Positions 1-64,000 of a stretch of 64,000 bases of DNA are shown piece after piece. Position 1 is the stretch's first letter, and the number at the start of each line of letters is the position of its first letter. The notes under the pieces were generated by a model, which saw only the letters and a list, made by a program, of their open reading frames with translations, was not told the DNA's origin and did no database searches. The position numbers and the translations under genes are program-made. This DNA comes from Streptomyces californicus (GTDB lineage: Bacteria > Actinomycetota > Actinomycetes > Streptomycetales > Streptomycetaceae): NCBI RefSeq assembly GCF_000717645.1, contig NZ_JNZZ01000031.1, positions 3,508 to 67,507 of the forward strand, given 5' to 3'.

Positions 1-994
1 GCACGACCCGGCCCTCCTCCGGGCGCTCCGCGTTGAACCGCAGCTCCGGAGTGACGATCCTGCGCAGCGACAGCTCCTCCTGCCGCGTCATCGTGAACCG
101 GGCCTTGTGCAGGTCCACCGCGTCCCCGAACCGCCCGTCGTCCAGCCGCACCCCGCCCCGGCACTCGAATATCTGCGAGCGGGTGCCGCGCGCCGGGGTC
201 GGGGCGTAGACCACGCCGTACGGGGGAGTGGTGCCCTGGTTCCCCGTGTCGACGCTCACCCACGCCTCGGTCATGTAGAGCGTCCGCTCCACCGTCAACT
301 GCGGGGCGTTCAGCGCCCGGCGGTCCTGTGCCGCCCGCAGCCGGCTGCCGCGCAGGGACAGCGAACCGCCCACCTTCGCCCCGCGCAGGCTCAGCTCGCC
401 CAGCGTCTCGATCATCTCGGCCTGGAGGTCCTGCGCGACCGTCATGCCGTCCCCGACGACGGCCCGCCCGTGCCGGTCCGGGCCGACGCTGAGCTGGTTG
501 ATCAGCAGGTCCGTGCCGATCTGGGCGTCGGTCAGCCGGATGCCCCGGTCGATCCGGCAGCGCGGCAGATGCAGATCGCCCTCCGTCTGCAACCGCGCCG
601 CCTCCAGCCGGGGCAGCGCGCAGCCCACCAGCCGCAACGTCGTGAAGTGACACTCCGGGAGCACCACCTCCTGCTCGAATCGGCAGCCGGTCAGCTCCAC
701 GTACGGAGAGACCCGGCCGCCCGCCAGATCCAGCTTTCCGGTGATCCGCACGCCCCGGAGCTTCAGCGCCGCCACCCGGCCGGGCCGGGCGGGCGGACCG
801 CTCAGCAGCAGCCGCGCCACCGTGCGCGCGCCGACGCTCCGCTCCGGCCCCCAGGCGTGCGGGGCGAACGGGTCGTTGCGCGTCGGGTCGTAGGTCCGTA
901 AGTCGTAGGTCGTCCCGTTGCGGAACGACTGCCACATGCCCAGCTCCGCTGCGCTGAGGCCGTCCGGGATATCGCCTTCGTGCGGCTCGGTCAC
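1..994 (-). CDS. Repeat-rich membrane-associated protein (5' part, runs off window)
   Basis: The first 331 codons of a leftward gene; the rest lies beyond base 1. The GTG start at 994 follows GGAGGG about 7 bases upstream. The N-terminus reads VTEPHEGDIPDGLSAAELGM. From about residue 60 it shows irregular 20-residue units of the form LxLxGAxVxGxLxLxG (for example LRGVRITGKLDLAGG and LSLRGAKVGGSLSLRG), which suggests a right-handed beta-helix like pentapeptide-repeat or bactofilin proteins. Actinomycete homologues are often labelled 'oxidoreductase' without biochemical support; no catalytic motif is visible here. It is divergent from hisD and shares a 218-bp upstream region with it. Existence as a gene is clear; function is unknown. 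Confidence 0.75.
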   Translation of the reverse strand, partial: MTEPHEGDIPDGLSAAELGMWQSFRNGTTYDLRTYDPTRNDPFAPHAWGPERSVGARTVARLLLSGPPARPGRVAALKLRGVRITGKLDLAGGRVSPYVELTGCRFEQEVVLPECHFTTLRLVGCALPRLEAARLQTEGDLHLPRCRIDRGIRLTDAQIGTDLLINQLSVGPDRHGRAVVGDGMTVAQDLQAEMIETLGELSLRGAKVGGSLSLRGSRLRAAQDRRALNAPQLTVERTLYMTEAWVSVDTGNQGTTPPYGVVYAPTPARGTRSQIFECRGGVRLDDGRFGDAVDLHKARFTMTRQEELSLRRIVTPELRFNAERPEEGRVV

Positions 995-1090
995 GGCCGC
1001 TCCCTCCGTGCGCACATGCCGTCGTGCCGTCGTGCCCTCGTGGTGCACACACGCTGTAGAGCCGTTATTCCCGTGTGCGACGCCGTGAAG

Positions 1091-4278
<3,188 letters not shown>

Positions 4279-4282
<4 letters not shown>

Positions 4283-4446
4283 CCGGCCTCAGCACGATCC
4301 TGATCGTCGTCGGCCTCTTCCTGGCCGGCGGCGTCTACTCCTTCTCCAAGCAGGGGATGCCCAAGGGGGTCATCGTGCTGCTGTCGATCGGCTCCGTGAT
4401 GTGCCTGGTGGCGGGCATCCTGCGGATCCAGGGACTGTGGGACTGA
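4279..4446 (+). CDS. Small two-helix membrane protein inside the his cluster
   Basis: A 55-aa protein, [20 protein letters not shown]... ending RIQGLWD. Two hydrophobic segments (about residues 4-18 and 29-46) are separated by a short [10 protein letters not shown] hinge, which predicts a small integral membrane hairpin. The GTG start overlaps the hisB TGA, and hisH follows 13 bases later. It has no known enzymatic motif. Its position in the his cluster suggests co-expression, but any role in histidine synthesis is only a guess. Confidence 0.8.
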
Positions 4447-4459
4447 GGGCGGACGGACC

Positions 4460-5104
4460 ATGAGCGAGAACAAGAAGAAGGTCGTCGTCTTCGACTACGG
4501 CTTCGGCAACGTGCGTTCCGCCGAGCGGGCTCTCGCCCGCGTCGGCGCCGACGTCGAGATCACCCGCGACTACGACCGCGCGATGGCCGCCGACGGGCTG
4601 CTCGTCCCCGGCGTCGGCGCGTTCGCCGCGTGCATGGAGGGGCTCAAGCGGGCCCGGGGCGACTGGATCGTCGGCCGCAGGCTGGCCGGCGGACGCCCGG
4701 TCATGGGCATCTGCGTCGGGATGCAGATCCTGTTCGAGCGCGGCATCGAGCACGGCGTGGAGACCGAGGGCCTGGACGAGTGGCCCGGCACGGTCGGCCC
4801 CCTGAAGGCCGACGTCGTCCCTCACATGGGCTGGAACACCGTCGACGCCCCCGAGGGCTCCCGGCTCTTCGCCGGCCTGGACGCCGACGCGCGCTACTAC
4901 TTCGTGCACTCCTACGCGGCGCACGACTGGTCCCTCGAAGTCACCAACGCCAAGATCCGTGCCCCCAGGGTCACGTGGTCCACGTACGGCGAACGGTTCG
5001 TGGCCGCCGTGGAGAACGGCGCGCTGTGGGCCACCCAGTTCCACCCCGAGAAGTCCGGCGATGCCGGCGCCCAGCTGCTGACCAACTGGATCGAGACGCT
5101 GTAA
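4460..5104 (+). CDS. hisH: Imidazole glycerol phosphate synthase, glutaminase subunit
   Basis: Class I glutamine amidotransferase of 214 aa that supplies ammonia to HisF. It has the [16 protein letters not shown] oxyanion-strand region near residue 49, the nucleophile Cys85 in [13 protein letters not shown], and the His/Glu pair in [17 protein letters not shown] near the C-terminus. A GGGCGGACGG stretch precedes the ATG. The TAA at 5102-5104 shares its last A with the ATG of priA. Confidence 0.96.
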
Positions 5105-5829
5105 TGCCGAAGCTTGAACTGCTCCCCGCCGTCGACGTCCGCGACGGCCAGGCCGTCCGCCTCGTCCACGGCGAGTCCGGCTCCGAGACCTCCTACGGCT
5201 CCCCGCTGGAGGCCGCCCTCGCCTGGCAGAGCGCCGGCGCCGAGTGGCTGCACCTGGTGGACCTGGACGCCGCCTTCGGGACCGGTGACAACCGCACCCT
5301 GATCGCCGAGGTCGCCGGGGCCATGGAGATCAAGGTCGAGCTGTCCGGCGGCATCCGCGACGACGCCTCGCTGGAGGCCGCCCTCGCCACCGGCTGCCGC
5401 CGCGTCAACCTCGGCACCGCCGCCCTGGAGACGCCCGAGTGGGTCGCCAAGGTCATCGCCGAGCACGGCGACAAGATCGCCGTCGGCCTCGACGTCCGGG
5501 GCACCACCCTGCGCGGCCGCGGCTGGACGCGCGACGGCGGCGACCTGTACGAGACGCTGGCCCGCCTCGACTCCGAGGGCTGCGCCCGCTACGTCGTCAC
5601 CGACATCGCCAAGGACGGCACGCTCCAGGGCCCCAACCTCGGCCTGCTGCGCGACGTCTGCGCCGCCACCGACCGGCCGGTCGTCGCCTCCGGCGGGGTC
5701 TCCTCGCTCGACGACCTGCGCGCGATCTCCCTCCTCGTCCCCGAGGGCGTCGAGGGCGCGATCGTCGGCAAGGCGCTGTACGCGAAGGCGTTCACCCTGG
5801 AAGAGGCGCTCAAGGCGGTCGCCGCATGA
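5104..5829 (+). CDS. priA: Bifunctional phosphoribosyl isomerase (ProFAR/PRA isomerase)
   Basis: A 241-aa (beta/alpha)8 barrel of the HisA/HisF family. In Streptomyces and mycobacteria this enzyme isomerises both ProFAR (histidine route) and phosphoribosyl anthranilate (tryptophan route), replacing TrpF. The two catalytic aspartates are visible, Asp11 in [10 protein letters not shown] and Asp130 in VGLDVRG, with the phosphate loops SGGIRDD and [10 protein letters not shown]. It lies between hisH and the RidA-like gene with one-base and four-base overlaps. The dual activity is inferred from family membership and from the lack of trpF beside the trp genes here. Confidence 0.94.
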
Positions 5830-6233
5830 CGGACGCCGCCCCCTCCGTACGCCGGATCTCCACCGGCGCGCCCTGGGAGGAGAAGTTCGGCTACTCGCGC
5901 GCCGTCGAACTCCCCAACGGGCTCGTCCTGGTGGCCGGCTGCACCTCCGTGGTCAACGGCGAGATCGCCGCGGGCTCCCCGTACGAGCAGGCCGTCACCT
6001 CCTTCGACGTGGCGTTCGCCGCCCTGGAACAGGTGGGCCTCGGCCGCGAGGACGTCGTCCGCACCCGGATGTACATCACGCACGCCCGGGACGTGGAGGA
6101 GGTCGGCCGCGCCCACAAGGAGCTGTTCGACGCCGTGCGCCCCGCCGCCTCGATGATCATCGTCTCCGGGTTCGTGGACCCGAGCCTGGTCGTCGAGGTC
6201 GAGGTCGAGGCGTACCGGGGAGGCGCGCGATGA
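5826..6233 (+). CDS. RidA/YjgF-family protein
   Basis: A 135-aa protein of the RidA (YER057c/UK114) family, whose archetype hydrolyses reactive enamine/imine intermediates from PLP enzymes. Visible family elements are [10 protein letters not shown] near residue 35, [30 protein letters not shown], and the C-terminal [25 protein letters not shown]. The usual arginine of RidA (…TRVTVGV… region) is shifted, so it may belong to a sister subgroup. It overlaps priA and hisF by four bases each, which places it firmly in the his operon. Confidence 0.88.
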
Positions 6234-6985
6234 GTCTCGCCGTACGGGTCATCCCCTGCCTGGACGTCGACAACGGCCGGGTCGTCAAGGGCGTCAACTT
6301 CCAGAACCTGCGCGACGCCGGCGACCCCGTCGAGATGGCCAAGCTGTACGACGCCGAGGGCGCCGACGAGCTGACGTTCCTGGACATCACCGCCTCCAGC
6401 GGCGACCGCGAGACGACGTACGACGTGGTCCGCCGCACCGCCGAGCAGGTCTTCATCCCGCTCACCGTGGGAGGCGGCGTCCGCACGGCGGACGACGTCG
6501 ACAAGCTGCTGCGGGCCGGAGCGGACAAGGTCGGCGTCAACACCGCGGCGATCGCCCGCCCCGACCTCATCCGCGAGATCGGCGAACGGTTCGGACGCCA
6601 GGTCCTCGTGCTCTCCGTCGACGCCCGCCGCACCCCCGAGGGCACGTTCGAGGTCACCACGCACGGCGGCCGCCAGGGCACCGGCATCGACGCCGTCGAG
6701 TGGGCCCACCGGGCCGCCGAACTGGGCGCGGGGGAGATCCTGCTCAACTCGATGGACGCCGACGGCACGAAGGACGGCTACGACACCGAGATGATCGAGG
6801 CCGTGCGTCGGCACGTCTCCGTCCCCCTCATCGCCTCCGGCGGCGCGGGCCGGCTCGCCGACTTCGCCCCGGCGATCGGGGCGGGAGCCGACGCGGTGCT
6901 CGCGGCCTCCGTGTTCCACTTCGGCGACCTGCGGATCTCCGAGGTCAAGGACGCCCTGCGGGAGGCGGGCCACCCGGTCCGCTGA
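6230..6985 (+). CDS. hisF: Imidazole glycerol phosphate synthase, cyclase subunit
   Basis: A 251-aa (beta/alpha)8 barrel that joins ammonia from HisH to PRFAR, forming IGP and AICAR. Catalytic Asp12 lies in [15 protein letters not shown], and the second acid is in LSVDARR near residue 131. Phosphate-binding loops [10 protein letters not shown] and [11 protein letters not shown] are present. It is the last gene of the cluster, overlaps the RidA-like gene, and is followed 31 bases later by a strong hairpin. Confidence 0.97.
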
Positions 6986-7016
6986 ACCACTGACGGCCCG
7001 GCTCCCGCGCCCGTAT

Positions 7017-7048
7017 CGGCCCGGCTCCCTCTCGGGGGAGCCGGGCCG
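7017..7048 (+). terminator. Terminator after the his cluster
   Basis: A perfect 13-bp stem, CGGCCCGGCTCCC pairing with GGGAGCCGGGCCG, with a six-base loop at 7030-7035. It lies 31 bases past the hisF stop. No U-tract follows, which is usual for streptomycete terminators. Confidence 0.75.
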
Positions 7049-7091
7049 CACGTTTCTCCGGAGGCTGTCCGAGGCCCGGCAAACGCACAAG

Positions 7092-7123
7092 AAAAGTTGT
7101 GCAAATCTTATTGTGCAACTTTT
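7092..7123. promoter_or_regulatory. A+T-rich palindromic operator/promoter of the HTH gene
   Basis: Inverted repeat AAAAGTTGTGCAA - 6 bases - TTGTGCAACTTTT, 11 of 13 arm positions complementary. A further copy of GCACAA lies at 7085-7090, so three copies of the hexamer are spaced about 12-14 bases apart. This is one of the few A+T-rich stretches in the region and sits 24-55 bases before the regulator's ATG. An autoregulatory operator overlapping the promoter is the simplest reading. Confidence 0.6.
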
Positions 7124-7146
7124 CTTTCGCATCTACTGTCCCTGTC

Positions 7147-7734
7147 ATGCCCAGCAACGAACGCCACCGCATCTCCGACCTCGACACCCTCAAGGCGATC
7201 AGCCACCCCCTGCGCCTGAAGCTCTACCGCGCCCTGCACATCAAGCGCACCGCCACCGCCTCCCAGCTCGCCGACCAGGTCGACGAGGCCGTCTCGCTCG
7301 TCAGCTACCACCTGCGCAAGCTCGCCGACCACGGCCTGATCGAACCCGCCGAGGGGCAGGGCACCGACGGCCGGGAGCGCTGGTGGCAGCCGTCCGCCCG
7401 CGGGCTGACCTACAGCGAGGCGGACTTCGGTGACGCGCCGGAGACGGCGGCCGTATACGCCGCCGCGGGCCGGATGTCCTTCGACCAGCACGTCGAGCTC
7501 TACCGCGCCCACCAGGACTCGCGGCACACCTGGGACGCGGAGTGGCGCGGCGCCTCCTGGAGCTCGGAGAACCTCCTGAGGCTCACCGCGGGCGAACTGG
7601 CCGACCTGTCCCGGGAGATGGGGGCGCTGATCGACCGCTACCAGGAAGCCGGCAACGCCCGCGACGCGGCCGGCGACACGGAGGGCCGGGAGAGCGTCGC
7701 CCTGCACACCTACGGCTTCCCCTTCCGCCCGTGA
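7147..7734 (+). CDS. ArsR-like winged-helix transcriptional regulator
   Basis: A 195-aa protein with an N-terminal winged helix: SHPLRLKLYRALHIKRTATASQLADQ followed by SLVSYHLRKLADHGLIEPAEG (residues about 15-75). The C-terminal 110 residues are specific to this subgroup and end PFRP. No metal-binding cysteine box is visible, so a non-metal ligand is likely. ATG 7147 was chosen over upstream in-frame codons because those fall in the operator palindrome. The MFS exporter downstream is probably its target; known members of this arrangement repress an efflux gene. Confidence 0.88.
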   Translation: MPSNERHRISDLDTLKAISHPLRLKLYRALHIKRTATASQLADQVDEAVSLVSYHLRKLADHGLIEPAEGQGTDGRERWWQPSARGLTYSEADFGDAPETAAVYAAAGRMSFDQHVELYRAHQDSRHTWDAEWRGASWSSENLLRLTAGELADLSREMGALIDRYQEAGNARDAAGDTEGRESVALHTYGFPFRP

Positions 7735-7856
7735 GTCCGCGCCCGTGAGCCCGTGCCCGTGGCTCCCGGCCCGTGAGCCCGCGCCCGTGACTCTCCGCCT
7801 GTGAGCCCGCGCCCGTGAGCCTTCGTCCGCGAATCCCCGCCCGTGAGCCTCCGCCA
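7731..7856. repeat. 14-bp tandem repeat between regulator and MFS genes
   Basis: GTGAG-type units begin at 7731, 7745, 7759, 7773, 7787, 7801, 7815, 7829 and 7843, exactly 14 bases apart, with consensus CCGCGCCCGTGAGC. A last partial unit ends in the ATGAG at 7856. The first unit is the 3' end and stop codon of the regulator gene. Fourteen is not a multiple of three, so the array scatters GTG and TGA codons through all frames and is non-coding. Confidence 0.9.
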
Positions 7857-7906
7857 TGAGCTTCCGGCCCCTCCCGGGCCGCCACCCAACTCCCGAGGAC
7901 GCACCC

Positions 7907-9160
7907 ATGACCGTCGCCGCCGCGGCAGCCCCAGAACGCCCCGCCCACCGCGACCCCAACGTCCTGCGCTGGCTCGGCGCGTACACCGCGTCGATGATCG
8001 GCGACAGCGTCTACTTCATGGCCCTGGCCTGGGCCGCCGCCCGTACCGGCAGCGCTTCCGGCGCCGGCCTGGTCCTCGCCGCGGGATCCCTGCCGCGCGC
8101 TCTGCTGATGCTCGGCGGGGGAGTGCTCGCCGACCGGTTCGGCCCCCGCCGCATCGTCATCGGCAGCGACGCCGCCCGGGCGCTCCTCGTGCTCGGCCTC
8201 GCCGCCGTGCTGTTCCTCACCGGGCCCACCGTGGCCGTCCTGGTGGTCGTCGCCGTGCTCTTCGGCGCGGTCGACGCCCTGTTCCTGCCCGCCGTCGGAG
8301 CGCTCCCGCCCCGGCTCACCGCCCCCGGTCAGCTCGCCCGCGTCCAGGGCCTGCGCGCACTGGCCGCGCGCGGCTCCACGATCATCGGCGCGCCGATGGG
8401 CGGGGTCGCCGTGGCGGCCGGTGGCCCCTCGCTCGCCCTCGCCGCCGCCGGAGTGCTCTTCGCCCTGTCCCTGCCGCTGCTCCTGGGACTGCGGCTCCGG
8501 CCGCTGCCCGCCCCGGCGGTCTCCGACGAGGAGGCCGTAACGAAGGCCCCCCACGCCTGGCACGACCTCGTCGACGGGCTCCGGTACATCCGCCGCCACC
8601 CGCTGCTCGGCCCGCTCATGCTCGTCATCGCCCTCAGCGAGCTCGGCTTCGTCGGACCGCTCAACCTCGGCCTGATCCTGCTCTCCGAACAGCGCGGCTG
8701 GGGCGCCTCCGGCATGGGCTGGATCGTCGCCGGATTCGCCGGCGGAGCGGCCGGCTCCGCCCTGCTCCTCGCTGTCCGGGGCCGGGTGCCGCGCGCCGGA
8801 CTGGTGATGGGGGTGCTGGCCCTCGTCGGCGGCGCGGGCATCGCGGCCCTGGCCCAGGTCCCCTCGGTCGCCGCCGCCGCGGCGATCGCCGCGGGGGTCG
8901 GCCTCACGGCCGGCCTGGCCGGCGCGCTGTGCGGCGCCCTCGTCCAGACCGCCGCCGACCCCGCGTACCTGGGCCGGGTCACGTCCGTGTCGACGCTCTT
9001 CACCTACGCCGTCATCCCGCTGAGCTACCCCGTCACCGGGGCCGCCGTCGCCCTCTGGGGCACCGGGCCGGTGTACACGGTCAGCGCCGCCGTGTGCGCG
9101 GCAGGCGGCGTCCTGGGGCTCGTGCTCACCGTCCTCCGCCGCGCCGAACTGCCCCGCTGA
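7907..9160 (+). CDS. MFS transporter
   Basis: A 417-aa major facilitator protein with about 10-12 hydrophobic helices, similar in layout to the enterobactin-exporter/MFS_3 type drug and siderophore exporters. The N-terminal half has the motif-A-like [20 protein letters not shown] near residue 72. The central cytoplasmic loop ([24 protein letters not shown]) separates the halves. ATG 7907 has GAGGA upstream; an earlier in-frame ATG at 7856 lies in the tandem repeat and lacks a ribosome site. Substrate unknown. Regulation by the neighbouring winged-helix protein is inferred. Confidence 0.9.
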
Positions 9161-9181
9161 CCCGGCGACCGGCGAGGACGG

Positions 9182-9212
9182 GCCCGGGGCACCCCGCCCG
9201 GTGGCCCCGGGC
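9182..9212. terminator. Hairpin between convergent MFS and TIGR03085-type genes
   Basis: GCCCGGGGCACC (9182-9193) pairs with GGTGGCCCCGGGC (9200-9212) with one bulge. It lies between two converging stop codons and can serve both strands. Confidence 0.6.
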
Positions 9213-9237
9213 GGACCGCAGCCCCGCCGGGGGCGGC

Positions 9238-9870
9238 CTACATCCCCAGCTCCGCCATCCGCAGCCGCTCCACCGCCGACTCCTCGCCCTCCACCCGGAC
9301 GTCCGCCGCGTCCTGCCGCCCGAAGGCGTACAGCAGCAGCTCGCCGGGCTCCCCGGTCACCGTCACCACCGGCGCCCCCTTGTGCGCCACCGCCGTCTGC
9401 CCGTCCGGGCGCCGCAGCACAAGGCCCACCGGGGACCGGCGGCCCAGCAGCCGGGCCGTCCGCTCGGTCCGCGACCAGAGCACGTCGGAGAAGACCGGGT
9501 CCAGCTCACGCCGCGACCAGTCCGGCTGGGCCCGCCGCACGTCCTCGGTGTGGACGAAGAACTCGACGGTGTTCGCCACCTCGTCGACCTGCTTGAGGGA
9601 CAGGGGCGAGAACCGGGGCGGCCCGGTCCGGATCAGCTGGATCAGCTCCTCGTACGGTTTCGCCGCGAACTCCGCCTGCACCCGCTCCAGCCGGGGCTTC
9701 AACGCCCCGACCAGCAGGCCGCCCGCCGCGTCCGCGCGGCGTTCGCGGACCACCACGTGGGCGGCCAGGTCGCGGGTCTTCCAGCCGTCGCACAGGGTCG
9801 GAGCCCCGGGACCGGCGGCCTCCAACAGATCGGCGAGCAGAAGACGTTCACGCTTCGCATGGGTCGACAT
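9238..9870 (-). CDS. TIGR03085-family DinB/MDMPI-like protein
   Basis: A 210-aa protein starting [20 protein letters not shown]. It matches the actinobacterial TIGR03085 family, related to the mycothiol-dependent maleylpyruvate isomerase and DinB metal-binding four-helix bundle. The typical [21 protein letters not shown] near residue 25 carries the first metal-ligand histidine, and [17 protein letters not shown] near 102 carries the second. The C-terminal domain ([12 protein letters not shown]... to ELGM) resembles the MDMPI C-terminal region. It stands alone on the minus strand next to hisI. Substrate is not known; a mycothiol-related transfer is possible. Confidence 0.85.
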
Positions 9871-9954
9871 GTCCGTCAGCGTACGACCGTCACCCGGGGT
9901 CCGCCCAGTGGACGCCCGCCCGGAGGGGGCGCGCGGTCACGGCACAATGGGCCC

Positions 9955-10335
9955 ATGACGAGCACGCCCGACGCCACGACGCCCGCCGGCGGCCTGGACC
10001 CCGCCATCGCCGCCCGCCTCAAGCGCGGCGCCGACGGTCTGGTCCCCGCCATCGCCCAGCAGTACGACACCGGCGAGGTGCTGATGCTCGGCTGGATGGA
10101 CGACGAGGCGCTGCACCGCACCCTCACCACCGGCCGCTGCACCTACTGGTCGCGCAGCCGCCAGGAGTACTGGGTCAAGGGCGACACCTCCGGCCACGTC
10201 CAGCACGTGAAGTCCGTCGCCCTCGACTGCGACGCCGACACCGTGCTGGTCAAGGTCGACCAGACCGGCGCCGCCTGCCACACCGGCGACCGCACCTGCT
10301 TCGACGCCGACGTCCTGCCCCTCCACGACAGCTAA
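9955..10335 (+). CDS. hisI: Phosphoribosyl-AMP cyclohydrolase
   Basis: A 126-aa monofunctional PRA-CH that hydrolyses the adenine ring of PR-AMP in histidine synthesis. Metal-site motifs are present: [28 protein letters not shown] with Cys92, Cys108 and Cys115. There is no fused HisE pyrophosphohydrolase domain, so hisE is expected elsewhere. trpE begins nine bases after the stop, so this His gene is probably co-transcribed with the first Trp gene. Confidence 0.96.
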
Positions 10336-10344
10336 GGTCCGGCC

Positions 10345-11838
10345 ATGGATCTCGACACCTTCCGCAAGCTGGCCGTCGACCGGCGCGTCGTCCCCGTCGG
10401 ACGCCGCCTGCTCGCCGACGGCGACACCCCGGTCGGCCTGTACCGCAAGCTCGCCGCCGAACGCCCCGGCACCTTCCTCCTGGAATCCGCCGAGAACGGC
10501 CGCACCTGGTCGCGCTACTCCTTCATCGGCGTCCGCAGCGCCGCCACCCTCACCGTCCGCGACGGCGAGGCCCACTGGCTGGGCACCCCGCCCGTCGGCG
10601 TCCCGGTGGCCGGCGACCCGCTGGAGGCGCTGCGCGCCACCGTCGAGACCCTGCACACCCCGCGCGACCTGGTGAGCGACCTGGGCCTGCCGCCGTTCAC
10701 CGGCGGCATGGTCGGCTACCTCGGCTACGACGTCGTCCGCCGGCTGGAGAAGATCGGCGAGCACGGCGGCGACGACCTGGCGCTGCCCGAGCTGACCATG
10801 CTCCTCACCTCGGACCTCGCCGTCCTCGACCACCAGAACGGCACCGTCCTGCTGATCGCCAACGCGATCAACCACAACGACCTCGACACCGGGGTCGACG
10901 AGGCGTACGCGGACGCCGTCGCCCGCCTCGACGCGATGGAGCGCGACCTGCGCCGCCCGGTCGAGAACGCCCCCGCCGCCCTGCCCCCCTCCGAGCTGCC
11001 CCCGTACACCGCGCGCTGGGGCGGCGACGCCTACCGGGCCGCCGTGGACGACATCAAGGAGCGCATCCGGGCGGGCGAGGCGTTCCAGGTCGTCCCCTCC
11101 CAGCGGTTCGAGACCCCCTGCACCGCGAGCGCCCTCGACGTCTACCGGGTGCTGCGGGCCACCAACCCGTCCCCGTACATGTACCTCTTCCGCTTCGACG
11201 GGTTCGACGTCGTCGGCTCCAGCCCCGAGGCGCTGGTCAAGGTCGAGGACGGCCGGGCCATGGTCCACCCCATCGCCGGCACCCGGCACCGCGGCGCCAC
11301 CCCGCAGGAGGACCAGGCGCTCGCCGAGGAGCTGCTCGCCGACCCCAAGGAGCGCGCCGAGCACCTGATGCTCGTCGACCTCGGCCGCAACGACCTGGGG
11401 CGGGTCTGCGAACCGGGCAGCGTCGAGGTCGTCGACTTCATGTCCATCGAGCGCTACTCCCACGTGATGCACATCGTCTCCACCGTCACCGGCCGCGTCA
11501 CCGAGGACCGCACCGCCTTCGACGTGCTCACCGCCTGCTTCCCCGCCGGCACCCTCTCCGGCGCCCCCAAGCCGCGCGCCATGCAGATCATCGAGGAGCT
11601 GGAGCCGAGCCGCCGGGGTCTGTACGGGGGCTGCGTCGGCTACCTCGACTTCGCCGGGGACTCCGACACCGCCATCGCCATCCGGACCGCCCTGCTCCGC
11701 GACGGGACGGCGTACGTGCAGGCCGGGGCCGGGGTCGTCGCCGACTCCGATCCGGTCGCCGAGGACACCGAGTGCCGCAACAAGGCGGCGGCCGTGCTCC
11801 GCGCCGTCCACACGGCCAACCGCCTCCACGACCGCTGA
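10345..11838 (+). CDS. trpE: Anthranilate synthase component I
   Basis: A 497-aa chorismate-binding enzyme that makes anthranilate with the glutaminase TrpG (not fused here). The LLES motif at residues 45-48 is the tryptophan feedback-binding element. The C-terminal catalytic region shows [37 protein letters not shown], and [20 protein letters not shown]. Length is normal for the stand-alone subunit. No Trp-rich leader peptide fits in the nine bases after hisI, so attenuation directly upstream is unlikely. Confidence 0.96.
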
Positions 11839-12026
11839 GCCGACGGGAAACCGGCCCGATCCGTGGCTCCGGGGCATGCGGGGGCCCTGGCCGCCTCCAC
11901 GACCGCCGAGCCGACGAGGGCCCCGGCCCGTTCCATGACTCCGGGGCCGGCGGGGCCCCCGGCCGGCCCACGTCACAGAACGGGCCGGCGGGGGCGCCCG
12001 GCCGCCTCCACGACCGCCGAACCGGT
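11820..12026. repeat. Degenerate direct repeats copied from the trpE 3' end
   Basis: CCGCCTCCACGACCGCTGAG at the trpE stop recurs as CCGCCTCCACGACCGCCGAG at 11890 and again at 12002 (with GAACCGG following). The sequence between copies is also repeated in diverged form (GGCCCG..CATG/CTCCGGGG). The first period is about 70 bp and the second about 111 bp. The array is non-coding and separates trpE from the membrane-protein gene. Confidence 0.8.
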
Positions 12027-12034
12027 AGGGGATA

Positions 12035-12706
12035 GTGGAAGGCGTGAGTGCTGCCCCCGTACCCCAGCCCCGAACCGCCGACCCCGACCCCGCCTCCGGC
12101 GCCGCGTCCGACCGGGCCGGGAGCCGCCGCAGTCTCGCGGCCGCCCTGTTCCTCGGCGCGGTCGGCGCGGCCGTCGTCCTCCTCGCCTCCGGGCAGATCT
12201 GGGTCGAGGGCGACGCGGCCACCGCCGGCGGCGCCTTCCCGCTCTCCGTCGACGGCCGGGACGTCACCGGCGTCCCGGCCGCCCTGGCCGTGGTCGGCCT
12301 CGCCGCCCTGGTCGCCGTCTTCGCCGTTCGCGGCGTGGGGCGCCTGACGGTCGCCGCCCTGCTCGCCCTCAGCGGTCTGGGAGCCACCGTCAGCGCGTGG
12401 GCCGGAGCGTCCGACAGCTCGGCCCTCGACGACGAGGCCGCCCGCTCCACCGGCGACACCGCGGCCACCGTCGACGCGCTCAGCCACACCGGCTGGCCGA
12501 TCGTCGCGGCCGCCGGCGGCCTGCTGATCCTGCTGGCCGGACTCCTCGCCCTGCGCTACGGCTCCCGCTGGCCCGCCATGTCCGGGAAGTACGAGCGCGA
12601 CGGCACCCCCCGCCCCGGCCGGGCGCCCCGCACCGCCCCCGACCCGGACCGCCCCGAGGACCTGTGGAAGGCCCTGGACCGGGGCGAGGACCCGACGCGC
12701 GGGTGA
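12035..12706 (+). CDS. Trp-operon-associated membrane protein (TIGR02234/Trp_oprn_chp)
   Basis: A 223-aa protein with four hydrophobic segments (about residues 33-52, 80-98, 105-121 and 157-175) and a proline/arginine-rich cytoplasmic tail ending DLWKALDRGEDPTRG. The VVLLASGQIWVEG and VDGRDVTGVPAALAVVGLAAL segments are typical of the family found between trpE and trpC in actinobacteria. The start is uncertain: GTG 12035 has GGGG upstream, while GTG 12044 lies just after GGAAGG. Function unknown; its conserved position suggests a link to aromatic amino-acid metabolism. Confidence 0.85.
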   Translation: MEGVSAAPVPQPRTADPDPASGAASDRAGSRRSLAAALFLGAVGAAVVLLASGQIWVEGDAATAGGAFPLSVDGRDVTGVPAALAVVGLAALVAVFAVRGVGRLTVAALLALSGLGATVSAWAGASDSSALDDEAARSTGDTAATVDALSHTGWPIVAAAGGLLILLAGLLALRYGSRWPAMSGKYERDGTPRPGRAPRTAPDPDRPEDLWKALDRGEDPTRG

Positions 12707-12719
12707 CCCCAGGTCACCC
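12701..12719 (+). terminator. Short hairpin over the stop of the TIGR02234-type gene
   Basis: GGGTGACC - CCA - GGTCACCC is a perfect 8-bp inverted repeat that includes the TGA stop at 12704-12706. A weaker second hairpin (CCGTAC/GTACGG) follows at once. It may act as a terminator or simply reflect the 3'-end inverted duplications seen elsewhere in the window. Confidence 0.4.
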
Positions 12720-12818
12720 CCCGTACGCCCCGTACGGGACAATGGCAGCGAGCCGCCCCCGGGCGGCGGCCACACGCATCAGCGTCACCCACGGCGCAAC
12801 ACCAACGAGGAGCAACTC

Positions 12819-13070
12819 ATGGCGGGCACGAGCCACGGACACACCCCGGCCGCCTGGACCGGTGTCATCATCTCGTTCATCGGCTTCTGCGTCGCAGGCG
12901 TCTTCATGGTCGCGGCCAACCCGCTCGGCTTCTGGGCCGGCATCGCCGTGATCTTCGCCGGTGGCCTCGTGGGTCTCGCCATGAAGGCCGCGGGACTCGG
13001 CATGCCGAAGGAGTCGGCCGAGCTGGTCGAGGCCCGGGCGCGCGCCGGACGGGCGCAGACCTCCCACTGA
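12819..13070 (+). CDS. HGxxPAAW-motif small membrane protein
   Basis: An 83-aa protein beginning MAGTSHGHTPAAWTGVIISF. The N-terminal HGHTPAAW motif defines the actinobacterial HGxxPAAW (DUF6704) family. Two transmembrane helices follow (about residues 13-33 and 38-58), then a charged tail with GLGMPKESAELVEARARAG. GAGGAG precedes the ATG by 7 bases. It lies between the trpE-associated membrane protein and trpC, as in other Streptomyces. No biochemical role is known. Confidence 0.88.
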   Translation: MAGTSHGHTPAAWTGVIISFIGFCVAGVFMVAANPLGFWAGIAVIFAGGLVGLAMKAAGLGMPKESAELVEARARAGRAQTSH

Positions 13071-13105
13071 CCCGGCCGCCGGCCCGTCCCGGCGCCGACA
13101 CGCGC

Positions 13106-13135
13106 AAGGCGCGGCCCGGCACCGGGCCGCGCCTT
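13106..13135 (+). terminator. Strong terminator hairpin
   Basis: AAGGCGCGGCCCGG pairs perfectly with CCGGGCCGCGCCTT around a CA centre; in practice the loop will be four or more bases. It sits 36 bases after the HGxxPAAW gene and is followed by TTCCG. Confidence 0.8.
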
Positions 13136-13162
13136 TCCGCGTCCTCGGGGGACAATCGGCGG

Positions 13163-13768
13163 GTGGACGCCTCGCCGAACCCCTCCGCCGCCCAGCCGGA
13201 CCCCACCGCCTCTTCCCGGCCCCGAACCGGCCCCGACCCGGCCCGCCCGGAGAGCGCGCGGCGGGGCGTGGGCCCCTGGAACATGCCGCCGACGGTCTGC
13301 CCGACCCCGGACGGGACGCCGGCCCGGGTCCCGGACGCGTACCCGAGCCCGCCCCCGGCCCCGGACGCCCCGGGCCGCCTCCGCCGTATCGCCGTCCCGG
13401 CGGGGGTCTTCGCAGCGGTCGCCGGGGCCTTCGCGTACGTCGGCGCCGTGGACCCCAACGAGGGCGGGCACTACCCCGTCTGCCCGCTCCTGCGGCTGAC
13501 CGGCGTCCTCTGCCCCGGCTGCGGCGGACTGCGCAGCGCCCACGCCTTCATCACCGGCGACCTCGGCGCGGCGCTCTCCGCCAACGCGATCGCCACCGTC
13601 GGCTACGTCGTCTTCGCCGCCGTCTGGGTCCTCTGGCTGGTGAGGTCGTGGCGCGGCCGGCCGCTGCGGCTCGCTCTCGCGCCCGCCCACTGGTGGGCGG
13701 TGGGCGCCGTCCTGGCCGTCTTCACCGTCGTCCGGAATCTGCCGTTCGGCTCGGCGCTGGCCCCCTGA
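13163..13768 (+). CDS. DUF2752 membrane protein
   Basis: A 201-aa protein. The first 70 residues are a proline-rich disordered stretch, followed by three hydrophobic segments. The DUF2752 signature CPLLRLTGVLCPGCGGLRSAHAFI lies between the first and second segments, with three cysteines and an arginine/histidine pair likely to bind metal or a cofactor. It is transcribed toward trpC with 138 bases between. The GTG start at 13163 is preceded by GGGGG about 13 bases upstream, so the true start may be slightly later. Function unknown. Confidence 0.85.
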   Translation: MDASPNPSAAQPDPTASSRPRTGPDPARPESARRGVGPWNMPPTVCPTPDGTPARVPDAYPSPPPAPDAPGRLRRIAVPAGVFAAVAGAFAYVGAVDPNEGGHYPVCPLLRLTGVLCPGCGGLRSAHAFITGDLGAALSANAIATVGYVVFAAVWVLWLVRSWRGRPLRLALAPAHWWAVGAVLAVFTVVRNLPFGSALAP

Positions 13769-13906
13769 AACGGCCGCGTCGCCCGTCCCCGATGCCCAGG
13801 TAGTGGGACGGGGCGTGGCCGGATGCGGGCTGCGGGCCCCGCTGCGGATACCATCGGTACGGCTGATCCTGTTCCCTCATCACCGTTCCGGAAGGGGGCC
13901 GCTCGC

Positions 13907-14716
13907 GTGAGTGTGCTCGACGAGATCATCGACGGCGTCCGCGCCGACCTCGCGGAGCGGCAGGCGCGCGTCAGCCTCGACGAGCTGAAGGAGCGCGCCG
14001 CCCGCGCCCCCCAGGCGAAGGACGGAGTCGCCGCCCTGCGCGGCGAGGGCGTCACCGTCATCTGCGAGGTCAAGCGCTCGTCCCCGTCCAAGGGGGCCCT
14101 GGCCGCCATCGCGGACCCCGCCGCGCTCGCCGCGGACTACGAGGCGGGCGGCGCGTCCGTCATCTCGGTCCTCACCGAGGAGCGCCGCTTCGGCGGCTCC
14201 CTCGCCGACCTGGAGGCCGTCCGCGCCAAGGTCGACATCCCGGTCCTGCGCAAGGACTTCATCGTCACCTCCTACCAGCTGTGGGAGGCCCGCGCCTACG
14301 GCGCCGACCTCGCCCTGCTGATCGTCGCCGCCCTCGACCAGGAGGCCCTGGTCTCGCTGATCGAGCGGGCCGAGTCGATCGGGCTCACCCCGCTCGTCGA
14401 GGCGCACGACGAGGAGGAGGCGGAGCGCGCCCTGGACGCCGGAGCCAAGATCATCGGCGTCAACGCGCGCAACCTCAAGGACCTCAAGGTCGACCGCTCC
14501 ACCTTCGAGCGCGTCGCCCCCGAGATCCCCGACCACATCGTCAAGGTGGCCGAGTCCGGCGTCCGCGGCCCGCACGACCTGATCGCGTACGCCAACGCCG
14601 GCGCCGACGCCGTCCTGGTCGGCGAGTCCCTGGTCACCGGCCGCGACCCGCGCGCCGCCGTCGCCGACCTGGTCGCCGCGGGCGCCCACCCGGCGCTCCG
14701 CCACGGCCGCGGCTGA
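13907..14716 (+). CDS. trpC: Indole-3-glycerol-phosphate synthase
   Basis: A 269-aa (beta/alpha)8 barrel that closes CdRP to indole-glycerol phosphate. [11 protein letters not shown] near residue 50 holds the catalytic lysine region. [41 protein letters not shown] and [12 protein letters not shown] are family blocks. GTG 13907 was preferred: GGAAGGGGG lies 10-15 bases upstream and the product length is normal; GTG 13913 is an alternative. It is monofunctional, with no TrpF fusion, consistent with PriA filling that step. trpM follows 16 bases later. Confidence 0.95.
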
Positions 14717-14732
14717 CCGGAGCCCCACGACC

Positions 14733-14945
14733 ATGACCGACCGCCCCCCGCACCGCACCCGGCCCGGCCTCCGCCGCGCCGCGGTGCCGGTCCGCGACCC
14801 GCACGCCCCGCTGGCGCGCGGGTGCCGGCCGCGCGGCTGCCGCGCCCCCGCCCGGCGCGTGCACGGCCGGCGGGTGCGGTACGTCATCGGCGACGAGCCC
14901 GGCCAGGTCAACGGGATGCGATGGCGCACGGGCTCCGCGCCGTAG
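14733..14945 (+). CDS. trpM: TrpM-like small basic protein between trpC and trpB
   Basis: A 70-aa very basic protein (about 18 arginines) starting MTDRPPHRTRPGLRRAAVPV and ending NGMRWRTGSAP. In S. coelicolor a small gene at exactly this place (trpX, renamed trpM) encodes a modulator of tryptophan synthesis and development, which is why the symbol is proposed. The more conserved part appears to be the C-terminal RRVRYVIGDEPGQVNGMRWR. GGAGCC precedes the ATG. The upstream half is low-complexity and could be poorly conserved. Confidence 0.7.
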   Translation: MTDRPPHRTRPGLRRAAVPVRDPHAPLARGCRPRGCRAPARRVHGRRVRYVIGDEPGQVNGMRWRTGSAP

Positions 14946-15084
14946 CGAGCCCCGGCCGACGTACCGCACCACCCCCTTCCCGTACGTACGACCGCACCAC
15001 CGTGACCGGACGCCGGTCGCGGCGGCGCTCGCTGCTCCGCGCATACGGTGAACCCATCCGTCGCCCTGCCCAGGAGTACGCAGC

Positions 15085-16371
15085 ATGTCGTCCGACTTCT
15101 TCGTTCCGGATCCCGAGGGTCTGATCCCCAGCGCCGAGGGCTATTTCGGCGCCTACGGCGGAAAGTTCATCCCGGAGGCGCTCGTCGCCGCCGTGGACGA
15201 GGTCGCCGTCGAGTACGACAAGGCCAAGGCGGACCCCGCCTTCGCCGCCGAGCTCAACGAGCTGATGGTGAACTACACGGGCCGCCCCAGCGCCCTGACC
15301 GAGGTCCCGCGCTTCGCCGAGCACGCCGGCGGCGCCCGGATCTTCCTCAAGCGCGAGGACCTGAACCACACCGGCTCGCACAAGATCAACAACGTGCTGG
15401 GCCAGGCGCTCCTCACCAAGCGCATGGGCAAGACCCGCGTCATCGCCGAGACCGGGGCCGGCCAGCACGGCGTCGCCACCGCGACCGCCTGCGCCCTCTT
15501 CGGCCTCGACTGCACCATCTACATGGGTGAGATCGACACCCGGCGCCAGGCGCTCAACGTGGCCCGGATGCGGATGCTCGGCGCCGAGGTCGTCGCGGTG
15601 AAGTCCGGATCGCGGACCCTGAAGGACGCCATCAACGAGGCGTTCCGCGACTGGGTCGCCAACGTGGACCGCACGCACTACCTCTTCGGCACGGTCGCGG
15701 GCCCGCACCCCTTCCCCGCGATGGTCCGCGACTTCCACCGGGTCATCGGCGTCGAGGCCCGCCGCCAGCTCCTGGAGCGCACCGGCCGCCTCCCCGACGC
15801 GGCGGTCGCCTGCGTCGGCGGCGGCTCCAACGCCATCGGCCTCTTCCACGCCTTCATCCCCGACTCCGACGTCCGCCTGGTCGGCTGCGAACCGGCCGGG
15901 CACGGCGTGGAGACCGGCGAGCACGCGGCGACCCTCACCGCCGGGGAACCGGGCATCCTGCACGGCTCGCGCTCCTACGTCCTCCAGGACGACGAGGGCC
16001 AGATCACCGAGCCGTACTCCATCTCGGCCGGTCTGGACTACCCGGGCATCGGCCCGGAGCACTCCTACCTCAAGGACGTGGGACGCGGCGAGTACCGCGC
16101 GGTCACCGACGAGGCGGCCATGGGGGCCCTGCGGCTGCTCTCCCGCACCGAGGGCATCATCCCGGCCATCGAGAGCGCCCACGCCCTCGCCGGCGCCCTG
16201 GACCTCGGCGAGGAGCTGGGCCCGGACGGGCTGATCCTGGTCAACCTGTCCGGCCGGGGCGACAAGGACATGGACACCGCGGCCCGCTACTTCGGGCTGT
16301 ACGACACCGACGCCGCCGTCGAGGCGGACGCCGGAAGCGACCGCGCCGAGATCGAGGGGGACGCCAAGTGA
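15085..16371 (+). CDS. trpB: Tryptophan synthase beta subunit
   Basis: A 428-aa PLP enzyme that condenses indole with serine. Lys100 in [16 protein letters not shown] forms the Schiff base, GGGSNAIG near residue 248 grips the PLP phosphate, and [12 protein letters not shown] is the carboxylate-binding loop. AGGAG lies 11 bases before the ATG. A 139-base gap separates it from trpM. Its stop overlaps the GTG of trpA by four bases. The C-terminus has a short acidic extension ([16 protein letters not shown]). Confidence 0.97.
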
Positions 16372-17180
16372 GCGGCAACATCGAGCTGTTGAACACCACC
16401 CTCGCCGCCGCGAAGGCGGCGGACCGGGCGGCTCTCATCGCCTACCTCCCGGCCGGCTTCCCGACCGTGGACGGCGGGATCGAGGCGGTCAAGGCCGTCG
16501 TCGCGGGCGGCGCGGACATCGTCGAGGTCGGGCTCCCGCACAGCGACCCCGTCCTCGACGGCCCCGTCATCCAGACCGCCGACGACATCGCCCTGCGCGG
16601 CGGCGTCCGCATCGCCGACGTGATGCGCACGGTCCGCGAGGCGTACGAGGCCACCGGCGTCCCGATCCTCGTCATGACCTACTGGAACCCCATCGACCGC
16701 TACGGCGTCGAGCGGTTCACCGCCGAGCTGGCCGAGGCGGGCGGCGCCGGGTGCATCCTGCCCGACCTGCCGGTCCAGGAGTCCGCGCTGTGGCGCGAGC
16801 ACGCCGAGAAGCACGGGCTCGCCACCGTCTTCGTGGTCGCGCCCAGCAGCCAGGACGCCCGCCTCGCCACCATCACGGCGGCCGGCAGCGGTTTCGTCTA
16901 CGCCGCGTCCCTGATGGGCGTCACCGGCACCCGCGCCTCCGTCGGCGCCCAGGCCCAGAACCTGGTGGAGCGCACCCGCGCCACCACCGACACCCCGGTC
17001 TGCGTCGGCCTCGGCGTCTCCGACGCGGCGCAGGCCGCCGAGGTCGCCGGGTTCGCGGACGGGGTGATCGTCGGATCCGCGTTCGTCAAGGCCATGCTGG
17101 ACGCGCCCGACGAGGCGGCCGGTCTCGCCGCCGTCCGCTCCCTCGCGGGCGAACTGGCCGAAGGCGTTCGAAAGCGCTGA
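16368..17180 (+). CDS. trpA: Tryptophan synthase alpha subunit
   Basis: A 270-aa barrel that cleaves indole-glycerol phosphate and passes indole to TrpB. Catalytic Glu53 lies in [16 protein letters not shown] and the second acid in [20 protein letters not shown] and [28 protein letters not shown] are the phosphate-site loops. It is coupled to trpB by a GTGA overlap and is the last trp gene; a perfect hairpin follows 36 bases after its stop. Confidence 0.97.
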
Positions 17181-17215
17181 CCCCTCGCATCACCCGAACG
17201 GATGGATTGTGGACC

Positions 17216-17239
17216 GGGGAGGCGTGCCGACGCCTCCCC
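17216..17239 (+). terminator. Hairpin after trpA
   Basis: GGGGAGGCGT - GCCG - ACGCCTCCCC, a perfect 10-bp stem with a four-base loop. It lies 36 bases past trpA and 18 bases before the next start, so it may terminate the trp transcript or attenuate the next gene. Confidence 0.7.
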
Positions 17240-17256
17240 GGTTCGTTCCCCCGGGT

Positions 17257-18216
17257 GTGAGCGACAAGATCCCTGAGGGAAACAGAAGCGCGCGTGAGCG
17301 CCTGGCTCGGCAGCGCGAGCAGGAGAAGGGGCGCGAGAAGCGCCGCCGGACGCTGATCGTCGCCTCGGCCGTGGTCGGGGTGCTCGCCCTGGCCGCCGTG
17401 GTCGGCCTGATCGCGGCCAACGTGAGCAAGGACGGCGGCGAGGACACCGCGTCCGGACCCGCCATCGCCCCGTCCGGGGCCTCCGGCGAGGACGCCCTGA
17501 CCCTGCCGGTCGGCGCGGCCGACGCCCCGTCCACCCTCACCATCTGGGAGGACTTCCGCTGCCCCGTCTGCGCCCAGTTCGAGAACGCGCTGCGGGACAC
17601 CGTCTCGGAGCTGGTGAACGACGGGCAGGTCAGGGTGGAGTACCACCTGGCCACGATCATCGACGGCAATCTCGGCGGCTCCGGATCGCTGCGCGCCGCC
17701 AACGCCGCCGCCTGCGCCCAGGACGCCGGCAAGTTCGCGCCGTACCACGACGTCCTCTTCAGCAACCAGCCGCCCGAGCCGGACGACGCCTACGGCAAGA
17801 ACAGCCGGCTCATCGAGCTGGCCGGGAAGGTCCAGGGGCTCGACACGCCGGAGTTCCGCAGCTGTGTGGAGGACGGCGACCACGACAGCTGGGTGAAGAA
17901 GTCCGACACCGCGTTCCGTAAGGGCGGCTTCCAGGGCACGCCGACCGTCCTGCTCAACGGGGAGTCGGTCTTCCCGAGCAAGGACGGCGAGCAGATCTCC
18001 CCGGCGGCCCTGAAGAAGTGGATCCTCGCGGCCAACAAGGGCAAGAAGCCGGGCACCGCCGCCCCGTCCGACCCGGACGCCCCGGCCCCGTCGTCCGCCG
18101 CCTCCTCGTCCGCGTCGCCGGAGGGATCGGCCACCGCCGACGGGTCCGCCACCCCGTCCCCGCAGGGCGACGGACCGGCGGACCCGGCCGCACCGTCGTC
18201 GGCCGCCGGTTCCTGA
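17257..18216 (+). CDS. Membrane-anchored DsbA-like thioredoxin-fold protein
   Basis: A 319-aa protein. An N-terminal charged segment (MSDKIPEGNRSARERLAR) precedes one transmembrane helix at about 33-55, so the rest faces outside. The thioredoxin-fold domain (about 80-265) carries the redox motif CPVC at 102-105 in TIWEDFRCPVCAQFE and the cis-proline loop QGTPTVLLNG. The last 55 residues are an Ala/Ser/Pro-rich tail. It probably oxidises or isomerises disulfides of exported proteins. GTG 17257 was chosen because an upstream GTG at 17209 would read through the hairpin. It sits before lgt, another envelope-protein maturation gene. Confidence 0.9.
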   Translation: MSDKIPEGNRSARERLARQREQEKGREKRRRTLIVASAVVGVLALAAVVGLIAANVSKDGGEDTASGPAIAPSGASGEDALTLPVGAADAPSTLTIWEDFRCPVCAQFENALRDTVSELVNDGQVRVEYHLATIIDGNLGGSGSLRAANAAACAQDAGKFAPYHDVLFSNQPPEPDDAYGKNSRLIELAGKVQGLDTPEFRSCVEDGDHDSWVKKSDTAFRKGGFQGTPTVLLNGESVFPSKDGEQISPAALKKWILAANKGKKPGTAAPSDPDAPAPSSAASSSASPEGSATADGSATPSPQGDGPADPAAPSSAAGS

Positions 18217-18429
18217 CCGGGCTCCGGCCTCGTTCCCGACGGGGCTCCGGAGGCGGTCCGCACCGGGGCCCGGACGTGGCTCGCGGCGGGCCCGGGGCCT
18301 CCTTCCCGCCGGGGCCCGGGGCCGCTCCGGGCGGATCCCGGGCCCGCCTCCCGGCGCGGTCCTCGTTACCCAGACGTTGCCGGGTGGCTTGCCGTACCCA
18401 CCGCCCGGCAGGGTAGCGTCGACCTCGCC

Positions 18430-19419
18430 ATGAACCTTGCCTCCATTCCCAGTCCGTCGACCGGCGTGATCGAGCTCGGCCCGATCCCGCTCCGCGGCTA
18501 CGCGTTCTGCATCATCATCGGTGTCTTCGTCGCCGTCTGGTTCGGCAACAAGCGCTGGATCGCCCGGGGCGGCAAAGCCGGCACCGTGGCCGACGTCGCC
18601 GTCTGGGCGGTCCCCTTCGGCCTCGTCGGCGGCCGGCTCTACCACGTGATCACCGACTACCAGCTCTACTTCAACGAGGGCGAGAACTGGGTCGACGCCT
18701 TCAAGATCTGGCAGGGCGGCCTCGGAATCTGGGGCGCGATCGCCTTCGGCGCGGTCGGCGCGTGGATCGCCTGCCGCCGCCGGGGCATCCCGCTGCCCGC
18801 CTGGGCCGACGCGCTGGCCCCGGGCATCGCCATCGCCCAGGCCATCGGCCGCTGGGGCAACTGGTTCAACCAGGAGCTGTACGGCAAGCCCACCGATCTG
18901 CCGTGGGCCGTCGAGATCAGCGAGGGCGTGAACCGGGTCGCCGGGACCTACCACCCGACCTTCCTGTACGAATCGCTCTGGTGCGTCGGCGTGGCGCTGC
19001 TGGTCGTCTGGGCCGACCGCCGCTTCCGGCTCGGCCACGGCCGGGCGTTCGCGCTGTACGTCGCGGCCTACTGCGCCGGACGGGCCTGGATCGAGTACAT
19101 GCGGGTCGACGAGGCGCACCACATCCTGGGCCTGCGACTGAACGTGTGGACCGCGATCATCGTCTTCGTGCTGGCCGTCGTCTACATCGTGGTCTCCGCG
19201 AAGATCCGGCCGGGTCGCGAGGAGATCGTCGAGCCGGACCGGGACACCCCGGCGAAGGCGTCCGACGAGGAGGGCTCCGACCCGGACGGACCGGCGAAGA
19301 CGGACGCCGACGAGCGGGACGCCGACGCGAAGAAGGACCCGTTCGCGAAGGACGAGCCGGGCAAGCCGGGCAAGGGCCGCACCGCCGGCAGCACCGAAGC
19401 GGCGGCCGAGAAGAGCTGA
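18430..19419 (+). CDS. lgt: Prolipoprotein diacylglyceryl transferase
   Basis: A 329-aa integral membrane enzyme that attaches diacylglycerol to the lipobox cysteine of prelipoproteins. Family motifs are GPIPLRGYAFCIIIGV near residue 20, VGGRLYHVITDY near 76, GRWGNWFNQELYG near 141 (signature region) and YHPTFLYESLW near 175. Six or seven helices are predicted. The last 70 residues form a charged Asp/Lys/Ala-rich tail. No ribosome site precedes the ATG; a TTGCCG / TAGCGT promoter-like pair ends a few bases upstream, so the mRNA may be nearly leaderless. Confidence 0.95.
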   Translation: MNLASIPSPSTGVIELGPIPLRGYAFCIIIGVFVAVWFGNKRWIARGGKAGTVADVAVWAVPFGLVGGRLYHVITDYQLYFNEGENWVDAFKIWQGGLGIWGAIAFGAVGAWIACRRRGIPLPAWADALAPGIAIAQAIGRWGNWFNQELYGKPTDLPWAVEISEGVNRVAGTYHPTFLYESLWCVGVALLVVWADRRFRLGHGRAFALYVAAYCAGRAWIEYMRVDEAHHILGLRLNVWTAIIVFVLAVVYIVVSAKIRPGREEIVEPDRDTPAKASDEEGSDPDGPAKTDADERDADAKKDPFAKDEPGKPGKGRTAGSTEAAAEKS

Positions 19420-19474
19420 CCGGGCGCCCGGCCGCGCACGGCCGGTCGGCCGCCCCCCCTCCGCACACCTCCCG

Positions 19475-19514
19475 CTCGCCGGGCGGGCCCGTCGTCTCAG
19501 GCCCGCCCGGCGAG
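19475..19514. terminator. Bidirectional terminator made from the end of the CoA-lyase gene
   Basis: CTCGCCGGGCGGGCC (19475-19489) is the perfect 15-base inverse of GGCCCGCCCGGCGAG (19500-19514), with a ten-base spacer that includes the lyase stop codon. The right arm is the last five codons of the lyase gene. It separates the convergent lgt and lyase operons. Confidence 0.8.
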
Positions 19515-20396
19515 TGCGAGCGTCCGGCGGGCGGAGGCCACCACCGCCGCGTCCACGAACCTCCCGTCCGGCAGCGCCAGGGCGCCCTCCTCCACCGCCG
19601 AGGCCGCGACGATCCGCTCGGCCTCCTCCACCTCCCGCGCCGTCGGCAGGTACGCCCGCTCGATCACCTCCAGCTGGCGCGGGTGGATCGCCGCCCGGCC
19701 GAGCATCCCGAGCGCCCGCCCCCGCGCGCACGAGGTCCACAGCCCGTCCAGGTCCCGCACGTCCGGGAACACCGACTGGACCGGCGGCGGAAGGGCCGCC
19801 GCCCGGGCCGCCACCACGACCCGGCCGCGCGAGAAGTCCAGCCCCGCGTCCTCCCGTACGCCCAGATCCGCCCGCAGGTCCGCCTCGCCGAGCGCGATGC
19901 CGTGGACGGCGTGGTGCGCCGAGGCGATCGAGTACGCGTGCTCGATCGCGAGCGCCGACTCCAGCAGCGGATACAGCGGTACGCCCGGGGCCACGGCCGC
20001 CACATGGTGCACCGAGACCGCGTGCGTGATCTTCGGCAGCCGGAACGCGGCCAGCCCCGGCAGCTCCGCCAGCGCCAGGACGTCGTCCTCGCCGTGCACC
20101 CGCACATGGACCGGAACGGCGTCGGGGGCGGCGGTCACCGGGTCGCCGAGGAGCTCGGCGGTGGCGGCCCGCGCGTACTCCTTACGGCCGGGGGCGACGG
20201 CGTCCTCCAGGTCGACGATCACCACGTCGGCCCCCGAGCCCAGCGCCTTGGCCACCACCTCCGGCCGGTCCCCGGGCACGTACAGCCAGGTCAGCGGCGG
20301 TCGTACGGTGTCGGGGCGCGGGTCCTCCGGCAGCGGCGGCAGGGGCGCCGCCGGGTCCTGCGGCCGTGGCGGGAGGGGCGTGTCGCAGCCGGTCAC
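19497..20396 (-). CDS. HpcH/HpaI-family CoA ester lyase (CitE-like)
   Basis: A 299-aa protein of the CitE/malyl-CoA lyase family. Family blocks are LTWLYVPGDRPEVVAKALGSGADVVIVDLEDAV, where the second acidic cluster binds Mg, PLYPLLESALAIEHAY, IALGEADLRADLG, and GRAAIHPRQLEVIERAY. Such enzymes cleave beta-hydroxyacyl-CoA such as malyl- or citramalyl-CoA. It is the last gene of the seven-gene operon, with a GTGA overlap to the CoA-transferase, and the pair could activate and then cleave one acid. The first 25 residues are proline-rich and may be dispensable. Confidence 0.88.
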   Translation of the reverse strand: MTGCDTPLPPRPQDPAAPLPPLPEDPRPDTVRPPLTWLYVPGDRPEVVAKALGSGADVVIVDLEDAVAPGRKEYARAATAELLGDPVTAAPDAVPVHVRVHGEDDVLALAELPGLAAFRLPKITHAVSVHHVAAVAPGVPLYPLLESALAIEHAYSIASAHHAVHGIALGEADLRADLGVREDAGLDFSRGRVVVAARAAALPPPVQSVFPDVRDLDGLWTSCARGRALGMLGRAAIHPRQLEVIERAYLPTAREVEEAERIVAASAVEEGALALPDGRFVDAAVVASARRTLALAGRA

Positions 20397-21592
20397 AGCG
20401 CCCCCTGGTCCCGCAGCGCGGCGATCCGGGACGCCGAGAGGCCGAGCCCGGTCAGGATCTCCTCGGTGTCCGCGCCGTGCGGGCGGCCCGCCCACCGGAT
20501 GCCGCCGGGGGTCCCGGAGAGCCGGAAGAGGACGTTCTGCATCCGCAGCGGCCCCAGCTCCGGGTCGTCGACCTCCGTGAGGGTGCCCAGCGCCCGGTAC
20601 TGCGGGTCCTCCACCACGTCCCGTACGTCGTGGACCGGCGCGACCGCCGCCTCTGCCTTCTCGAAGGCGTCCAGCACCTCGTCGCGGCCGTGCCGGGAGA
20701 TCCAGTGGCCGACCGCCGCGTCCAGCTCCTCGGTGTGCTCGGCCCGGGTGGTCCCCGAACCGAACCAGGGCTCCTCGATGAGCTCGGGGCGGCCCACCAG
20801 GCGCATCACCCGCTCCGCGACGGACTGGGCGGAGGTGGAGACCGCGACCCAGTGGCCGTCGGCGGTGCGGTAGGTGTTGCGCGGGGCGTTGTTGCGCGAG
20901 CGGTTGCCGGTGCGCGGCTGGACGTAACCGAGCTGGTCGTACCAGAGGGGCTGCGGGCCCAGCACGGTGAGGATCGGCTCGATGATCGCCAGGTCCACCA
21001 CCTGCCCCGCGCCGGTTTTCTCCCGCCCGGCGAGCGCCGCCATCACCGCGTACGCCGTCGCCAGCGCCGCGATGGAGTCCGCGAGCCCGAACGGCGGCAG
21101 CGTCGGCGGCCCGTCCGGCTCCCCGGTGATCGCCGCGAAGCCGCTCATCGCCTCGGCCAGCGTCCCGAAGCCGGGGCGGTGCGCGTACGGTCCGAACTGG
21201 CCGAAGCCGGTGACCCGGGCCAGCACCAGGCGCGGGTTGACCGCGTGCAGTTCCTCGGGGCCCAGGCCCCAGCGCTCCAGGGTGCCGGGCCGGAAGTTCT
21301 CGACGACGACGTCGCTCTCGGCGGCCAGCCGCAGAAGGACGTCCCGGCCGCCGGGAGCCGAGAGGTCGAGGGTCAGGGTGCGCTTGTTGCGGCCGAGCAG
21401 CTTCCACCACAGGCCGACCCCGTCCTTGGCGGGCCCGTGCCCGCGCGAGGGGTCCGGCCTGCGGGGGTGCTCGACCTTGATCACGTCGGCGCCGAAGTCC
21501 CCGAGCATGGTGGCGGCGAGGGGGCCGGCGAAGAGGGTGGCGAGGTCGAGGACCTTCAGTCCGGTCAGCGGTCCCGCGGCGGTGTCGTTCAC
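20393..21592 (-). CDS. CaiB/BaiF-family (class III) CoA-transferase
   Basis: A 399-aa class III CoA-transferase. Recognisable blocks are GLKVLDLATLFAGPLAATMLGDFGADVIKVEHP at the N-terminus, WKLLGRNKRTLTLDLS, SDVVVENFRPGTLERWGLG, and the LALAxVTGFGQFGPY region, ending with a second Rossmann-like part. The aspartate that normally forms the acyl anhydride is likely the one in PFGLADSIAAL near residue 170. It is coupled to the ribokinase gene upstream (ATG/TGA overlap) and to the CoA lyase downstream. The acid substrate is unknown. Confidence 0.88.
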   Translation of the reverse strand: MNDTAAGPLTGLKVLDLATLFAGPLAATMLGDFGADVIKVEHPRRPDPSRGHGPAKDGVGLWWKLLGRNKRTLTLDLSAPGGRDVLLRLAAESDVVVENFRPGTLERWGLGPEELHAVNPRLVLARVTGFGQFGPYAHRPGFGTLAEAMSGFAAITGEPDGPPTLPPFGLADSIAALATAYAVMAALAGREKTGAGQVVDLAIIEPILTVLGPQPLWYDQLGYVQPRTGNRSRNNAPRNTYRTADGHWVAVSTSAQSVAERVMRLVGRPELIEEPWFGSGTTRAEHTEELDAAVGHWISRHGRDEVLDAFEKAEAAVAPVHDVRDVVEDPQYRALGTLTEVDDPELGPLRMQNVLFRLSGTPGGIRWAGRPHGADTEEILTGLGLSASRIAALRDQGAL

Positions 21593-22473
21593 GATGCCTC
21601 GATCTCGCTGCGGTAGGGCATGGACGTGGAGGCGCCGGGCTTCTGGACGCAGAGCGCGGCGGCCGACGACGCGAACGCCACGGCCCCGGCAACCGGCCGC
21701 CCCTCGCCGAGCGCCACGGCCAGCGCGCCGACGAAGGTGTCCCCGGCCCCGGTGGTGTCGACGGCCGTCACCGAGGGGGCCTCGAAGAGCACGGGCTCGC
21801 CGCCCCGGGCCGCGTACAGGCAGCCTTTCGCACCGAGCGTGATGATCACCTCGGGGACCTTGCGCAGCAGGATCTGGGCGGCGGCGTGCGGCTCGTCCTG
21901 TCCGGACAGCTCGGCGGCCTCGTGCTCGTTGGGCACCAACAGGTCGATGTGGTCGTAGAGTTCGTCGGTCAGCGGCTGTACGGGGGAAGGCGTCAGGATG
22001 GTCCGCACGCCCTGCGCGTGGGCGGCGCGCGCCCCCTCGACGACGGCGGACAGGGGCAGTTCGAGCTGCATCAGCAGCAGTTCGGAGGCGGCGATCGCCG
22101 CGATCTCCCCGGGGCCGAGCGCGGTGAGAACCCCGTTGGCGCCGGGGACCACCACGATCGCGTTGGACCCGGTGTCGTCCACCACGATGTGCGCGGTGCC
22201 GCTCGGGCCCTCGGCGGTGTGCAGCAGATCGGTGTCCACCCCCGCGTGTTCGAGGCCGTCGCGCAGGAGCGTCCCGTACGCGTCGTCCCCGACCGCGCCG
22301 ATCATCATCACCTCCCCGCCCGCGCGGGCGGCGGCGACGGCCTGGTTGGCGCCCTTGCCGCCGGGGATCGTCCGGAACTCCCGTCCGGTGACGGTCTCGC
22401 CGCGCCCGGGGGCGCGGGCCGTGTAGGCGACGAGGTCCATGTTGGTGCTGCCGAGCACCGCGATGCGGGTCAT
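21589..22473 (-). CDS. rbsK: Ribokinase (PfkB family)
   Basis: A 294-aa PfkB-family sugar kinase with the ribokinase pattern. The N-terminal MTRIAVLGSTNMDLV and TIPGGKGANQAVAAARAG (sugar site) and the C-terminal DTTGAGDTFVGALAVAL with the catalytic Asp in GAGD are all present. LVPNEHEAAEL and ITLGAKGCLYA fit ribokinase better than adenosine or fructose kinases. It follows four ADP-ribosylglycohydrolases with an ATGA overlap, so it could phosphorylate ribose set free from ADP-ribose or nucleosides. No ribose ABC transporter is nearby. Confidence 0.85.
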   Translation of the reverse strand: MTRIAVLGSTNMDLVAYTARAPGRGETVTGREFRTIPGGKGANQAVAAARAGGEVMMIGAVGDDAYGTLLRDGLEHAGVDTDLLHTAEGPSGTAHIVVDDTGSNAIVVVPGANGVLTALGPGEIAAIAASELLLMQLELPLSAVVEGARAAHAQGVRTILTPSPVQPLTDELYDHIDLLVPNEHEAAELSGQDEPHAAAQILLRKVPEVIITLGAKGCLYAARGGEPVLFEAPSVTAVDTTGAGDTFVGALAVALGEGRPVAGAVAFASSAAALCVQKPGASTSMPYRSEIEAS

Positions 22474-23849
22474 GGGCGCAGAGCCTCCTGGTGGGTCAGT
22501 GCGGCGAGGGTGTCGAAACCGACCCGGTCGAAGCCGGGTACGGAGGTGGCGAGCCGGTTCTTCAGCGGGGCGGTCCACCGTTCGGGCAGGGCGTCCGGCC
22601 GGCCGGCCAGCAATCCGGCGAGCGATCCGGCGGTGGCCCCGTTGGAGTCGGTGTCCCAGCCGCCGGAGACCGCGTCGCCGATGGACCGGGTGAAGTCGCC
22701 GTCGGCGTGGGTGAGGGCGGCGGCCAGCAGCGCGGCGTTGGGCAGGACGTGCACCCAGTGGTGGGTGGCGTCGTAGACGGCGTGCAGCCGGTCCACGACG
22801 GTGTCGAACTCCCGCTCCGTACGCGCGGTCCCGACGCCGAGGCGGATCGCGCGGGCGTACCGGGAGCGCGGGGGCACCACCCGCAGCCCGGCGGCCAGGC
22901 AGCCGTGCACATCGCTCTCGCCCCCGGCGGCGACGGCGAGCGCGGCCGCCGTGAACATCGCGCCGTAGACGCCGTTGCCGGTGTGGGTGAGGACCGCGTC
23001 GCGGTGCGCCTGGGCGGCGGCCCCGGCCGGGTCGCCGGGGTGGGTCCAGCCGTGCACGTCGGCCCGGATCTGCGCCCCGATCCACTCCCGGAACGGGTTG
23101 CGGAGGCGGGCGGTCCGCGGCGGTTCGACACCGGCCAGCAGGTTGCCGTACGCGATGCGCTCGGCGGTGAACGCGCGCCCGGCCGGCAGCGCGTCCAGCC
23201 AGAGCCGGGCCAGGTCGGCGGTGGTGAAGGAGCGCCCGTGCCGCTGGAGCAGCAGCAGGGTGAGGAGCGGGTGGTTCAGGTCGTCGTCCTCCGGCATGCC
23301 GTCGATGTTCTCGGCCAGCGAGGTGGGGGCCGAGCGGCGGTTCCAGGGGTGGGCGGCGAGCAGGCCGGCGGGCACGCCCCGGGCGGTGAACCAGGTGGAG
23401 AGCGGCCAGTCGCCGGCGGCCCTGGCCAGTGCGCGGATCCCGTCCAGCGGCAGCTTCTCCACCGGCTTGCCGAGGAGGCAGCCCGCCGCCCGCCCGAGCC
23501 AGGCCGCGTGCAGCCGGTCCCGGCCGACGGTGGGCGCGGCCTCCGGCGGGCCCGGCCAGTGCGGGCAGGCGGCCACGATCGCGTCCAGGTCGGTCGGCTC
23601 GTCGGCGGCCAACGGCGATTCCAGTGCGGCGAGTTCGTCCAGCAGCTCACCGGCCAGCGCCCGCAGGCGCGGCGGTGCGGGCGGCTCGGACGCGCCCGCG
23701 CGGTCCGGGGCGGGACCGCCCCCGGCGGCGTACCACCGTTCCGCGATCTCCCGGGCGTCCCGGCCGTCCTGCGCGGCCTGCCGCAGCTCGTGCCCGACCA
23801 GGTCCTCGGGCTGCACCCAGGTGAGGCGGACGGGCGCGTGGGCGTTCAC
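22470..23849 (-). CDS. Divergent ADP-ribosylglycohydrolase paralogue with N-terminal extension
   Basis: A 459-aa member of the DraG/ARH fold. About 115 extra residues precede the domain. Motif equivalents are AAWLGRAAGCLLGKPVEKLP (GDALG becomes GCLLG), PEDDDLNHPLL in place of TDDT, and a well-kept C-terminal GGWDTDSNGATAGSLAGLLAG, equivalent to the DxDT/S metal motif. The metal site therefore looks largely retained, but the first motif is altered. It overlaps its neighbours by four bases on each side. Substrate could be ADP-ribosyl groups or a ribosyl metabolite. Confidence 0.85.
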   Translation of the reverse strand: MNAHAPVRLTWVQPEDLVGHELRQAAQDGRDAREIAERWYAAGGGPAPDRAGASEPPAPPRLRALAGELLDELAALESPLAADEPTDLDAIVAACPHWPGPPEAAPTVGRDRLHAAWLGRAAGCLLGKPVEKLPLDGIRALARAAGDWPLSTWFTARGVPAGLLAAHPWNRRSAPTSLAENIDGMPEDDDLNHPLLTLLLLQRHGRSFTTADLARLWLDALPAGRAFTAERIAYGNLLAGVEPPRTARLRNPFREWIGAQIRADVHGWTHPGDPAGAAAQAHRDAVLTHTGNGVYGAMFTAAALAVAAGGESDVHGCLAAGLRVVPPRSRYARAIRLGVGTARTEREFDTVVDRLHAVYDATHHWVHVLPNAALLAAALTHADGDFTRSIGDAVSGGWDTDSNGATAGSLAGLLAGRPDALPERWTAPLKNRLATSVPGFDRVGFDTLAALTHQEALRP

Positions 23850-25045
23850 CGCTCACCGGCCAGCGCGGTGAACGCCTCCTCGTGGGCCGCGCGCCGCTCC
23901 AGGTCCCGGGCGAAGACCTCCCGGGCCACCCGCGCCAGCGCCCGCGCCGGGGCCTCCAGGTCCAGCCGGCTCGCCTCCGCGACCGTCGTCGCCCAGTCGT
24001 GCGGCACCTCGCCGCCCAGCGCGCCCGCGAGCGCGCCGCTCATCGTGGCGATGGAGTCGCAGTCGCGCCCGTAGTTCACCGAACCCAGCACCGTACGCCG
24101 GTAGTCGCCGCCCCCGACCAGCAACATCCCCAGGGCGACGGGGAGTTCCTCGATGGCGTGCAGCCGGGAGGGGCGGCGTGCGCCGAGGGCGGGGGAGCGG
24201 TAGTCGGGGCCGACCGTGTCGAAGGGCGTGACGGCCGCGCGCAGCGGGAGCAGCGCCGCCTCGAAGTCGTCGTGGCGCGCGGCGACTTCGCAGACCGCCT
24301 CGATCGCGGCCCGGGTGCCGTCCTTGGCCGGTGCGAGGGCGGCGTCGATCACCGTCTCCGGTGTCGCGCCCGGACGGCACGCGGCGGCGACGGCCGCCGC
24401 GAACACCCCGGCGGCCTCCCTCCCGTACGACGACTGATGCGGGGCGGCGACCTCCAGCGCCTCGGCGTAGGCGGCCTCGGGGTGGCCCGCGTTGACCAGG
24501 CCGACCGGGGCCATGTACATCGCCGCCCCGCAGTTGACGATGTTGCCCGCCCCCGCCTCGCGCGGGTCCACGTGCCCGTAGTGCAGCCGGGCCACGATCC
24601 ACTTCTCCGCCAGGAAGATCCGCTGGAGCGGCAGCGCCTCGGCCTCCAGCTCCGGGATCCAGCGCGGCGCGAGGAGATCGGGGACGAGGTGGTCGGCGAC
24701 GGCGTACGCGTCGAGGTGGTCGCGGACCTTCTCGTAGACGCGGATCAGCGCGTGGGTCATCAAGGTGTCGTCGGTGACGTGCCCGTCGCCCTTGTGGTAC
24801 GGGGCGACGGGGCGCGCGGTGCGCCAGTCGTCGCCGTACCAGGGGCCGACGATCCCGGTCACCCGGCCGCCGTGGCGTTCGGCGATCTGCTCGGGGGTCC
24901 ACCCCTCGACCGGGCCGCCGAGCGCGTCGCCGACGGCGGCGCCGACGAGGGCCCGGGTGATGCGTTCATCGAGTCCGGGCGTGGCGGGGGAGTGCGTCGG
25001 GTGCGAGGGGGCGGGCGCGGCTGCCGTGGCCGTTGTGGGCGTCAT
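23846..25045 (-). CDS. ADP-ribosylglycohydrolase family protein (canonical metal motifs)
   Basis: A 399-aa DraG/ARH-type hydrolase. The three binuclear-metal motifs are intact: GAAVGDALGGPVEGW near residue 40, VTDDTLMTHALI near 90, and YGRDCDSIATMSGALAGALGG near 335. The family cleaves N- or O-ribosyl bonds of ADP-ribose. ATG 25045 is listed; an in-frame GTG at 25060 would add five residues, and neither has a strong ribosome site. Its 5' end overlaps the preceding paralogue by 80 bases, an unusually long coding overlap for this operon. Confidence 0.88.
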   Translation of the reverse strand: MTPTTATAAAPAPSHPTHSPATPGLDERITRALVGAAVGDALGGPVEGWTPEQIAERHGGRVTGIVGPWYGDDWRTARPVAPYHKGDGHVTDDTLMTHALIRVYEKVRDHLDAYAVADHLVPDLLAPRWIPELEAEALPLQRIFLAEKWIVARLHYGHVDPREAGAGNIVNCGAAMYMAPVGLVNAGHPEAAYAEALEVAAPHQSSYGREAAGVFAAAVAAACRPGATPETVIDAALAPAKDGTRAAIEAVCEVAARHDDFEAALLPLRAAVTPFDTVGPDYRSPALGARRPSRLHAIEELPVALGMLLVGGGDYRRTVLGSVNYGRDCDSIATMSGALAGALGGEVPHDWATTVAEASRLDLEAPARALARVAREVFARDLERRAAHEEAFTALAGER

Positions 25046-26216
25046 GCCGGAATTGTCCACCCGAGGTAGCCGGTTCCGTGGCTGCCAGCAGCCCGGCGAG
25101 TTCGATCAGGTCGGTACCGGCGAGCCGGGGCAGGGCGCACCCCGCGAGCGTCCGGCACGCCTCGCGCCAGCCCGCCGGCACGGCGCTGACCGAGCCGATC
25201 GCCCCGGTCAGCGCCCCGGCCAGGGCGGGGGCGGAGTCCGCGACCCGGGAGAGGCAGGCGGCGGCGGGGAGCGCCTGGGCGATCCCGCCCCGGGCGGCGG
25301 TGGTGAGGGCGAGGGCGACGGGGACGGTCTCGGCCGCCGCGATCCCGTAGCTGTAGACGTGGTCCACGATCTGGTGCTCCAGGACCGGGACCAAGGCGAA
25401 CGCCCCGGCCGGTTCGTCCGCGAACTCCCGGGCCAGACGGACCGCGTGCACGGCGTTGCGGGCGATCTCGGTGCCCTCGGGGAGCCGGTCGAGGGCCGCG
25501 TCCACCACGGTGTCGACGTCCGCCCCGGCCAGCGCCACGGCGATCGCGGCGGCCATCGCCCGCGCCCCGTGCACTCCGTCGCCGTCCTGCGTGTAGCGGG
25601 CGTCGAACTCGGCGAGCGCGGCGGCCCCGTCCGGATCGCCCGGGTGGACCACGGCGAGCACGGCCGCCCGGACGCACGCGGCGTCGTCGAAGTAGTGCGG
25701 GTTGTCGTGGCCGGTGGCGGGCGGCCGCAGCCCGGCGGCCAGGTTGCCGAGCCCGGCCCGCACCGAGATCCGGGCGCGCAGCGGGAGCACCGCCGCCTCG
25801 ACCTCGGGGGCCCGCGCGCTGGCGGCGGCGACGGTCGCGGCCAGCGCGTTCCAGGCCCGGTCCACCGCGTCCCGCATCCGGCGCCCGCAGGGGAGCCCCG
25901 CCGCGTCGTCGGCCGCCGCCAGCACCGTACGGGCGGCGAACGCGGCCCACTCGGCGTCGTCGGACGGGCCGAGCCGCAGCGGCTCGGGCGGCTGGTTGAG
26001 CGCGATGGGCACCGGCAGCGTGGTGGTGGCGTTCTGCTCGGCGAAGGTGTCCAGTTCCCGGGTGAGCCGCCGGGTCCACTCGGGCATCCGGGCCGCCCGG
26101 TGCCGGGCGGCGGGCCACCCGGCGGCGTCCCCGGCGGCCAGCCCGAGCAGCAGCCCCTCGATCCGGGCGCGGCGGGAGGGGGCCGGGGCCCCGGTCGCGG
26201 TCCGTGGTGCGGTCAT
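24966..26216 (-). CDS. ADP-ribosylglycohydrolase paralogue with degenerate metal site
   Basis: A 416-aa DraG/ARH-fold protein. The N-terminal GLLLGLAAGDAAGWPAARHR keeps GD, and the second motif is PSDDAEWAAFA instead of TDDT. The third motif, which should be DxDT/S, reads LSRVADSAPALAGALTGAIG, so the first aspartate is replaced by valine. One metal ligand is thus probably missing, which suggests a pseudoenzyme or a different metal count. The last 80 bases overlap the next gene. ATG 26216 overlaps the stop of the first paralogue (ATGA). Confidence 0.85.
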   Translation of the reverse strand: MTAPRTATGAPAPSRRARIEGLLLGLAAGDAAGWPAARHRAARMPEWTRRLTRELDTFAEQNATTTLPVPIALNQPPEPLRLGPSDDAEWAAFAARTVLAAADDAAGLPCGRRMRDAVDRAWNALAATVAAASARAPEVEAAVLPLRARISVRAGLGNLAAGLRPPATGHDNPHYFDDAACVRAAVLAVVHPGDPDGAAALAEFDARYTQDGDGVHGARAMAAAIAVALAGADVDTVVDAALDRLPEGTEIARNAVHAVRLAREFADEPAGAFALVPVLEHQIVDHVYSYGIAAAETVPVALALTTAARGGIAQALPAAACLSRVADSAPALAGALTGAIGSVSAVPAGWREACRTLAGCALPRLAGTDLIELAGLLAATEPATSGGQFRHDAHNGHGSRARPLAPDALPRHARTR

Positions 26217-27409
26217 CGCTCCTCCCCCGCAGCCTCGAAGGAGGCCGCCGCCGACGCCATGTCCCGTACGGCCGAGGGCTCGCGGCCGCCTCCCCGTCCC
26301 CGCGTCGCCCGCGCCGGGGAATCCGCTCCTGGGCCGTCCGGGGTCAGCAGCTCCGCGATGTCCAGCACGTGGTAGCCGCGCATCGAGGGCAGGCAACTGC
26401 CCCGGACCGGGCCGATCGCGCCCGCCCAGTGCGGCGGGACGGCGCTCTCGCCGTTCAGCGCCCCGGCCAGCGCCCCCGCCACCGCCGCCGTCGTGTCCGC
26501 GTCCCGGCCCATGTTGACGGCCGTCAGCACCGCCGCCGGAAAGTCCCCGCGCGCCGCCGTGAACGCCCCGAACGCCAGGCCCACCGCCTCCGGCGCGAGG
26601 TCCGTCCACGGGTAGCCGGCGATCACCACCGCCGAACGCACCGCCCGCTCCATCGTCAGCCGGTCGGGGTAGGGGCGCTGGGCCGCCGCCACCGCCCGGC
26701 GCAGCGACCGAGCCGTCCAGGAGTCCATCGGGACCACCGAGAGCGCGGCCGCGACCACGGAGGCGAGGCCCGAGCCGACCATCGCCGCGGCCACCCCGGC
26801 CGCCACCGCCTGGCCGCCGTAGATGCCCTCGCCCTCGTGGCTGACCCGGCCGTCCACCGCGACCAGCCGGGCCGCCTCGGCGGGACGGCCCGCCGCGAAC
26901 ACCCCGAAGGGGGCCGCCCGCATGGCGAGGCCGTCGCTCCAGGCGTGCCGGTGCTGCGCGGAGATCGGCGCGGCCAGGCCCCGCCGCAGGTTCTCCAGGG
27001 TGCCGCGCTCGCTGAACCCGGCGCCCCGGAACGGGCCCTCGTCCAGGTCGGCGATCCAGTGGTGCCACGCCCGCTCCACATCGGAGACGTCGAGCGCGGA
27101 GCCGTGCCGGGCCAGCAGCAACCCGGAGAAGATCGCGTACTCCGTGTCGTCGGTGCCGGCCGGGTCCTCGCTCACGAACCCCTCGATCCGCCCCCAGCGG
27201 CGGCGGATCTCGGAGGGCCGCAGATTCTCCGCCGGAGCGCCGAGCGCGTCCCCGACCGCCAGCCCCAGCAGCGCGCCCCTGGCCCGGTCCCGGAGGGCCG
27301 CCGTGCTCCCCGTCGTGCCGGGGTGCGCCGCCGTACCCCCGCCGCCGTCCCGCGCGTGCGCCGCGCTGTCGCCGCCCGCTTCCCCGTTCACCGCGTCACC
27401 GTTCACCAC
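26213..27409 (-). CDS. ADP-ribosylglycohydrolase family protein (first gene of operon)
   Basis: A 398-aa DraG/ARH-type hydrolase with complete motifs: GALLGLAVGDALGAPAEN near residue 46, GTDDTEYAIFSG near 85, and MGRDADTTAAVAGALAGALNG near 300. The first 38 residues are a Gly/Ala-rich leader and the last 40 a charged tail. GTG 27409 follows GGAAGG at a good distance. It opens a run of seven coupled minus-strand genes. The upstream region contains two iron-box-like sites shared with the VIT1-type transporter. Confidence 0.88.
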   Translation of the reverse strand: MVNGDAVNGEAGGDSAAHARDGGGGTAAHPGTTGSTAALRDRARGALLGLAVGDALGAPAENLRPSEIRRRWGRIEGFVSEDPAGTDDTEYAIFSGLLLARHGSALDVSDVERAWHHWIADLDEGPFRGAGFSERGTLENLRRGLAAPISAQHRHAWSDGLAMRAAPFGVFAAGRPAEAARLVAVDGRVSHEGEGIYGGQAVAAGVAAAMVGSGLASVVAAALSVVPMDSWTARSLRRAVAAAQRPYPDRLTMERAVRSAVVIAGYPWTDLAPEAVGLAFGAFTAARGDFPAAVLTAVNMGRDADTTAAVAGALAGALNGESAVPPHWAGAIGPVRGSCLPSMRGYHVLDIAELLTPDGPGADSPARATRGRGGGREPSAVRDMASAAASFEAAGEER

Positions 27410-27568
27410 GCCGTCCTTCCGCTCGTCCGGCGGGAGGGGTCCCGGACCCCGGGCGGTGTCCGCGTCCGGGGCCGGGGCCGTCTCCGGGCCCTGCCCGCAT
27501 CTGTGCCACGCGGTGGGCGGGGAGAGGCGGAAAACATGCGGAAAGGGGCCGGTCGGATGACGGCCGAA

Positions 27569-27626
27569 GTAGCTGAGGCTCACCTTTCTTCGCAGGTCAG
27601 AGCGGGTGTAGGGCAGCCTTGCCTTG
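27569..27626. promoter_or_regulatory. Two iron-box-like (DmdR/IdeR) operators in the divergent promoter
   Basis: Bases 27569-27587 read GTAGCTGAGGCTCACCTTT, matching 14 of 19 positions of the DtxR-class iron box TTAGGTTAGGCTCACCTAA. A second site at 27608-27626, GTAGGGCAGCCTTGCCTTG, matches 11 of 19 and keeps the AGG..AGcCT..CCT pattern. Both lie between the ADP-ribosylglycohydrolase operon (159 bases away) and the VIT1-type gene (108 bases away). Matches were made by eye against the published consensus. Confidence 0.55.
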
Positions 27627-27734
27627 CTGGCGGCGACCACTCGGACGGCGTAGTTTGGACTTTGTCGAAAGTTGTACGCAAGGGGGTACGGCGGGTGGCA
27701 GTCCACCCCGCCGTCACGAGGGGAGAGCCGCACC

Positions 27735-28466
27735 GTGGCCATCATCGAGACCGACGCCGTTCTGCACGAGGCGCACCGGGACAACCACACCCACCGGGAT
27801 GTCAACGGCGGCTGGCTGCGTCCCGCCGTCTTCGGCGCGATGGACGGCCTGGTCTCCAACCTCGCCCTGATGACCGGGGTGGCGGGCGGCGCGGTCTCGC
27901 AGCAGACCATCGTGATCACCGGACTCGCGGGGCTCGCGGCCGGGGCCTTCTCCATGGCGGCCGGCGAGTACACCTCCGTCGCCTCCCAGCGCGAGCTGGT
28001 CGAGGCGGAGCTGGACGTCGAGCGCCGCGAACTCCGCAAGCACCCCAAGGACGAGATGGCGGAGCTGGCCGCGCTCTACGAGTCCCGGGGCGTGGACGCC
28101 CCGCTGGCCCGCGAGGTCGCCCGCCAGCTCTCGCGCGATCCCGAGCAGGCGTTGGAGATCCACGCCCGCGAGGAACTGGGCATCGATCCGGGCGACCTGC
28201 CGTCCCCGCTGGTGGCCGCGGTCTCCTCCTTCGGCGCGTTCGCCCTGGGCGCCCTGCTGCCCGTCCTGCCCTACCTCCTGGGTGCGAGCGCCCTGTGGCC
28301 CGCCGTGCTCCTGGCCCTGGTCGGGCTCTTCGCCTGCGGTGCGGTGGTGGCCCGGGTGACCGCCCGCAGCTGGTGGTTCAGCGGACTGCGCCAGCTCGCC
28401 CTCGGCGGTGCGGCGGCGGCGATGACGTACGGACTGGGCACCCTGTTCGGCGTGGCGGTCGGCTGA
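27735..28466 (+). CDS. VIT1/CCC1-family Fe2+/Mn2+ transporter
   Basis: A 243-aa membrane protein of the VIT1/CCC1 family, which moves Fe2+ or Mn2+ out of the cytosol (into vacuoles in plants and yeast, presumably outward in bacteria). The signature GWLRPAVFGAMDGLVSNLALMTGVAGG comprises the end of the cytosolic head and helix 1. SMAAGEYTSVASQRE follows helix 2, then an acidic/charged metal-binding loop (about residues 95-160), then three further helices. GGGAGAG precedes GTG 27735 by 7 bases. Upstream iron-box-like sites suggest iron-dependent control; a role in iron detoxification is inferred. Confidence 0.9.
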   Translation: MAIIETDAVLHEAHRDNHTHRDVNGGWLRPAVFGAMDGLVSNLALMTGVAGGAVSQQTIVITGLAGLAAGAFSMAAGEYTSVASQRELVEAELDVERRELRKHPKDEMAELAALYESRGVDAPLAREVARQLSRDPEQALEIHAREELGIDPGDLPSPLVAAVSSFGAFALGALLPVLPYLLGASALWPAVLLALVGLFACGAVVARVTARSWWFSGLRQLALGGAAAAMTYGLGTLFGVAVG

Positions 28467-29041
28467 CCCCGGCGCGACCCGGCCGCCGCGACCGGGCCGC
28501 CGGGCCGCCGCGTGCGACCGGCGCTGCCCGGCCCACCGCGCGCGTGCGGACCTGACGCGGCCTCGCCGCGTGCGCGCGGGTCCGACGCGGCCCGCCCCGC
28601 TCATGCCGCCCGCCGGCCCGACCGGACCGCCCGGACGGCGCAACCGCCCCGCGACCCCGTGTGACGTACGTCTTGGCTCCTGCCACTGGGCGGGACGGAC
28701 CGCGCCGCCGTAGAATGAGATGCTATGCAGAGCTACACATAAGTAGCCATTACTCGGTGGTTTCGTTTCCTCGGCCGCCGGGCAAGAGCCGTAAGCACCG
28801 CAGGCAACGACGCCTGCTCTCTGCGACTCCCCGGGCGCCGATCGTCCCGACAGCGACCCACTCCTGGTACATCCGGTCACCTCTGCTCACCCAGTCGTTC
28901 CCGGTCCCCATGATGTCCGCATGTTGGAACAAGCCTTCCGCTTCTTGAGAAGCGCCCCATCATGTAACCTGCACGAAATTTCGCAGAGGGCCAACGTCGT
29001 CCCTCGGCACCGCACATGCCACGACGACGACGGGAGAGCCG
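28467..29041 (+). promoter_or_regulatory. 575-bp leader/promoter region of gltB
   Basis: The first 200 bases are very GC-rich with repeated GCGTGCG/GACGCGGCC elements, probably the end of the VIT1-type transcript. From about 28705 the composition is more A+T-rich. TAGAAT at 28711-28716 is a possible -10, followed by a five-codon open frame (28725-28742, MQSYT). A 42-codon frame (28921-29049, [10 protein letters not shown]...) overlaps the gltB start. GTAAC-6-GAAAT at 28964-28979 resembles a GlnR half-site. GGGAGAG at 29032 is the gltB ribosome site. Confidence 0.45.
28964..28979 (+). promoter_or_regulatory. Putative GlnR binding half-site upstream of gltB
   Basis: GTAAC-CTGCAC-GAAAT fits the GlnR a-site/b-site pattern gTnAc-n6-GaAAc at all but the last position. 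It is 63 bases before the gltB ATG. A second a/b pair at the regular 22-bp spacing was not found, so affinity would be moderate. GlnR is the global nitrogen regulator of Streptomyces, and glutamate synthase is a plausible target. Confidence 0.45.
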
Positions 29042-32000
29042 ATGCGTAACCACGCCTGGTCGCCCATGGACGGTCGCCCCGCCCAGCAGGGGATGTACGA
29101 CCCCCGTAACGAGCACGACGCCTGTGGCGTCGGGTTCGTGGCCACTCTGACCGGTGTGGCCAGCCACGAGCTGGTCGAGCAGGCGCTGACCGTGCTCCGC
29201 AATCTCGAACACCGCGGCGCCACCGGTTCCGAGCCCGACTCCGGCGACGGCGCCGGCATCCTCTGCCAGGTCCCCGACGCCTTCCTGCGCGCCGAGACCC
29301 CGTTCGAGCTTCCCGACGCGGGTTCGTACGCCGTCGGCATCGCCTTCCTGCCCGCCGACGGCACCACCGAGGCCGTCCGCACGATCGAGACCATCGCCCG
29401 CGAGGAGGGCCTGACGGTCCTCGGCTGGCGCGACGTCCCGGTCACCCCGGCCCTGCTCGGCAACGGCGCCCGCGCCACCATGCCCGAGTTCCGCCAGGTC
29501 TTCGTCGCCGACGGCGAGTCCTCCGGCATCGTCCTGGACCGCAAGGCGTTCGTCCTGCGCAAGCGCGCCGAGCGCGAGGCCGGAGTGTACTTCCCCTCGC
29601 TCTCCGCCCGCACCCTCGTCTACAAGGGCATGCTCACCACCGGGCAGCTGGAGCCGTTCTTCCCGGACCTCTCCGACCGCCGCTTCGCCTCCACGGTCGC
29701 CCTGGTCCACTCCCGGTTCTCCACCAACACCTTCCCGAGCTGGCCGCTCGCCCACCCGTACCGCTTCGTCGCGCACAACGGCGAGATCAACACGGTCAAG
29801 GGCAACCGCAACTGGATGAAGGCCCGCGAGTCCCAGCTCGCCTCCGAGCTCTTCGGCCCGGCGCAGCTCGACCGCATCTTCCCCGTCTGCACCCCCGACG
29901 CCTCCGACTCCGCTTCCTTCGACGAGGTCCTGGAGCTGCTGCACCTCGGCGGGCGCTCGCTGCCGCACGCGGTGCTGATGATGGTCCCCGAGGCGTGGGA
30001 GAACCACGACTCCATGGACCCGGCCCGGCGCGCGTTCTACCAGTACCACTCCACGATGATGGAGCCCTGGGACGGCCCGGCCTGCGTCACCTTCACCGAC
30101 GGCGTCCAGGTCGGCGCGGTCCTCGACCGCAACGGTCTGCGCCCCGGCCGCTACTGGGTCACCGACGACGGCCTCGTCGTGCTCTCCTCCGAGGTCGGCG
30201 TCCTCGACATCGACCCCGCGAAGGTCGTCCGCAAGGGCCGCCTCCAGCCGGGCCGGATGTTCCTCGTGGACACCGCCGAGCACCGCATCATCGAGGACGA
30301 CGAGATCAAGGCGTCCCTCGCCGCCGAGCAGCCCTACCAGGATTGGCTGGAGACCGGCGAGATCGAGCTGAGCGACCTGCCCGACCGCGAGCACATCGTG
30401 CACACCCACGCCTCGGTCACCCGCCGCCAGCAGACCTTCGGCTACACCGAGGAAGAGCTGCGCGTCATCCTCGCCCCGATGGCCCGCACCGCCGGCGAGC
30501 CCCTCGGCTCCATGGGCACCGACTCGCCGATCGCCGCGCTCTCCGAGCGCCCCCGGCTGCTCTTCGACTACTTCACCCAGCTCTTCGCCCAGGTCACCAA
30601 CCCGCCGCTGGACGCCATCCGCGAGGAGCTGGTCACCTCGCTGCGCTCCTCGCTCGGCCCCCAGGGCAACATCCTGGAGCCGACCGCGGCCGCCTGCCGC
30701 AGCGTCACACTGCCGTTCCCGGTGATCGACAACGACGAGCTCGCCAAGCTGATACACATCAACGCCGACGGCGACATGCCGGGCATGAAGGCCGCCACCC
30801 TCTCCGGCCTCTACCGGGTCAGCGGCGGCGGCGACGCCCTCGCCGCCCGCATCGAGGCCATCTGCGGCGAGGTCGACGCGGCCATAGAGGACGGCGCCCG
30901 CCTGATCGTCCTCTCCGACCGGCACTCCGACGCCGAGCACGCGCCGATCCCCTCGCTGCTGCTCACCTCCGCCGTCCACCACCACCTCATCCGCACCAAG
31001 CAGCGCACCCAGGTGGGTCTGCTGGTCGAGGCCGGGGACGTCCGCGAGGTCCACCACGTCGCCCTGCTCATCGGCTACGGCGCCGCCGCGGTCAACCCGT
31101 ACCTCGCCATGGAGTCCGTCGAGGACCTGGTCCGCGCCGGCACCTTCATCCAGGACGTCGACGCCGAGCAGGCCATCCGGAACCTGATCTACGCGCTCGG
31201 CAAGGGCGTCCTCAAGGTCATGTCCAAGATGGGCATCTCCACCGTCGCCTCCTACCGCGGCGCCCAGGTCTTCGAGGCCGTCGGCCTCGACGAGGCGTTC
31301 GTCGCCACGTACTTCAACGGCACCGCCACCAAGATCGGCGGCGCCGGCCTGGACGTCATCGCCAAGGAGGTCGCCGCCCGGCACACCAAGGCGTACCCGG
31401 CCTCCGGCATCGCCGCGTCCCACCGCGCGCTGGAGATCGGCGGCGAGTACCAGTGGCGGCGCGAGGGCGAACCGCACCTGTTCGACCCGGAGACCGTCTT
31501 CCGCCTCCAGCACGCCACCCGCAACCGGCGCTACGACATCTTCAAGCAGTACACGGACCGGGTGAACGAGCAGTCCGAGCGCCTGATGACGCTCCGCGGC
31601 CTCTTCGGCTTCACCTCCGACCGGGCCCCGATTTCCGTCGACGAGGTCGAGCCCGCCTCCGAGATCGTCAAGCGCTTCTCCACCGGCGCCATGTCGTACG
31701 GCTCCATCTCCCGCGAGGCGCACGAGACGCTCGCCATCGCGATGAACCGGCTCGGCGGCAAGTCCAACACCGGCGAGGGCGGCGAGGACCCGGAGCGCCT
31801 GTACGACCCGGAGCGCCGCTCCTCGATCAAGCAGGTCGCCTCCGGCCGCTTCGGCGTCACCAGCGAGTACCTGGTCAACGCCGACGACATCCAGATCAAG
31901 ATGGCCCAGGGCGCCAAGCCCGGCGAGGGCGGCCAGCTGCCCGGCCACAAGGTCTACCCGTGGGTCGCCAAGACGCGTCACTCGACGCCCGGCGTCGGCC

Positions 32001-33601
32001 TCATCTCGCCGCCGCCGCACCACGACATCTACTCCATCGAAGACCTCGCGCAGCTCATCCACGACCTGAAGAACGCCAACCCGCAGGCCCGCATCCACGT
32101 GAAGCTGGTCTCCGAGGTCGGCGTCGGCACGGTCGCCGCCGGTGTCTCCAAGGCCCACGCGGACGTCGTCCTCATCTCCGGCCACGACGGCGGAACGGGC
32201 GCCTCCCCGCTGACCTCCCTCAAGCACGCGGGCGGTCCCTGGGAGCTGGGTCTCGCCGAGACCCAGCAGACCCTGCTGCTCAACGGCCTGCGCGACCGCA
32301 TCGTCGTGCAGACCGACGGCCAGCTCAAGACCGGCCGCGACGTCGTCATCGCCGCGCTGCTGGGCGCCGAGGAGTTCGGTTTCGCGACCGCCCCGCTCGT
32401 CGTCTCCGGCTGCGTCATGATGCGCGTCTGCCACCTGGACACCTGCCCGGTCGGCATCGCCACCCAGAACCCGGTGCTCCGCGAGCGGTTCTCCGGCAAG
32501 GCCGAGTACGTCGTCAACTTCTTCGAGTTCATCGCCGAAGAGGTCCGCGAACTCCTCGCCGAGCTCGGCTTCCGCTCCCTCGAGGAGGCCGTCGGCCACG
32601 CCGAACTCCTCGACACCGACCGGGCCGTCACCCACTGGAAGGCGCAGGGCCTCGACCTCGCCCCGCTCTTCCACGTGCCCGAGCTGCCCGAGGGCGCGGT
32701 CCGCCACCGCGTCGTCGAGCAGGACCACGGACTGCCGAAGGCGCTCGACAACCAGCTCATCAAGCTGGCCGCCGACGCGCTCGGCGCACCGAGCCCCGAG
32801 GCCGCCCAGCCGGTCCGCGCCCAGGTCGCGATCCGCAACATCAACCGGACCGTCGGCACCATGCTCGGCCACGAGGTGACCAAGAAGTTCGGCGGTCCGG
32901 GCCTGCCCGAGAACACCATCGACATCACCTTCACCGGCTCGGCCGGCCAGTCCTTCGGCGCGTTCGTGCCGCGCGGCGTCACCCTGCGCCTGGAGGGCGA
33001 CGCCAACGACTACGTCGGCAAGGGCCTCTCCGGCGGCCGGGTCATCGTCCGCCCCGACCGGGGCGCCGACCACCTCGCCGAGTACTCCACCATCGCCGGC
33101 AACACCATCGGCTACGGCGCGACCGGCGGCGAGATCTTCCTCCGCGGCCGCACCGGCGAACGCTTCTGCGTCCGCAACTCCGGGGCGCTCGTCGTCTCCG
33201 AGGGCGTCGGCGACCACGGCTGCGAGTACATGACCGGCGGCCACGCCGTCGTCCTCGGCGAGACCGGCCGCAACTTCGCCGCCGGCATGTCGGGCGGCAT
33301 CGCGTACGTCATCGACCTGGACCGCGACAACGTCAACGTCGGCAACCTCGGCGCCGTCGAGGAGCTGGACGACACCGACCGGCAGTGGCTGCACGACGTC
33401 GTGCGCCGCCACCACGAGGAGACCGGCTCCACCGTCGCCGAGAAGCTCCTCGCCGAGTGGGACACCGCCGTGACCCGCTTCAGCAAGATCATCCCGTCCA
33501 CGTACAAGGCAGTGCTCGCCGCCAAGGACGCCGCTGAGCTCGCCGGTCTCTCCGAGCAGGAGACCACCGAGAAGATGATGGAGGCGGCGACCCATGGCTG
33601 A
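29042..33601 (+). CDS. gltB: Glutamate synthase (NADPH), large subunit
   Basis: A 1519-aa GOGAT large subunit that makes two glutamates from glutamine and 2-oxoglutarate. The N-terminal Ntn-amidotransferase nucleophile is Cys28 ([16 protein letters not shown]), exposed after removal of a 27-residue propeptide. The FMN/Fe-S synthase domain has [47 protein letters not shown] and the 3Fe-4S cysteines in [15 protein letters not shown]. The C-terminal GXGXG beta-helix region ends near [16 protein letters not shown] precedes ATG 29042. It overlaps gltD by eight bases. Confidence 0.98.
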
Positions 33602-35054
33602 CCCCAAGGGCTTCCTGACCACCGGACGCGAGGTCGCCCAGACCCGCCCCGTGGCCGAGCGCGTCAAGGACTGGAACGAGGTCTACGTTCCGGGCTCGCT
33701 GCTCCCGATCATCAGCAAGCAGGCCGGCCGCTGCATGGACTGCGGCATCCCGTTCTGCCACAACGGCTGCCCGCTCGGAAACCTCATCCCCGAGTGGAAC
33801 GACTACGCCTACCGCGAGGACTGGACCGCCGCGTCCGAGCGGCTGCACGCCACGAACAACTTTCCGGAGTTCACCGGGCGGCTGTGCCCGGCCCCCTGCG
33901 AGTCGGCGTGCGTGCTCGGCATCAACCAGCCGGCCGTCACCATCAAGAACGTCGAGGTCTCCATCATCGACAAGGCGTGGGACAGCGGCGACGTCACCCC
34001 GCAGCCGCCCGAGCGCCTCTCCGGCAAGACCGTCGCCGTCATCGGCTCGGGCCCGGCGGGACTCGCCGCCGCCCAGCAGCTGACCCGGGCCGGCCACACC
34101 GTCGTCGTCTACGAGCGCGCGGACCGCATCGGGGGCCTCCTCCGGTACGGCATCCCCGAGTTCAAGATGGAGAAGTCCCACATCAACCGGCGCATCGAGC
34201 AGATGCGCCTGGAGGGGACCAAGTTCCGTACGGGGGTGGAGATCGGCCAGGACATCGACGCCGCCAAGCTCCGCCGCCGCTACGACGCGGTCGTCATCGC
34301 CGCCGGCGCCACCGTCTCCCGCGACCTGCCGGTCCCCGGCCGCGAGCTGAACGGCGTCCACTTCGCGATGGAGTACCTGCCGCTCGCCAACAAGGTGCAG
34401 GAGGGCGACCTGACCGTCGCCCCGATCCACGCGGGCGGCAAGCACGTCGTCGTCATCGGCGGCGGCGACACCGGTGCCGACTGCGTGGGCACCGCCCACC
34501 GCCAGGGCGCGGCCTCCGTCACCCAGCTGGAGATCATGCCGAAGCCGGGCGAGGACCGGAACGCGAATCAGCCCTGGCCGACCTTCCCGATGCTCTACAA
34601 GGTCACCTCCGCGCACGAGGAGGGCGGCGAGCGGGTCTACTCCGTCTCCACCACCCACTTCGAGGGCGACGAGGACGGCAACGTCCAGGCCCTCCACCTG
34701 GTGGAGGTCGAGTTCAAGGACGGTAAGCTGGAGCAGAAGCCCGGCACGGAGCGGCGCATCCCCGCGCAGCTCGTCACGCTCGCCATGGGCTTCACCGGAA
34801 CCGACCAGTCCAACGGTCTGGTCCAGCAGTTCGGCCTGGAGCTCGACCAGCGCGGCAACGTCGCCCGCGACGAGCACTACGCGACCAACGTCGACGGCGT
34901 CTACGTCGCGGGAGACGCGGGACGCGGCCAGTCGCTGATCGTCTGGGCGATCGCCGAGGGCCGCTCCGCCGCCCGCGGAGTCGACCGCTTCCTGACCGGG
35001 ACCAGCGCCCTGCCGGCCCCGATCCGCCCGACGGACCGGTCCCTGCTGGTCTGA
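33594..35054 (+). CDS. gltD: Glutamate synthase (NADPH), small subunit
   Basis: A 486-aa flavoprotein that passes electrons from NADPH to GltB. The N-terminal Fe-S cysteines are in [22 protein letters not shown] and [12 protein letters not shown]. The FAD-binding fold begins [18 protein letters not shown] near residue 149 and the NADPH fold at [15 protein letters not shown] near 286. The C-terminal [22 protein letters not shown] closes the FAD site. A hairpin follows ten bases after the stop. Confidence 0.98.
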
Positions 35055-35064
35055 GCACCACCCC

Positions 35065-35100
35065 GGGTTCCCCCTGGGCCACGCGGCCCGGGGGAGCCCC
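35065..35100 (+). terminator. Terminator after gltBD
   Basis: GGGTTCCCCCTGGGCC pairs with GGCCCGGGGGAGCCC across an ACGC loop, with one bulge and one G-T pair. It starts 11 bases after the gltD stop. Confidence 0.75.
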
Positions 35101-35291
35101 CCATCACGTCCCGTACAACGGCGTACGGAACTGAACGCGGCGCCTGCCTGTCCCCGACCGGACTTCAGCGGGCGCCGTGGCGCGTCCGGGGGCGGTTTCC
35201 CGCCACGGCGCGCACGGGCGACGGGCGAGCGGGGCGGCGCCCCTGAGAGCCCGCCCGGCCGCCCGGGGGGGTACCGGGCCCGGTCGTCCCT

Positions 35292-35378
35292 CCGCGACCG
35301 CGCCCGCCTCAGCCGGCCCTCCGGGACCCCGCTCGCCTCAGCCGCCCGTCCGGGACCGCGCCCGCCTCAGCCGCCTGT
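35292..35378. repeat. 29-bp tandem repeat, three units, at the rhomboid gene 3' end
   Basis: Units at 35292-35320, 35321-35349 and 35350-35378 share the core CCGGGACCGCGCCCGCCTCA plus GCCGCC. The third unit includes the last four codons and stop of the rhomboid gene (stop complement TCA at 35367-35369), so the array appears to have grown downstream from the gene end. Confidence 0.85.
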
Positions 35379-36281
35379 CAGCGCCGCGGTCTTCAGCGCC
35401 ACCGCCACCGCGAACAGCCCCAGCAGCACCAGCCCGCCCGCGAGCTGGACCGACCAGGTGCGCAGCCTGGGCGGTGCGAAGGCGAGCCCGTACGTCACCA
35501 GGGCCCCGGTCAGCAGCCCGCCCAGGTGACCCTGCCACGAGGTGAACACGGCCGAGATCAGCATCCAGATCAGGAATCCGGCCATGAAGCGGTTGACCGC
35601 CGCCATGTCGTGGCCGAGCCGCCGGTGGATGACCCAGTACGCGGCGGCCAGCCCGAAGACCGCACCGGAGGCGCCGACCGTCGAGGTGTCCGGAGCCAGC
35701 AGGTAGACCAGGACCGAGCCGCCCACCGCCGAGAGCAGGTACAGCGCCAGATAGCGGGCCCGGCCGAGCTGCCCCTCCACGGCCCGGCCGATGTTCCACA
35801 GCGCGAGCATGTTGAACAGCAGGTGCATCACCCCGAACGAGGCGTCCGGCGGCATGTGCAGGAACGCCCCGGTCACCAGCCGGTACCACTCGCCGTCCGC
35901 GATGCCCGTCAGCTCGTACCCGGGGAACGTGTCGCCCCGGTAGTAGTACTGCTCCCCGTCCGGCCCGGTCAGCGCCGCCCCGAGCACCGCGAACCTGTCC
36001 ACGATCTCCGGCCGCACCACCTCGGCCACGTAGGCCAGGACGTTCAGCGCCATCAGCGCGTACGTCACCACCGGTGTCCTCGCCCCGGACACCGCGCCGC
36101 CGAAGACGGTGCGGGCCTGGCGCACCGAGCGCTGCCCCTCCTTCACGCACTCCACGCAGTGGTGGCCGACCGATGCCTCGCGCATGCAGTCCGGGCAGAT
36201 GTATCGGTCGCAACGGGTGCAGCGGACATACGTCTCGACGGACGGATGGCGGTAACACGTGGGGGCGGCGGCGGCCTCCAT
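35367..36281 (-). CDS. Rhomboid-family intramembrane serine protease with zinc-finger head
   Basis: A 304-aa protein. Residues 1-50 form a Cys/His-rich B-box-like zinc finger (Cys9, Cys21/24, Cys29/32, His40/41, Cys42/45). Then come about seven helices. The rhomboid catalytic serine is in TVGASGAVFGLAAAYW and the histidine in WQGHLGGLLTGAL; HLLFNMLALWNIG is the conserved HxxxN of helix 2. It should cleave single-pass membrane proteins within the bilayer. ATG 36281 has GAAGGAG upstream. The long open frame further upstream has no ribosome site. Confidence 0.92.
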   Translation of the reverse strand: MEAAAAPTCYRHPSVETYVRCTRCDRYICPDCMREASVGHHCVECVKEGQRSVRQARTVFGGAVSGARTPVVTYALMALNVLAYVAEVVRPEIVDRFAVLGAALTGPDGEQYYYRGDTFPGYELTGIADGEWYRLVTGAFLHMPPDASFGVMHLLFNMLALWNIGRAVEGQLGRARYLALYLLSAVGGSVLVYLLAPDTSTVGASGAVFGLAAAYWVIHRRLGHDMAAVNRFMAGFLIWMLISAVFTSWQGHLGGLLTGALVTYGLAFAPPRLRTWSVQLAGGLVLLGLFAVAVALKTAALTGG

Positions 36282-36487
36282 GGCCGGCTCCTTCACTGGG
36301 GGTGGGCAACGGGGCCGAACAGAGGCGGCGGCGATCAAGATAGCGAACCGGCGTGACGGTGCGGGGGGCCGGGGTGGCCCCACGGGTGGCCTACGCTCGG
36401 GACGCGGGCGGTGCGCAGCGGCCGACACCGTGCCCGACGAGGACCACGACGTGCACACGGCCCCGGGCCGGGACGGGGGACCACCAC

Positions 36488-37042
36488 ATGACCGTACGCA
36501 TCCTGCGCGCCGCCGACCCCTGGAAGAACGGCGGAGGGACCGTCCGGGAGATCGCTGCCGGACCCGAGGGCGCGGGGACCGACGCCTTCGACTGGCGGGT
36601 CAGCCTCGCGGACGTCACCGCCGACGGGCCGTTCTCCGCGTTCCCGGGCGTGGACCGCGTCCTGACCGTGGTCGAGGGCGCGGGCATGGACCTCGTCGTC
36701 GGCGGGGAGCACCACATCGTCGACGAGCCCCTGTGGCCGCACGGCTTCCCCGGTGACCTGCCCACCGAGGGCTTCCTGCTCGGCGGCCCGGTCGTCAACC
36801 TCAACGTCATGTACCGCAGGGCCCGTACGCGGGCGGAGACCGCCGTCATCTGCGGCACGGTCCGCCTGCTGCCCCCCGAGGGCGGTGCGGTGCTGGCCGT
36901 CTCCCTGGACGACGGGGCGGAGCTGGAGGGCGGGCACGACGTCCGGCTGGACCGCTACGACGCGGTGCTGGCGACCGGGGAGTGCCCCGGGGTGCTCCGG
37001 ACGATGGGCCGGGCGGTGCTGGTGACCCTCTCGGAGGTGTGA
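36488..37042 (+). CDS. HutD-family protein
   Basis: A 184-aa cupin-like protein of the HutD (DUF886) family: MTVRILRAADPWKNGGGTVREIA, FDWRVSLADVTADGPFSAFPGVDR, and VVNLNVMYRRARTRA are the typical blocks. In Pseudomonas HutD modulates histidine utilisation, but no hut genes are near. It is divergent from the rhomboid gene, with a 206-base gap. GGGGGA precedes the ATG. A role as a small-molecule governor of amino-acid metabolism is possible, though unproven. Confidence 0.88.
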   Translation: MTVRILRAADPWKNGGGTVREIAAGPEGAGTDAFDWRVSLADVTADGPFSAFPGVDRVLTVVEGAGMDLVVGGEHHIVDEPLWPHGFPGDLPTEGFLLGGPVVNLNVMYRRARTRAETAVICGTVRLLPPEGGAVLAVSLDDGAELEGGHDVRLDRYDAVLATGECPGVLRTMGRAVLVTLSEV

Positions 37043-37111
37043 CCGCCCACCCCTGCGCGGGGGGAGATACCGGGCTGACGGCTCGACCGCCTCGAAGGTA
37101 CCGTCACCCGC

Positions 37112-37579
37112 ATGCCCGTACACGCGCCCGGCCCCGTGGTGATCCGCCGTTACGCCCCCGCCGACGAGAACGCGGTGATGGACGTCTGGTCCCGGGCCGG
37201 CCGTGCCGCCCATCCCTTCGTCCCCGGTGAGGGGGAGGGGGAGCGTGCCCGCGAGATGCGCGAGATCCATCTCGTCCACGCCGAGAACTGGGTCGCCGAG
37301 TCCGACGGCCGTGTGGTGGCTCTTCTGGGCCTCATGGGCGCCGAGATCGGCGGCCTCTTCGTGGCTCCGGAGGCCCAGGGCACCGGAGTCGGCCGGCGCC
37401 TGGTCGACCATGCGGCGGCCCTCCACGGCCGCTTGTCCCTCGACGTGTACGAGAAGAACACCGGGGCGCGGAGCTTCTACGCCCGGACGGGCTTCGAGGA
37501 GGAGAGCCGCCGGGTCGACGAGGAGTACGACGAGGTCATGCTGAGGCTCGTCCGGAAGGCCCCCGAGGACCCTGCCTGA
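37112..37579 (+). CDS. GNAT-family N-acetyltransferase
   Basis: A 155-aa GNAT. Acetyl-CoA motif A is visible as EIGGLFVAPEAQGTGVGRRLVDHAAA near residue 85, and motif B as LDVYEKNTGARSFYARTGFEEESR, very like YjaB/YafP-type acetyltransferases. The start is ATG 37112, 70 bases past hutD, without a strong ribosome site. Substrate unknown. Confidence 0.88.
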   Translation: MPVHAPGPVVIRRYAPADENAVMDVWSRAGRAAHPFVPGEGEGERAREMREIHLVHAENWVAESDGRVVALLGLMGAEIGGLFVAPEAQGTGVGRRLVDHAAALHGRLSLDVYEKNTGARSFYARTGFEEESRRVDEEYDEVMLRLVRKAPEDPA

Positions 37580-37672
37580 AGACCGGAGGACGGGCGTCCG
37601 GCAGCCGAGGAGGCGTGGCGTCGTCCGGCTCGGCGCATCCGTTCGCCTGTCGCGGCCGAAAGCGGACAGAAG

Positions 37673-38185
37673 ATGTCGGGTATCCGGTGTTCCATGGCGT
37701 CCATGACGTCTTCCGCACCCCTGACCTGGGGCGGCTTCGCGGCCGCCGAACCCGACTTCGCCGACACCGTGCGGCGGCGCTTCCGCCTCTACAAGCACCA
37801 CGTCCTCGCCACCCTGCGGAAGGACGGCTCACCCCGGGTCACCGGCCTGGAGGCCGACTTCCGCTTCGGTGAGCTGCTGCTCGGCATGATGCCGGGCTCC
37901 CTCAAGGCCCTGGACCTGCGCCGCGACCCGCGCTTCGCCCTCCACGCCAACCCCGGGCCCGACGCCGAGATGAACGACGGCGACGTCCGGATCAGCGGCC
38001 GGGCCGTGGAGATCACCGACCCGGCGGTGATCGCCCGTTTCATCGAGGAGGCCGCTCCGCCCGAGCCCTTCCACCTCTTCCGGGCCGAGCTGACCGAGGT
38101 GGTCCGTATCGGGCTCGACGGCGATGAGCTGGTCATCCGCTCCTGGCGACCGGGACAGCCGCCGCGCACCGTGCGCCGGAAGTGA
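37673..38185 (+). CDS. Pyridoxamine 5'-phosphate oxidase-fold protein
   Basis: A 170-aa split-barrel flavin/F420-type protein. RLYKHHVLATLRKDGSPRVTGLEADFRFGELLLGMMPGSLKALDLRRDPRFALHANPG is the typical PPOX core, with the strand that usually binds the FMN/F420 phosphate. The family includes F420-dependent reductases and heme-utilisation proteins, so the reaction cannot be named. ATG 37673 is used; internal ATGs at 37694 and 37703 are possible starts, as none has a good ribosome site. Confidence 0.82.
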   Translation: MSGIRCSMASMTSSAPLTWGGFAAAEPDFADTVRRRFRLYKHHVLATLRKDGSPRVTGLEADFRFGELLLGMMPGSLKALDLRRDPRFALHANPGPDAEMNDGDVRISGRAVEITDPAVIARFIEEAAPPEPFHLFRAELTEVVRIGLDGDELVIRSWRPGQPPRTVRRK

Positions 38186-38249
38186 CCGCGGGCCGTGGCC
38201 GGGGCGGACCCGGCCACGGGCGTCCCCGCGGGCGTGTCCACAGGGGCGC

Positions 38250-39431
38250 TCACCCCGTCAGTACCCGGGCCCGGCAGGCGGACGGCGTTCCCCACGCGTC
38301 CCGCAGCGGCCGGGCCCGGCGCAGCCACCACGCGAGGTCCAGCTCCTCGGTGTAGCCGATCGCCCCGTGGAGTTGCAGCGCGGTGCGGGCCGCCGCGTAG
38401 CCGGCCTCGCCCGCCGCCGCCTTCGCCGCGGCCACCGCCGCCCCGGCCCCGAGCGACCCCATGCCCGGCCCCGTCCGGGAGCCGGACTCGGGCGACCCCA
38501 TGCCCGGCCACGTCCCGGAACCGGACCCGAGCGACCCCGCGCCCCGCCCAGTACCGAGACCGGAGCCGGGCGGCCCCTCGGCGGGTCCCGTCCCGGAACC
38601 AACCCCGGCGCCGGGCTCGGGCGATCCCGTTCCGGCGCGGCCTCCGGAAAGCTCCTCGGTCAGCTCCACCGCCGCCCCGTACAGCAGCGGGCGGGCGAAC
38701 TCCAGGCCGAGCAGGGTGTCCGCCAGGCGGTGCTTGACCACCTGGAAGGAGCCCACCGGCACCCCGAACTGCCTCCGCTGCTTCACGTACGCCACGGTCG
38801 CCCGCAGCAGTTCCTCCCCGCAGCCCAGCGCCAGCGCCGCCGTGGCGAAGGAGGCCCAGTCGCCCGCCGCCCGGGAAGCCGCCTCCACCGCCCGGCCCCC
38901 GGCGACCGGCTCGCCGCCCGGACCGGGCCGGAACAGCCGGCGCGCCGGGTCCGCCGACACCGACAGCTCCCCGGGCCCCGGCGCGCGCCGCAACCCGTCG
39001 CCGTCCACCGTGAACACCGCGTCCGCCGCGTCCGCGTCCAGGGCGTACGGCCCGTGCCCCGGCAGCCGCAGCGAGAGCATCGCCGCGCCCGACGCGATCC
39101 CCGGCAGCCACTCCTTCGCCGCCGGCCCGCCCACCCCGGCCAGCAGCACCCCGGCCGCCAGGGTCTCCGCCACCGGCCCGGGCGCCGCGTACCGCCCCAG
39201 CTCGACGCAGGCGACGGCCGCCTCCACCGGGAGCGGCCCCACACCCCCGTACGCCTCCGGCACCGCGAGCGCGAACACCCCCGCGTCCCCGAGCCGCCGC
39301 CACAGCGCCCGCCCCGGGCCGTGGTCCCCGGCCGCCCACGCCCGCAGCACCCCCGGGGTGTCCGCCGCCCTCAGCAGCGCGTCCAGGGAGCGGGCGAACT
39401 CCCGCTGCTCGTCGGTGAGCACGAAACGCAT
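38250..39431 (-). CDS. Acyl-CoA dehydrogenase with a Gly/Pro/Ser-rich repeat insert
   Basis: A 393-aa acyl-CoA dehydrogenase of the steroid-catabolism FadE type. The N-terminal helical domain begins MRFVLTDEQREFARSLDALL, and VAYVKQRRQFGVPVGSFQVVKHRLAD is the C-terminal-domain FAD contact region. ALQLHGAIGYTEELDLAWWLRRA is near the end. About 65 residues of low-complexity sequence (GSGTG, PGMGS and similar) are inserted between two C-terminal helices, encoded by a 39-bp minisatellite. It overlaps the next FadE gene by ATGA, so the two may form a heteromeric enzyme, as in steroid side-chain and ring catabolism. Confidence 0.9.
   Translation of the reverse strand: MRFVLTDEQREFARSLDALLRAADTPGVLRAWAAGDHGPGRALWRRLGDAGVFALAVPEAYGGVGPLPVEAAVACVELGRYAAPGPVAETLAAGVLLAGVGGPAAKEWLPGIASGAAMLSLRLPGHGPYALDADAADAVFTVDGDGLRRAPGPGELSVSADPARRLFRPGPGGEPVAGGRAVEAASRAAGDWASFATAALALGCGEELLRATVAYVKQRRQFGVPVGSFQVVKHRLADTLLGLEFARPLLYGAAVELTEELSGGRAGTGSPEPGAGVGSGTGPAEGPPGSGLGTGRGAGSLGSGSGTWPGMGSPESGSRTGPGMGSLGAGAAVAAAKAAAGEAGYAAARTALQLHGAIGYTEELDLAWWLRRARPLRDAWGTPSACRARVLTG
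38452..38658. repeat. In-frame 39-bp minisatellite inside the acyl-CoA dehydrogenase gene
   Basis: Units start with (A/G)GCGACCCC at 38452, 38491, 38530 and 38569, exactly 39 bases apart, and a fifth at 38620 after a 51-base unit. All spacings are multiples of three, so the frame is kept and each unit encodes 13 residues rich in Gly, Pro, Ser and Thr. Confidence 0.88.
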
Positions 39432-40576
39432 CAGCGCCGTCCCTTCGGCAGGCCGAGCAGCCGCTCGGCGATGATGTCGCGCTGGATCTCGTTCGTCCCC
39501 GCGTAGACCGGCCCGGCCAGGGCGAAGACGTACCCCTCCGCCCACGCCGTGTCCGCCCGCTCCGCGTCCGGTCCCAGCAGGTCCAGCGCCGTCTCGTGCA
39601 GCGCGATGTCGTAACCGGACCAGAACACCTTGTTCAGGCTGGACTCCGGCCCGAGCGACGCCCCCGCCGCGAACCGGGAGGCGGAGGCCGCCGTGAACAG
39701 CTGGTACGCCCGCGCCCCGATCACCGCGTCCGCCACCCGGTCCCGCAGCGCCGTGTCCGCCGGGTCGCCCGCCTCCCGCCACAGGGCCGTCAGCCGGCCG
39801 GCGGCGGCCAGGTAGCGCCCGGGGGAGCGGAGCGTGAGCCCGCGCTCGTCGCCGGTGGCCGCCATGGCGATCCGCCAGCCCTGCCCCGGCTCCCCGATGA
39901 CGTCCGCGTCCGGTACGAAGACCTCGTCGAGGAAGATCTCGGCGAACGCGGGCTTCCCGTCCAGCCGCCCGACGGGACGGACCGTGACCCCGGGGTCGCG
40001 CAGCCCGAACATCAGATACGTCAGCCCGTGATGCGGCTTCGCGGCCCCCGCCTCCGTACGGAAGATCCCGAACGCCCGGTCCGCGAACGCCGCCCGCGAC
40101 GACCACGTCTTCTGGCCCGACAGCAGCCAACCGCCGTCCGTGCGCACCGCCCGCGACCGCAGCGCCGCCAGGTCCGACCCGGCCTCCGGCTCCGACCACG
40201 CCTGCGCCCAGACCACCTCGCCGCGCGCCATCGGGCCCAGCACCCGCGTCCGCTGCTCCGCCGTGCCGTGGGCCAGCAGGGTCGGGGCGAGCAGGCTGAT
40301 CCCGTTCTGCGAGACCCGGCCCGGCGCGCCCGCCGCCCAGTACTCCTCCTCGAACGCCAGCCAGCCGAAGAGGTCCGCGCCCCGGCCCCCGTACTCCTCG
40401 GGCCAGGAGACCGCCGACCACCCGCCCCCGTACAGCTCGGCCTCCCACGCCCGGTGCGCGGCGAACCCCTCCTTGGTCTCCAGGGAGGGCAGCGGCCGGT
40501 CCGGCACGTGGTCCCGCAGCCAGGCCCGGGCCCGGACCCGCAGTGCCTCGGTCTCCGCCGTCCGCTCCAGATCCAT
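39431..40576 (-). CDS. Acyl-CoA dehydrogenase, FadE30-like (steroid C/D-ring catabolism)
   Basis: A 381-aa acyl-CoA dehydrogenase. The N-terminal MDLERTAETEALRVRARAWLRDHVPD, SWPEEYGGRGADLFGWLAFEEEYWAAGAP, VWAQAWSEPEAGSDLAAL (FAD/substrate loop) and the C-terminal PVYAGTNEIQRDIIAERLLGLPKG are clear. The usual glutamate before GT is alanine here, so the base must come from elsewhere, as in steroid-type FadEs. It resembles mycobacterial FadE30 of the KstR2 regulon. A KstR2-like operator lies 40 bases upstream of the ATG. The GGAAGG ribosome site is about 12 bases upstream. Confidence 0.88.
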   Translation of the reverse strand: MDLERTAETEALRVRARAWLRDHVPDRPLPSLETKEGFAAHRAWEAELYGGGWSAVSWPEEYGGRGADLFGWLAFEEEYWAAGAPGRVSQNGISLLAPTLLAHGTAEQRTRVLGPMARGEVVWAQAWSEPEAGSDLAALRSRAVRTDGGWLLSGQKTWSSRAAFADRAFGIFRTEAGAAKPHHGLTYLMFGLRDPGVTVRPVGRLDGKPAFAEIFLDEVFVPDADVIGEPGQGWRIAMAATGDERGLTLRSPGRYLAAAGRLTALWREAGDPADTALRDRVADAVIGARAYQLFTAASASRFAAGASLGPESSLNKVFWSGYDIALHETALDLLGPDAERADTAWAEGYVFALAGPVYAGTNEIQRDIIAERLLGLPKGRR

Positions 40577-40615
40577 GACGCGCCCGCCTTCCGGGTACCT
40601 CACCGCCGACTGTTC

Positions 40616-40635
40616 CCTAACAAGTGTTTGGTAGG
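40616..40635. promoter_or_regulatory. KstR2-like operator 1
   Basis: CCTAACAAGTGTTTGGTAGG, an imperfect palindrome with seven of eight complementary arm pairs. Its core AACAAGTGTTTGGT matches the mycobacterial KstR2 motif AnCAAGnnCTTGnT at nine of ten fixed positions. It lies between the divergent FadE operon and the SDR gene, in one of the few A+T-rich spots. Confidence 0.72.
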
Positions 40636-40696
40636 TTAACGTACGGTCCAGGCACCGTCGAGAAGCCGGGGGAGAGGCCGTGAGCGGGGAGAAGCC

Positions 40697-41479
40697 ATGA
40701 GCGCACCGCCGTACCTGCCGGGACACGGGCTGCTGACCGGCCGCACCGCCGTCGTCACCGCTGCCGCCGGAGCCGGCATCGGCGGCGCGACCGCCCGCCG
40801 CCTCCTGGAGGAAGGCGCGCGGGTCCTCATCAGCGACACCCACGCGCGCCGGCTGGAGGAGAGCGCCCGCACCCTCGCCGCGGAGTTCGGCGCCCACCGG
40901 GTCGCCGCCCTGACCTGCGACGTCACCGACGAGGAGCAGGTCGGGGCCCTCTTCGCCCGCGCCGAGGGCCTGCACGGCGGCCTCGACGTCGTCGTCAACA
41001 ACGCCGGACTCGGCGGCACCGCCGACCTCACCGAGATGACCGACGACCAGTGGACGCGCGTCCTCGACACCACGCTCAACGGCACCTTCCGCTGCACCCG
41101 CGCCGCCCTGCGCTCCTTCCGGGCCGCCGGCCGCGGGGGAGTGGTCGTCAACAACGCGTCCGTCGTCGGCTGGCGCGCCCAGCGCGGCCAGGCCCACTAC
41201 GCCGCCGCCAAGGCCGGCGTCATGGCCCTCACCCGCTGCGCCGCCGTCGAGGCCGCCGACTACGGCGTCCGCGTCAACGCCGTCGCCCCCAGCCTCGCCA
41301 TGCACCCCCACCTGGCCAAGGTCACCTCGGCCGAACTGCTCGCCGACCTCACCGCGAAGGAGGCGTTCGGCAGGTACGCCGAACCCTGGGAGGTCGCCAA
41401 CGTCATCGTCTTCCTCGCCAGCGGCTACTCCTCGTACATGACCGGCGAGGTCGTCCCCGTCAGCAGTCAGCATGCGTGA
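40697..41479 (+). CDS. Short-chain dehydrogenase/reductase (steroid-cluster type)
   Basis: A 260-aa classical SDR. NAD(P)-binding GAGIGGATARRLLEEGARV lies near residue 26, NNAGLGG near 102, the catalytic Ser in VVNNASVVGW and Tyr-Lys in HYAAAKAGVMAL. The C-terminus reads ASGYSSYMTGEVVPVSSQHA. A homologue sits beside fadE30 in the mycobacterial KstR2 regulon. It is divergent from the FadE pair, with the KstR2-like operator between. AGAAGCC precedes the ATG. Confidence 0.88.
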   Translation: MSAPPYLPGHGLLTGRTAVVTAAAGAGIGGATARRLLEEGARVLISDTHARRLEESARTLAAEFGAHRVAALTCDVTDEEQVGALFARAEGLHGGLDVVVNNAGLGGTADLTEMTDDQWTRVLDTTLNGTFRCTRAALRSFRAAGRGGVVVNNASVVGWRAQRGQAHYAAAKAGVMALTRCAAVEAADYGVRVNAVAPSLAMHPHLAKVTSAELLADLTAKEAFGRYAEPWEVANVIVFLASGYSSYMTGEVVPVSSQHA

Positions 41480-41545
41480 GCGCCCGCCCGGGGCCCCGCG
41501 CGGGCGGGCGCGTGGCCGCACGGGCGGCGGGCGGACAATGGCCGG

Positions 41546-42157
41546 GTGCCTACCAAGAAGAAGCCCCAGGTGACCCCCACGCCGGAGCGACGCCGTGAAC
41601 TGCTCGCCACCGCCGCCGAGGTCTTCGCCGCCCAGGGATACAACGCCACCACCGTCCGCCGCATCGCGGACGAGGCCGGCATGCTCGCGGGCAGCCTCTA
41701 CTACCACTTCGACTCCAAGGAATCGATGGTCGACGAGATCCTCTCCACCTTCCTCGACGAGCTCTGGCAGGGCTACGACGAGGTCCTGGCCGCCGGACTC
41801 GGCCCCCGCGAGACCGTCGAGGCCCTGGTCACCGAGTCCTTCCGGGAGATCGACCGCCACCGCCCCGCCGTCGCCATCTACCAGAAGGAGTCCCAGCACC
41901 TCGCCACCCAGCCGCGCTTCGCCTACCTCGCCGACTCGCAGACCAGGTTCGAGAAGGCGTGGCTCGGCACCCTGGAACGCGGCGTCGCCGACGGCGTCTT
42001 CCGCGACGACCTCGACATCCGGCTCACCTACCGCTTCGTCCGCGACACCGTCTGGGTCGCCGCCTCCTGGTACCGGCCCGGCGGACAGCACAGCCCCGAG
42101 GAGATCGCCCGCCAGTACCTCTCGATGGTCCTCGACGGCATCGCCCCGCGTACGTAG
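41546..42157 (+). CDS. kstR2: TetR-family regulator, KstR2-like
   Basis: A 203-aa TetR repressor. The HTH is TTVRRIADEAGMLAGSLYYHFDSKESM at residues 33-59, followed by the ligand-binding helices and a long PLYD-free C-terminus. VPTKKKPQVTPTPERRRELLATAAEVFAAQGYNATTVRRIA is typical for KstR2, whose known ligand is HIP-CoA, a steroid C/D-ring intermediate. It lies between steroid-type SDR and thiolase genes, and two matching operators flank the cluster, which supports the assignment. GTG 41546 is 66 bases past the SDR stop. Confidence 0.8.
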   Translation: MPTKKKPQVTPTPERRRELLATAAEVFAAQGYNATTVRRIADEAGMLAGSLYYHFDSKESMVDEILSTFLDELWQGYDEVLAAGLGPRETVEALVTESFREIDRHRPAVAIYQKESQHLATQPRFAYLADSQTRFEKAWLGTLERGVADGVFRDDLDIRLTYRFVRDTVWVAASWYRPGGQHSPEEIARQYLSMVLDGIAPRT

Positions 42158-42284
42158 CCCCGTGTCCGGCAGGCCGTGAACCCGACCCGCACGCCCGGCG
42201 GCCCCGGGGCTCTTGTCCACAGCTCCACGCCCAGCAGTCCGTGATCCCCGTCCGTCCGTCCGAGCGCACCGAGGAGCAGCAGCC

Positions 42285-43442
42285 ATGGCCGAGGCATACA
42301 TCGTCGAAGCGGTACGCACCCCCGTCGGGCGGCGCGGAGGGGGTCTCGGGGCCGCCCACCCCGCCGACCTCGGCGCCCACGTCCTGCGCGAGCTGGTCGG
42401 GCGCGCGGGCGTCGACCCGGCGGCCGTCGAGGACGTCGTCTTCGGCTGCCTGGACACCGTGGGGCCCCAGGCCGGGGACATCGCCCGCACGTCCTGGCTC
42501 GCCGCCGGACTGCCCGAGGAGGTTCCCGGCGTCACCGTCGACCGCCAGTGCGGCTCCTCCCAGCAGGCCCTCCATTTCGCCGCCCAGGGCGTCCTCTCCG
42601 GAACCCAGGACCTCGTCGTCGCGGGCGGCACCCAGAACATGACCCAGATCCCCATCGCCTTCGCCTCCCGCCGGGCCGCCGAACCCCTCGGCCTCACCCA
42701 GGGCCCGTACGCGGGCAGCGAGGGCTGGCGCGCCCGCTACGGCGACGCCCCCGTCAACCAGTTCCACGGGGCGGAACTGATCGCCGAGAAGTGGGGCATC
42801 AGCCGGCGCGACATGGAGGAGTTCGCGCTCACCTCGCACCGCCGGGCCGTCCGCGCCCTCGACGAGGGCCGCTTCGAGCGGGAGACCGCGGCGTACGGGG
42901 ACGTCACCGCGGACGAGGGGCCGCGCCGCGACACCACCCTGGAGAAAATGGCCGGACTTCGCCCCGTCGAGGAGGGCGGCACCATCACCGCCGCCTGCTC
43001 CTCCCAGGTCTCCGACGGGGCCGCCGCCCTCCTCATCGCCTCGGAACGGGCCGTCGCCGAGCACGGGCTCACCCCGCGCGCCCGCATCCACCACCTGTCC
43101 GTACGGGGCGAGGACCCGATCCGGATGCTCTCGGCCCCGATCCCGGCCACCGCGCACGCCTTGAAGAAGACCGGCCTGACCATCGACGCCATCGACCTCG
43201 TCGAGATCAACGAGGCGTTCGCCCCGGTCGTCCTCGCCTGGCTGAAAGAGACCGGTGCGGACCCCGAGCGGGTCAACGTCAACGGCGGCGCCATCGCGCT
43301 GGGCCACCCGCTCGGCGCGACCGGCGCCCGGCTGATGACGACGCTCCTGCACGAACTGGAGCGCACCGGCGGCCGCTACGGGCTCCAGACGATGTGCGAG
43401 GGCGGCGGCCAGGCCAACGTCACCATCGTCGAGCGCCTCTGA
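42285..43442 (+). CDS. fadA6: Acetyl-CoA acetyltransferase, FadA6-like thiolase
   Basis: A 385-aa thiolase. The acylated cysteine is in DRQCGSSQQALHFAAQ near residue 90, and the second pair is in NVNGGAIALGHPLGATGAR (His) and MCEGGGQANV (Cys). MAEAYIVEAVRTPVGRRGGGL is the typical start. It resembles FadA6 of the KstR2 regulon, which releases acetyl or succinyl units during ring C/D breakdown. GAGGAG lies eight bases before ATG 42285. It follows the regulator gene by 127 bases. Confidence 0.88.
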   Translation: MAEAYIVEAVRTPVGRRGGGLGAAHPADLGAHVLRELVGRAGVDPAAVEDVVFGCLDTVGPQAGDIARTSWLAAGLPEEVPGVTVDRQCGSSQQALHFAAQGVLSGTQDLVVAGGTQNMTQIPIAFASRRAAEPLGLTQGPYAGSEGWRARYGDAPVNQFHGAELIAEKWGISRRDMEEFALTSHRRAVRALDEGRFERETAAYGDVTADEGPRRDTTLEKMAGLRPVEEGGTITAACSSQVSDGAAALLIASERAVAEHGLTPRARIHHLSVRGEDPIRMLSAPIPATAHALKKTGLTIDAIDLVEINEAFAPVVLAWLKETGADPERVNVNGGAIALGHPLGATGARLMTTLLHELERTGGRYGLQTMCEGGGQANVTIVERL

Positions 43443-43599
43443 GAGCGGCGCCCCGGGCCCGGAGACGGCCGCCCGACACCTCCCGTACGCCCTCCGGTCA
43501 GCGAAGTTTCTCCTCCGGCGGCGCGGCGAGCCCCGCCACCGGAGGAGAGGACGTGCTAGTGTGGACCGCGTTGCAGTTTTGGTACCCATGAACTTTATG

Positions 43600-43656
43600 T
43601 GCGCCTGACGGGAATGCTTCCTCAGGCGCATTATTGTTTTCCGGCTTTCTCCGGAA
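43600..43656 (+). promoter_or_regulatory. Structured A+T-rich cspA leader with terminator-like hairpin
   Basis: TGCGCCTGA (43600-43608) pairs with TCAGGCGCA (43622-43630) and is followed by TTATTGTTTT, which looks like an intrinsic terminator. A second hairpin, TCCGG-6-CCGGA, follows at about 43640-43656. The roughly 150-base leader is much richer in A+T than its surroundings, as is common for cold-shock mRNAs. Attenuation or temperature-dependent refolding is inferred. Confidence 0.5.
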
Positions 43657-43729
43657 TGGGGCTCAATGCGGCGACTTGGAATTCGTAAAGTGCGGATTTC
43701 CGGCACTGCACCTGTTTTAGGAGAATGAC

Positions 43730-43933
43730 ATGGCCACCGGTACCGTGAAGTGGTTCAACTCGGAAAAGGGCTTCGGCTTCATCGAGCAGGACGGCGGCGG
43801 CGCCGACGTCTTCGCCCACTACTCCAACATCAACGCCTCCGGCTTCCGTGAGCTGCAGGAGGGCCAGAAGGTCTCCTTCGACGTCACGCAGGGCCAGAAG
43901 GGCCCGCAGGCCGAGAACATCGTCCCGGCCTGA
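43730..43933 (+). CDS. cspA: Cold-shock protein CspA family
   Basis: A 67-aa single-domain CSD protein: [20 protein letters not shown] with RNP1 (KGFGFIEQ), RNP2 (VFAHYS) and the C-terminal [14 protein letters not shown]. It binds single-stranded RNA/DNA and acts as an RNA chaperone. A strong AGGAGA ribosome site precedes the ATG. It is followed by a perfect terminator and then a DEAD-box helicase gene, a frequent functional partner in cold adaptation. Confidence 0.97.
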
Positions 43934-43956
43934 TTGCCGGACGCGTACCTCGCTGA

Positions 43957-43989
43957 CCGGGGCCCGCACCTTCACGGTGCGGGCCCCGG
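43957..43989 (+). terminator. Terminator after cspA
   Basis: CCGGGGCCCGCACC pairs perfectly with GGTGCGGGCCCCGG across TTCAC, followed by TTTGTG. This is one of the strongest hairpins of the window. Confidence 0.85.
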
Positions 43990-44130
43990 TTTGTGCTGTC
44001 CGAGCGACGACCCGTCGCAACAACCCGTTCTGTGCGCACATCCTGGGGGCGCACCCGGACGGCCGGGCCGGCACATCGCAGTCAACCCATTCGGCAGTTG
44101 CCCAGGAATCCCCCAGGAGGGCAATTCCGT

Positions 44131-45786
44131 ATGACCAGCTCCGAACGCCAGGACCGCACCCCCCGCTCGCGACCGGCCCGCGGCCGAGGCCGCGGCCAGG
44201 CCGGCCAGGGCGCGCAGGCCCCGTCGAACGGCCGCGGCACCGCACCCCGCTCCCGTCCGCAGGGCGGCTCACGCGGCCAGGGCGGCTCCAAGCCGGCGGG
44301 CCGCCGCCGCGCCACCCCGCCGCAGGGCGAGTTCGCCCTGCCGGAGACGGTGACCCCCGCGCTGCCCTCCGTCGACGCCTTCGCCGACCTCGACATGCCC
44401 GCCGCGCTGCTGAAGACCCTCGCCGCGCAGGGCGTCACCGAGCCCTTCCCGATCCAGGGCGCGACCCTGCCGAACTCGCTGGCCGGCCGCGACATCCTCG
44501 GCCGGGGCCGCACCGGCTCCGGCAAGACCCTCGCCTTCGGGCTGGCCATGCTGGCCCGTACCGCGGGCCGCCGCGCCGAGCCGCGCGCCCCGCTCGCCAT
44601 GGTCCTCGTCCCCACCCGTGAGCTGGCCCAGCAGGTCACCGACGCGCTCACCCCGTACGCGACCGCCGTGAACCTTCGGCTCGCCACCGTCGTCGGCGGC
44701 ATGTCGATCACCAAGCAGTCCGCCACCCTGCGGCGCGGCGCAGAGATCCTCGTCGCCACCCCCGGCCGGCTCAAGGACCTCATCGAGCGCGGCGACTGCC
44801 GCCTGGACGAGGTCGCCATCACGGTCCTCGACGAGGCCGACCAGATGGCCGACATGGGCTTCATGCCGCAGGTCGTCGCGCTGCTCAAGCAGGTCGAGCC
44901 GGACGGCCAGCGGATGCTGTTCTCCGCGACCCTGGACAAGAACATCGACCGGCTCGTGAAGATGTTCCTCACCGACCCGGTCGTGCACTCCGTCGACCCG
45001 TCCGCCGGCGCCGTCACCACGATGGAGCACCACGTGCTCCACGTCCTGGACGAGACCGACAAGAAGGCCGTCGCCACGAAGATCGCCGCCCGCGAGGGCC
45101 GGGTGATCATGTTCGTGGACACCAAGCGCGCCGCCGACCGTTTCGCCAAGCGGCTGCTCGCCAGCGGTGTGCGGGCGGCCGCCCTGCACGGCGGGCGCTC
45201 GCAGCCGCAGCGCAACCGGACGCTGGACCAGTTCAAGACCGGGCAGGTCACCGCGCTCGTCGCGACGAACGTCGCGGCCCGCGGCATCCACGTGGACGAC
45301 CTCGACCTGGTCGTCAACGTGGACCCGCCGACCGACCACAAGGACTACCTCCACCGCGGCGGGCGCACGGCGCGCGCCGGGGAGTCCGGCAGCGTCGTCA
45401 CGCTGGTGCTGCCCGAGGAGAAGCGCGAGATGACCCGGCTGATGCAGGACGCGGGCATCGCGCCCCGCACCACGCGCATCACCTCCGGCGACGAGGAGCT
45501 GAGCCGGCTCACCGGCGCCCGCGAGCCCTCGGGCGTCGCGGTCGTGATCGAGGTCCCGCAGCCGGCGACGCCGCCGAAGCAGCGGACGCGGTCGGGCGGC
45601 GCGGCGGGCTCCGGCGGCACGGTGCGCTCCGGCAGCCGGGGCCGGGGACGGCGCGGATCCGGCGGCGGCAACGGTACGGGTGGCGGCGCGCAGGGCGGCG
45701 CGGCGCGCTCGGCCGCCCCCGCCCGCACCGGCGGTGCCGCCCCCGCCCGCTCCGGCGCCCCCGCGCGGCGGCGCCGGGCCGCCTAG
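44131..45786 (+). CDS. DEAD-box RNA helicase
   Basis: A 551-aa helicase. Residues 1-65 are an Arg/Gly/Gln-rich RGG-like tail. The core has the Q motif (PFPIQGATLP), motif I GRTGSGKT near 126-133, motif II VLDEADQMADMGF, motif III FSAT, and motif VI HRGGRTARAG. A 65-residue Gly/Ala/Arg-rich C-terminal tail follows. It unwinds structured RNA, probably in ribosome assembly or cold-shock mRNA remodelling. AGGAGG lies ten bases before the ATG. Two alternative hairpins (TTGCCC/GGGCAA and GGAAT/ATTCC) can fold around that ribosome site. Confidence 0.95.
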   Translation: MTSSERQDRTPRSRPARGRGRGQAGQGAQAPSNGRGTAPRSRPQGGSRGQGGSKPAGRRRATPPQGEFALPETVTPALPSVDAFADLDMPAALLKTLAAQGVTEPFPIQGATLPNSLAGRDILGRGRTGSGKTLAFGLAMLARTAGRRAEPRAPLAMVLVPTRELAQQVTDALTPYATAVNLRLATVVGGMSITKQSATLRRGAEILVATPGRLKDLIERGDCRLDEVAITVLDEADQMADMGFMPQVVALLKQVEPDGQRMLFSATLDKNIDRLVKMFLTDPVVHSVDPSAGAVTTMEHHVLHVLDETDKKAVATKIAAREGRVIMFVDTKRAADRFAKRLLASGVRAAALHGGRSQPQRNRTLDQFKTGQVTALVATNVAARGIHVDDLDLVVNVDPPTDHKDYLHRGGRTARAGESGSVVTLVLPEEKREMTRLMQDAGIAPRTTRITSGDEELSRLTGAREPSGVAVVIEVPQPATPPKQRTRSGGAAGSGGTVRSGSRGRGRRGSGGGNGTGGGAQGGAARSAAPARTGGAAPARSGAPARRRRAA

Positions 45787-45795
45787 AAAGCCTCA

Positions 45796-45835
45796 CCGTC
45801 CGACGCCCGGGGCCGTGTCCTCAGGCGTCGGACGG
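45796..45835. terminator. Bidirectional terminator made from the end of ipdC
   Basis: CCGTCCGACGCC (45796-45807) is the exact inverse of GGCGTCGGACGG (45824-45835), with a 16-base spacer. The right arm contains the final codons of the ipdC-like gene. It separates the converging helicase and ipd transcripts. Confidence 0.75.
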
Positions 45836-46915
45836 GCCCGGCGCGGCGACCGGGCCAGGCGGGACCGCGCCGGGGCCGGCCAGCGCCGCCACGGCCCCGC
45901 CGGCCTCCGCCATGATCCGGTCCACCAGCTCTCCCACACCCGGCAGGTCCTCGATCGCGGCCGCCACCTGGCCGGACGCCATGATCCCGAGGTCGGTGCG
46001 GCCCTCCACCATGGACGCCCTCAGCAGCATCGGGGCGTTCGCCGCCATCAGCACCTGGCTCCAGCTCAGCTCCCTGCCGTGCCGCATCGCCAGACCGTCC
46101 CGCACCATCTCCAGCCGGCCCAGGCCCGAGATCCGGCGGAAGGCCGACGCCCGGCGCAGCGCCCGGTACAGGGCGCGCACCCGGCCCGCGTCCTCCAGCT
46201 CCGCCACCATCTCCGTACGGAGCATCCGGTGCGGCAGCCCGTCCACCGCCCGCGTCAGCGTGATGTCCCCGGCCGCCGCCGCCAGATAGCGGGCCTTCAC
46301 CGCGTCCGGCACCGTCGAGTCCGAGGTCAGCAGGAACCGGGTGCCCATCGCCACGCCCGCCGCCCCGTACGCCAGCGCCGCCACCAGCCCCCGCCCGTCG
46401 TGGAACCCGCCCGCCGCGACCACCGGGATGTCCACCGCGTCCACCACCTGCGGCAGCAGCACCGTGGTGGCGACCTCCCCCGTGTGGCCCCCGCCCTCCC
46501 CGCCCTGCACGATCACCGCGTCCGCGCCCCACGCCGCGACCTTCTCCGCGTGCCGCCGGGCCCCCACCGAGGGGACGACGACCACGCCCGCGTCCTTCAG
46601 CTCCGCGATCAGCTCCCGGGACGGGGCGAGCGCGAACGACGCCACCCGCACCCCCTCCTCCACGATGACGCGCACCCGCTCCCGGGCGTCACCGGCGTCC
46701 GCCCGCAGGTTCACCCCGAACGGGGCGTCCGTCCGGGTCTTCACCTCCCTTACGGCACACCGCAGTTGACCGGGCGTCATGGTCGCGGACGCCAGGATGC
46801 CGAGTGCTCCGGCCCGCGCGGTCGCGGTGACCAGGCGGGGGCCCGCCACCCAGCCCATCCCGGTCTGCACGATCGGGTGCCGGACGCCGACGAGATCGGT
46901 GAGGGCGGTACGCAT
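45821..46915 (-). CDS. ipdC: IpdC-like flavin-dependent oxidoreductase (nitronate monooxygenase family)
   Basis: A 364-aa FMN barrel of the 2-nitropropane dioxygenase family. HPIVQTGMGWVAGPRLVTATARAGALG near residue 13, GADAVIVQGGEGGGHTGE near 130 and VVAAGGFHDGRGLVAALAYGAAGVAMGTRF are the FMN-binding blocks. In mycobacteria the same family member, IpdC, acts in steroid ring C/D catabolism and is encoded beside ipdAB, just as here. It overlaps the ipdB stop by one base. The last 25 residues are Pro/Ala-rich. Confidence 0.85.
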   Translation of the reverse strand: MRTALTDLVGVRHPIVQTGMGWVAGPRLVTATARAGALGILASATMTPGQLRCAVREVKTRTDAPFGVNLRADAGDARERVRVIVEEGVRVASFALAPSRELIAELKDAGVVVVPSVGARRHAEKVAAWGADAVIVQGGEGGGHTGEVATTVLLPQVVDAVDIPVVAAGGFHDGRGLVAALAYGAAGVAMGTRFLLTSDSTVPDAVKARYLAAAAGDITLTRAVDGLPHRMLRTEMVAELEDAGRVRALYRALRRASAFRRISGLGRLEMVRDGLAMRHGRELSWSQVLMAANAPMLLRASMVEGRTDLGIMASGQVAAAIEDLPGVGELVDRIMAEAGGAVAALAGPGAVPPGPVAAPGPSDA

Positions 46916-47706
46916 CAGGCCCGGACCTCCCGGTCCCGGGTGCGGCCCGGATCGATCACCTCGCGGATCAGGGCCAGTTCGGCGGGGGAGGGGTCACGGG
47001 TGCACGGCACGTCGGCGGGGACCGTGAGGGCGAACCCCGTCGCCGCGCGGACCTCGTCGGCCGTGACGCCGGGGTGGAGGGAGGCCAGCCGCATCGAGCG
47101 GTCCGGCGTCGCGAAGTCGAAGACCCCGAGATCGCTGACGACCCGGGGGATGCGGTGGAAGCGGGTCGCGGACGGGCCCGCGGCCGACGCCCGGTCGTGA
47201 CCGACCCCGCAGACCATGTCGACCCGCTCGACGAAGACCCGGGGGGAGTGTCGGGGGATCCAGTAACTCACGGGGTTGTTCAGGGTGTTGACCGGCGCCC
47301 CGCGTACGCCCAGGAGCTGGCGCGAGGGCAGGTCCCAGTCGCCGACGCAGGAGATGTTCTGGTTGCCGAAGCGGTCGATCTGGCTCGCGCCCATCATCAC
47401 GTGCCGCCGGCCTCCGGTCACCAGGGCCAGATGCCTGCGGTAGGGGAGCCAGCCCTCCGGCTCGCCGTCCGGGCCGACGAGCGTGGCCTCCCCGTCGGTG
47501 AGGAGCAGCTCGGGGGCGAAGGTCAGCCGGGCCAGCCGGGCGCCCACCGACGGCACCGCGCCCATCGGACTGGCCAGGATCTCCCCGCCGCCCCGCCACG
47601 CCTCCGCGCACGCGATCACGCAGTACTCGGCGCGGGTCGCGGGCCCGGAGGCCGTGCCGACCGGGGTTCCGGTCCCGGTGGCGGCCCCGTTCTCCGACGC
47701 GTTCAT
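46915..47706 (-). CDS. ipdB: IpdB-like CoA-transferase-fold subunit (beta)
   Basis: A 263-aa class I CoA-transferase-fold beta subunit. In mycobacteria and rhodococci IpdAB is not a transferase but a hydrolase that opens the last steroid ring (COCHEA-CoA). Visible blocks are AEYCVIACAEAWRGGGEILASPMGAVPSVGARLA, MMGASQIDRFGNQNISCVGDW, and VNNP-like VNTLNNPVSYWIPRHSPRVF. ATG 47706 overlaps the ipdA stop (ATGA). The first 25 residues are low-complexity. Confidence 0.86.
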   Translation of the reverse strand: MNASENGAATGTGTPVGTASGPATRAEYCVIACAEAWRGGGEILASPMGAVPSVGARLARLTFAPELLLTDGEATLVGPDGEPEGWLPYRRHLALVTGGRRHVMMGASQIDRFGNQNISCVGDWDLPSRQLLGVRGAPVNTLNNPVSYWIPRHSPRVFVERVDMVCGVGHDRASAAGPSATRFHRIPRVVSDLGVFDFATPDRSMRLASLHPGVTADEVRAATGFALTVPADVPCTRDPSPAELALIREVIDPGRTRDREVRA

Positions 47707-48674
47707 GACCGCTCCTCGTGCCGGGCGGGATCCGCCTGCTTCTCGTGCCGGGCGGGCGTCCCCTGTTCCTCGGGCCGGGCGGGTGCCGCCTGTTCCTCGT
47801 GCCAGGTCCGGACCGCCTGCCGGTAGCCCTTCTCGTCGCCGTCGGGGGGCAGGAAGCGGGCCGCGAACGCCTCCCAGGCCACGGGGTCCGCCGCCGCTGC
47901 CGCGTACGCACGCTGGAACGCCTCGTCGCGCGGCTGGTCGGGGGCGCACGAGGTGAAGTGGGCCCCGCCCGGGGCCTCCACGACCCCGGTCACGGAGTGC
48001 CGTTGCACCAGGAGGGTCTGCAGCGACCCGTTCTCCGTCAACTCGGCGGTTTCCACCAGGCGTTCGCAGGAGACGTACGCCGCGTCCGCCGCCTCGCAGA
48101 ACAGGTCGTCGAAGTACGGGTCGGGGCCCAGGTACTGGCCGTTGCCGAGCCGGTCCGCCCGGTTGAGGTGGACCAGCGCCGCGTCCATCCGCAGGGCGGG
48201 CGCCGCCACGAACTCCTCGCCGTCCTCGTACGGCGACGTCACCGTCCTCAGCTCGGGGTTGACCCGCATGACGTCCGAGCCGAGCCCGGCCCGCACCGGC
48301 AGGAACGGCAGCCGGTTCGCCGCCGCGTGCAGCCCCCACATGAACATCGCCTCGTCGATCTCCGTCAGCGCGAACGCCCCGCGCTGCCGGGCCGCCCGGT
48401 AGTGCGGCTCCAGCGGGATGGAGTCGAGCGTCACGAACGCGGTGACCAGGCGGCGGATGCGCCCCGCCGCTGCCAGCAGACCGACGTCGGGGCCGCCGTA
48501 GGAGATCACCGTGAGATCGGTGACCGGTGACCGCAGCAGGGCCCGGACCAGGGCCATCGGCTTGCGGCGTGAACCCCAGCCCCCGATCCCGACCGTCATG
48601 CCGCTGCTCAGCCGGCCGACGACCTCCTCGGGCGTCATCGTCTTGTCGCGCGCGTACGGGGCGGCGGTGGTCAC
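47703..48674 (-). CDS. ipdA: IpdA-like CoA-transferase-fold subunit (alpha)
   Basis: A 323-aa class I CoA-transferase-fold alpha subunit, partner of IpdB in steroid ring hydrolysis. MTPEEVVGRLSSGMTVGIGGWGSRRKPMALVRALLRS, LTVISYGGPDVGLLAAAGRIRRLVTAFVTLDS and the EPHYRAAR stretch fit. The C-terminus ends in three 9-residue repeats of the type EEQxxPARH, encoded by a 27-bp repeat, which is not part of the family fold. GTG 48674 is three bases past the EchA20-like gene. Confidence 0.86.
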   Translation of the reverse strand: MTTAAPYARDKTMTPEEVVGRLSSGMTVGIGGWGSRRKPMALVRALLRSPVTDLTVISYGGPDVGLLAAAGRIRRLVTAFVTLDSIPLEPHYRAARQRGAFALTEIDEAMFMWGLHAAANRLPFLPVRAGLGSDVMRVNPELRTVTSPYEDGEEFVAAPALRMDAALVHLNRADRLGNGQYLGPDPYFDDLFCEAADAAYVSCERLVETAELTENGSLQTLLVQRHSVTGVVEAPGGAHFTSCAPDQPRDEAFQRAYAAAAADPVAWEAFAARFLPPDGDEKGYRQAVRTWHEEQAAPARPEEQGTPARHEKQADPARHEERS

Positions 48675-48677
48675 GGT

Positions 48678-49427
48678 TCATGCCTCCTTGCCGAAGGTGT
48701 CGCGGACCCGGGCGGCGGTCCCGGCGAGGTTCGCCTCGAAGGTGAACCCCTGCTCGAAGCGGTAGCTGCGCCGTACGTCCACGGGGTCGATGCCGTTGAG
48801 CGCCGCCTTGGCCAGCCGCAGCAGATGGCCGTCCTTCGCGGCGATCTCGTTCGCCAGTTCCAGTGCCGCGCCCATGAGTTCGGGGGCGGGCACCACGCGC
48901 CAGACCGACCCGTGGGAGAGCAGTTCGGCTGCGGTGACGGTGCGGGAGGTGTAGTACAGGGTGCGCATCAGGTGCTGCGGGACCAGCCGGGCCAGATGCG
49001 TCGCGGCGCCGAGCGCGCCCCGGTCCAGCTCCGGCAGCCCGAACACCGCGTCCTCGCTCGCGACGATCGCGTCGGCGTTCCCGACGAGTCCGACGCCGCC
49101 GCCCAGGCAGAATCCGTGCACCGCCGCGACGACCGGCACCTCGCACGCGTACACCGCCGAGAACGCCTCGGCGCAGCCCCGGTTGGCGCCGATCAGCGCG
49201 TCGTGGCCCGGATCGCGTCGCAGCTCCTTGATGTCGACGCCCGCGTTGAAGCCGCGGCCGGCGGCGGCCAGGACGACGCAGCGGGTCCCGGGCTCGCGGC
49301 CCGCCGACCGCACGGCGTCGGCGAGTTCGTACCAGCCGCTTACGGGAAGGGCGTTGACGGGTGGATGGTCGACGGTGACGACGCGCACGCCGTCCGCCCC
49401 GGCGGGCGAGGTGGTGGAGACACTCAT
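48678..49427 (-). CDS. echA20: Enoyl-CoA hydratase/isomerase, EchA20-like
   Basis: A 249-aa crotonase. DHPPVNALPVSGWYELADAV is the N-terminal CoA pocket, GRGFNAGVDIKELRRDPG the oxyanion loop near residue 70, and AVHGFCLGGGVGLVGNADAIVASEDAVFGLPELDRG the trimer/active-site region. Mycobacterial EchA20 opens steroid ring D. ATG 49427 is listed; an in-frame ATG at 49457 lies inside the KstR2-like operator and lacks a ribosome site. It is the first gene of the echA20-ipdA-ipdB-ipdC operon. Confidence 0.86.
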   Translation of the reverse strand: MSVSTTSPAGADGVRVVTVDHPPVNALPVSGWYELADAVRSAGREPGTRCVVLAAAGRGFNAGVDIKELRRDPGHDALIGANRGCAEAFSAVYACEVPVVAAVHGFCLGGGVGLVGNADAIVASEDAVFGLPELDRGALGAATHLARLVPQHLMRTLYYTSRTVTAAELLSHGSVWRVVPAPELMGAALELANEIAAKDGHLLRLAKAALNGIDPVDVRRSYRFEQGFTFEANLAGTAARVRDTFGKEA

Positions 49428-49447
49428 CGGAGAATCGGCTACCTTTC

Positions 49448-49467
49448 CACCAAACATTTGTTAGGTG
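49448..49467. promoter_or_regulatory. KstR2-like operator 2
   Basis: CACCAAACATTTGTTAGGTG, a palindrome with eight of ten complementary pairs. Read on the minus strand it is nearly identical to operator 1 at 40616-40635: CCTAACAAATGTTTGGTGG against CCTAACAAGTGTTTGGTAG. It lies between the divergent echA20 operon and the ipdF-like gene. Confidence 0.72.
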
Positions 49468-49520
49468 ACGGTAGCAGTCGCACCCCGGTCCGCCAACCGG
49501 GCCCACACGAGGGGATCGAG

Positions 49521-50456
49521 ATGACCGCACGCACAGCCGGACTCTGCGCGGGCCGGGTCGTCGTCGTCACGGGCGGCGGCCGGGGGCTCGGCCGGGCCCA
49601 CGCGCTGGCCTTCGCCGCCGAAGGGGCCCGGGTCGTCGTCAACGACCTCGGCGTGGGGGCGGACGGAGACCCGGCCGCGGCCGGGGGGCCCGGCTCACCC
49701 GCCCGGGAGGTCGTGGACGCGATCGCGGCGGCGGGCGGCGAGGCCGTCGCCCACGGCGGCGACATCGCCACCGCCGAGGGCGCCGCCTCCCTGGTCACCA
49801 CCGCCCTGGACGCCTTCGGACGCTTCGACACCCTGGTCAACAACGCGGGCTTCCTGCGCGACCGGATGCTGGTCAACCTCGACGAGGACGACTGGGACGC
49901 GGTCGTCCGGGTCCACCTCAAGGGCCACTTCCTGCCCCTGAGGCACGCCGCCGCCCACTGGCGCGCCGAGGCGAAGGCGGGCCGCCCGCCCGCCGCCCGT
50001 GTCATCAACACCAGCTCCGGCGCCGGACTCCTCGGCAGCGTCGGCCAGAGCAACTACGCCGCGGCCAAGGCCGGGATCGTCGCCCTGACCCTGGTCGCGG
50101 CGGCGGAACTCGGCCGGTACGGGATCCAGGTCAACGCCCTCGCCCCGGCCGCCCGCACCCGGATGACCGAGCGGACGTTCGCCGCGACGATGGCGGCCCC
50201 GGCGGACGGGAGCTTCGACGCCATGGCCCCGGCGAACGTCTCGCCGCTGGTCGTCTGGCTCGGCTCGGCGGCCAGCGACGGGGTGACGGGCCGCGTCTTC
50301 GAGGCCGAGGCGGGCCGCATCACCGTCATGGAGGGCTGGCGCCCCGGCCCCACCGAGGACCGGGGCGCGCGCAGGTCCCCGGCCGAGGCGGGCGACACGG
50401 TCCGCCGGCTGCTGGCGGACGCGGAGGAGGCGGGACAGGTGTACGGGGCGTCGTAG
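49521..50456 (+). CDS. ipdF: IpdF-like short-chain dehydrogenase
   Basis: A 311-aa SDR with the longer loop typical of IpdF/Rv3548c and of hydroxyacyl-CoA dehydrogenase domains. Nucleotide-binding GGGRGLGRAHALAFAAEGARVVVNDLG lies near residue 17, NNAGFLRD near 110, catalytic Ser in INTSSGAGLLG and Tyr-Lys in NYAAAKAGIVAL. In mycobacteria IpdF oxidises the 5-hydroxyl of a HIP-CoA derivative. It faces the echA20 operon across operator 2. GGGG lies nine bases before ATG 49521. Confidence 0.85.
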   Translation: MTARTAGLCAGRVVVVTGGGRGLGRAHALAFAAEGARVVVNDLGVGADGDPAAAGGPGSPAREVVDAIAAAGGEAVAHGGDIATAEGAASLVTTALDAFGRFDTLVNNAGFLRDRMLVNLDEDDWDAVVRVHLKGHFLPLRHAAAHWRAEAKAGRPPAARVINTSSGAGLLGSVGQSNYAAAKAGIVALTLVAAAELGRYGIQVNALAPAARTRMTERTFAATMAAPADGSFDAMAPANVSPLVVWLGSAASDGVTGRVFEAEAGRITVMEGWRPGPTEDRGARRSPAEAGDTVRRLLADAEEAGQVYGAS

Positions 50457-50468
50457 GCGGTTCTCCAC

Positions 50469-50533
50469 GCAGCCGCAGCCGCAGCCGCAGCCGCAGCCGC
50501 AGGCTCAGTGGCTCAGGGGCTCAGGGGCTGCGG
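50469..50533. repeat. Hexamer and octamer microsatellites after the ipdF-like gene
   Basis: GCAGCC is repeated 5.8 times at 50469-50503, then GGCTCAG(T/G) is repeated four times at 50502-50533 with one changed unit. The array starts 12 bases past the gene's stop and is non-coding. Confidence 0.92.
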
Positions 50534-50606
50534 GGCTTCGGGGGAAACCCGTTTGCGCGGACGTCCGGGCGCCCGGTATCCAGCACAGGACACCGAGGAG
50601 CACACG

Positions 50607-51878
50607 ATGACACGGCACGGCCCCCTGAACGAGTTCTGCTGGATGGACCTCAAGACGCGCGACCCCTCCGGCACCGCCGCCTTCTTCTCCGCGGTGCTGG
50701 GCTGGGACTTCGCCGTGGACGAGACGGACTGGCGCCGGGCCGTCGTGTTCTCGGCGGGCGACCACCGGATCGGCGGCCTGAGCGACCTCGCGCAGCCCGT
50801 CCACTCGCCCGGCCTGCCCGCCCATGTCTCCTACTACCTGGCGGTCGACGACGTGGACCACCGTACGGCCGTGGCGGCGGAGAACGGCGCACAGGTCCTC
50901 CTGCCGCCCTTCGACGCGGGGGACCAGGGCCGGATCTCCACCCTGATCGACCCCGTCGGCGCGGTCGTCTCCCTCTGGCGGCCGCGGGGGTTCGCGGGGT
51001 GGCCGGTATCGCCTCCCGACGAGGGCGCGGCGATCCCGCACCACATGGTCCTGGCCTGCGCGGACCCCGAGCGGGCCCGGCACTTCTACACCGGGATGAC
51101 CGGTGCTCCGCTCTCCCGGGCCACGTTCCTGGAAGCCCCCGCCGGGTCCGCCCCGCACTGGGAGCTGTCCGTGGCCGTGCGCGATCCGGACCGGGTCGCC
51201 GCCCGGGCCCGCGAGCTCGGCGGCGAGTCGGCCACCGCCACCGGAGGCGCCGCACGGCTGTCGAGCCCGGAGGGGCTGACCCTCCGCCTCACCACCACGC
51301 CGCGGGACCCGGCGTTCCTGGAGACCGACCGGCTCGTCCTGCGCCCCGCCACGGCCGCCGACGCCCCCGACCTGCTCGCCCTCGACAACGACCCCGCCGT
51401 CATGCGGTACATCAACGGCGGCCGGCCCACGAGCGCCGAGGACATCCGGGACCGGACCCTGCCGAGGCTCCTCCACGACCACGCGTGCACCGGAACCCGC
51501 GGCTACTGGATCGCGCGGGAGAGGGACACGGGCGCGTTCCTCGGCTGGTTCGAACTCCGGCCGCTGGACGACCGCGACCCCGCCGTGGTCGAACTCGGCT
51601 ACCGGCTGAACCGGGCCGCCTGGGGCCGTGGATACGCCACCGAAGGCGCACGCGCCCTGGTCGGCAAGGGGTTCACGGACCTCGGGGTCCAGCGGGTCAC
51701 CGCCAACACCATGACGGTCAACACGGGGTCCCGGCGCGTGATGGAGAAGACGGGCCTGACCTTCCTGCGCTCCTACACCGACGACTGGCCGGACGCCATC
51801 GAGGGCTCCGAACACGGCGAGGTCGAGTACGAACTCACCCGGGAGGCATGGGAGGCCGCGGCGGCGCGGGAGCCGTGA
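50607..51878 (+). CDS. VOC (glyoxalase-fold) - GNAT acetyltransferase fusion
   Basis: A 423-aa fusion. Residues about 5-120 and 140-235 are two VOC/glyoxalase modules (FCWMDLKTRDPSGTAAFFSAVLGWDF and HHMVLACADPERARHFYTGMTG). Residues 245-420 are a RimJ/RimL-type GNAT (TDRLVLRPATAADAPDLLALDNDPAVMRYINGG and GYRLNRAAWGRGYATEGARALVGKGF). VOC pairs with GNAT occur in self-resistance and detoxification proteins; the substrate is unknown. GAGGAG precedes ATG 50607; an upstream in-frame ATG at 50508 starts inside the microsatellite. Confidence 0.86.
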   Translation: MTRHGPLNEFCWMDLKTRDPSGTAAFFSAVLGWDFAVDETDWRRAVVFSAGDHRIGGLSDLAQPVHSPGLPAHVSYYLAVDDVDHRTAVAAENGAQVLLPPFDAGDQGRISTLIDPVGAVVSLWRPRGFAGWPVSPPDEGAAIPHHMVLACADPERARHFYTGMTGAPLSRATFLEAPAGSAPHWELSVAVRDPDRVAARARELGGESATATGGAARLSSPEGLTLRLTTTPRDPAFLETDRLVLRPATAADAPDLLALDNDPAVMRYINGGRPTSAEDIRDRTLPRLLHDHACTGTRGYWIARERDTGAFLGWFELRPLDDRDPAVVELGYRLNRAAWGRGYATEGARALVGKGFTDLGVQRVTANTMTVNTGSRRVMEKTGLTFLRSYTDDWPDAIEGSEHGEVEYELTREAWEAAAAREP

Positions 51879-51929
51879 GCGCCCCGCCGGTCGGGGAGGG
51901 CCGCGGGCGCGCGGCGGACCGCGCGGCAC

Positions 51930-51947
51930 GACCGCCCGCGGGCGGTC
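51930..51947. terminator. Perfect 18-bp palindrome between convergent genes
   Basis: GACCGCCCGCGGGCGGTC is fully self-complementary and touches the ankyrin gene's stop codon complement. As RNA it would form a seven-base stem with a four-base loop. Confidence 0.5.
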
Positions 51948-52701
51948 ACGCCACCGCCTCCAGCAGCGCCACGATCTCGCCGTGCCCCGTGTGCTGGTCC
52001 ACTCCCGCCGCCGGCACCCCGTCCCGGAGCAGCTCCACGGCGATCGTCTCCTCGCCGTGGAGCAGCTCCCGCACCGTCACCGTCTCGATGCCGGGGCCGT
52101 AGCTCTCCTCCAGCCGCCGCCGCAGCTCCCCCTCGGCGTCGAGCGCCGCCGTGCGCCGCGCCTCGGCCAGCGCCACGGCGACCACGGGCTCCTGCCCCTG
52201 TGCCGCCGCGCCGTGCGCGAGCAGCGCCTCCACCGTGCGCGCCGACCCCCGCTGCGCCGCCAGCACCAGCATCGCCTCGCCCCGCGGGCCCGGCAGCAGC
52301 GGGTCGGCGCCCCCGGCGAGGAGCGCCTCGACCGTGGGGGCGTGCCCCAGCCCGACCGCCCACCGCAGCGCCGTGAAACCGAACTGCTCGCGCAGATCGG
52401 GCCGCGCCCCGGCGGACAGCAGCGCCTCCACCACCTCGGTGTGCCCGCCGCACGCCGCCCCGCACAGGGGGAGGTCGCCCGCCTCGGGGCCGCTCGCCCG
52501 GTCGGGATCGGCCCCGGCCGCGAGCAGCAGCCGTACCGCCTCGGGGCGGTCCTGGACCGAGGCCAGATAGAGCGCGGTCGTGCCCTCCTCGTCACTCGAC
52601 TCGGCGGACGCGCCCGCGCGCAGCGCCCGTACGACCGCGTTCTCGTCCTCGTACAGCGCGTCGAACAGGCTTGGTTCGTCCCTGATCGGCTCGTTCGTCA
52701 T
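51946..52701 (-). CDS. Ankyrin-repeat protein
   Basis: A 251-aa protein with four or five ankyrin repeats between about residues 10 and 165, for example GTTALYLASVQDRPEAVRLLLAAGADPD, LCGAACGGHTEVVEALLSAGARPD and TALRWAVGLGHAPTVEALLAGGADPL. The C-terminal 80 residues are non-repeat and include TVTVRELLHGEETIAVELLRDG. No signal peptide is visible, so it is likely a cytosolic protein-binding scaffold. It stands alone on the minus strand; the metallopeptidase gene is 82 bases upstream. Partner unknown. Confidence 0.88.
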   Translation of the reverse strand: MTNEPIRDEPSLFDALYEDENAVVRALRAGASAESSDEEGTTALYLASVQDRPEAVRLLLAAGADPDRASGPEAGDLPLCGAACGGHTEVVEALLSAGARPDLREQFGFTALRWAVGLGHAPTVEALLAGGADPLLPGPRGEAMLVLAAQRGSARTVEALLAHGAAAQGQEPVVAVALAEARRTAALDAEGELRRRLEESYGPGIETVTVRELLHGEETIAVELLRDGVPAAGVDQHTGHGEIVALLEAVA

Positions 52702-52783
52702 GCTTCGACCCTACGGCGGGCCGCCGACAACCCCCGGCCCAGGTCACGGCCGTCCCCGGGCCGGGAGGCGCAGGCGCGTCGGC

Positions 52784-54936
<2,153 letters not shown>

Positions 54937-55137
54937 CCCACCGGGACCAGCGGGCCGGCCCCGACCCGACGGGGCCTGCCCTGGCCCGCCGGGACCGGCC
55001 CCGGCCCGCCGCGACCGGCAGGCCGACTCGCTTCGGCCCGCCGAGGAGCACGCCGGCCGGCCCCACCCCTGACCACGGGCCCGATGCCGCCCCGGCCACG
55101 GGTGACGACCGGCCGGCGGCGGTCAGCCGCGCACCGG

Positions 55138-56949
55138 TCAGCCGCGCACCGCCCCGGAGGCGTCCGGCGCCACGGGCGCCCCCGGGCCCAGCTCCACCCG
55201 CGGCTCACCCGACCCCTCCAGCTCCAGCACCCACACCTCGTTGACGCCCTCACGGAGCACCGGCCCCGGCACGTACAGCGTCCGCTGCGGGCCCACCGAC
55301 CAGTAGCGGCCCAGGCAGAAGCCGTTGACCCAGACGAACCCGCGCGTCCAGCCCGGCAGTTCGAGCCCCGCGTGATCGGCGCCCGCCCCGCCCGGGGTCC
55401 CGTCGAGCGTGAACGAGCCCCGGAACAGCCCGGTCGTCCCCGGCACCCCGGGCACCGGACCGAAGCGCACCGCCGCCACCGCGTCCGCCTCGAACGCGTC
55501 GAGCCGCAGCCCCCGGGCCCGTACCCCATGCAGATACTGCCGCTCGTGCATCACCCCGACCGTGACGCCCTTCCGCTCGCCCAGGCGCGGCCCGTAGTTG
55601 ACCCGGCCCAGCGACTCCACCCACAGCTCGACCTCCGCCGGACCCGCCACCGGCTCCGGCAGCGTCGCGCACTCCTCGGTCAGCACCCCGGCCCGGACCC
55701 CGTCCACCGAGACCACCGCCCGGTCCCGCAGCCCCGACACCCCCAGCGGATACGGCTGCCGGGGCCCCGGCACCGCCACCCGGTAGCGCACCAGCCCCCG
55801 GTCCACGCCCAGGTCCTCGAAGGTCGGCGGGACCCCCGACTCCGTCTCCGGATCGCCGAGCGCCTCCAGTACGTCCCCGAGCCCGGACCACTCCGCCAAC
55901 TCCACCCGCACCGGCCCCGCCAGCCCCACCGGCTCCGGCGGCAGCGCGGGCAGCGGGCCCTCGGCGTACTCCGCCAGCACCTTCCGGAACAGCCGGAACT
56001 TCTCCGTCGCCCGCCCGTACTCGTCCACCGGCGCGTCGTAGTCGTACGATGTTACCGTCGGCAGGTACGCCCCGTCCTGGTGCGGTCCGGACCGGTTCGC
56101 CCCCGCCCAGCCCGCGAAGTTCGTCCCGCCGTGCGCCATGTAGAGGTTCACCGACGCCCCGCACTCCAGGATCTCCCGCAGCGCCCCGGCCGCCTGCTCC
56201 GGACCCCGGTGCACCGGCTCGGAGCCCCAGTGGGAGAACCAGCCGCACCAGAACTCCATGCACATCAGCGGGCCCTTCGGCTGGTGCCGGCGCAGCACCT
56301 CGAACCCCTCCCGCGCCCCCGAACCGAAGTTCGCCGTCGCGAGGAGCCCCGGCACCGAACCACCGGTCAGCATGTGGTCCTCCGGGCCGTCCGACGTGAA
56401 CAGGGGAACCGTCACCCCGCACCGCCGCAACAGCCCCGCCAGCCACTCCAGATACACGGCGTCGCTGCCGTAGCTGCCGTACTCGTTCTCCGCCTGGACG
56501 AGGATCACCGGGCCGCCCCGCGACACCTGCCGCTGCACCACCTGCGGCAGCAGCTCGCGGAACCACCGCTCCACCACCGCCAGGTACTCCGCGTCCCGGG
56601 TCCGCACCCGCCGCCCGAACCGGCCCGTCACCCACACGGGAAGACCGCCGTTCTCCCACTCGGCGCAGATGTACGGGCCCGGCCGCACGATCGCCCACAG
56701 CCCCGCCCGCTCCGCCGCGTCCAGGAACCGGCCCAGCGCCCCCACGCCCCGGACCTCGCCCTCCCGAGTCTCGTGCAGATTCCACGGGACGTACGTCTCG
56801 ACGCAGTTCAGGCCCATCGCGGCGAGCATCGCCAGCCGGTGGTCCCACTGCTCCTCGTGCACCCGGAAGTAGTGGAGAGCGCCCGACAGCAGCCGTACGG
56901 GCTTCCCGTCGAGCCGGAAGCAGTCGTCGCCCACGGTGAAGTCGGTCAT
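55138..56949 (-). CDS. Beta-galactosidase, glycoside hydrolase family 35
   Basis: A 603-aa GH35 enzyme. RLLSGALHYFRVHEEQWDHRLAMLAAMGLNCVETYVPWNLHE is the N-terminal barrel start. The acid/base is Glu156 in VQAENEYGSYG and the nucleophile Glu232 in CMEFWCGWFSHWG. Jelly-roll domains follow with the C-terminal LPGWTRGFVWVNGFCLGRYWSVGPQ block. There is no signal peptide, so it is probably cytosolic and acts on imported beta-galactosides. It is divergent from an AraC regulator gene with a palindromic site between. Confidence 0.93.
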   Translation of the reverse strand: MTDFTVGDDCFRLDGKPVRLLSGALHYFRVHEEQWDHRLAMLAAMGLNCVETYVPWNLHETREGEVRGVGALGRFLDAAERAGLWAIVRPGPYICAEWENGGLPVWVTGRFGRRVRTRDAEYLAVVERWFRELLPQVVQRQVSRGGPVILVQAENEYGSYGSDAVYLEWLAGLLRRCGVTVPLFTSDGPEDHMLTGGSVPGLLATANFGSGAREGFEVLRRHQPKGPLMCMEFWCGWFSHWGSEPVHRGPEQAAGALREILECGASVNLYMAHGGTNFAGWAGANRSGPHQDGAYLPTVTSYDYDAPVDEYGRATEKFRLFRKVLAEYAEGPLPALPPEPVGLAGPVRVELAEWSGLGDVLEALGDPETESGVPPTFEDLGVDRGLVRYRVAVPGPRQPYPLGVSGLRDRAVVSVDGVRAGVLTEECATLPEPVAGPAEVELWVESLGRVNYGPRLGERKGVTVGVMHERQYLHGVRARGLRLDAFEADAVAAVRFGPVPGVPGTTGLFRGSFTLDGTPGGAGADHAGLELPGWTRGFVWVNGFCLGRYWSVGPQRTLYVPGPVLREGVNEVWVLELEGSGEPRVELGPGAPVAPDASGAVRG

Positions 56950-56997
56950 GGTGCTCGTACGCTCCTGTGCTGGGCCGCGACCGCGGCCGTCGGATCA

Positions 56998-57012
56998 AGT
57001 GGTCCGACCACT
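56998..57012. promoter_or_regulatory. Palindromic operator between GH35 and AraC genes
   Basis: AGTGGTC-C-GACCACT is a perfect 15-bp palindrome, 48 bases upstream of the GH35 start. TGGTCnGACCA is of the GntR/LacI style, so a third regulator may bind it. Confidence 0.5.
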
Positions 57013-57188
57013 GTCACCCCTGGCGCACACCGGGTCCATGGACAAAGATCGCAGGTGATTGGACGCAGGGGACCGAAACGGACGGGTCGCTTCCGGCCGT
57101 GTGCCCGGGGTGGCCCGGGCGCGGCCCGCAGGATCCTGACGGGCAGAATCGGGCCGTGAACAGCAGGAAGAAAGGGGAAGGGACCGCG

Positions 57189-58067
57189 ATGTACCACACC
57201 TGGATGCGTTTCTTCACCCCGAGCCCGCTCCACCACCGCCTGGGCCTGGTCTGCCTCGGCGTCGGCCTCCAGCACGGGGCGCTGCCCACCGTCGGCCCCC
57301 GCACCCTCGACCACCACGTCGCCGTGATCGTCCACTCCGGCAGCGGCTGGTTCAAGGGCCCCGACGGCCGCCGCACCCCGGTCACCGGCCCCAGCCTCAT
57401 CTGGCTGACCCCCGGCACCCCCCACCACTACGGCGCCGACCCCGGCACGGGCTGGGACGAGAGCTTCGTCGACTTCACCGGGCCCGCCACCGCCACGTAC
57501 ACCGAACTCGGCTACATCGAGCCCGACCGCCCCCTCGTCCCGCTCACCGACACCGCCGCCCCGCGCGCCGCGGTCGGCCGCATGGTGCGCGCCGCCCGCC
57601 GCGGCAACCCGCTGCTGGAGGTCGAGACCGGGGCCGCCGTCCACGAACTCCTCGTCGCCCTGCGCCGCGCCCGCGCCGACATCGGCCCGGACGGCGACCC
57701 CGTGCTCCAGGCCCTGGCCCGCGACGCCTACCAGCCGCTGACCGTAGCCGAGCACGCCGCCCGCCACGGCATGACGGCCGCCGAACTGCGCACGGCGGTA
57801 CGGCGCGGCGCCGGATGCAGCCCCAAGGACTACCTGCTCGGCATCCGGCTCGGCCGCGCCAAGGAACTCCTCGCCGCCACCGACCTCCCGGTCGCCGCCG
57901 TGGCCCGCCGCGTCGGCTACGACGACCCGGCGTACTTCTCCCGGCTCTTCGCCCGCCGGGTCGGCGCCGCCCCCGTCCGCTTCCGCGAACAGCAGGGCCG
58001 CAGCGTCCCCGGCGGCTGGAGCGACCGGGTGCCCGACCCCGACGACCCGCCGACGATCAGCGCCTAA
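57189..58067 (+). CDS. AraC-family transcriptional regulator
   Basis: A 292-aa regulator. The N-terminal cupin-like sensor (residues about 10-120) has LDHHVAVIVHSGSGWFKGPDGRR and SLIWLTPGTPHHYGAD, typical of sugar-sensing AraC proteins. The C-terminal two-HTH domain (about 185-270) has TVAEHAARHGMTAAELRTAVRRGAGCSPKDYLLGIRLGRAKELLAATDLPVAAVARRVGYDDPAYFSRLFARRVGAAPVRFRE. GGAAGG precedes ATG 57189. It probably activates the divergent beta-galactosidase gene. Confidence 0.9.
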   Translation: MYHTWMRFFTPSPLHHRLGLVCLGVGLQHGALPTVGPRTLDHHVAVIVHSGSGWFKGPDGRRTPVTGPSLIWLTPGTPHHYGADPGTGWDESFVDFTGPATATYTELGYIEPDRPLVPLTDTAAPRAAVGRMVRAARRGNPLLEVETGAAVHELLVALRRARADIGPDGDPVLQALARDAYQPLTVAEHAARHGMTAAELRTAVRRGAGCSPKDYLLGIRLGRAKELLAATDLPVAAVARRVGYDDPAYFSRLFARRVGAAPVRFREQQGRSVPGGWSDRVPDPDDPPTISA

Positions 58068-58078
58068 GCTCGCTGACC

Positions 58079-58405
58079 ATGAGTACGAGCGAGATCGACT
58101 CCTCCGTCCGGGCCGAGCTGAACCGGCTGCGCGAGAGCATCGACAACATCGACGCCGCCGTCGTCCACATGCTGGCCGAGCGCTTCAAGGCCACCCAGCA
58201 GGTCGGCCGCCTCAAGGCGGACCACAGACTGCCGCCCGCCGACCCCGCCCGCGAGACCCGGCAGATCGCCCGGCTCCGGCAGTTGGCGCAGAGCGCGAAC
58301 CTGGACCCGGCGTTCGCCGAGAAGCTGCTGAACTTCATCATCGCCGAGGTGATCCGCCACCACGAGCGCATCGCCGAGGAGACGGAGAACGCCTCCGGGA
58401 CCTGA
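58079..58405 (+). CDS. Chorismate mutase (AroQ type)
   Basis: A 108-aa all-helical chorismate mutase that makes prephenate for Phe/Tyr synthesis. LNRLRESIDNIDAAVVHMLAERFKATQQVGRLKADHRLPPADPARE carries the AroQ Arg, Lys and Glu/Asp active-site residues, and the last helix reads FAEKLLNFIIAEVIRHHERIAEE. It starts 12 bases past the AraC gene. The absence of a signal peptide fits the cytosolic type. Confidence 0.92.
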   Translation: MSTSEIDSSVRAELNRLRESIDNIDAAVVHMLAERFKATQQVGRLKADHRLPPADPARETRQIARLRQLAQSANLDPAFAEKLLNFIIAEVIRHHERIAEETENASGT

Positions 58406-58458
58406 GGAACCGCCGGGCCCCGCCCGCCGTTCCCCAGGCCCCGAAGGCCCGGAGTCGC

Positions 58459-59523
58459 TCAGAAGGACGGGCGCGCGGAACCCGGCTGCTGGTGCGGGGG
58501 CCGCGGCTGCGCCGGGGTGCCGAAGCGGTCGTACGCCGTCGGGGAGCCGGCCGCCCCGGCCGGATACGGAGCCGCTCCCGCCGGGTGCGCGGCCGCCGCC
58601 TGGTGCGCGGCCGCCCCCTGCGGTGCGGCCGCTGCCTGGTGCACCGGCGCCCCCTGGTGCGCGGCCGGCCCCTGGTATGCGCCCTGGTGTGCCGTCGTGC
58701 CCGGGTGCGCGGCGCCGAAGCCCTCGGGCCAGTCGTCGGCCGGGGCCTTCGGGGCCTGCGGGGCGGCGGGGGCCGTCCACTCGCCCTCACCGAGGACGAG
58801 GATCGGGTCGAACATCACCACGACGGCCGCGAGCAGCAGGAACGCCAGGGGGCCGACCATCAGCGGCAGCATGATCGAGACCGCGGACGCCCCGCCCAGC
58901 GCCTGGGCGCCGTGGGACTCGTGCAGCCGCACGGAGAGACCGCTCATGCCCGTGTAGTGCATGCCGGTGACGGCGACGCCCATGACCAGGGACGCCCCGA
59001 GGGACGGCAGGAACCCCTTGACCGAAACGGCGGCCCACAGCGCGGCGGTCGCGGCGACCACCGCGATCAGGATGGAGAGGGCGACGGCCACCGGGCTGTA
59101 CTCCAGCCGCCCGTTCATCCGCATGCCCGCCATGCCGAGGTAGTGCATGCCCGCGACCCCGAGCCCGGTGGTCAGGCCCGCCGTCAGCAGCGCCGCACGC
59201 GTCGCCCCCCGGTAACCGACGATGAAGACGCCCACGCCCACCACCACGATCGCGACCACGAGGCTCAGGACCGTCCGCCGGAGGTCGTAGGAGATCGGTG
59301 TCTCCGCCACGTGGAAGCCCATCATGGCGACGAAGTGCATCGTCCAGATGCCCGAGCCGATGGCCGCCGCGCCGAGCCCCAGCCAGCCGGGCTTCCAGGA
59401 GGTGTCGGTGCGCAGGGAGCGGATGGTGCAGCGCAGCCCGAGGGCGCTGCCCAGACAGGCCATCACGTAGGCCACCACGGGGGTGACGGCGCCGTAATTG
59501 AAACCGTCGATGGTGCCGTGCAT
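58459..59523 (-). CDS. MHYT-domain membrane sensor protein with repeat tail
   Basis: A 354-aa protein with seven helices. Three MHYT motifs are visible: WTMHFVAMMGF, AGMHYLGMAGM and TGMHYTGMSGL; the Met/His/Tyr ligands are thought to bind copper and sense oxygen, CO or NO. Unlike classical MHYT proteins there is no GGDEF/EAL output domain. Instead a 100-residue Ala/His/Gln/Pro-rich tail (units such as AAHQGA) ends GSARPSF. AAGGAG lies about 12 bases before the ATG. A good promoter is present upstream. Confidence 0.88.
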   Translation of the reverse strand: MHGTIDGFNYGAVTPVVAYVMACLGSALGLRCTIRSLRTDTSWKPGWLGLGAAAIGSGIWTMHFVAMMGFHVAETPISYDLRRTVLSLVVAIVVVGVGVFIVGYRGATRAALLTAGLTTGLGVAGMHYLGMAGMRMNGRLEYSPVAVALSILIAVVAATAALWAAVSVKGFLPSLGASLVMGVAVTGMHYTGMSGLSVRLHESHGAQALGGASAVSIMLPLMVGPLAFLLLAAVVVMFDPILVLGEGEWTAPAAPQAPKAPADDWPEGFGAAHPGTTAHQGAYQGPAAHQGAPVHQAAAAPQGAAAHQAAAAHPAGAAPYPAGAAGSPTAYDRFGTPAQPRPPHQQPGSARPSF

Positions 59524-59576
59524 GGGCAGGCCGCTCCTTGATGTGGGAAAGCTGTGGAGGAAGAGGGTGCGGAGTG

Positions 59577-59605
59577 ACCATAGAGTCGACTTTTTGCTTG
59601 GCCAA
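59577..59605 (-). promoter_or_regulatory. HrdB-type promoter of the MHYT gene
   Basis: On the minus strand TTGGCC (59605-59600) and TATGGT (59582-59577) are 17 bases apart, a good fit to the TTGACA/TANNNT vegetative promoter. The predicted transcript begins near 59570, giving a leader of about 47 bases. The surrounding 59570-59700 is an unusual A+T-rich island with repeated TTAA/TTAAA stretches that may bind a regulator. Confidence 0.6.
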
Positions 59606-59932
59606 ATCCGATCGAAGTGAATGCATGTAAAAGGGGCTTAAACACCTTAAATGACCGTTAATCAGGGGTAAAATCAGCCCAGATGCAACGTGATCAAGAC
59701 ACCTGATCCGTCGCACATCGGCACCCGGACGAACCACCCCACGAGCCGCGTCAGAACGCGGAACGCCGAGGCCCCGCCCCGGAGCTGCCCCCCGGAGCAG
59801 GGCTCCGAAGACCCCCGCGGCCGGACACACCGGGACGCCCCCGGCGAGGAACCGCCACCCGCCACCCCACCCCGGGTCAGCCCTGCGAGAACCCCGCTGC
59901 GCCCGCCACCCCCCGTACGGCAGCATGGGGCC

Positions 59933-62506
59933 ATGTCCGTACTGACGCGCGACGAAGCGCAGACCCGAGCCCAGTTCCTCGACGTGGAGCGGTACACGAT
60001 CGCCCTCGACCTCACCACCGGCGACCAGACCTTCGACTCCCGCACCGCCATCCGGTTCACCGCCCACGCGCCCGGAGACACCTTCGTCGAGGTCAAGCCC
60101 GCCACCCTGCGCTCGATCAGCCTCGACGGACAGCCGCTCGACCCCGCCCTCCTCGACGGCAACCGCTACCCCCTCACCGGCCTCACCGCCGGCCCCCACG
60201 AACTGCGCGTCGACGCCGCGATGCACTACTCCCGCACCGGCGAGGGCATGCACCGCTTCACCGACCCCACCGACGGCGAGACCTACCTCTACACCCAGCT
60301 CTTCATGGAGGACGTCCAGCGCGTCTTCGCCGCCTTCGACCAGCCCGACCTCAAATCGGTCTTCGCCATCGACGTCACCGCCCCCGAAGGCTGGACCGTC
60401 CTCGGCAACGGCGTCGCCGAACGCACCGGCACGGGACAGTGGACCATCGCCCCCACCCCGCTCATCTCCACCTACCTCGTCGCCGTCGCCGCCGGCCCCT
60501 GGCACTCCGTCACCACCGAACACGCCGGCCTGCCCTTCGGCATCCACTGCCGCCGCTCCCTCGCCCCCCACCTGGACGCCGACGCCGACGAGATCCTCGA
60601 CATCACCCGCGCCTGCTACGACCGCTACCACGAGAAGTTCGACGAGCCCTACCCGTTCGACTCCTACGACCAGGCGTTCGTCCCCGAGTTCAACGCCGGC
60701 GCCATGGAGAACCCCGGACTCGTCACCTTCCGCGACGAGTTCGTCTTCCGCTCCGCCGTCACCGACACCGAGCGCCAGACCCGCGCCATGGTCATCGCCC
60801 ACGAGATGGCCCACATGTGGTTCGGCGACCTCGTCACCCTCGCCTGGTGGGACGACATCTGGCTCAACGAGTCCTTCGCCGAGTACATGGGCTACCAGAC
60901 CCTCACCGAAGCCACCCGGCCCCGCACCCCCGACACCGCCCGCGCCGGGGAACCCCTCTTCCCCGACACCTGGGTCGACTTCGGCGTCGCCCGCAAGGGC
61001 TGGGGCTACGACGCCGACCAGCGCCCCTCCACCCACCCCGTCGCCCCCGACCCCGACGCCGTCCCCGACACCGCCTCCGCCCTCCTCAACTTCGACGGCA
61101 TCAGCTACGCCAAGGGCGCCTCCGCCCTGCGCCAACTCGTCGCCTGGCTCGGCGAGAAGGACTTCCTGGCCGGCATCAACGCCCACTTCGCCCGCCACAA
61201 GTTCGCCAACGCCACCCTCGCCGACTTCATCGACAACCTGGCCTCCGCCACCGACCGCGACGTCCACGCCTGGGCCGAGCAGTGGCTCCGCACCACCGGC
61301 GTCGACACCCTCACCGCCGAGGTCACCACCCCCGAGGCCCCCGCCACCGACGGCACCGGCCAGTCCTGGACCCTCACCGTCACCCGCGACGGCACCCGCC
61401 CCCACCGCATCGCCGTCGGCGCCTACGACCACGCCCTGGGCACCCAGGCCGGCCCCGGCCACCTCGCCCTGCGCGACCGCTTCGAGATCGACGTACCCGG
61501 CGACGGCACCCCCACCGTCCGCTCCGGCACCCGCCCCGCCGTCCTCGTCCTCAACGACGGCGACCTCACCTACGCCAAGATCCGCCCGGACGCCGACTCC
61601 TGGGACACCGTCCTCGCCGGCCTCTCCGGCATCCCCGACGCCCTCACCCGCGCCGTCCTCTGGAACACCGCCCGCGACATGGTCCGCGACGGCGACCTGG
61701 ACCCCGCCACCTACCTCGCGACCGCCCGCACCCACCTCCCGTACGAGAGCGACCTCGCCCTCGTCCAGGGCGTCCTCACCTTCGCCGCCGGGCAGATCGC
61801 CGACCGCTACGCCACCCCCCAGGACCGGCCCGCCGCCCTCGCCACCCTCGCCGACCTCTGCCGCGACCTCATCCGCCGCACCGAGGACGGCTCCCGCCCC
61901 GGCCTGCGCCTCATCGCCGTACGCCACTTCATCGACGCCGCCACCCAGCCCGACACCCTGCGCAACTGGCTCGACGAAGGCACCGTCCACGGCGGCCCCG
62001 AACTCGACCCCGAACTGCGCTGGCGCATCCTCACCCGCCTCGCCGCCCTCGGCGCCACCGACGAGACGGCCATCGCCGCCGCCCTCGAAGCCGACCCCAG
62101 CGCCACCGGCCGCGAAGGCGCCGCCCGCTGCCGCGCCGCCCTCCCCACCCCCGAGGCCAAGGCCGCCGCCTGGGACGCCCTCTTCAACGACGACACCCTC
62201 TCCAACTACCTCTTCGCCGCCACCGCCCAGGGCTTCTGGCAGCCCGGCCAGGAAGAACTCCTCGCCGCCTACGTGCCCCGCTTCTACCCCGACGCCATCG
62301 CGCTCGCCGCCCGCCGCGGCCCCGCCATCGCCGAAGCCGCCGGACGATACGCCTTCCCCGCCCACGCCATCGACGCCGAAAGCCTCGCCACCGGCACCCG
62401 CGCCCTGGAGGACCCCGCCCTCATCCCCGCCCTGCGCCGCAAGCTCGTCGACCAGCTCGACGACCTCCGCCGCGCCCTCGCCGTACGGACGACCGCCACC
62501 GGCTGA
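59933..62506 (+). CDS. pepN: Aminopeptidase N (M1 family)
   Basis: An 857-aa M1 metallo-aminopeptidase. The substrate-amine loop GAMENPGL lies at residues 256-263, the zinc motif HEMAHMWFG at 290-298, and the third ligand Glu313 in NESFAEYMG. A C-terminal ERAP-like helical domain (about 530-850) is present. It removes N-terminal residues from peptides in the cytosol. ATG 59933 is short of a classical ribosome site. It converges on the ArsR gene with three bases between stops. Confidence 0.95.
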   Translation: MSVLTRDEAQTRAQFLDVERYTIALDLTTGDQTFDSRTAIRFTAHAPGDTFVEVKPATLRSISLDGQPLDPALLDGNRYPLTGLTAGPHELRVDAAMHYSRTGEGMHRFTDPTDGETYLYTQLFMEDVQRVFAAFDQPDLKSVFAIDVTAPEGWTVLGNGVAERTGTGQWTIAPTPLISTYLVAVAAGPWHSVTTEHAGLPFGIHCRRSLAPHLDADADEILDITRACYDRYHEKFDEPYPFDSYDQAFVPEFNAGAMENPGLVTFRDEFVFRSAVTDTERQTRAMVIAHEMAHMWFGDLVTLAWWDDIWLNESFAEYMGYQTLTEATRPRTPDTARAGEPLFPDTWVDFGVARKGWGYDADQRPSTHPVAPDPDAVPDTASALLNFDGISYAKGASALRQLVAWLGEKDFLAGINAHFARHKFANATLADFIDNLASATDRDVHAWAEQWLRTTGVDTLTAEVTTPEAPATDGTGQSWTLTVTRDGTRPHRIAVGAYDHALGTQAGPGHLALRDRFEIDVPGDGTPTVRSGTRPAVLVLNDGDLTYAKIRPDADSWDTVLAGLSGIPDALTRAVLWNTARDMVRDGDLDPATYLATARTHLPYESDLALVQGVLTFAAGQIADRYATPQDRPAALATLADLCRDLIRRTEDGSRPGLRLIAVRHFIDAATQPDTLRNWLDEGTVHGGPELDPELRWRILTRLAALGATDETAIAAALEADPSATGREGAARCRAALPTPEAKAAAWDALFNDDTLSNYLFAATAQGFWQPGQEELLAAYVPRFYPDAIALAARRGPAIAEAAGRYAFPAHAIDAESLATGTRALEDPALIPALRRKLVDQLDDLRRALAVRTTATG

Positions 62507-62509
62507 CCC

Positions 62510-62881
62510 CTACGGAGCGCCCCGACGGCCCGGACGCACCTCGTGCGGGCCGTCACCGCCCGACCGCAGATCCGCCAGCAGCTCCGCCTGCCCCGCCAGC
62601 ACCCCGGTCAGAATCGTCCGCGCCACCCGCAGCAACTCCGCCACCCCCGGATCGGCCAGCGTGTAATGGACCGCCGAACCCTCCCGCCGCGCCGTCACCA
62701 GACCCGCGCGCCGCAACACCGCCAACTGCTGCGACAGATGGGCGGCCTCGACCCCCACCTCGGGCAGCATCTCCGACACCGCGTGATCGCGTTCGCTGAG
62801 CAGTTCGAGCACCCTGATCCGCACCGGGTGCCCCAGCGTCTTGAAGAACTCCGCCTTCAAGCGGTACAGCGGCGTACTCAC
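62510..62881 (-). CDS. ArsR-family transcriptional regulator
   Basis: A 123-aa winged-helix repressor: VSTPLYRLKAEFFKTLGHPVRIRVLELLSERDHAVSEMLPEVGVEAAHLSQQLAVLRRAGLVTARREGSAVHYTLADP. The HTH is SEMLPE...AAHLSQQLAVLRRAG. No CxC metal box is seen. GTG 62881 gives the family-typical MxxPLYxxKAEFF start; an upstream in-frame GTG at 62923 would add 14 residues. Often such genes sit next to SulP-type transporters, but the window shows none. Confidence 0.85.
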   Translation of the reverse strand: MSTPLYRLKAEFFKTLGHPVRIRVLELLSERDHAVSEMLPEVGVEAAHLSQQLAVLRRAGLVTARREGSAVHYTLADPGVAELLRVARTILTGVLAGQAELLADLRSGGDGPHEVRPGRRGAP

Positions 62882-62990
62882 CGGCGCGGCCCCGTTCCGT
62901 ACGACGGAGACCCGCCGCACCACACCTGACCAGAACTCTTCTCCATGGGTTCATCCTCGCGCCTGCGCACCCCGGGGACGAACCCGAGGG

Positions 62991-63503
62991 TCACCGCGGA
63001 CCGCGCCGCAGCGGGAGAGTGATCCATATGCTCTTGCCGCCCTCGTCGGCATCGCCCCGCACCACCGCGCTGCCACCCAGCCCACAGGTCAGCTCCATCA
63101 CCGTCGCCAGCCCCCGCCCCGGCGCCACCCCCGCCGAAGCGAACAGCGCCGGACGGTACGGATGACGGTCGTGCACCCCGAACGCGAACGTGTCCGTGCC
63201 ACCCGCGAACACCACCGTGACCTGCGGCGAGAGCGCCGCCGCATGCCGCACGCTGTTGGCCACCAACTCGCTCAGGATCAGCAGCGCCGGGTCATGGCAC
63301 GGCTCCCGCGTCCCCACCCCCCACTGCGCCAGCACCTGCTCGCCGGTCTCCCGGGCCACGCGCACCGCCTGCCCCGTCGCGGGCAGCGTCAGCACGTGCC
63401 GGTACGGCAGCGGATCGGGCGGCGTGAGCATGCGGGCGGGCTCCCCGGTCGGAACGACCACGCCCCGCGGGCCGGAGCGCCACGCGGGGACCTCCACCCG
63501 CAC
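62991..63503 (-). CDS. RsbW/SpoIIAB-like ATP-binding protein
   Basis: A 170-aa protein with one HATPase_c_2 domain. The N-box ILSELVANSVRHAA near residue 80, the GVHDRHP D-box, and the G-box APGRGLATVMELTCGLGGSAV are clear. Streptomyces carries many such proteins, some being anti-sigma factors or partners of XRE/DUF397 regulators. The GTG at 63503 is provisional; MLTPPDP at codon 25 is an alternative. The region just upstream contains a perfect 12-bp inverted repeat. Confidence 0.82.
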   Translation of the reverse strand: MRVEVPAWRSGPRGVVVPTGEPARMLTPPDPLPYRHVLTLPATGQAVRVARETGEQVLAQWGVGTREPCHDPALLILSELVANSVRHAAALSPQVTVVFAGGTDTFAFGVHDRHPYRPALFASAGVAPGRGLATVMELTCGLGGSAVVRGDADEGGKSIWITLPLRRGPR

Positions 63504-63529
63504 CGGGCGGAACGACCCTCACAGCATGT

Positions 63530-63557
63530 AGTGAATTGCAGAAAACTGCAATTCACT
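63530..63557. promoter_or_regulatory. Perfect inverted repeat upstream of the ATP-binding gene
   Basis: AGTGAATTGCAG - AAAA - CTGCAATTCACT, 12-bp arms with no mismatch. It is A+T-rich in a GC-rich setting and lies 27 bases before the minus-strand gene. It could be an operator or a terminator for either strand. Confidence 0.6.
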
Positions 63558-63935
63558 CATTGAGCAAGAGCAGGGGATGCCACCACCCGCACCCGTCCGG
63601 CACCCCGCCTGCCTGCATGCGTTCGGCACCCCGCCCCTGCCTGCCCGGCACCGCGCCCGGCGCCCCGCCTGCCTGTACGCGTCCGGCCCCCGGCCTCTGT
63701 CTGCCCCCGTCCGGTGCCCGCCGGTCTGCCCGGTGCCCCCGCGCCCCCGCCGAGCCACCCCCGTACACCCGTCCAGCAATCGCACGCCGATACCACCCCA
63801 ACCAGCCCCGATCAGGTCACACCGCCCACCAGTACCCCTTTCGAGTCCTGATCGTTGGGCTCTTCGGCCGCACCACCCCAAACCGGGAACGGCCCGCGCA
63901 CCCACCCCGCCCGCACGTGAAGGACCGTTCCGCCC
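63558..63935. repeat. Low-complexity CCGCCTGCCTG-type repeats; no gene
   Basis: This 378-base stretch contains diverged copies of CCCCGCCTGCCTG(C/T)A(T/C)GCG-(T/C)CCGGC (about 63605 and 63665) and many CCCGCC/CCGGT words. Open frames occur on both strands but have no ribosome site or recognisable domain. From about 63775 the sequence becomes more ordinary and may hold the promoter of the next gene. Confidence 0.6.
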
Positions 63936-64000
63936 ATGCCCACCACCACACCCCCGCCCCTCGCCGGAGGCACCACCGGCCCCGCCGCCCTGCGCCCCCT
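63936..64000 (+). CDS. N-terminus of an unidentified gene (runs off window)
   Basis: ATG 63936 follows AAGGA by 11 bases and begins MPTTTPPPLAGGTTGPAALR. Only 21 codons are visible, a Pro/Thr-rich segment with no known motif. Beside an RsbW-like gene an XRE or DUF397 regulator would be typical, but the sequence seen does not decide this. Confidence 0.4.
   Translation, partial: MPTTTPPPLAGGTTGPAALRP

Follow-up and report, generated by a model that had tools for sequence, protein, structure and literature searches.

The number of putative DraG-like and macrodomain hydrolases in Streptomyces coelicolor and other streptomycetes has been taken as a sign that their ADP-ribosylation metabolism is lively (PMC5087735). 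SCO2028-SCO2031 of S. coelicolor are given there, and in a second paper, as putative ADP-ribosyl hydrolases and as uncharacterised DraG/ARH homologues (PMC5087735, PMC9411070). For SCO2028 and SCO2030, a further report states that activity on U-alpha-ADPr, a single substrate, was not detectable (PMC13036486). SCO5809, another S. coelicolor ARH, is described as taking ADP-ribose off RNA phosphate ends, not off guanosine bases (PMC11833690). In Escherichia coli, the yegTUV operon, controlled by GgaR/YegW, combines a predicted ARH (YegU), a predicted sugar kinase (YegV) and a predicted nucleoside transporter (YegT) (PMC10819704). Among open-licence papers, judged by their titles and the beginnings of their abstracts, none was found that describes the system presented here.

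The locus lies in a 64,000-nucleotide stretch of Streptomyces californicus DNA (the window). Seven genes, all on the minus strand, span positions 19497-27409 and encode four PF03747 (ARH-fold) proteins, named A1 to A4 below, a ribokinase, a CaiB CoA-transferase and an HpcH/CitE lyase. The last three match the Pfam families PfkB, CoA_transf_3 and HpcH_HpaI, and all seven proteins score far above the respective cut-offs (26.2 bits, curated, for PF03747). The features are:

27410..27692, no strand: intergenic region separating the divergent genes vit1 and A1, with conserved blocks in Streptomyces loci; likely the operon promoter region
26213..27409, minus: A1, ARH-fold hydrolase with intact GDALG, TDDT and DxDT motifs (PF03747, 204.6 bits)
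26213-26216, minus: A1/A2 overlap, 4 bases
24966..26216, minus: A2, ARH-fold protein whose metal motifs are changed to SDDA and xADS (PF03747, 110.2 bits)
23846..25060, minus: A3, ARH-fold hydrolase with intact motifs (PF03747, 179.1 bits); ATG 25045 is a possible start
23846-23849, minus: A3/A4 overlap, 4 bases
22470..23849, minus: A4, divergent ARH-fold hydrolase with GCLLG, EDDD and DTDS (PF03747, 162.7 bits, residues 115-423)
22470-22473, minus: A4/rbsK overlap, 4 bases
21589..22473, minus: ribokinase RbsK (TIGR02152, 314.3 bits; cut-off 299.65)
21589-21592, minus: rbsK/caiB overlap, 4 bases
20393..21592, minus: CaiB-type (family III) CoA-transferase (PF02515, 417.5 bits; cut-off 23.3)
20393-20396, minus: caiB/hpcH overlap, 4 bases
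19497..20396, minus: HpcH/CitE-type acyl-CoA C-C lyase (PF03328, 95.2 bits)

The sixth junction, A2/A3, is a long overlap, which measures 80 bases with the ATG at 25045 as the A3 start and 95 bases with the GTG at 25060. It is not constant, since 28 of 75 Streptomyces A2 alignments end at query residue 388, 28 residues short. With the ATG start, the layout agrees with the original prediction of seven minus-strand genes joined by 4-base overlaps and one 80-base overlap. Also as predicted, no internal terminator was found by a simple consensus scan (0 sites, against 1.4 expected in shuffles), which has little power in a high-GC actinomycete; a promoter scan with the same limitation returned 0 sites against 0.0 expected. 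No RNA family was matched at the gathering threshold in 19300-29100.

We take GDALG, TDDT and DxDT to be the metal-binding motifs of ARH proteins. The classical site (TDDT plus DxDT/S) is complete in A1, with TDDT in 68/68 Streptomyces and 21/22 other alignments and DADT in 69/69 and 22/22, and in A3, with TDDT in 100/100 and 25/25. In A2 both motifs are altered. SDDA, which lacks the threonines of TDDT, is present in 74/74 Streptomyces and 18/22 other alignments (the exceptions being three GDDA and one GENI), and the first Asp of motif 3 is missing from all 112 alignments with letters at this position (91 from Streptomyces, 21 from elsewhere). Given this conservation of the altered motifs, we reject the idea that A2 is a decaying pseudogene. 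A4 carries EDDD for TDDT (99/101 Streptomyces and 25/25 other alignments), DTDS as third motif and GCLLG in place of GDALG. Its Pfam domain begins at residue 115, and the preceding N-terminal extension of 115 residues is helical in a structure model with a mean pLDDT of 80.3 and a DraG/ARH3-like fold. The motif states and the A4 extension had all been foreseen, except for the lost threonines of A2 and the EDDD of A4, which are additional to what was predicted.

In a phylogenetic tree, the paralogues form four old clades, each containing sequences from Streptomyces and from other families, and we therefore reject a recent tandem duplication. For this tree, deep joins were flagged as possibly false, one row (own_L003, branch 3.53) was not used, and four other paralogues of the same genome were left out. 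A1 and A2 are sister clades with a support of 92/78, below the level at which the program itself calls a branch firm, and A2 stands beside A1 in 30/30 loci read. A2 is possibly a partner subunit of A1.

Because the locus tags run consecutively and the order is conserved, A1-A4 probably correspond to SCO2028-SCO2031, and CaiB and HpcH to SCO2032-SCO2033. The ARHs might remove ADP-ribose from modified proteins, nucleic acids or small molecules, the metabolic genes recycling the products or being targets of control. Membership of all four in PF03747, the published designation of SCO2028-SCO2031 and the reported activity of SCO5809 speak for this explanation. We nevertheless regard it as quite unlikely. 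The DraG equivalog TIGR02662 (cut-off 337.05 bits) is reached by none of the four (A1 77.0, A3 41.2, A4 17.8 bits, A2 no match), nor is the Tri1-type ART immunity protein model NF041672 (cut-off 490 bits; A1 51.4, A3 29.7, A2 and A4 no match); SCO2028 and SCO2030 gave no detectable activity on the one substrate mentioned above, and the conserved partner genes encode a sugar importer, a LacI regulator and CoA enzymes. No ADP-ribosyltransferase was seen among the annotated neighbours, a subset of all neighbours, and this half of the original prediction, a reversible modification system, found no support.

RbsK is the sole gene of its genome above the TIGR02152 cut-off, and it fails a second ribokinase model, NF008353 (258 bits, cut-off 341). 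CaiB is below all specific NCBIfam cut-offs (glutarate, mesaconate, formyl-CoA, oxalate, carnitine; best 240.4 against 750 bits), and HpcH falls short of the equivalog cut-offs of RipC (NF038242, 140.2 against 375 bits) and CitE (TIGR01588, 111.3 against 443.4 bits). Among solved structures, HpcH is nearest to 9nzb (262 residues aligned) and 8khl, chains that bear the name acyl-CoA lyase beta chain. As a clue to the acid processed, the relatives of CaiB and HpcH indicate nothing narrower than a citramalate-like or malate-like compound.

The gene order is conserved outside close relatives, and a comparison with other families, proposed as a check on the operon, left it intact. All 18 uncut loci of family f19 (Jiangella and kin) show the order A1-A2-A3-A4-RbsK-CaiB-HpcH, preceded by a LacI gene and the genes of a CUT1-type sugar importer, as do two of four f17 loci, and partial arrangements occur in f15, f25 and f36. 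Across these loci A3, CaiB, HpcH, LacI and the importer are constant, and A1-A2, A4 and RbsK are variable. Of the 68 complete Streptomyces loci, 24 have no RbsK, and the same is true of all three uncut f25 loci, so that we reject RbsK as a fixed member of the cluster; it was also unseen in locus L122, but the contig stops there after A2. The variable presence of RbsK sets a limit on any degradation reading. At E<=1e-30, A3 was detected in 48 of 296 genomes of the class. It occurs in 10 of 396 genomes of a phylum sample, every one from the genus of the window, and in 4 of 81 of family f25, which suggests a patchy distribution.

The importer genes that accompany the cluster enzymes in f19, f17, f25 and f36 encode two BPD_transp_1 permeases and an SBP_bac_1 binding protein next to LacI (assigned by Pfam in examples and otherwise by similarity). 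The genome of the window has the orthologous importer at a separate locus, beside which no LacI orthologue was found. Its binding protein, encoded there at C1:272604-273896, is present in 15 of the 22 Streptomyces genomes that have the cluster and in none of the 6 that lack it (Fisher p=0.0046, for same-genus genomes that are not independent), whereas a different CUT1 binding protein, which belongs to a large family of paralogues, lacks such a pattern (19/22 versus 4/6). An operator shared by the cluster and the separate importer was sought in L171-L179 with one strongly conserved upstream word, and not found. For the single LacI scanned, the top NCBIfam models are RbsR, with scores below their cut-offs. 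In locus L155, a distant ARH gene lies with LacI, importer genes, the D-ribose pyranase RbsD (122.1 bits, cut-off 93) and a ribokinase-like gene (277.4 bits, below the cut-off of 299.65). Of the 19 f19 clusters, 14 contain an inserted gene whose product combines a GH13-like barrel with an FGE-type domain. This protein, with 2165 relatives found, is encoded in 17 of 296 class genomes and in none of the window's genus, the genome of the window itself having only a 33-residue match.

We consider it probable that the operon serves the import and breakdown of a conjugate containing ribose or a pentofuranose much like it, and not reversible ADP-ribosylation. This reading is favoured by the LacI and CUT1 importer genes that travel with the cluster, by the distribution of the binding protein, by the retention of the CaiB and HpcH pair across the loci compared, and by the GH13-like/FGE insert. 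The degradation half of the original prediction finds support from the importer genes of other families, the co-occurring importer in Streptomyces and the L155 neighbourhood. Also in favour are the kinase, which passes one of two ribokinase models, the RbsD and ribokinase-like genes of L155, and the RbsR models as the best matches of the LacI scanned. CUT1 and LacI alone do not specify ribose. Counted against the pathway are the loci without RbsK, the seven of 22 cluster-bearing Streptomyces without the binding protein, the failure to find a LacI orthologue beside the separate importer, the restriction of the GH13-like/FGE gene to other genera, the sub-threshold scores of CaiB and HpcH, and the failure of the kinase in NF008353.

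In the proposed route, a LacI-controlled CUT1 ABC importer would take up the conjugate, and the ARH-fold proteins would be glycosidases that cleave ribosyl bonds, not hydrolases of ADP-ribosylated proteins. A3 would be the constant enzyme; other linkages would be handled, as an alternative or in addition, by A4 and by A1-A2, the latter probably being an enzyme of two subunits with a degenerate metal site in A2. The ribokinase, where present, would yield ribose 5-phosphate; CaiB may attach CoA to the released acid, and HpcH may split the acyl-CoA into acetyl-CoA and a small oxo-acid (pyruvate or glyoxylate for a citramalate-like or malate-like acid).

The loci without RbsK suggest that the release of ribose may not be what matters, and the conjugate might carry another sugar, the ARHs being other glycosidases and the ribokinase an add-on or a kinase for that sugar. 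Besides the dispensability of RbsK in Streptomyces and in the minimal f25 clusters, the inserted protein has a GH13-like barrel reminiscent of alpha-glucoside enzymes, and oligosaccharides are the usual cargo of CUT1 importers. The inserted protein indicates only a GH13-type barrel, with TM-scores of about 0.2 to 0.5, and no particular sugar. The TIGR02152 score and the L155 genes argue against another sugar, and we hold it to be rather unlikely. Highly improbable, in our estimate, is a role in the salvage or detoxification of ADP-ribose, NAD or nucleoside breakdown products made in the cell: the ARH fold and the ribokinase would both suit a ribosyl product, and yegTUV offers a precedent of predicted functions, but the importer and LacI genes indicate an external substrate, and such a route would leave CaiB and HpcH without an evident role.

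For the imported ribose conjugate, a more far-reaching version can be advanced only tentatively: a branch of the ARH fold would consist of carbohydrate-active riboside glycosidases, with a heteromeric A1-A2 in which A2 has lost its metal site, in a new pathway from a ribose-acid conjugate to ribose 5-phosphate, acetyl-CoA and an oxo-acid. If the degradative role is true, some of what is taken for ADP-ribosylation machinery in Streptomyces may instead digest a ribose-containing compound, and ADP-ribosylation would lose four of the eight DraG/ARH homologues listed for S. coelicolor. The ARH fold would gain a second role, masked by annotation under the family name, and a natural substrate would be used by streptomycetes, Jiangella and kin, and some small-genome relatives (f25). 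The clean operon, the importer with its ligand-binding protein and the enzyme pair with one altered subunit would provide a test system.

Among known systems, the E. coli yegTUV operon likewise unites an ARH-fold protein, a sugar kinase and a transporter. It has, however, one ARH instead of four, neither CaiB nor HpcH, a nucleoside:H+ symporter instead of a CUT1 importer, and a GntR-family instead of a LacI regulator (PMC10819704). With DraG, ARH1 and ARH3, all four paralogues share the fold, and A1 and A3 the metal-binding motifs, but the operon ARHs are far below the DraG equivalog cut-off, the motifs of A2 and A4 are altered, and the neighbourhood is sugar-catabolic, with no transferase partner among the annotated neighbours. 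HpcH belongs to the same lyase family as the itaconate lyase RipC and related acyl-CoA lyases and has a CoA-transferase partner here; it differs in scoring far below the RipC model, and the seven genes include no hydratase. The rbs ribose operons (RbsK, RbsD and a LacI-type RbsR) share with this system the ribokinase and a regulator that, in the other families, matches RbsR models best, below cut-off. They use a ribose-type importer, in contrast to the SBP_bac_1 binding protein and two BPD_transp_1 permeases found here, where ARH, CaiB and HpcH genes are added.

Seven minus-strand genes lie between lgt and a VIT1-family gene, and together they make up the operon:

18430-19419, plus strand, lgt, one flank of the operon
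19497-27409, minus strand, A1, A2, A3, A4 (all PF03747, the ARH fold), rbsK, caiB and hpcH
vit1, VIT1-family gene, the other flank; the next gene after it, named by eye, is gltB

The original observation of a seven-gene operon is confirmed: adjacent genes overlap by 4 bases at five of the six junctions, A2 and A3 share a long overlap at the sixth, and a simple consensus scan for terminators returned none. The long overlap measures 80 or 95 bases, depending on the choice of A3 start, and is, judging from the alignments, a local accident, since in 28 of the 75 A2 alignments from Streptomyces the protein ends 28 residues sooner. The 7.78-Mb genome holds nine PF03747 stretches, four of them in the operon. 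A1, A3, A4, CaiB and HpcH scored under the cut-off of each NCBIfam model matched, and A2 matched no NCBIfam model.

The motif states first noted for the four paralogues were borne out, with further changes in the second motif of A2 and A4. The classical metal motifs are intact in A1 and A3. In A2 the third motif is without its first Asp and the second without its threonines, and A4 carries GCLLG as first and EDDD as second motif, with an N-terminal extension that is helical in the predicted model (whole-model mean pLDDT 80.3), whose best solved-structure matches are mostly DraG and ARH3. These states persist across 101 loci from Streptomyces, counting the window's own, and 25 from other families (L029, from the same genome as L124, was excluded). 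The second motif is TDDT in A1 (68/68 Streptomyces and 21/22 other alignments) and in A3 (100/100 and 25/25), EDDD in A4 (99/101 and 25/25) and SDDA in A2 (74/74 and 18/22, the rest being three GDDA and one GENI). Among alignments with letters at that position, A2 is without the first Asp of motif 3 in 91/91 from Streptomyces and 21/21 from other families. As the altered motifs are kept across Streptomyces and other families, A2 is maintained, and its reading as a decaying gene was rejected. In a tree of 98 rows, two deep joins of which were flagged unsure, A1-A4 fall into four distinct clades, and every clade includes members from Streptomyces and from other families; A1 and A2 are sister clades with support of 92/78, short of the program's own mark for a firm branch.

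Inside Streptomyces we compared 80 loci (one from [Kitasatospora]), which as the best 80 of 580 relatives favour close relatives. The stretch gltB-vit1-A1-A2-A3-A4-(rbsK)-caiB-hpcH-lgt is whole in 68 of them, and contig ends cut it in the remaining 12. Of the 68 complete loci, 44 have RbsK and 24 do not; in those 24, A4 and caiB are at most 390 bases apart.

The order is also found outside the genus, so the refuting condition set at the outset, an order kept only in close relatives, did not come true. The class sample of 296 genomes gave 48 with A3: 22 from the window's genus (28 sampled), 19 from the family of Jiangella and its kin, four from family f17, and one each from f15, f36 and f25. 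All 26 A3-bearing genomes outside the genus were compared. In 18 of the 19 Jiangella-family genomes a single stretch carries, in this order, LacI, two permeases, the binding protein, A1, A2, A3, A4, RbsK, CaiB and HpcH; in the nineteenth the cluster is divided between two contigs (L163, L184). Two of the four f17 genomes hold the full set in the same order, while a third (L124) shows LacI, the importer and A1-A4, the rest lying beyond its contig, and the fourth (L183) ends with its contig within A4. The f36 locus (L122) reads caiB-hpcH-LacI-importer-A3-A4-A1-A2 up to the contig end, and the f15 locus (L121), which starts with A3, reads A3-A4-rbsK-inserted gene-caiB-hpcH. The minimal forms of f25, whose genomes are small (0.9-2.2 Mb; A3 in 4/81), tell most: L120 has LacI, importer, A3, A4, inserted gene, CaiB and HpcH; L180 and L182 have LacI, importer, A3, A1, A2, CaiB and HpcH; and L181 ends at a contig edge. 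From these and the other loci, LacI, the importer, A3, CaiB and HpcH emerge as constant in every uncut locus outside Streptomyces (L124 not counted), and A1-A2, A4 and RbsK as variable.

A2 stands beside A1 in 30/30 loci showing A1; two further ARH genes of the window's genome, which match A1 weakly (30-33%), were left out of the count. We propose that A1 and A2 would work as one enzyme, because A2 always adjoins A1, even where the pair lies apart from A3, as in L135, L153 and L154, near other LacI and permease genes.

At the Streptomyces cluster locus neither LacI nor the importer was found. An orthologous importer lies elsewhere in the window's genome: its binding protein is 47% identical over 430 query residues (E 5.9e-123; next-best match, E 1.2e-16), the permeases beside it are 64% and 57% identical, and no LacI match adjoins them. 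Among the 28 Streptomyces genomes the binding protein occurs in 15/22 cluster-bearing (including G269, with a partial cluster) and 0/6 cluster-free genomes, for which the Fisher p of 0.0046 is only a guide because the genomes are kin; a control CUT1-type binding protein from the same genome, of a large paralogue family, gave 19/22 and 4/6. Seven cluster-bearing genomes are without the importer binding protein. The operon works like a sugar-conjugate catabolic operon. Of the two roles first put forward, degradation of a ribosyl conjugate gained independent support from this context, and reversible modification found none.

Ribose as the sugar is favoured by the cluster kinase, which at 314.3 bits passes the ribokinase model TIGR02152 (cut-off 299.65, passed by no other gene of the window's genome), though at 258 bits it fails the ribokinase model NF008353 (cut-off 341), and by the context of L155. 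This second locus type (6925-12867) encodes, in order, a binding protein, a distant ARH protein of 691 residues, a D-ribose pyranase (122.1 bits, cut-off 93), a ribokinase-like kinase (277.4 bits, below 299.65) and LacI, with importer genes. Against ribose stands the ease with which RbsK is lost. In 14 of the 19 Jiangella-family genomes RbsK and CaiB are separated by an inserted protein that has a formylglycine-enzyme-type domain; it occurs in 17 of the 296 class genomes, none from the window's genus, and the window's genome gave only one 33-residue match. Its predicted GH13-like barrel and FGE-type domain (mean pLDDT 84.1; match TM-scores about 0.2-0.5) would fit glycoside breakdown and do not name the sugar. 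The domain pairing of one such protein (GH13-like barrel and FGE/EgtB-type domain; L128, 11547-13463) looks unusual; it has 2165 relatives among 7995 candidates scored, and the named ones among those listed are actinobacterial. Elsewhere, an A4-like gene near a SIS-domain gene (L143, 8338-9414) may hint at amino-sugar metabolism in that branch, and another (L142, 5367-9520) adjoins genes for a dihydrodipicolinate-synthase-family protein and an oligopeptide-type ABC importer, and a ribokinase-like gene is close by.

The divergent vit1/A1 region contains two sites resembling the consensus of an iron-regulator box, at 27569-27587 (14/19 bases, the best such match of the 64-kb window) and 27608-27626 (12/19). 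Matches of 12-13/19 occur there in 47/68 Streptomyces loci versus 19/200 shuffles of the window's region, and the predicted sites may serve to regulate the VIT1-family transporter and perhaps the operon as well. A 10-base word (27622-27631 and counterparts) recurs in 62/69 Streptomyces upstream regions and is absent from the importer loci L171-L179.

From consecutive tags, conserved order and the tags of the neighbours, SCO2028-SCO2031 are probably A1-A4. Excerpts of PMC5087735 (2016) list seven DraG homologues as uncharacterised, SCO2028, SCO2029 and SCO2030 among them, and those of PMC9411070 (2022) count eight, adding SCO2031. According to excerpts of PMC13036486 (2026), purified SCO2028 and SCO2030 had no detectable activity on U-alpha-ADPr; in those of PMC11833690 (2025) another ARH, SCO5809, acts on RNA phosphate ends and not on guanosine-modified RNA. 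A term search of the main text of PMC4052901, on LacI regulons, gave no ADP-ribosyl, ribosyl, riboside or ribokinase, and none of the papers listed in literature searches, judged by title and abstract start, treats this set of genes as a pathway.

The solved structures nearest to HpcH are acyl-CoA lyases. Enzymes of the CaiB family place CoA on carboxylic acids, and those of the HpcH/CitE family cleave 3-hydroxyacyl-CoA esters. Since the operon has no hydratase gene, the acid would probably carry its 3-hydroxy group from the start, as malate and citramalate do. RipC is the nearest model to HpcH, yet HpcH scores far under the RipC cut-off, and the ARH proteins are, by the sequence tests made, members of the fold family standing outside the DraG and Tri1 families.
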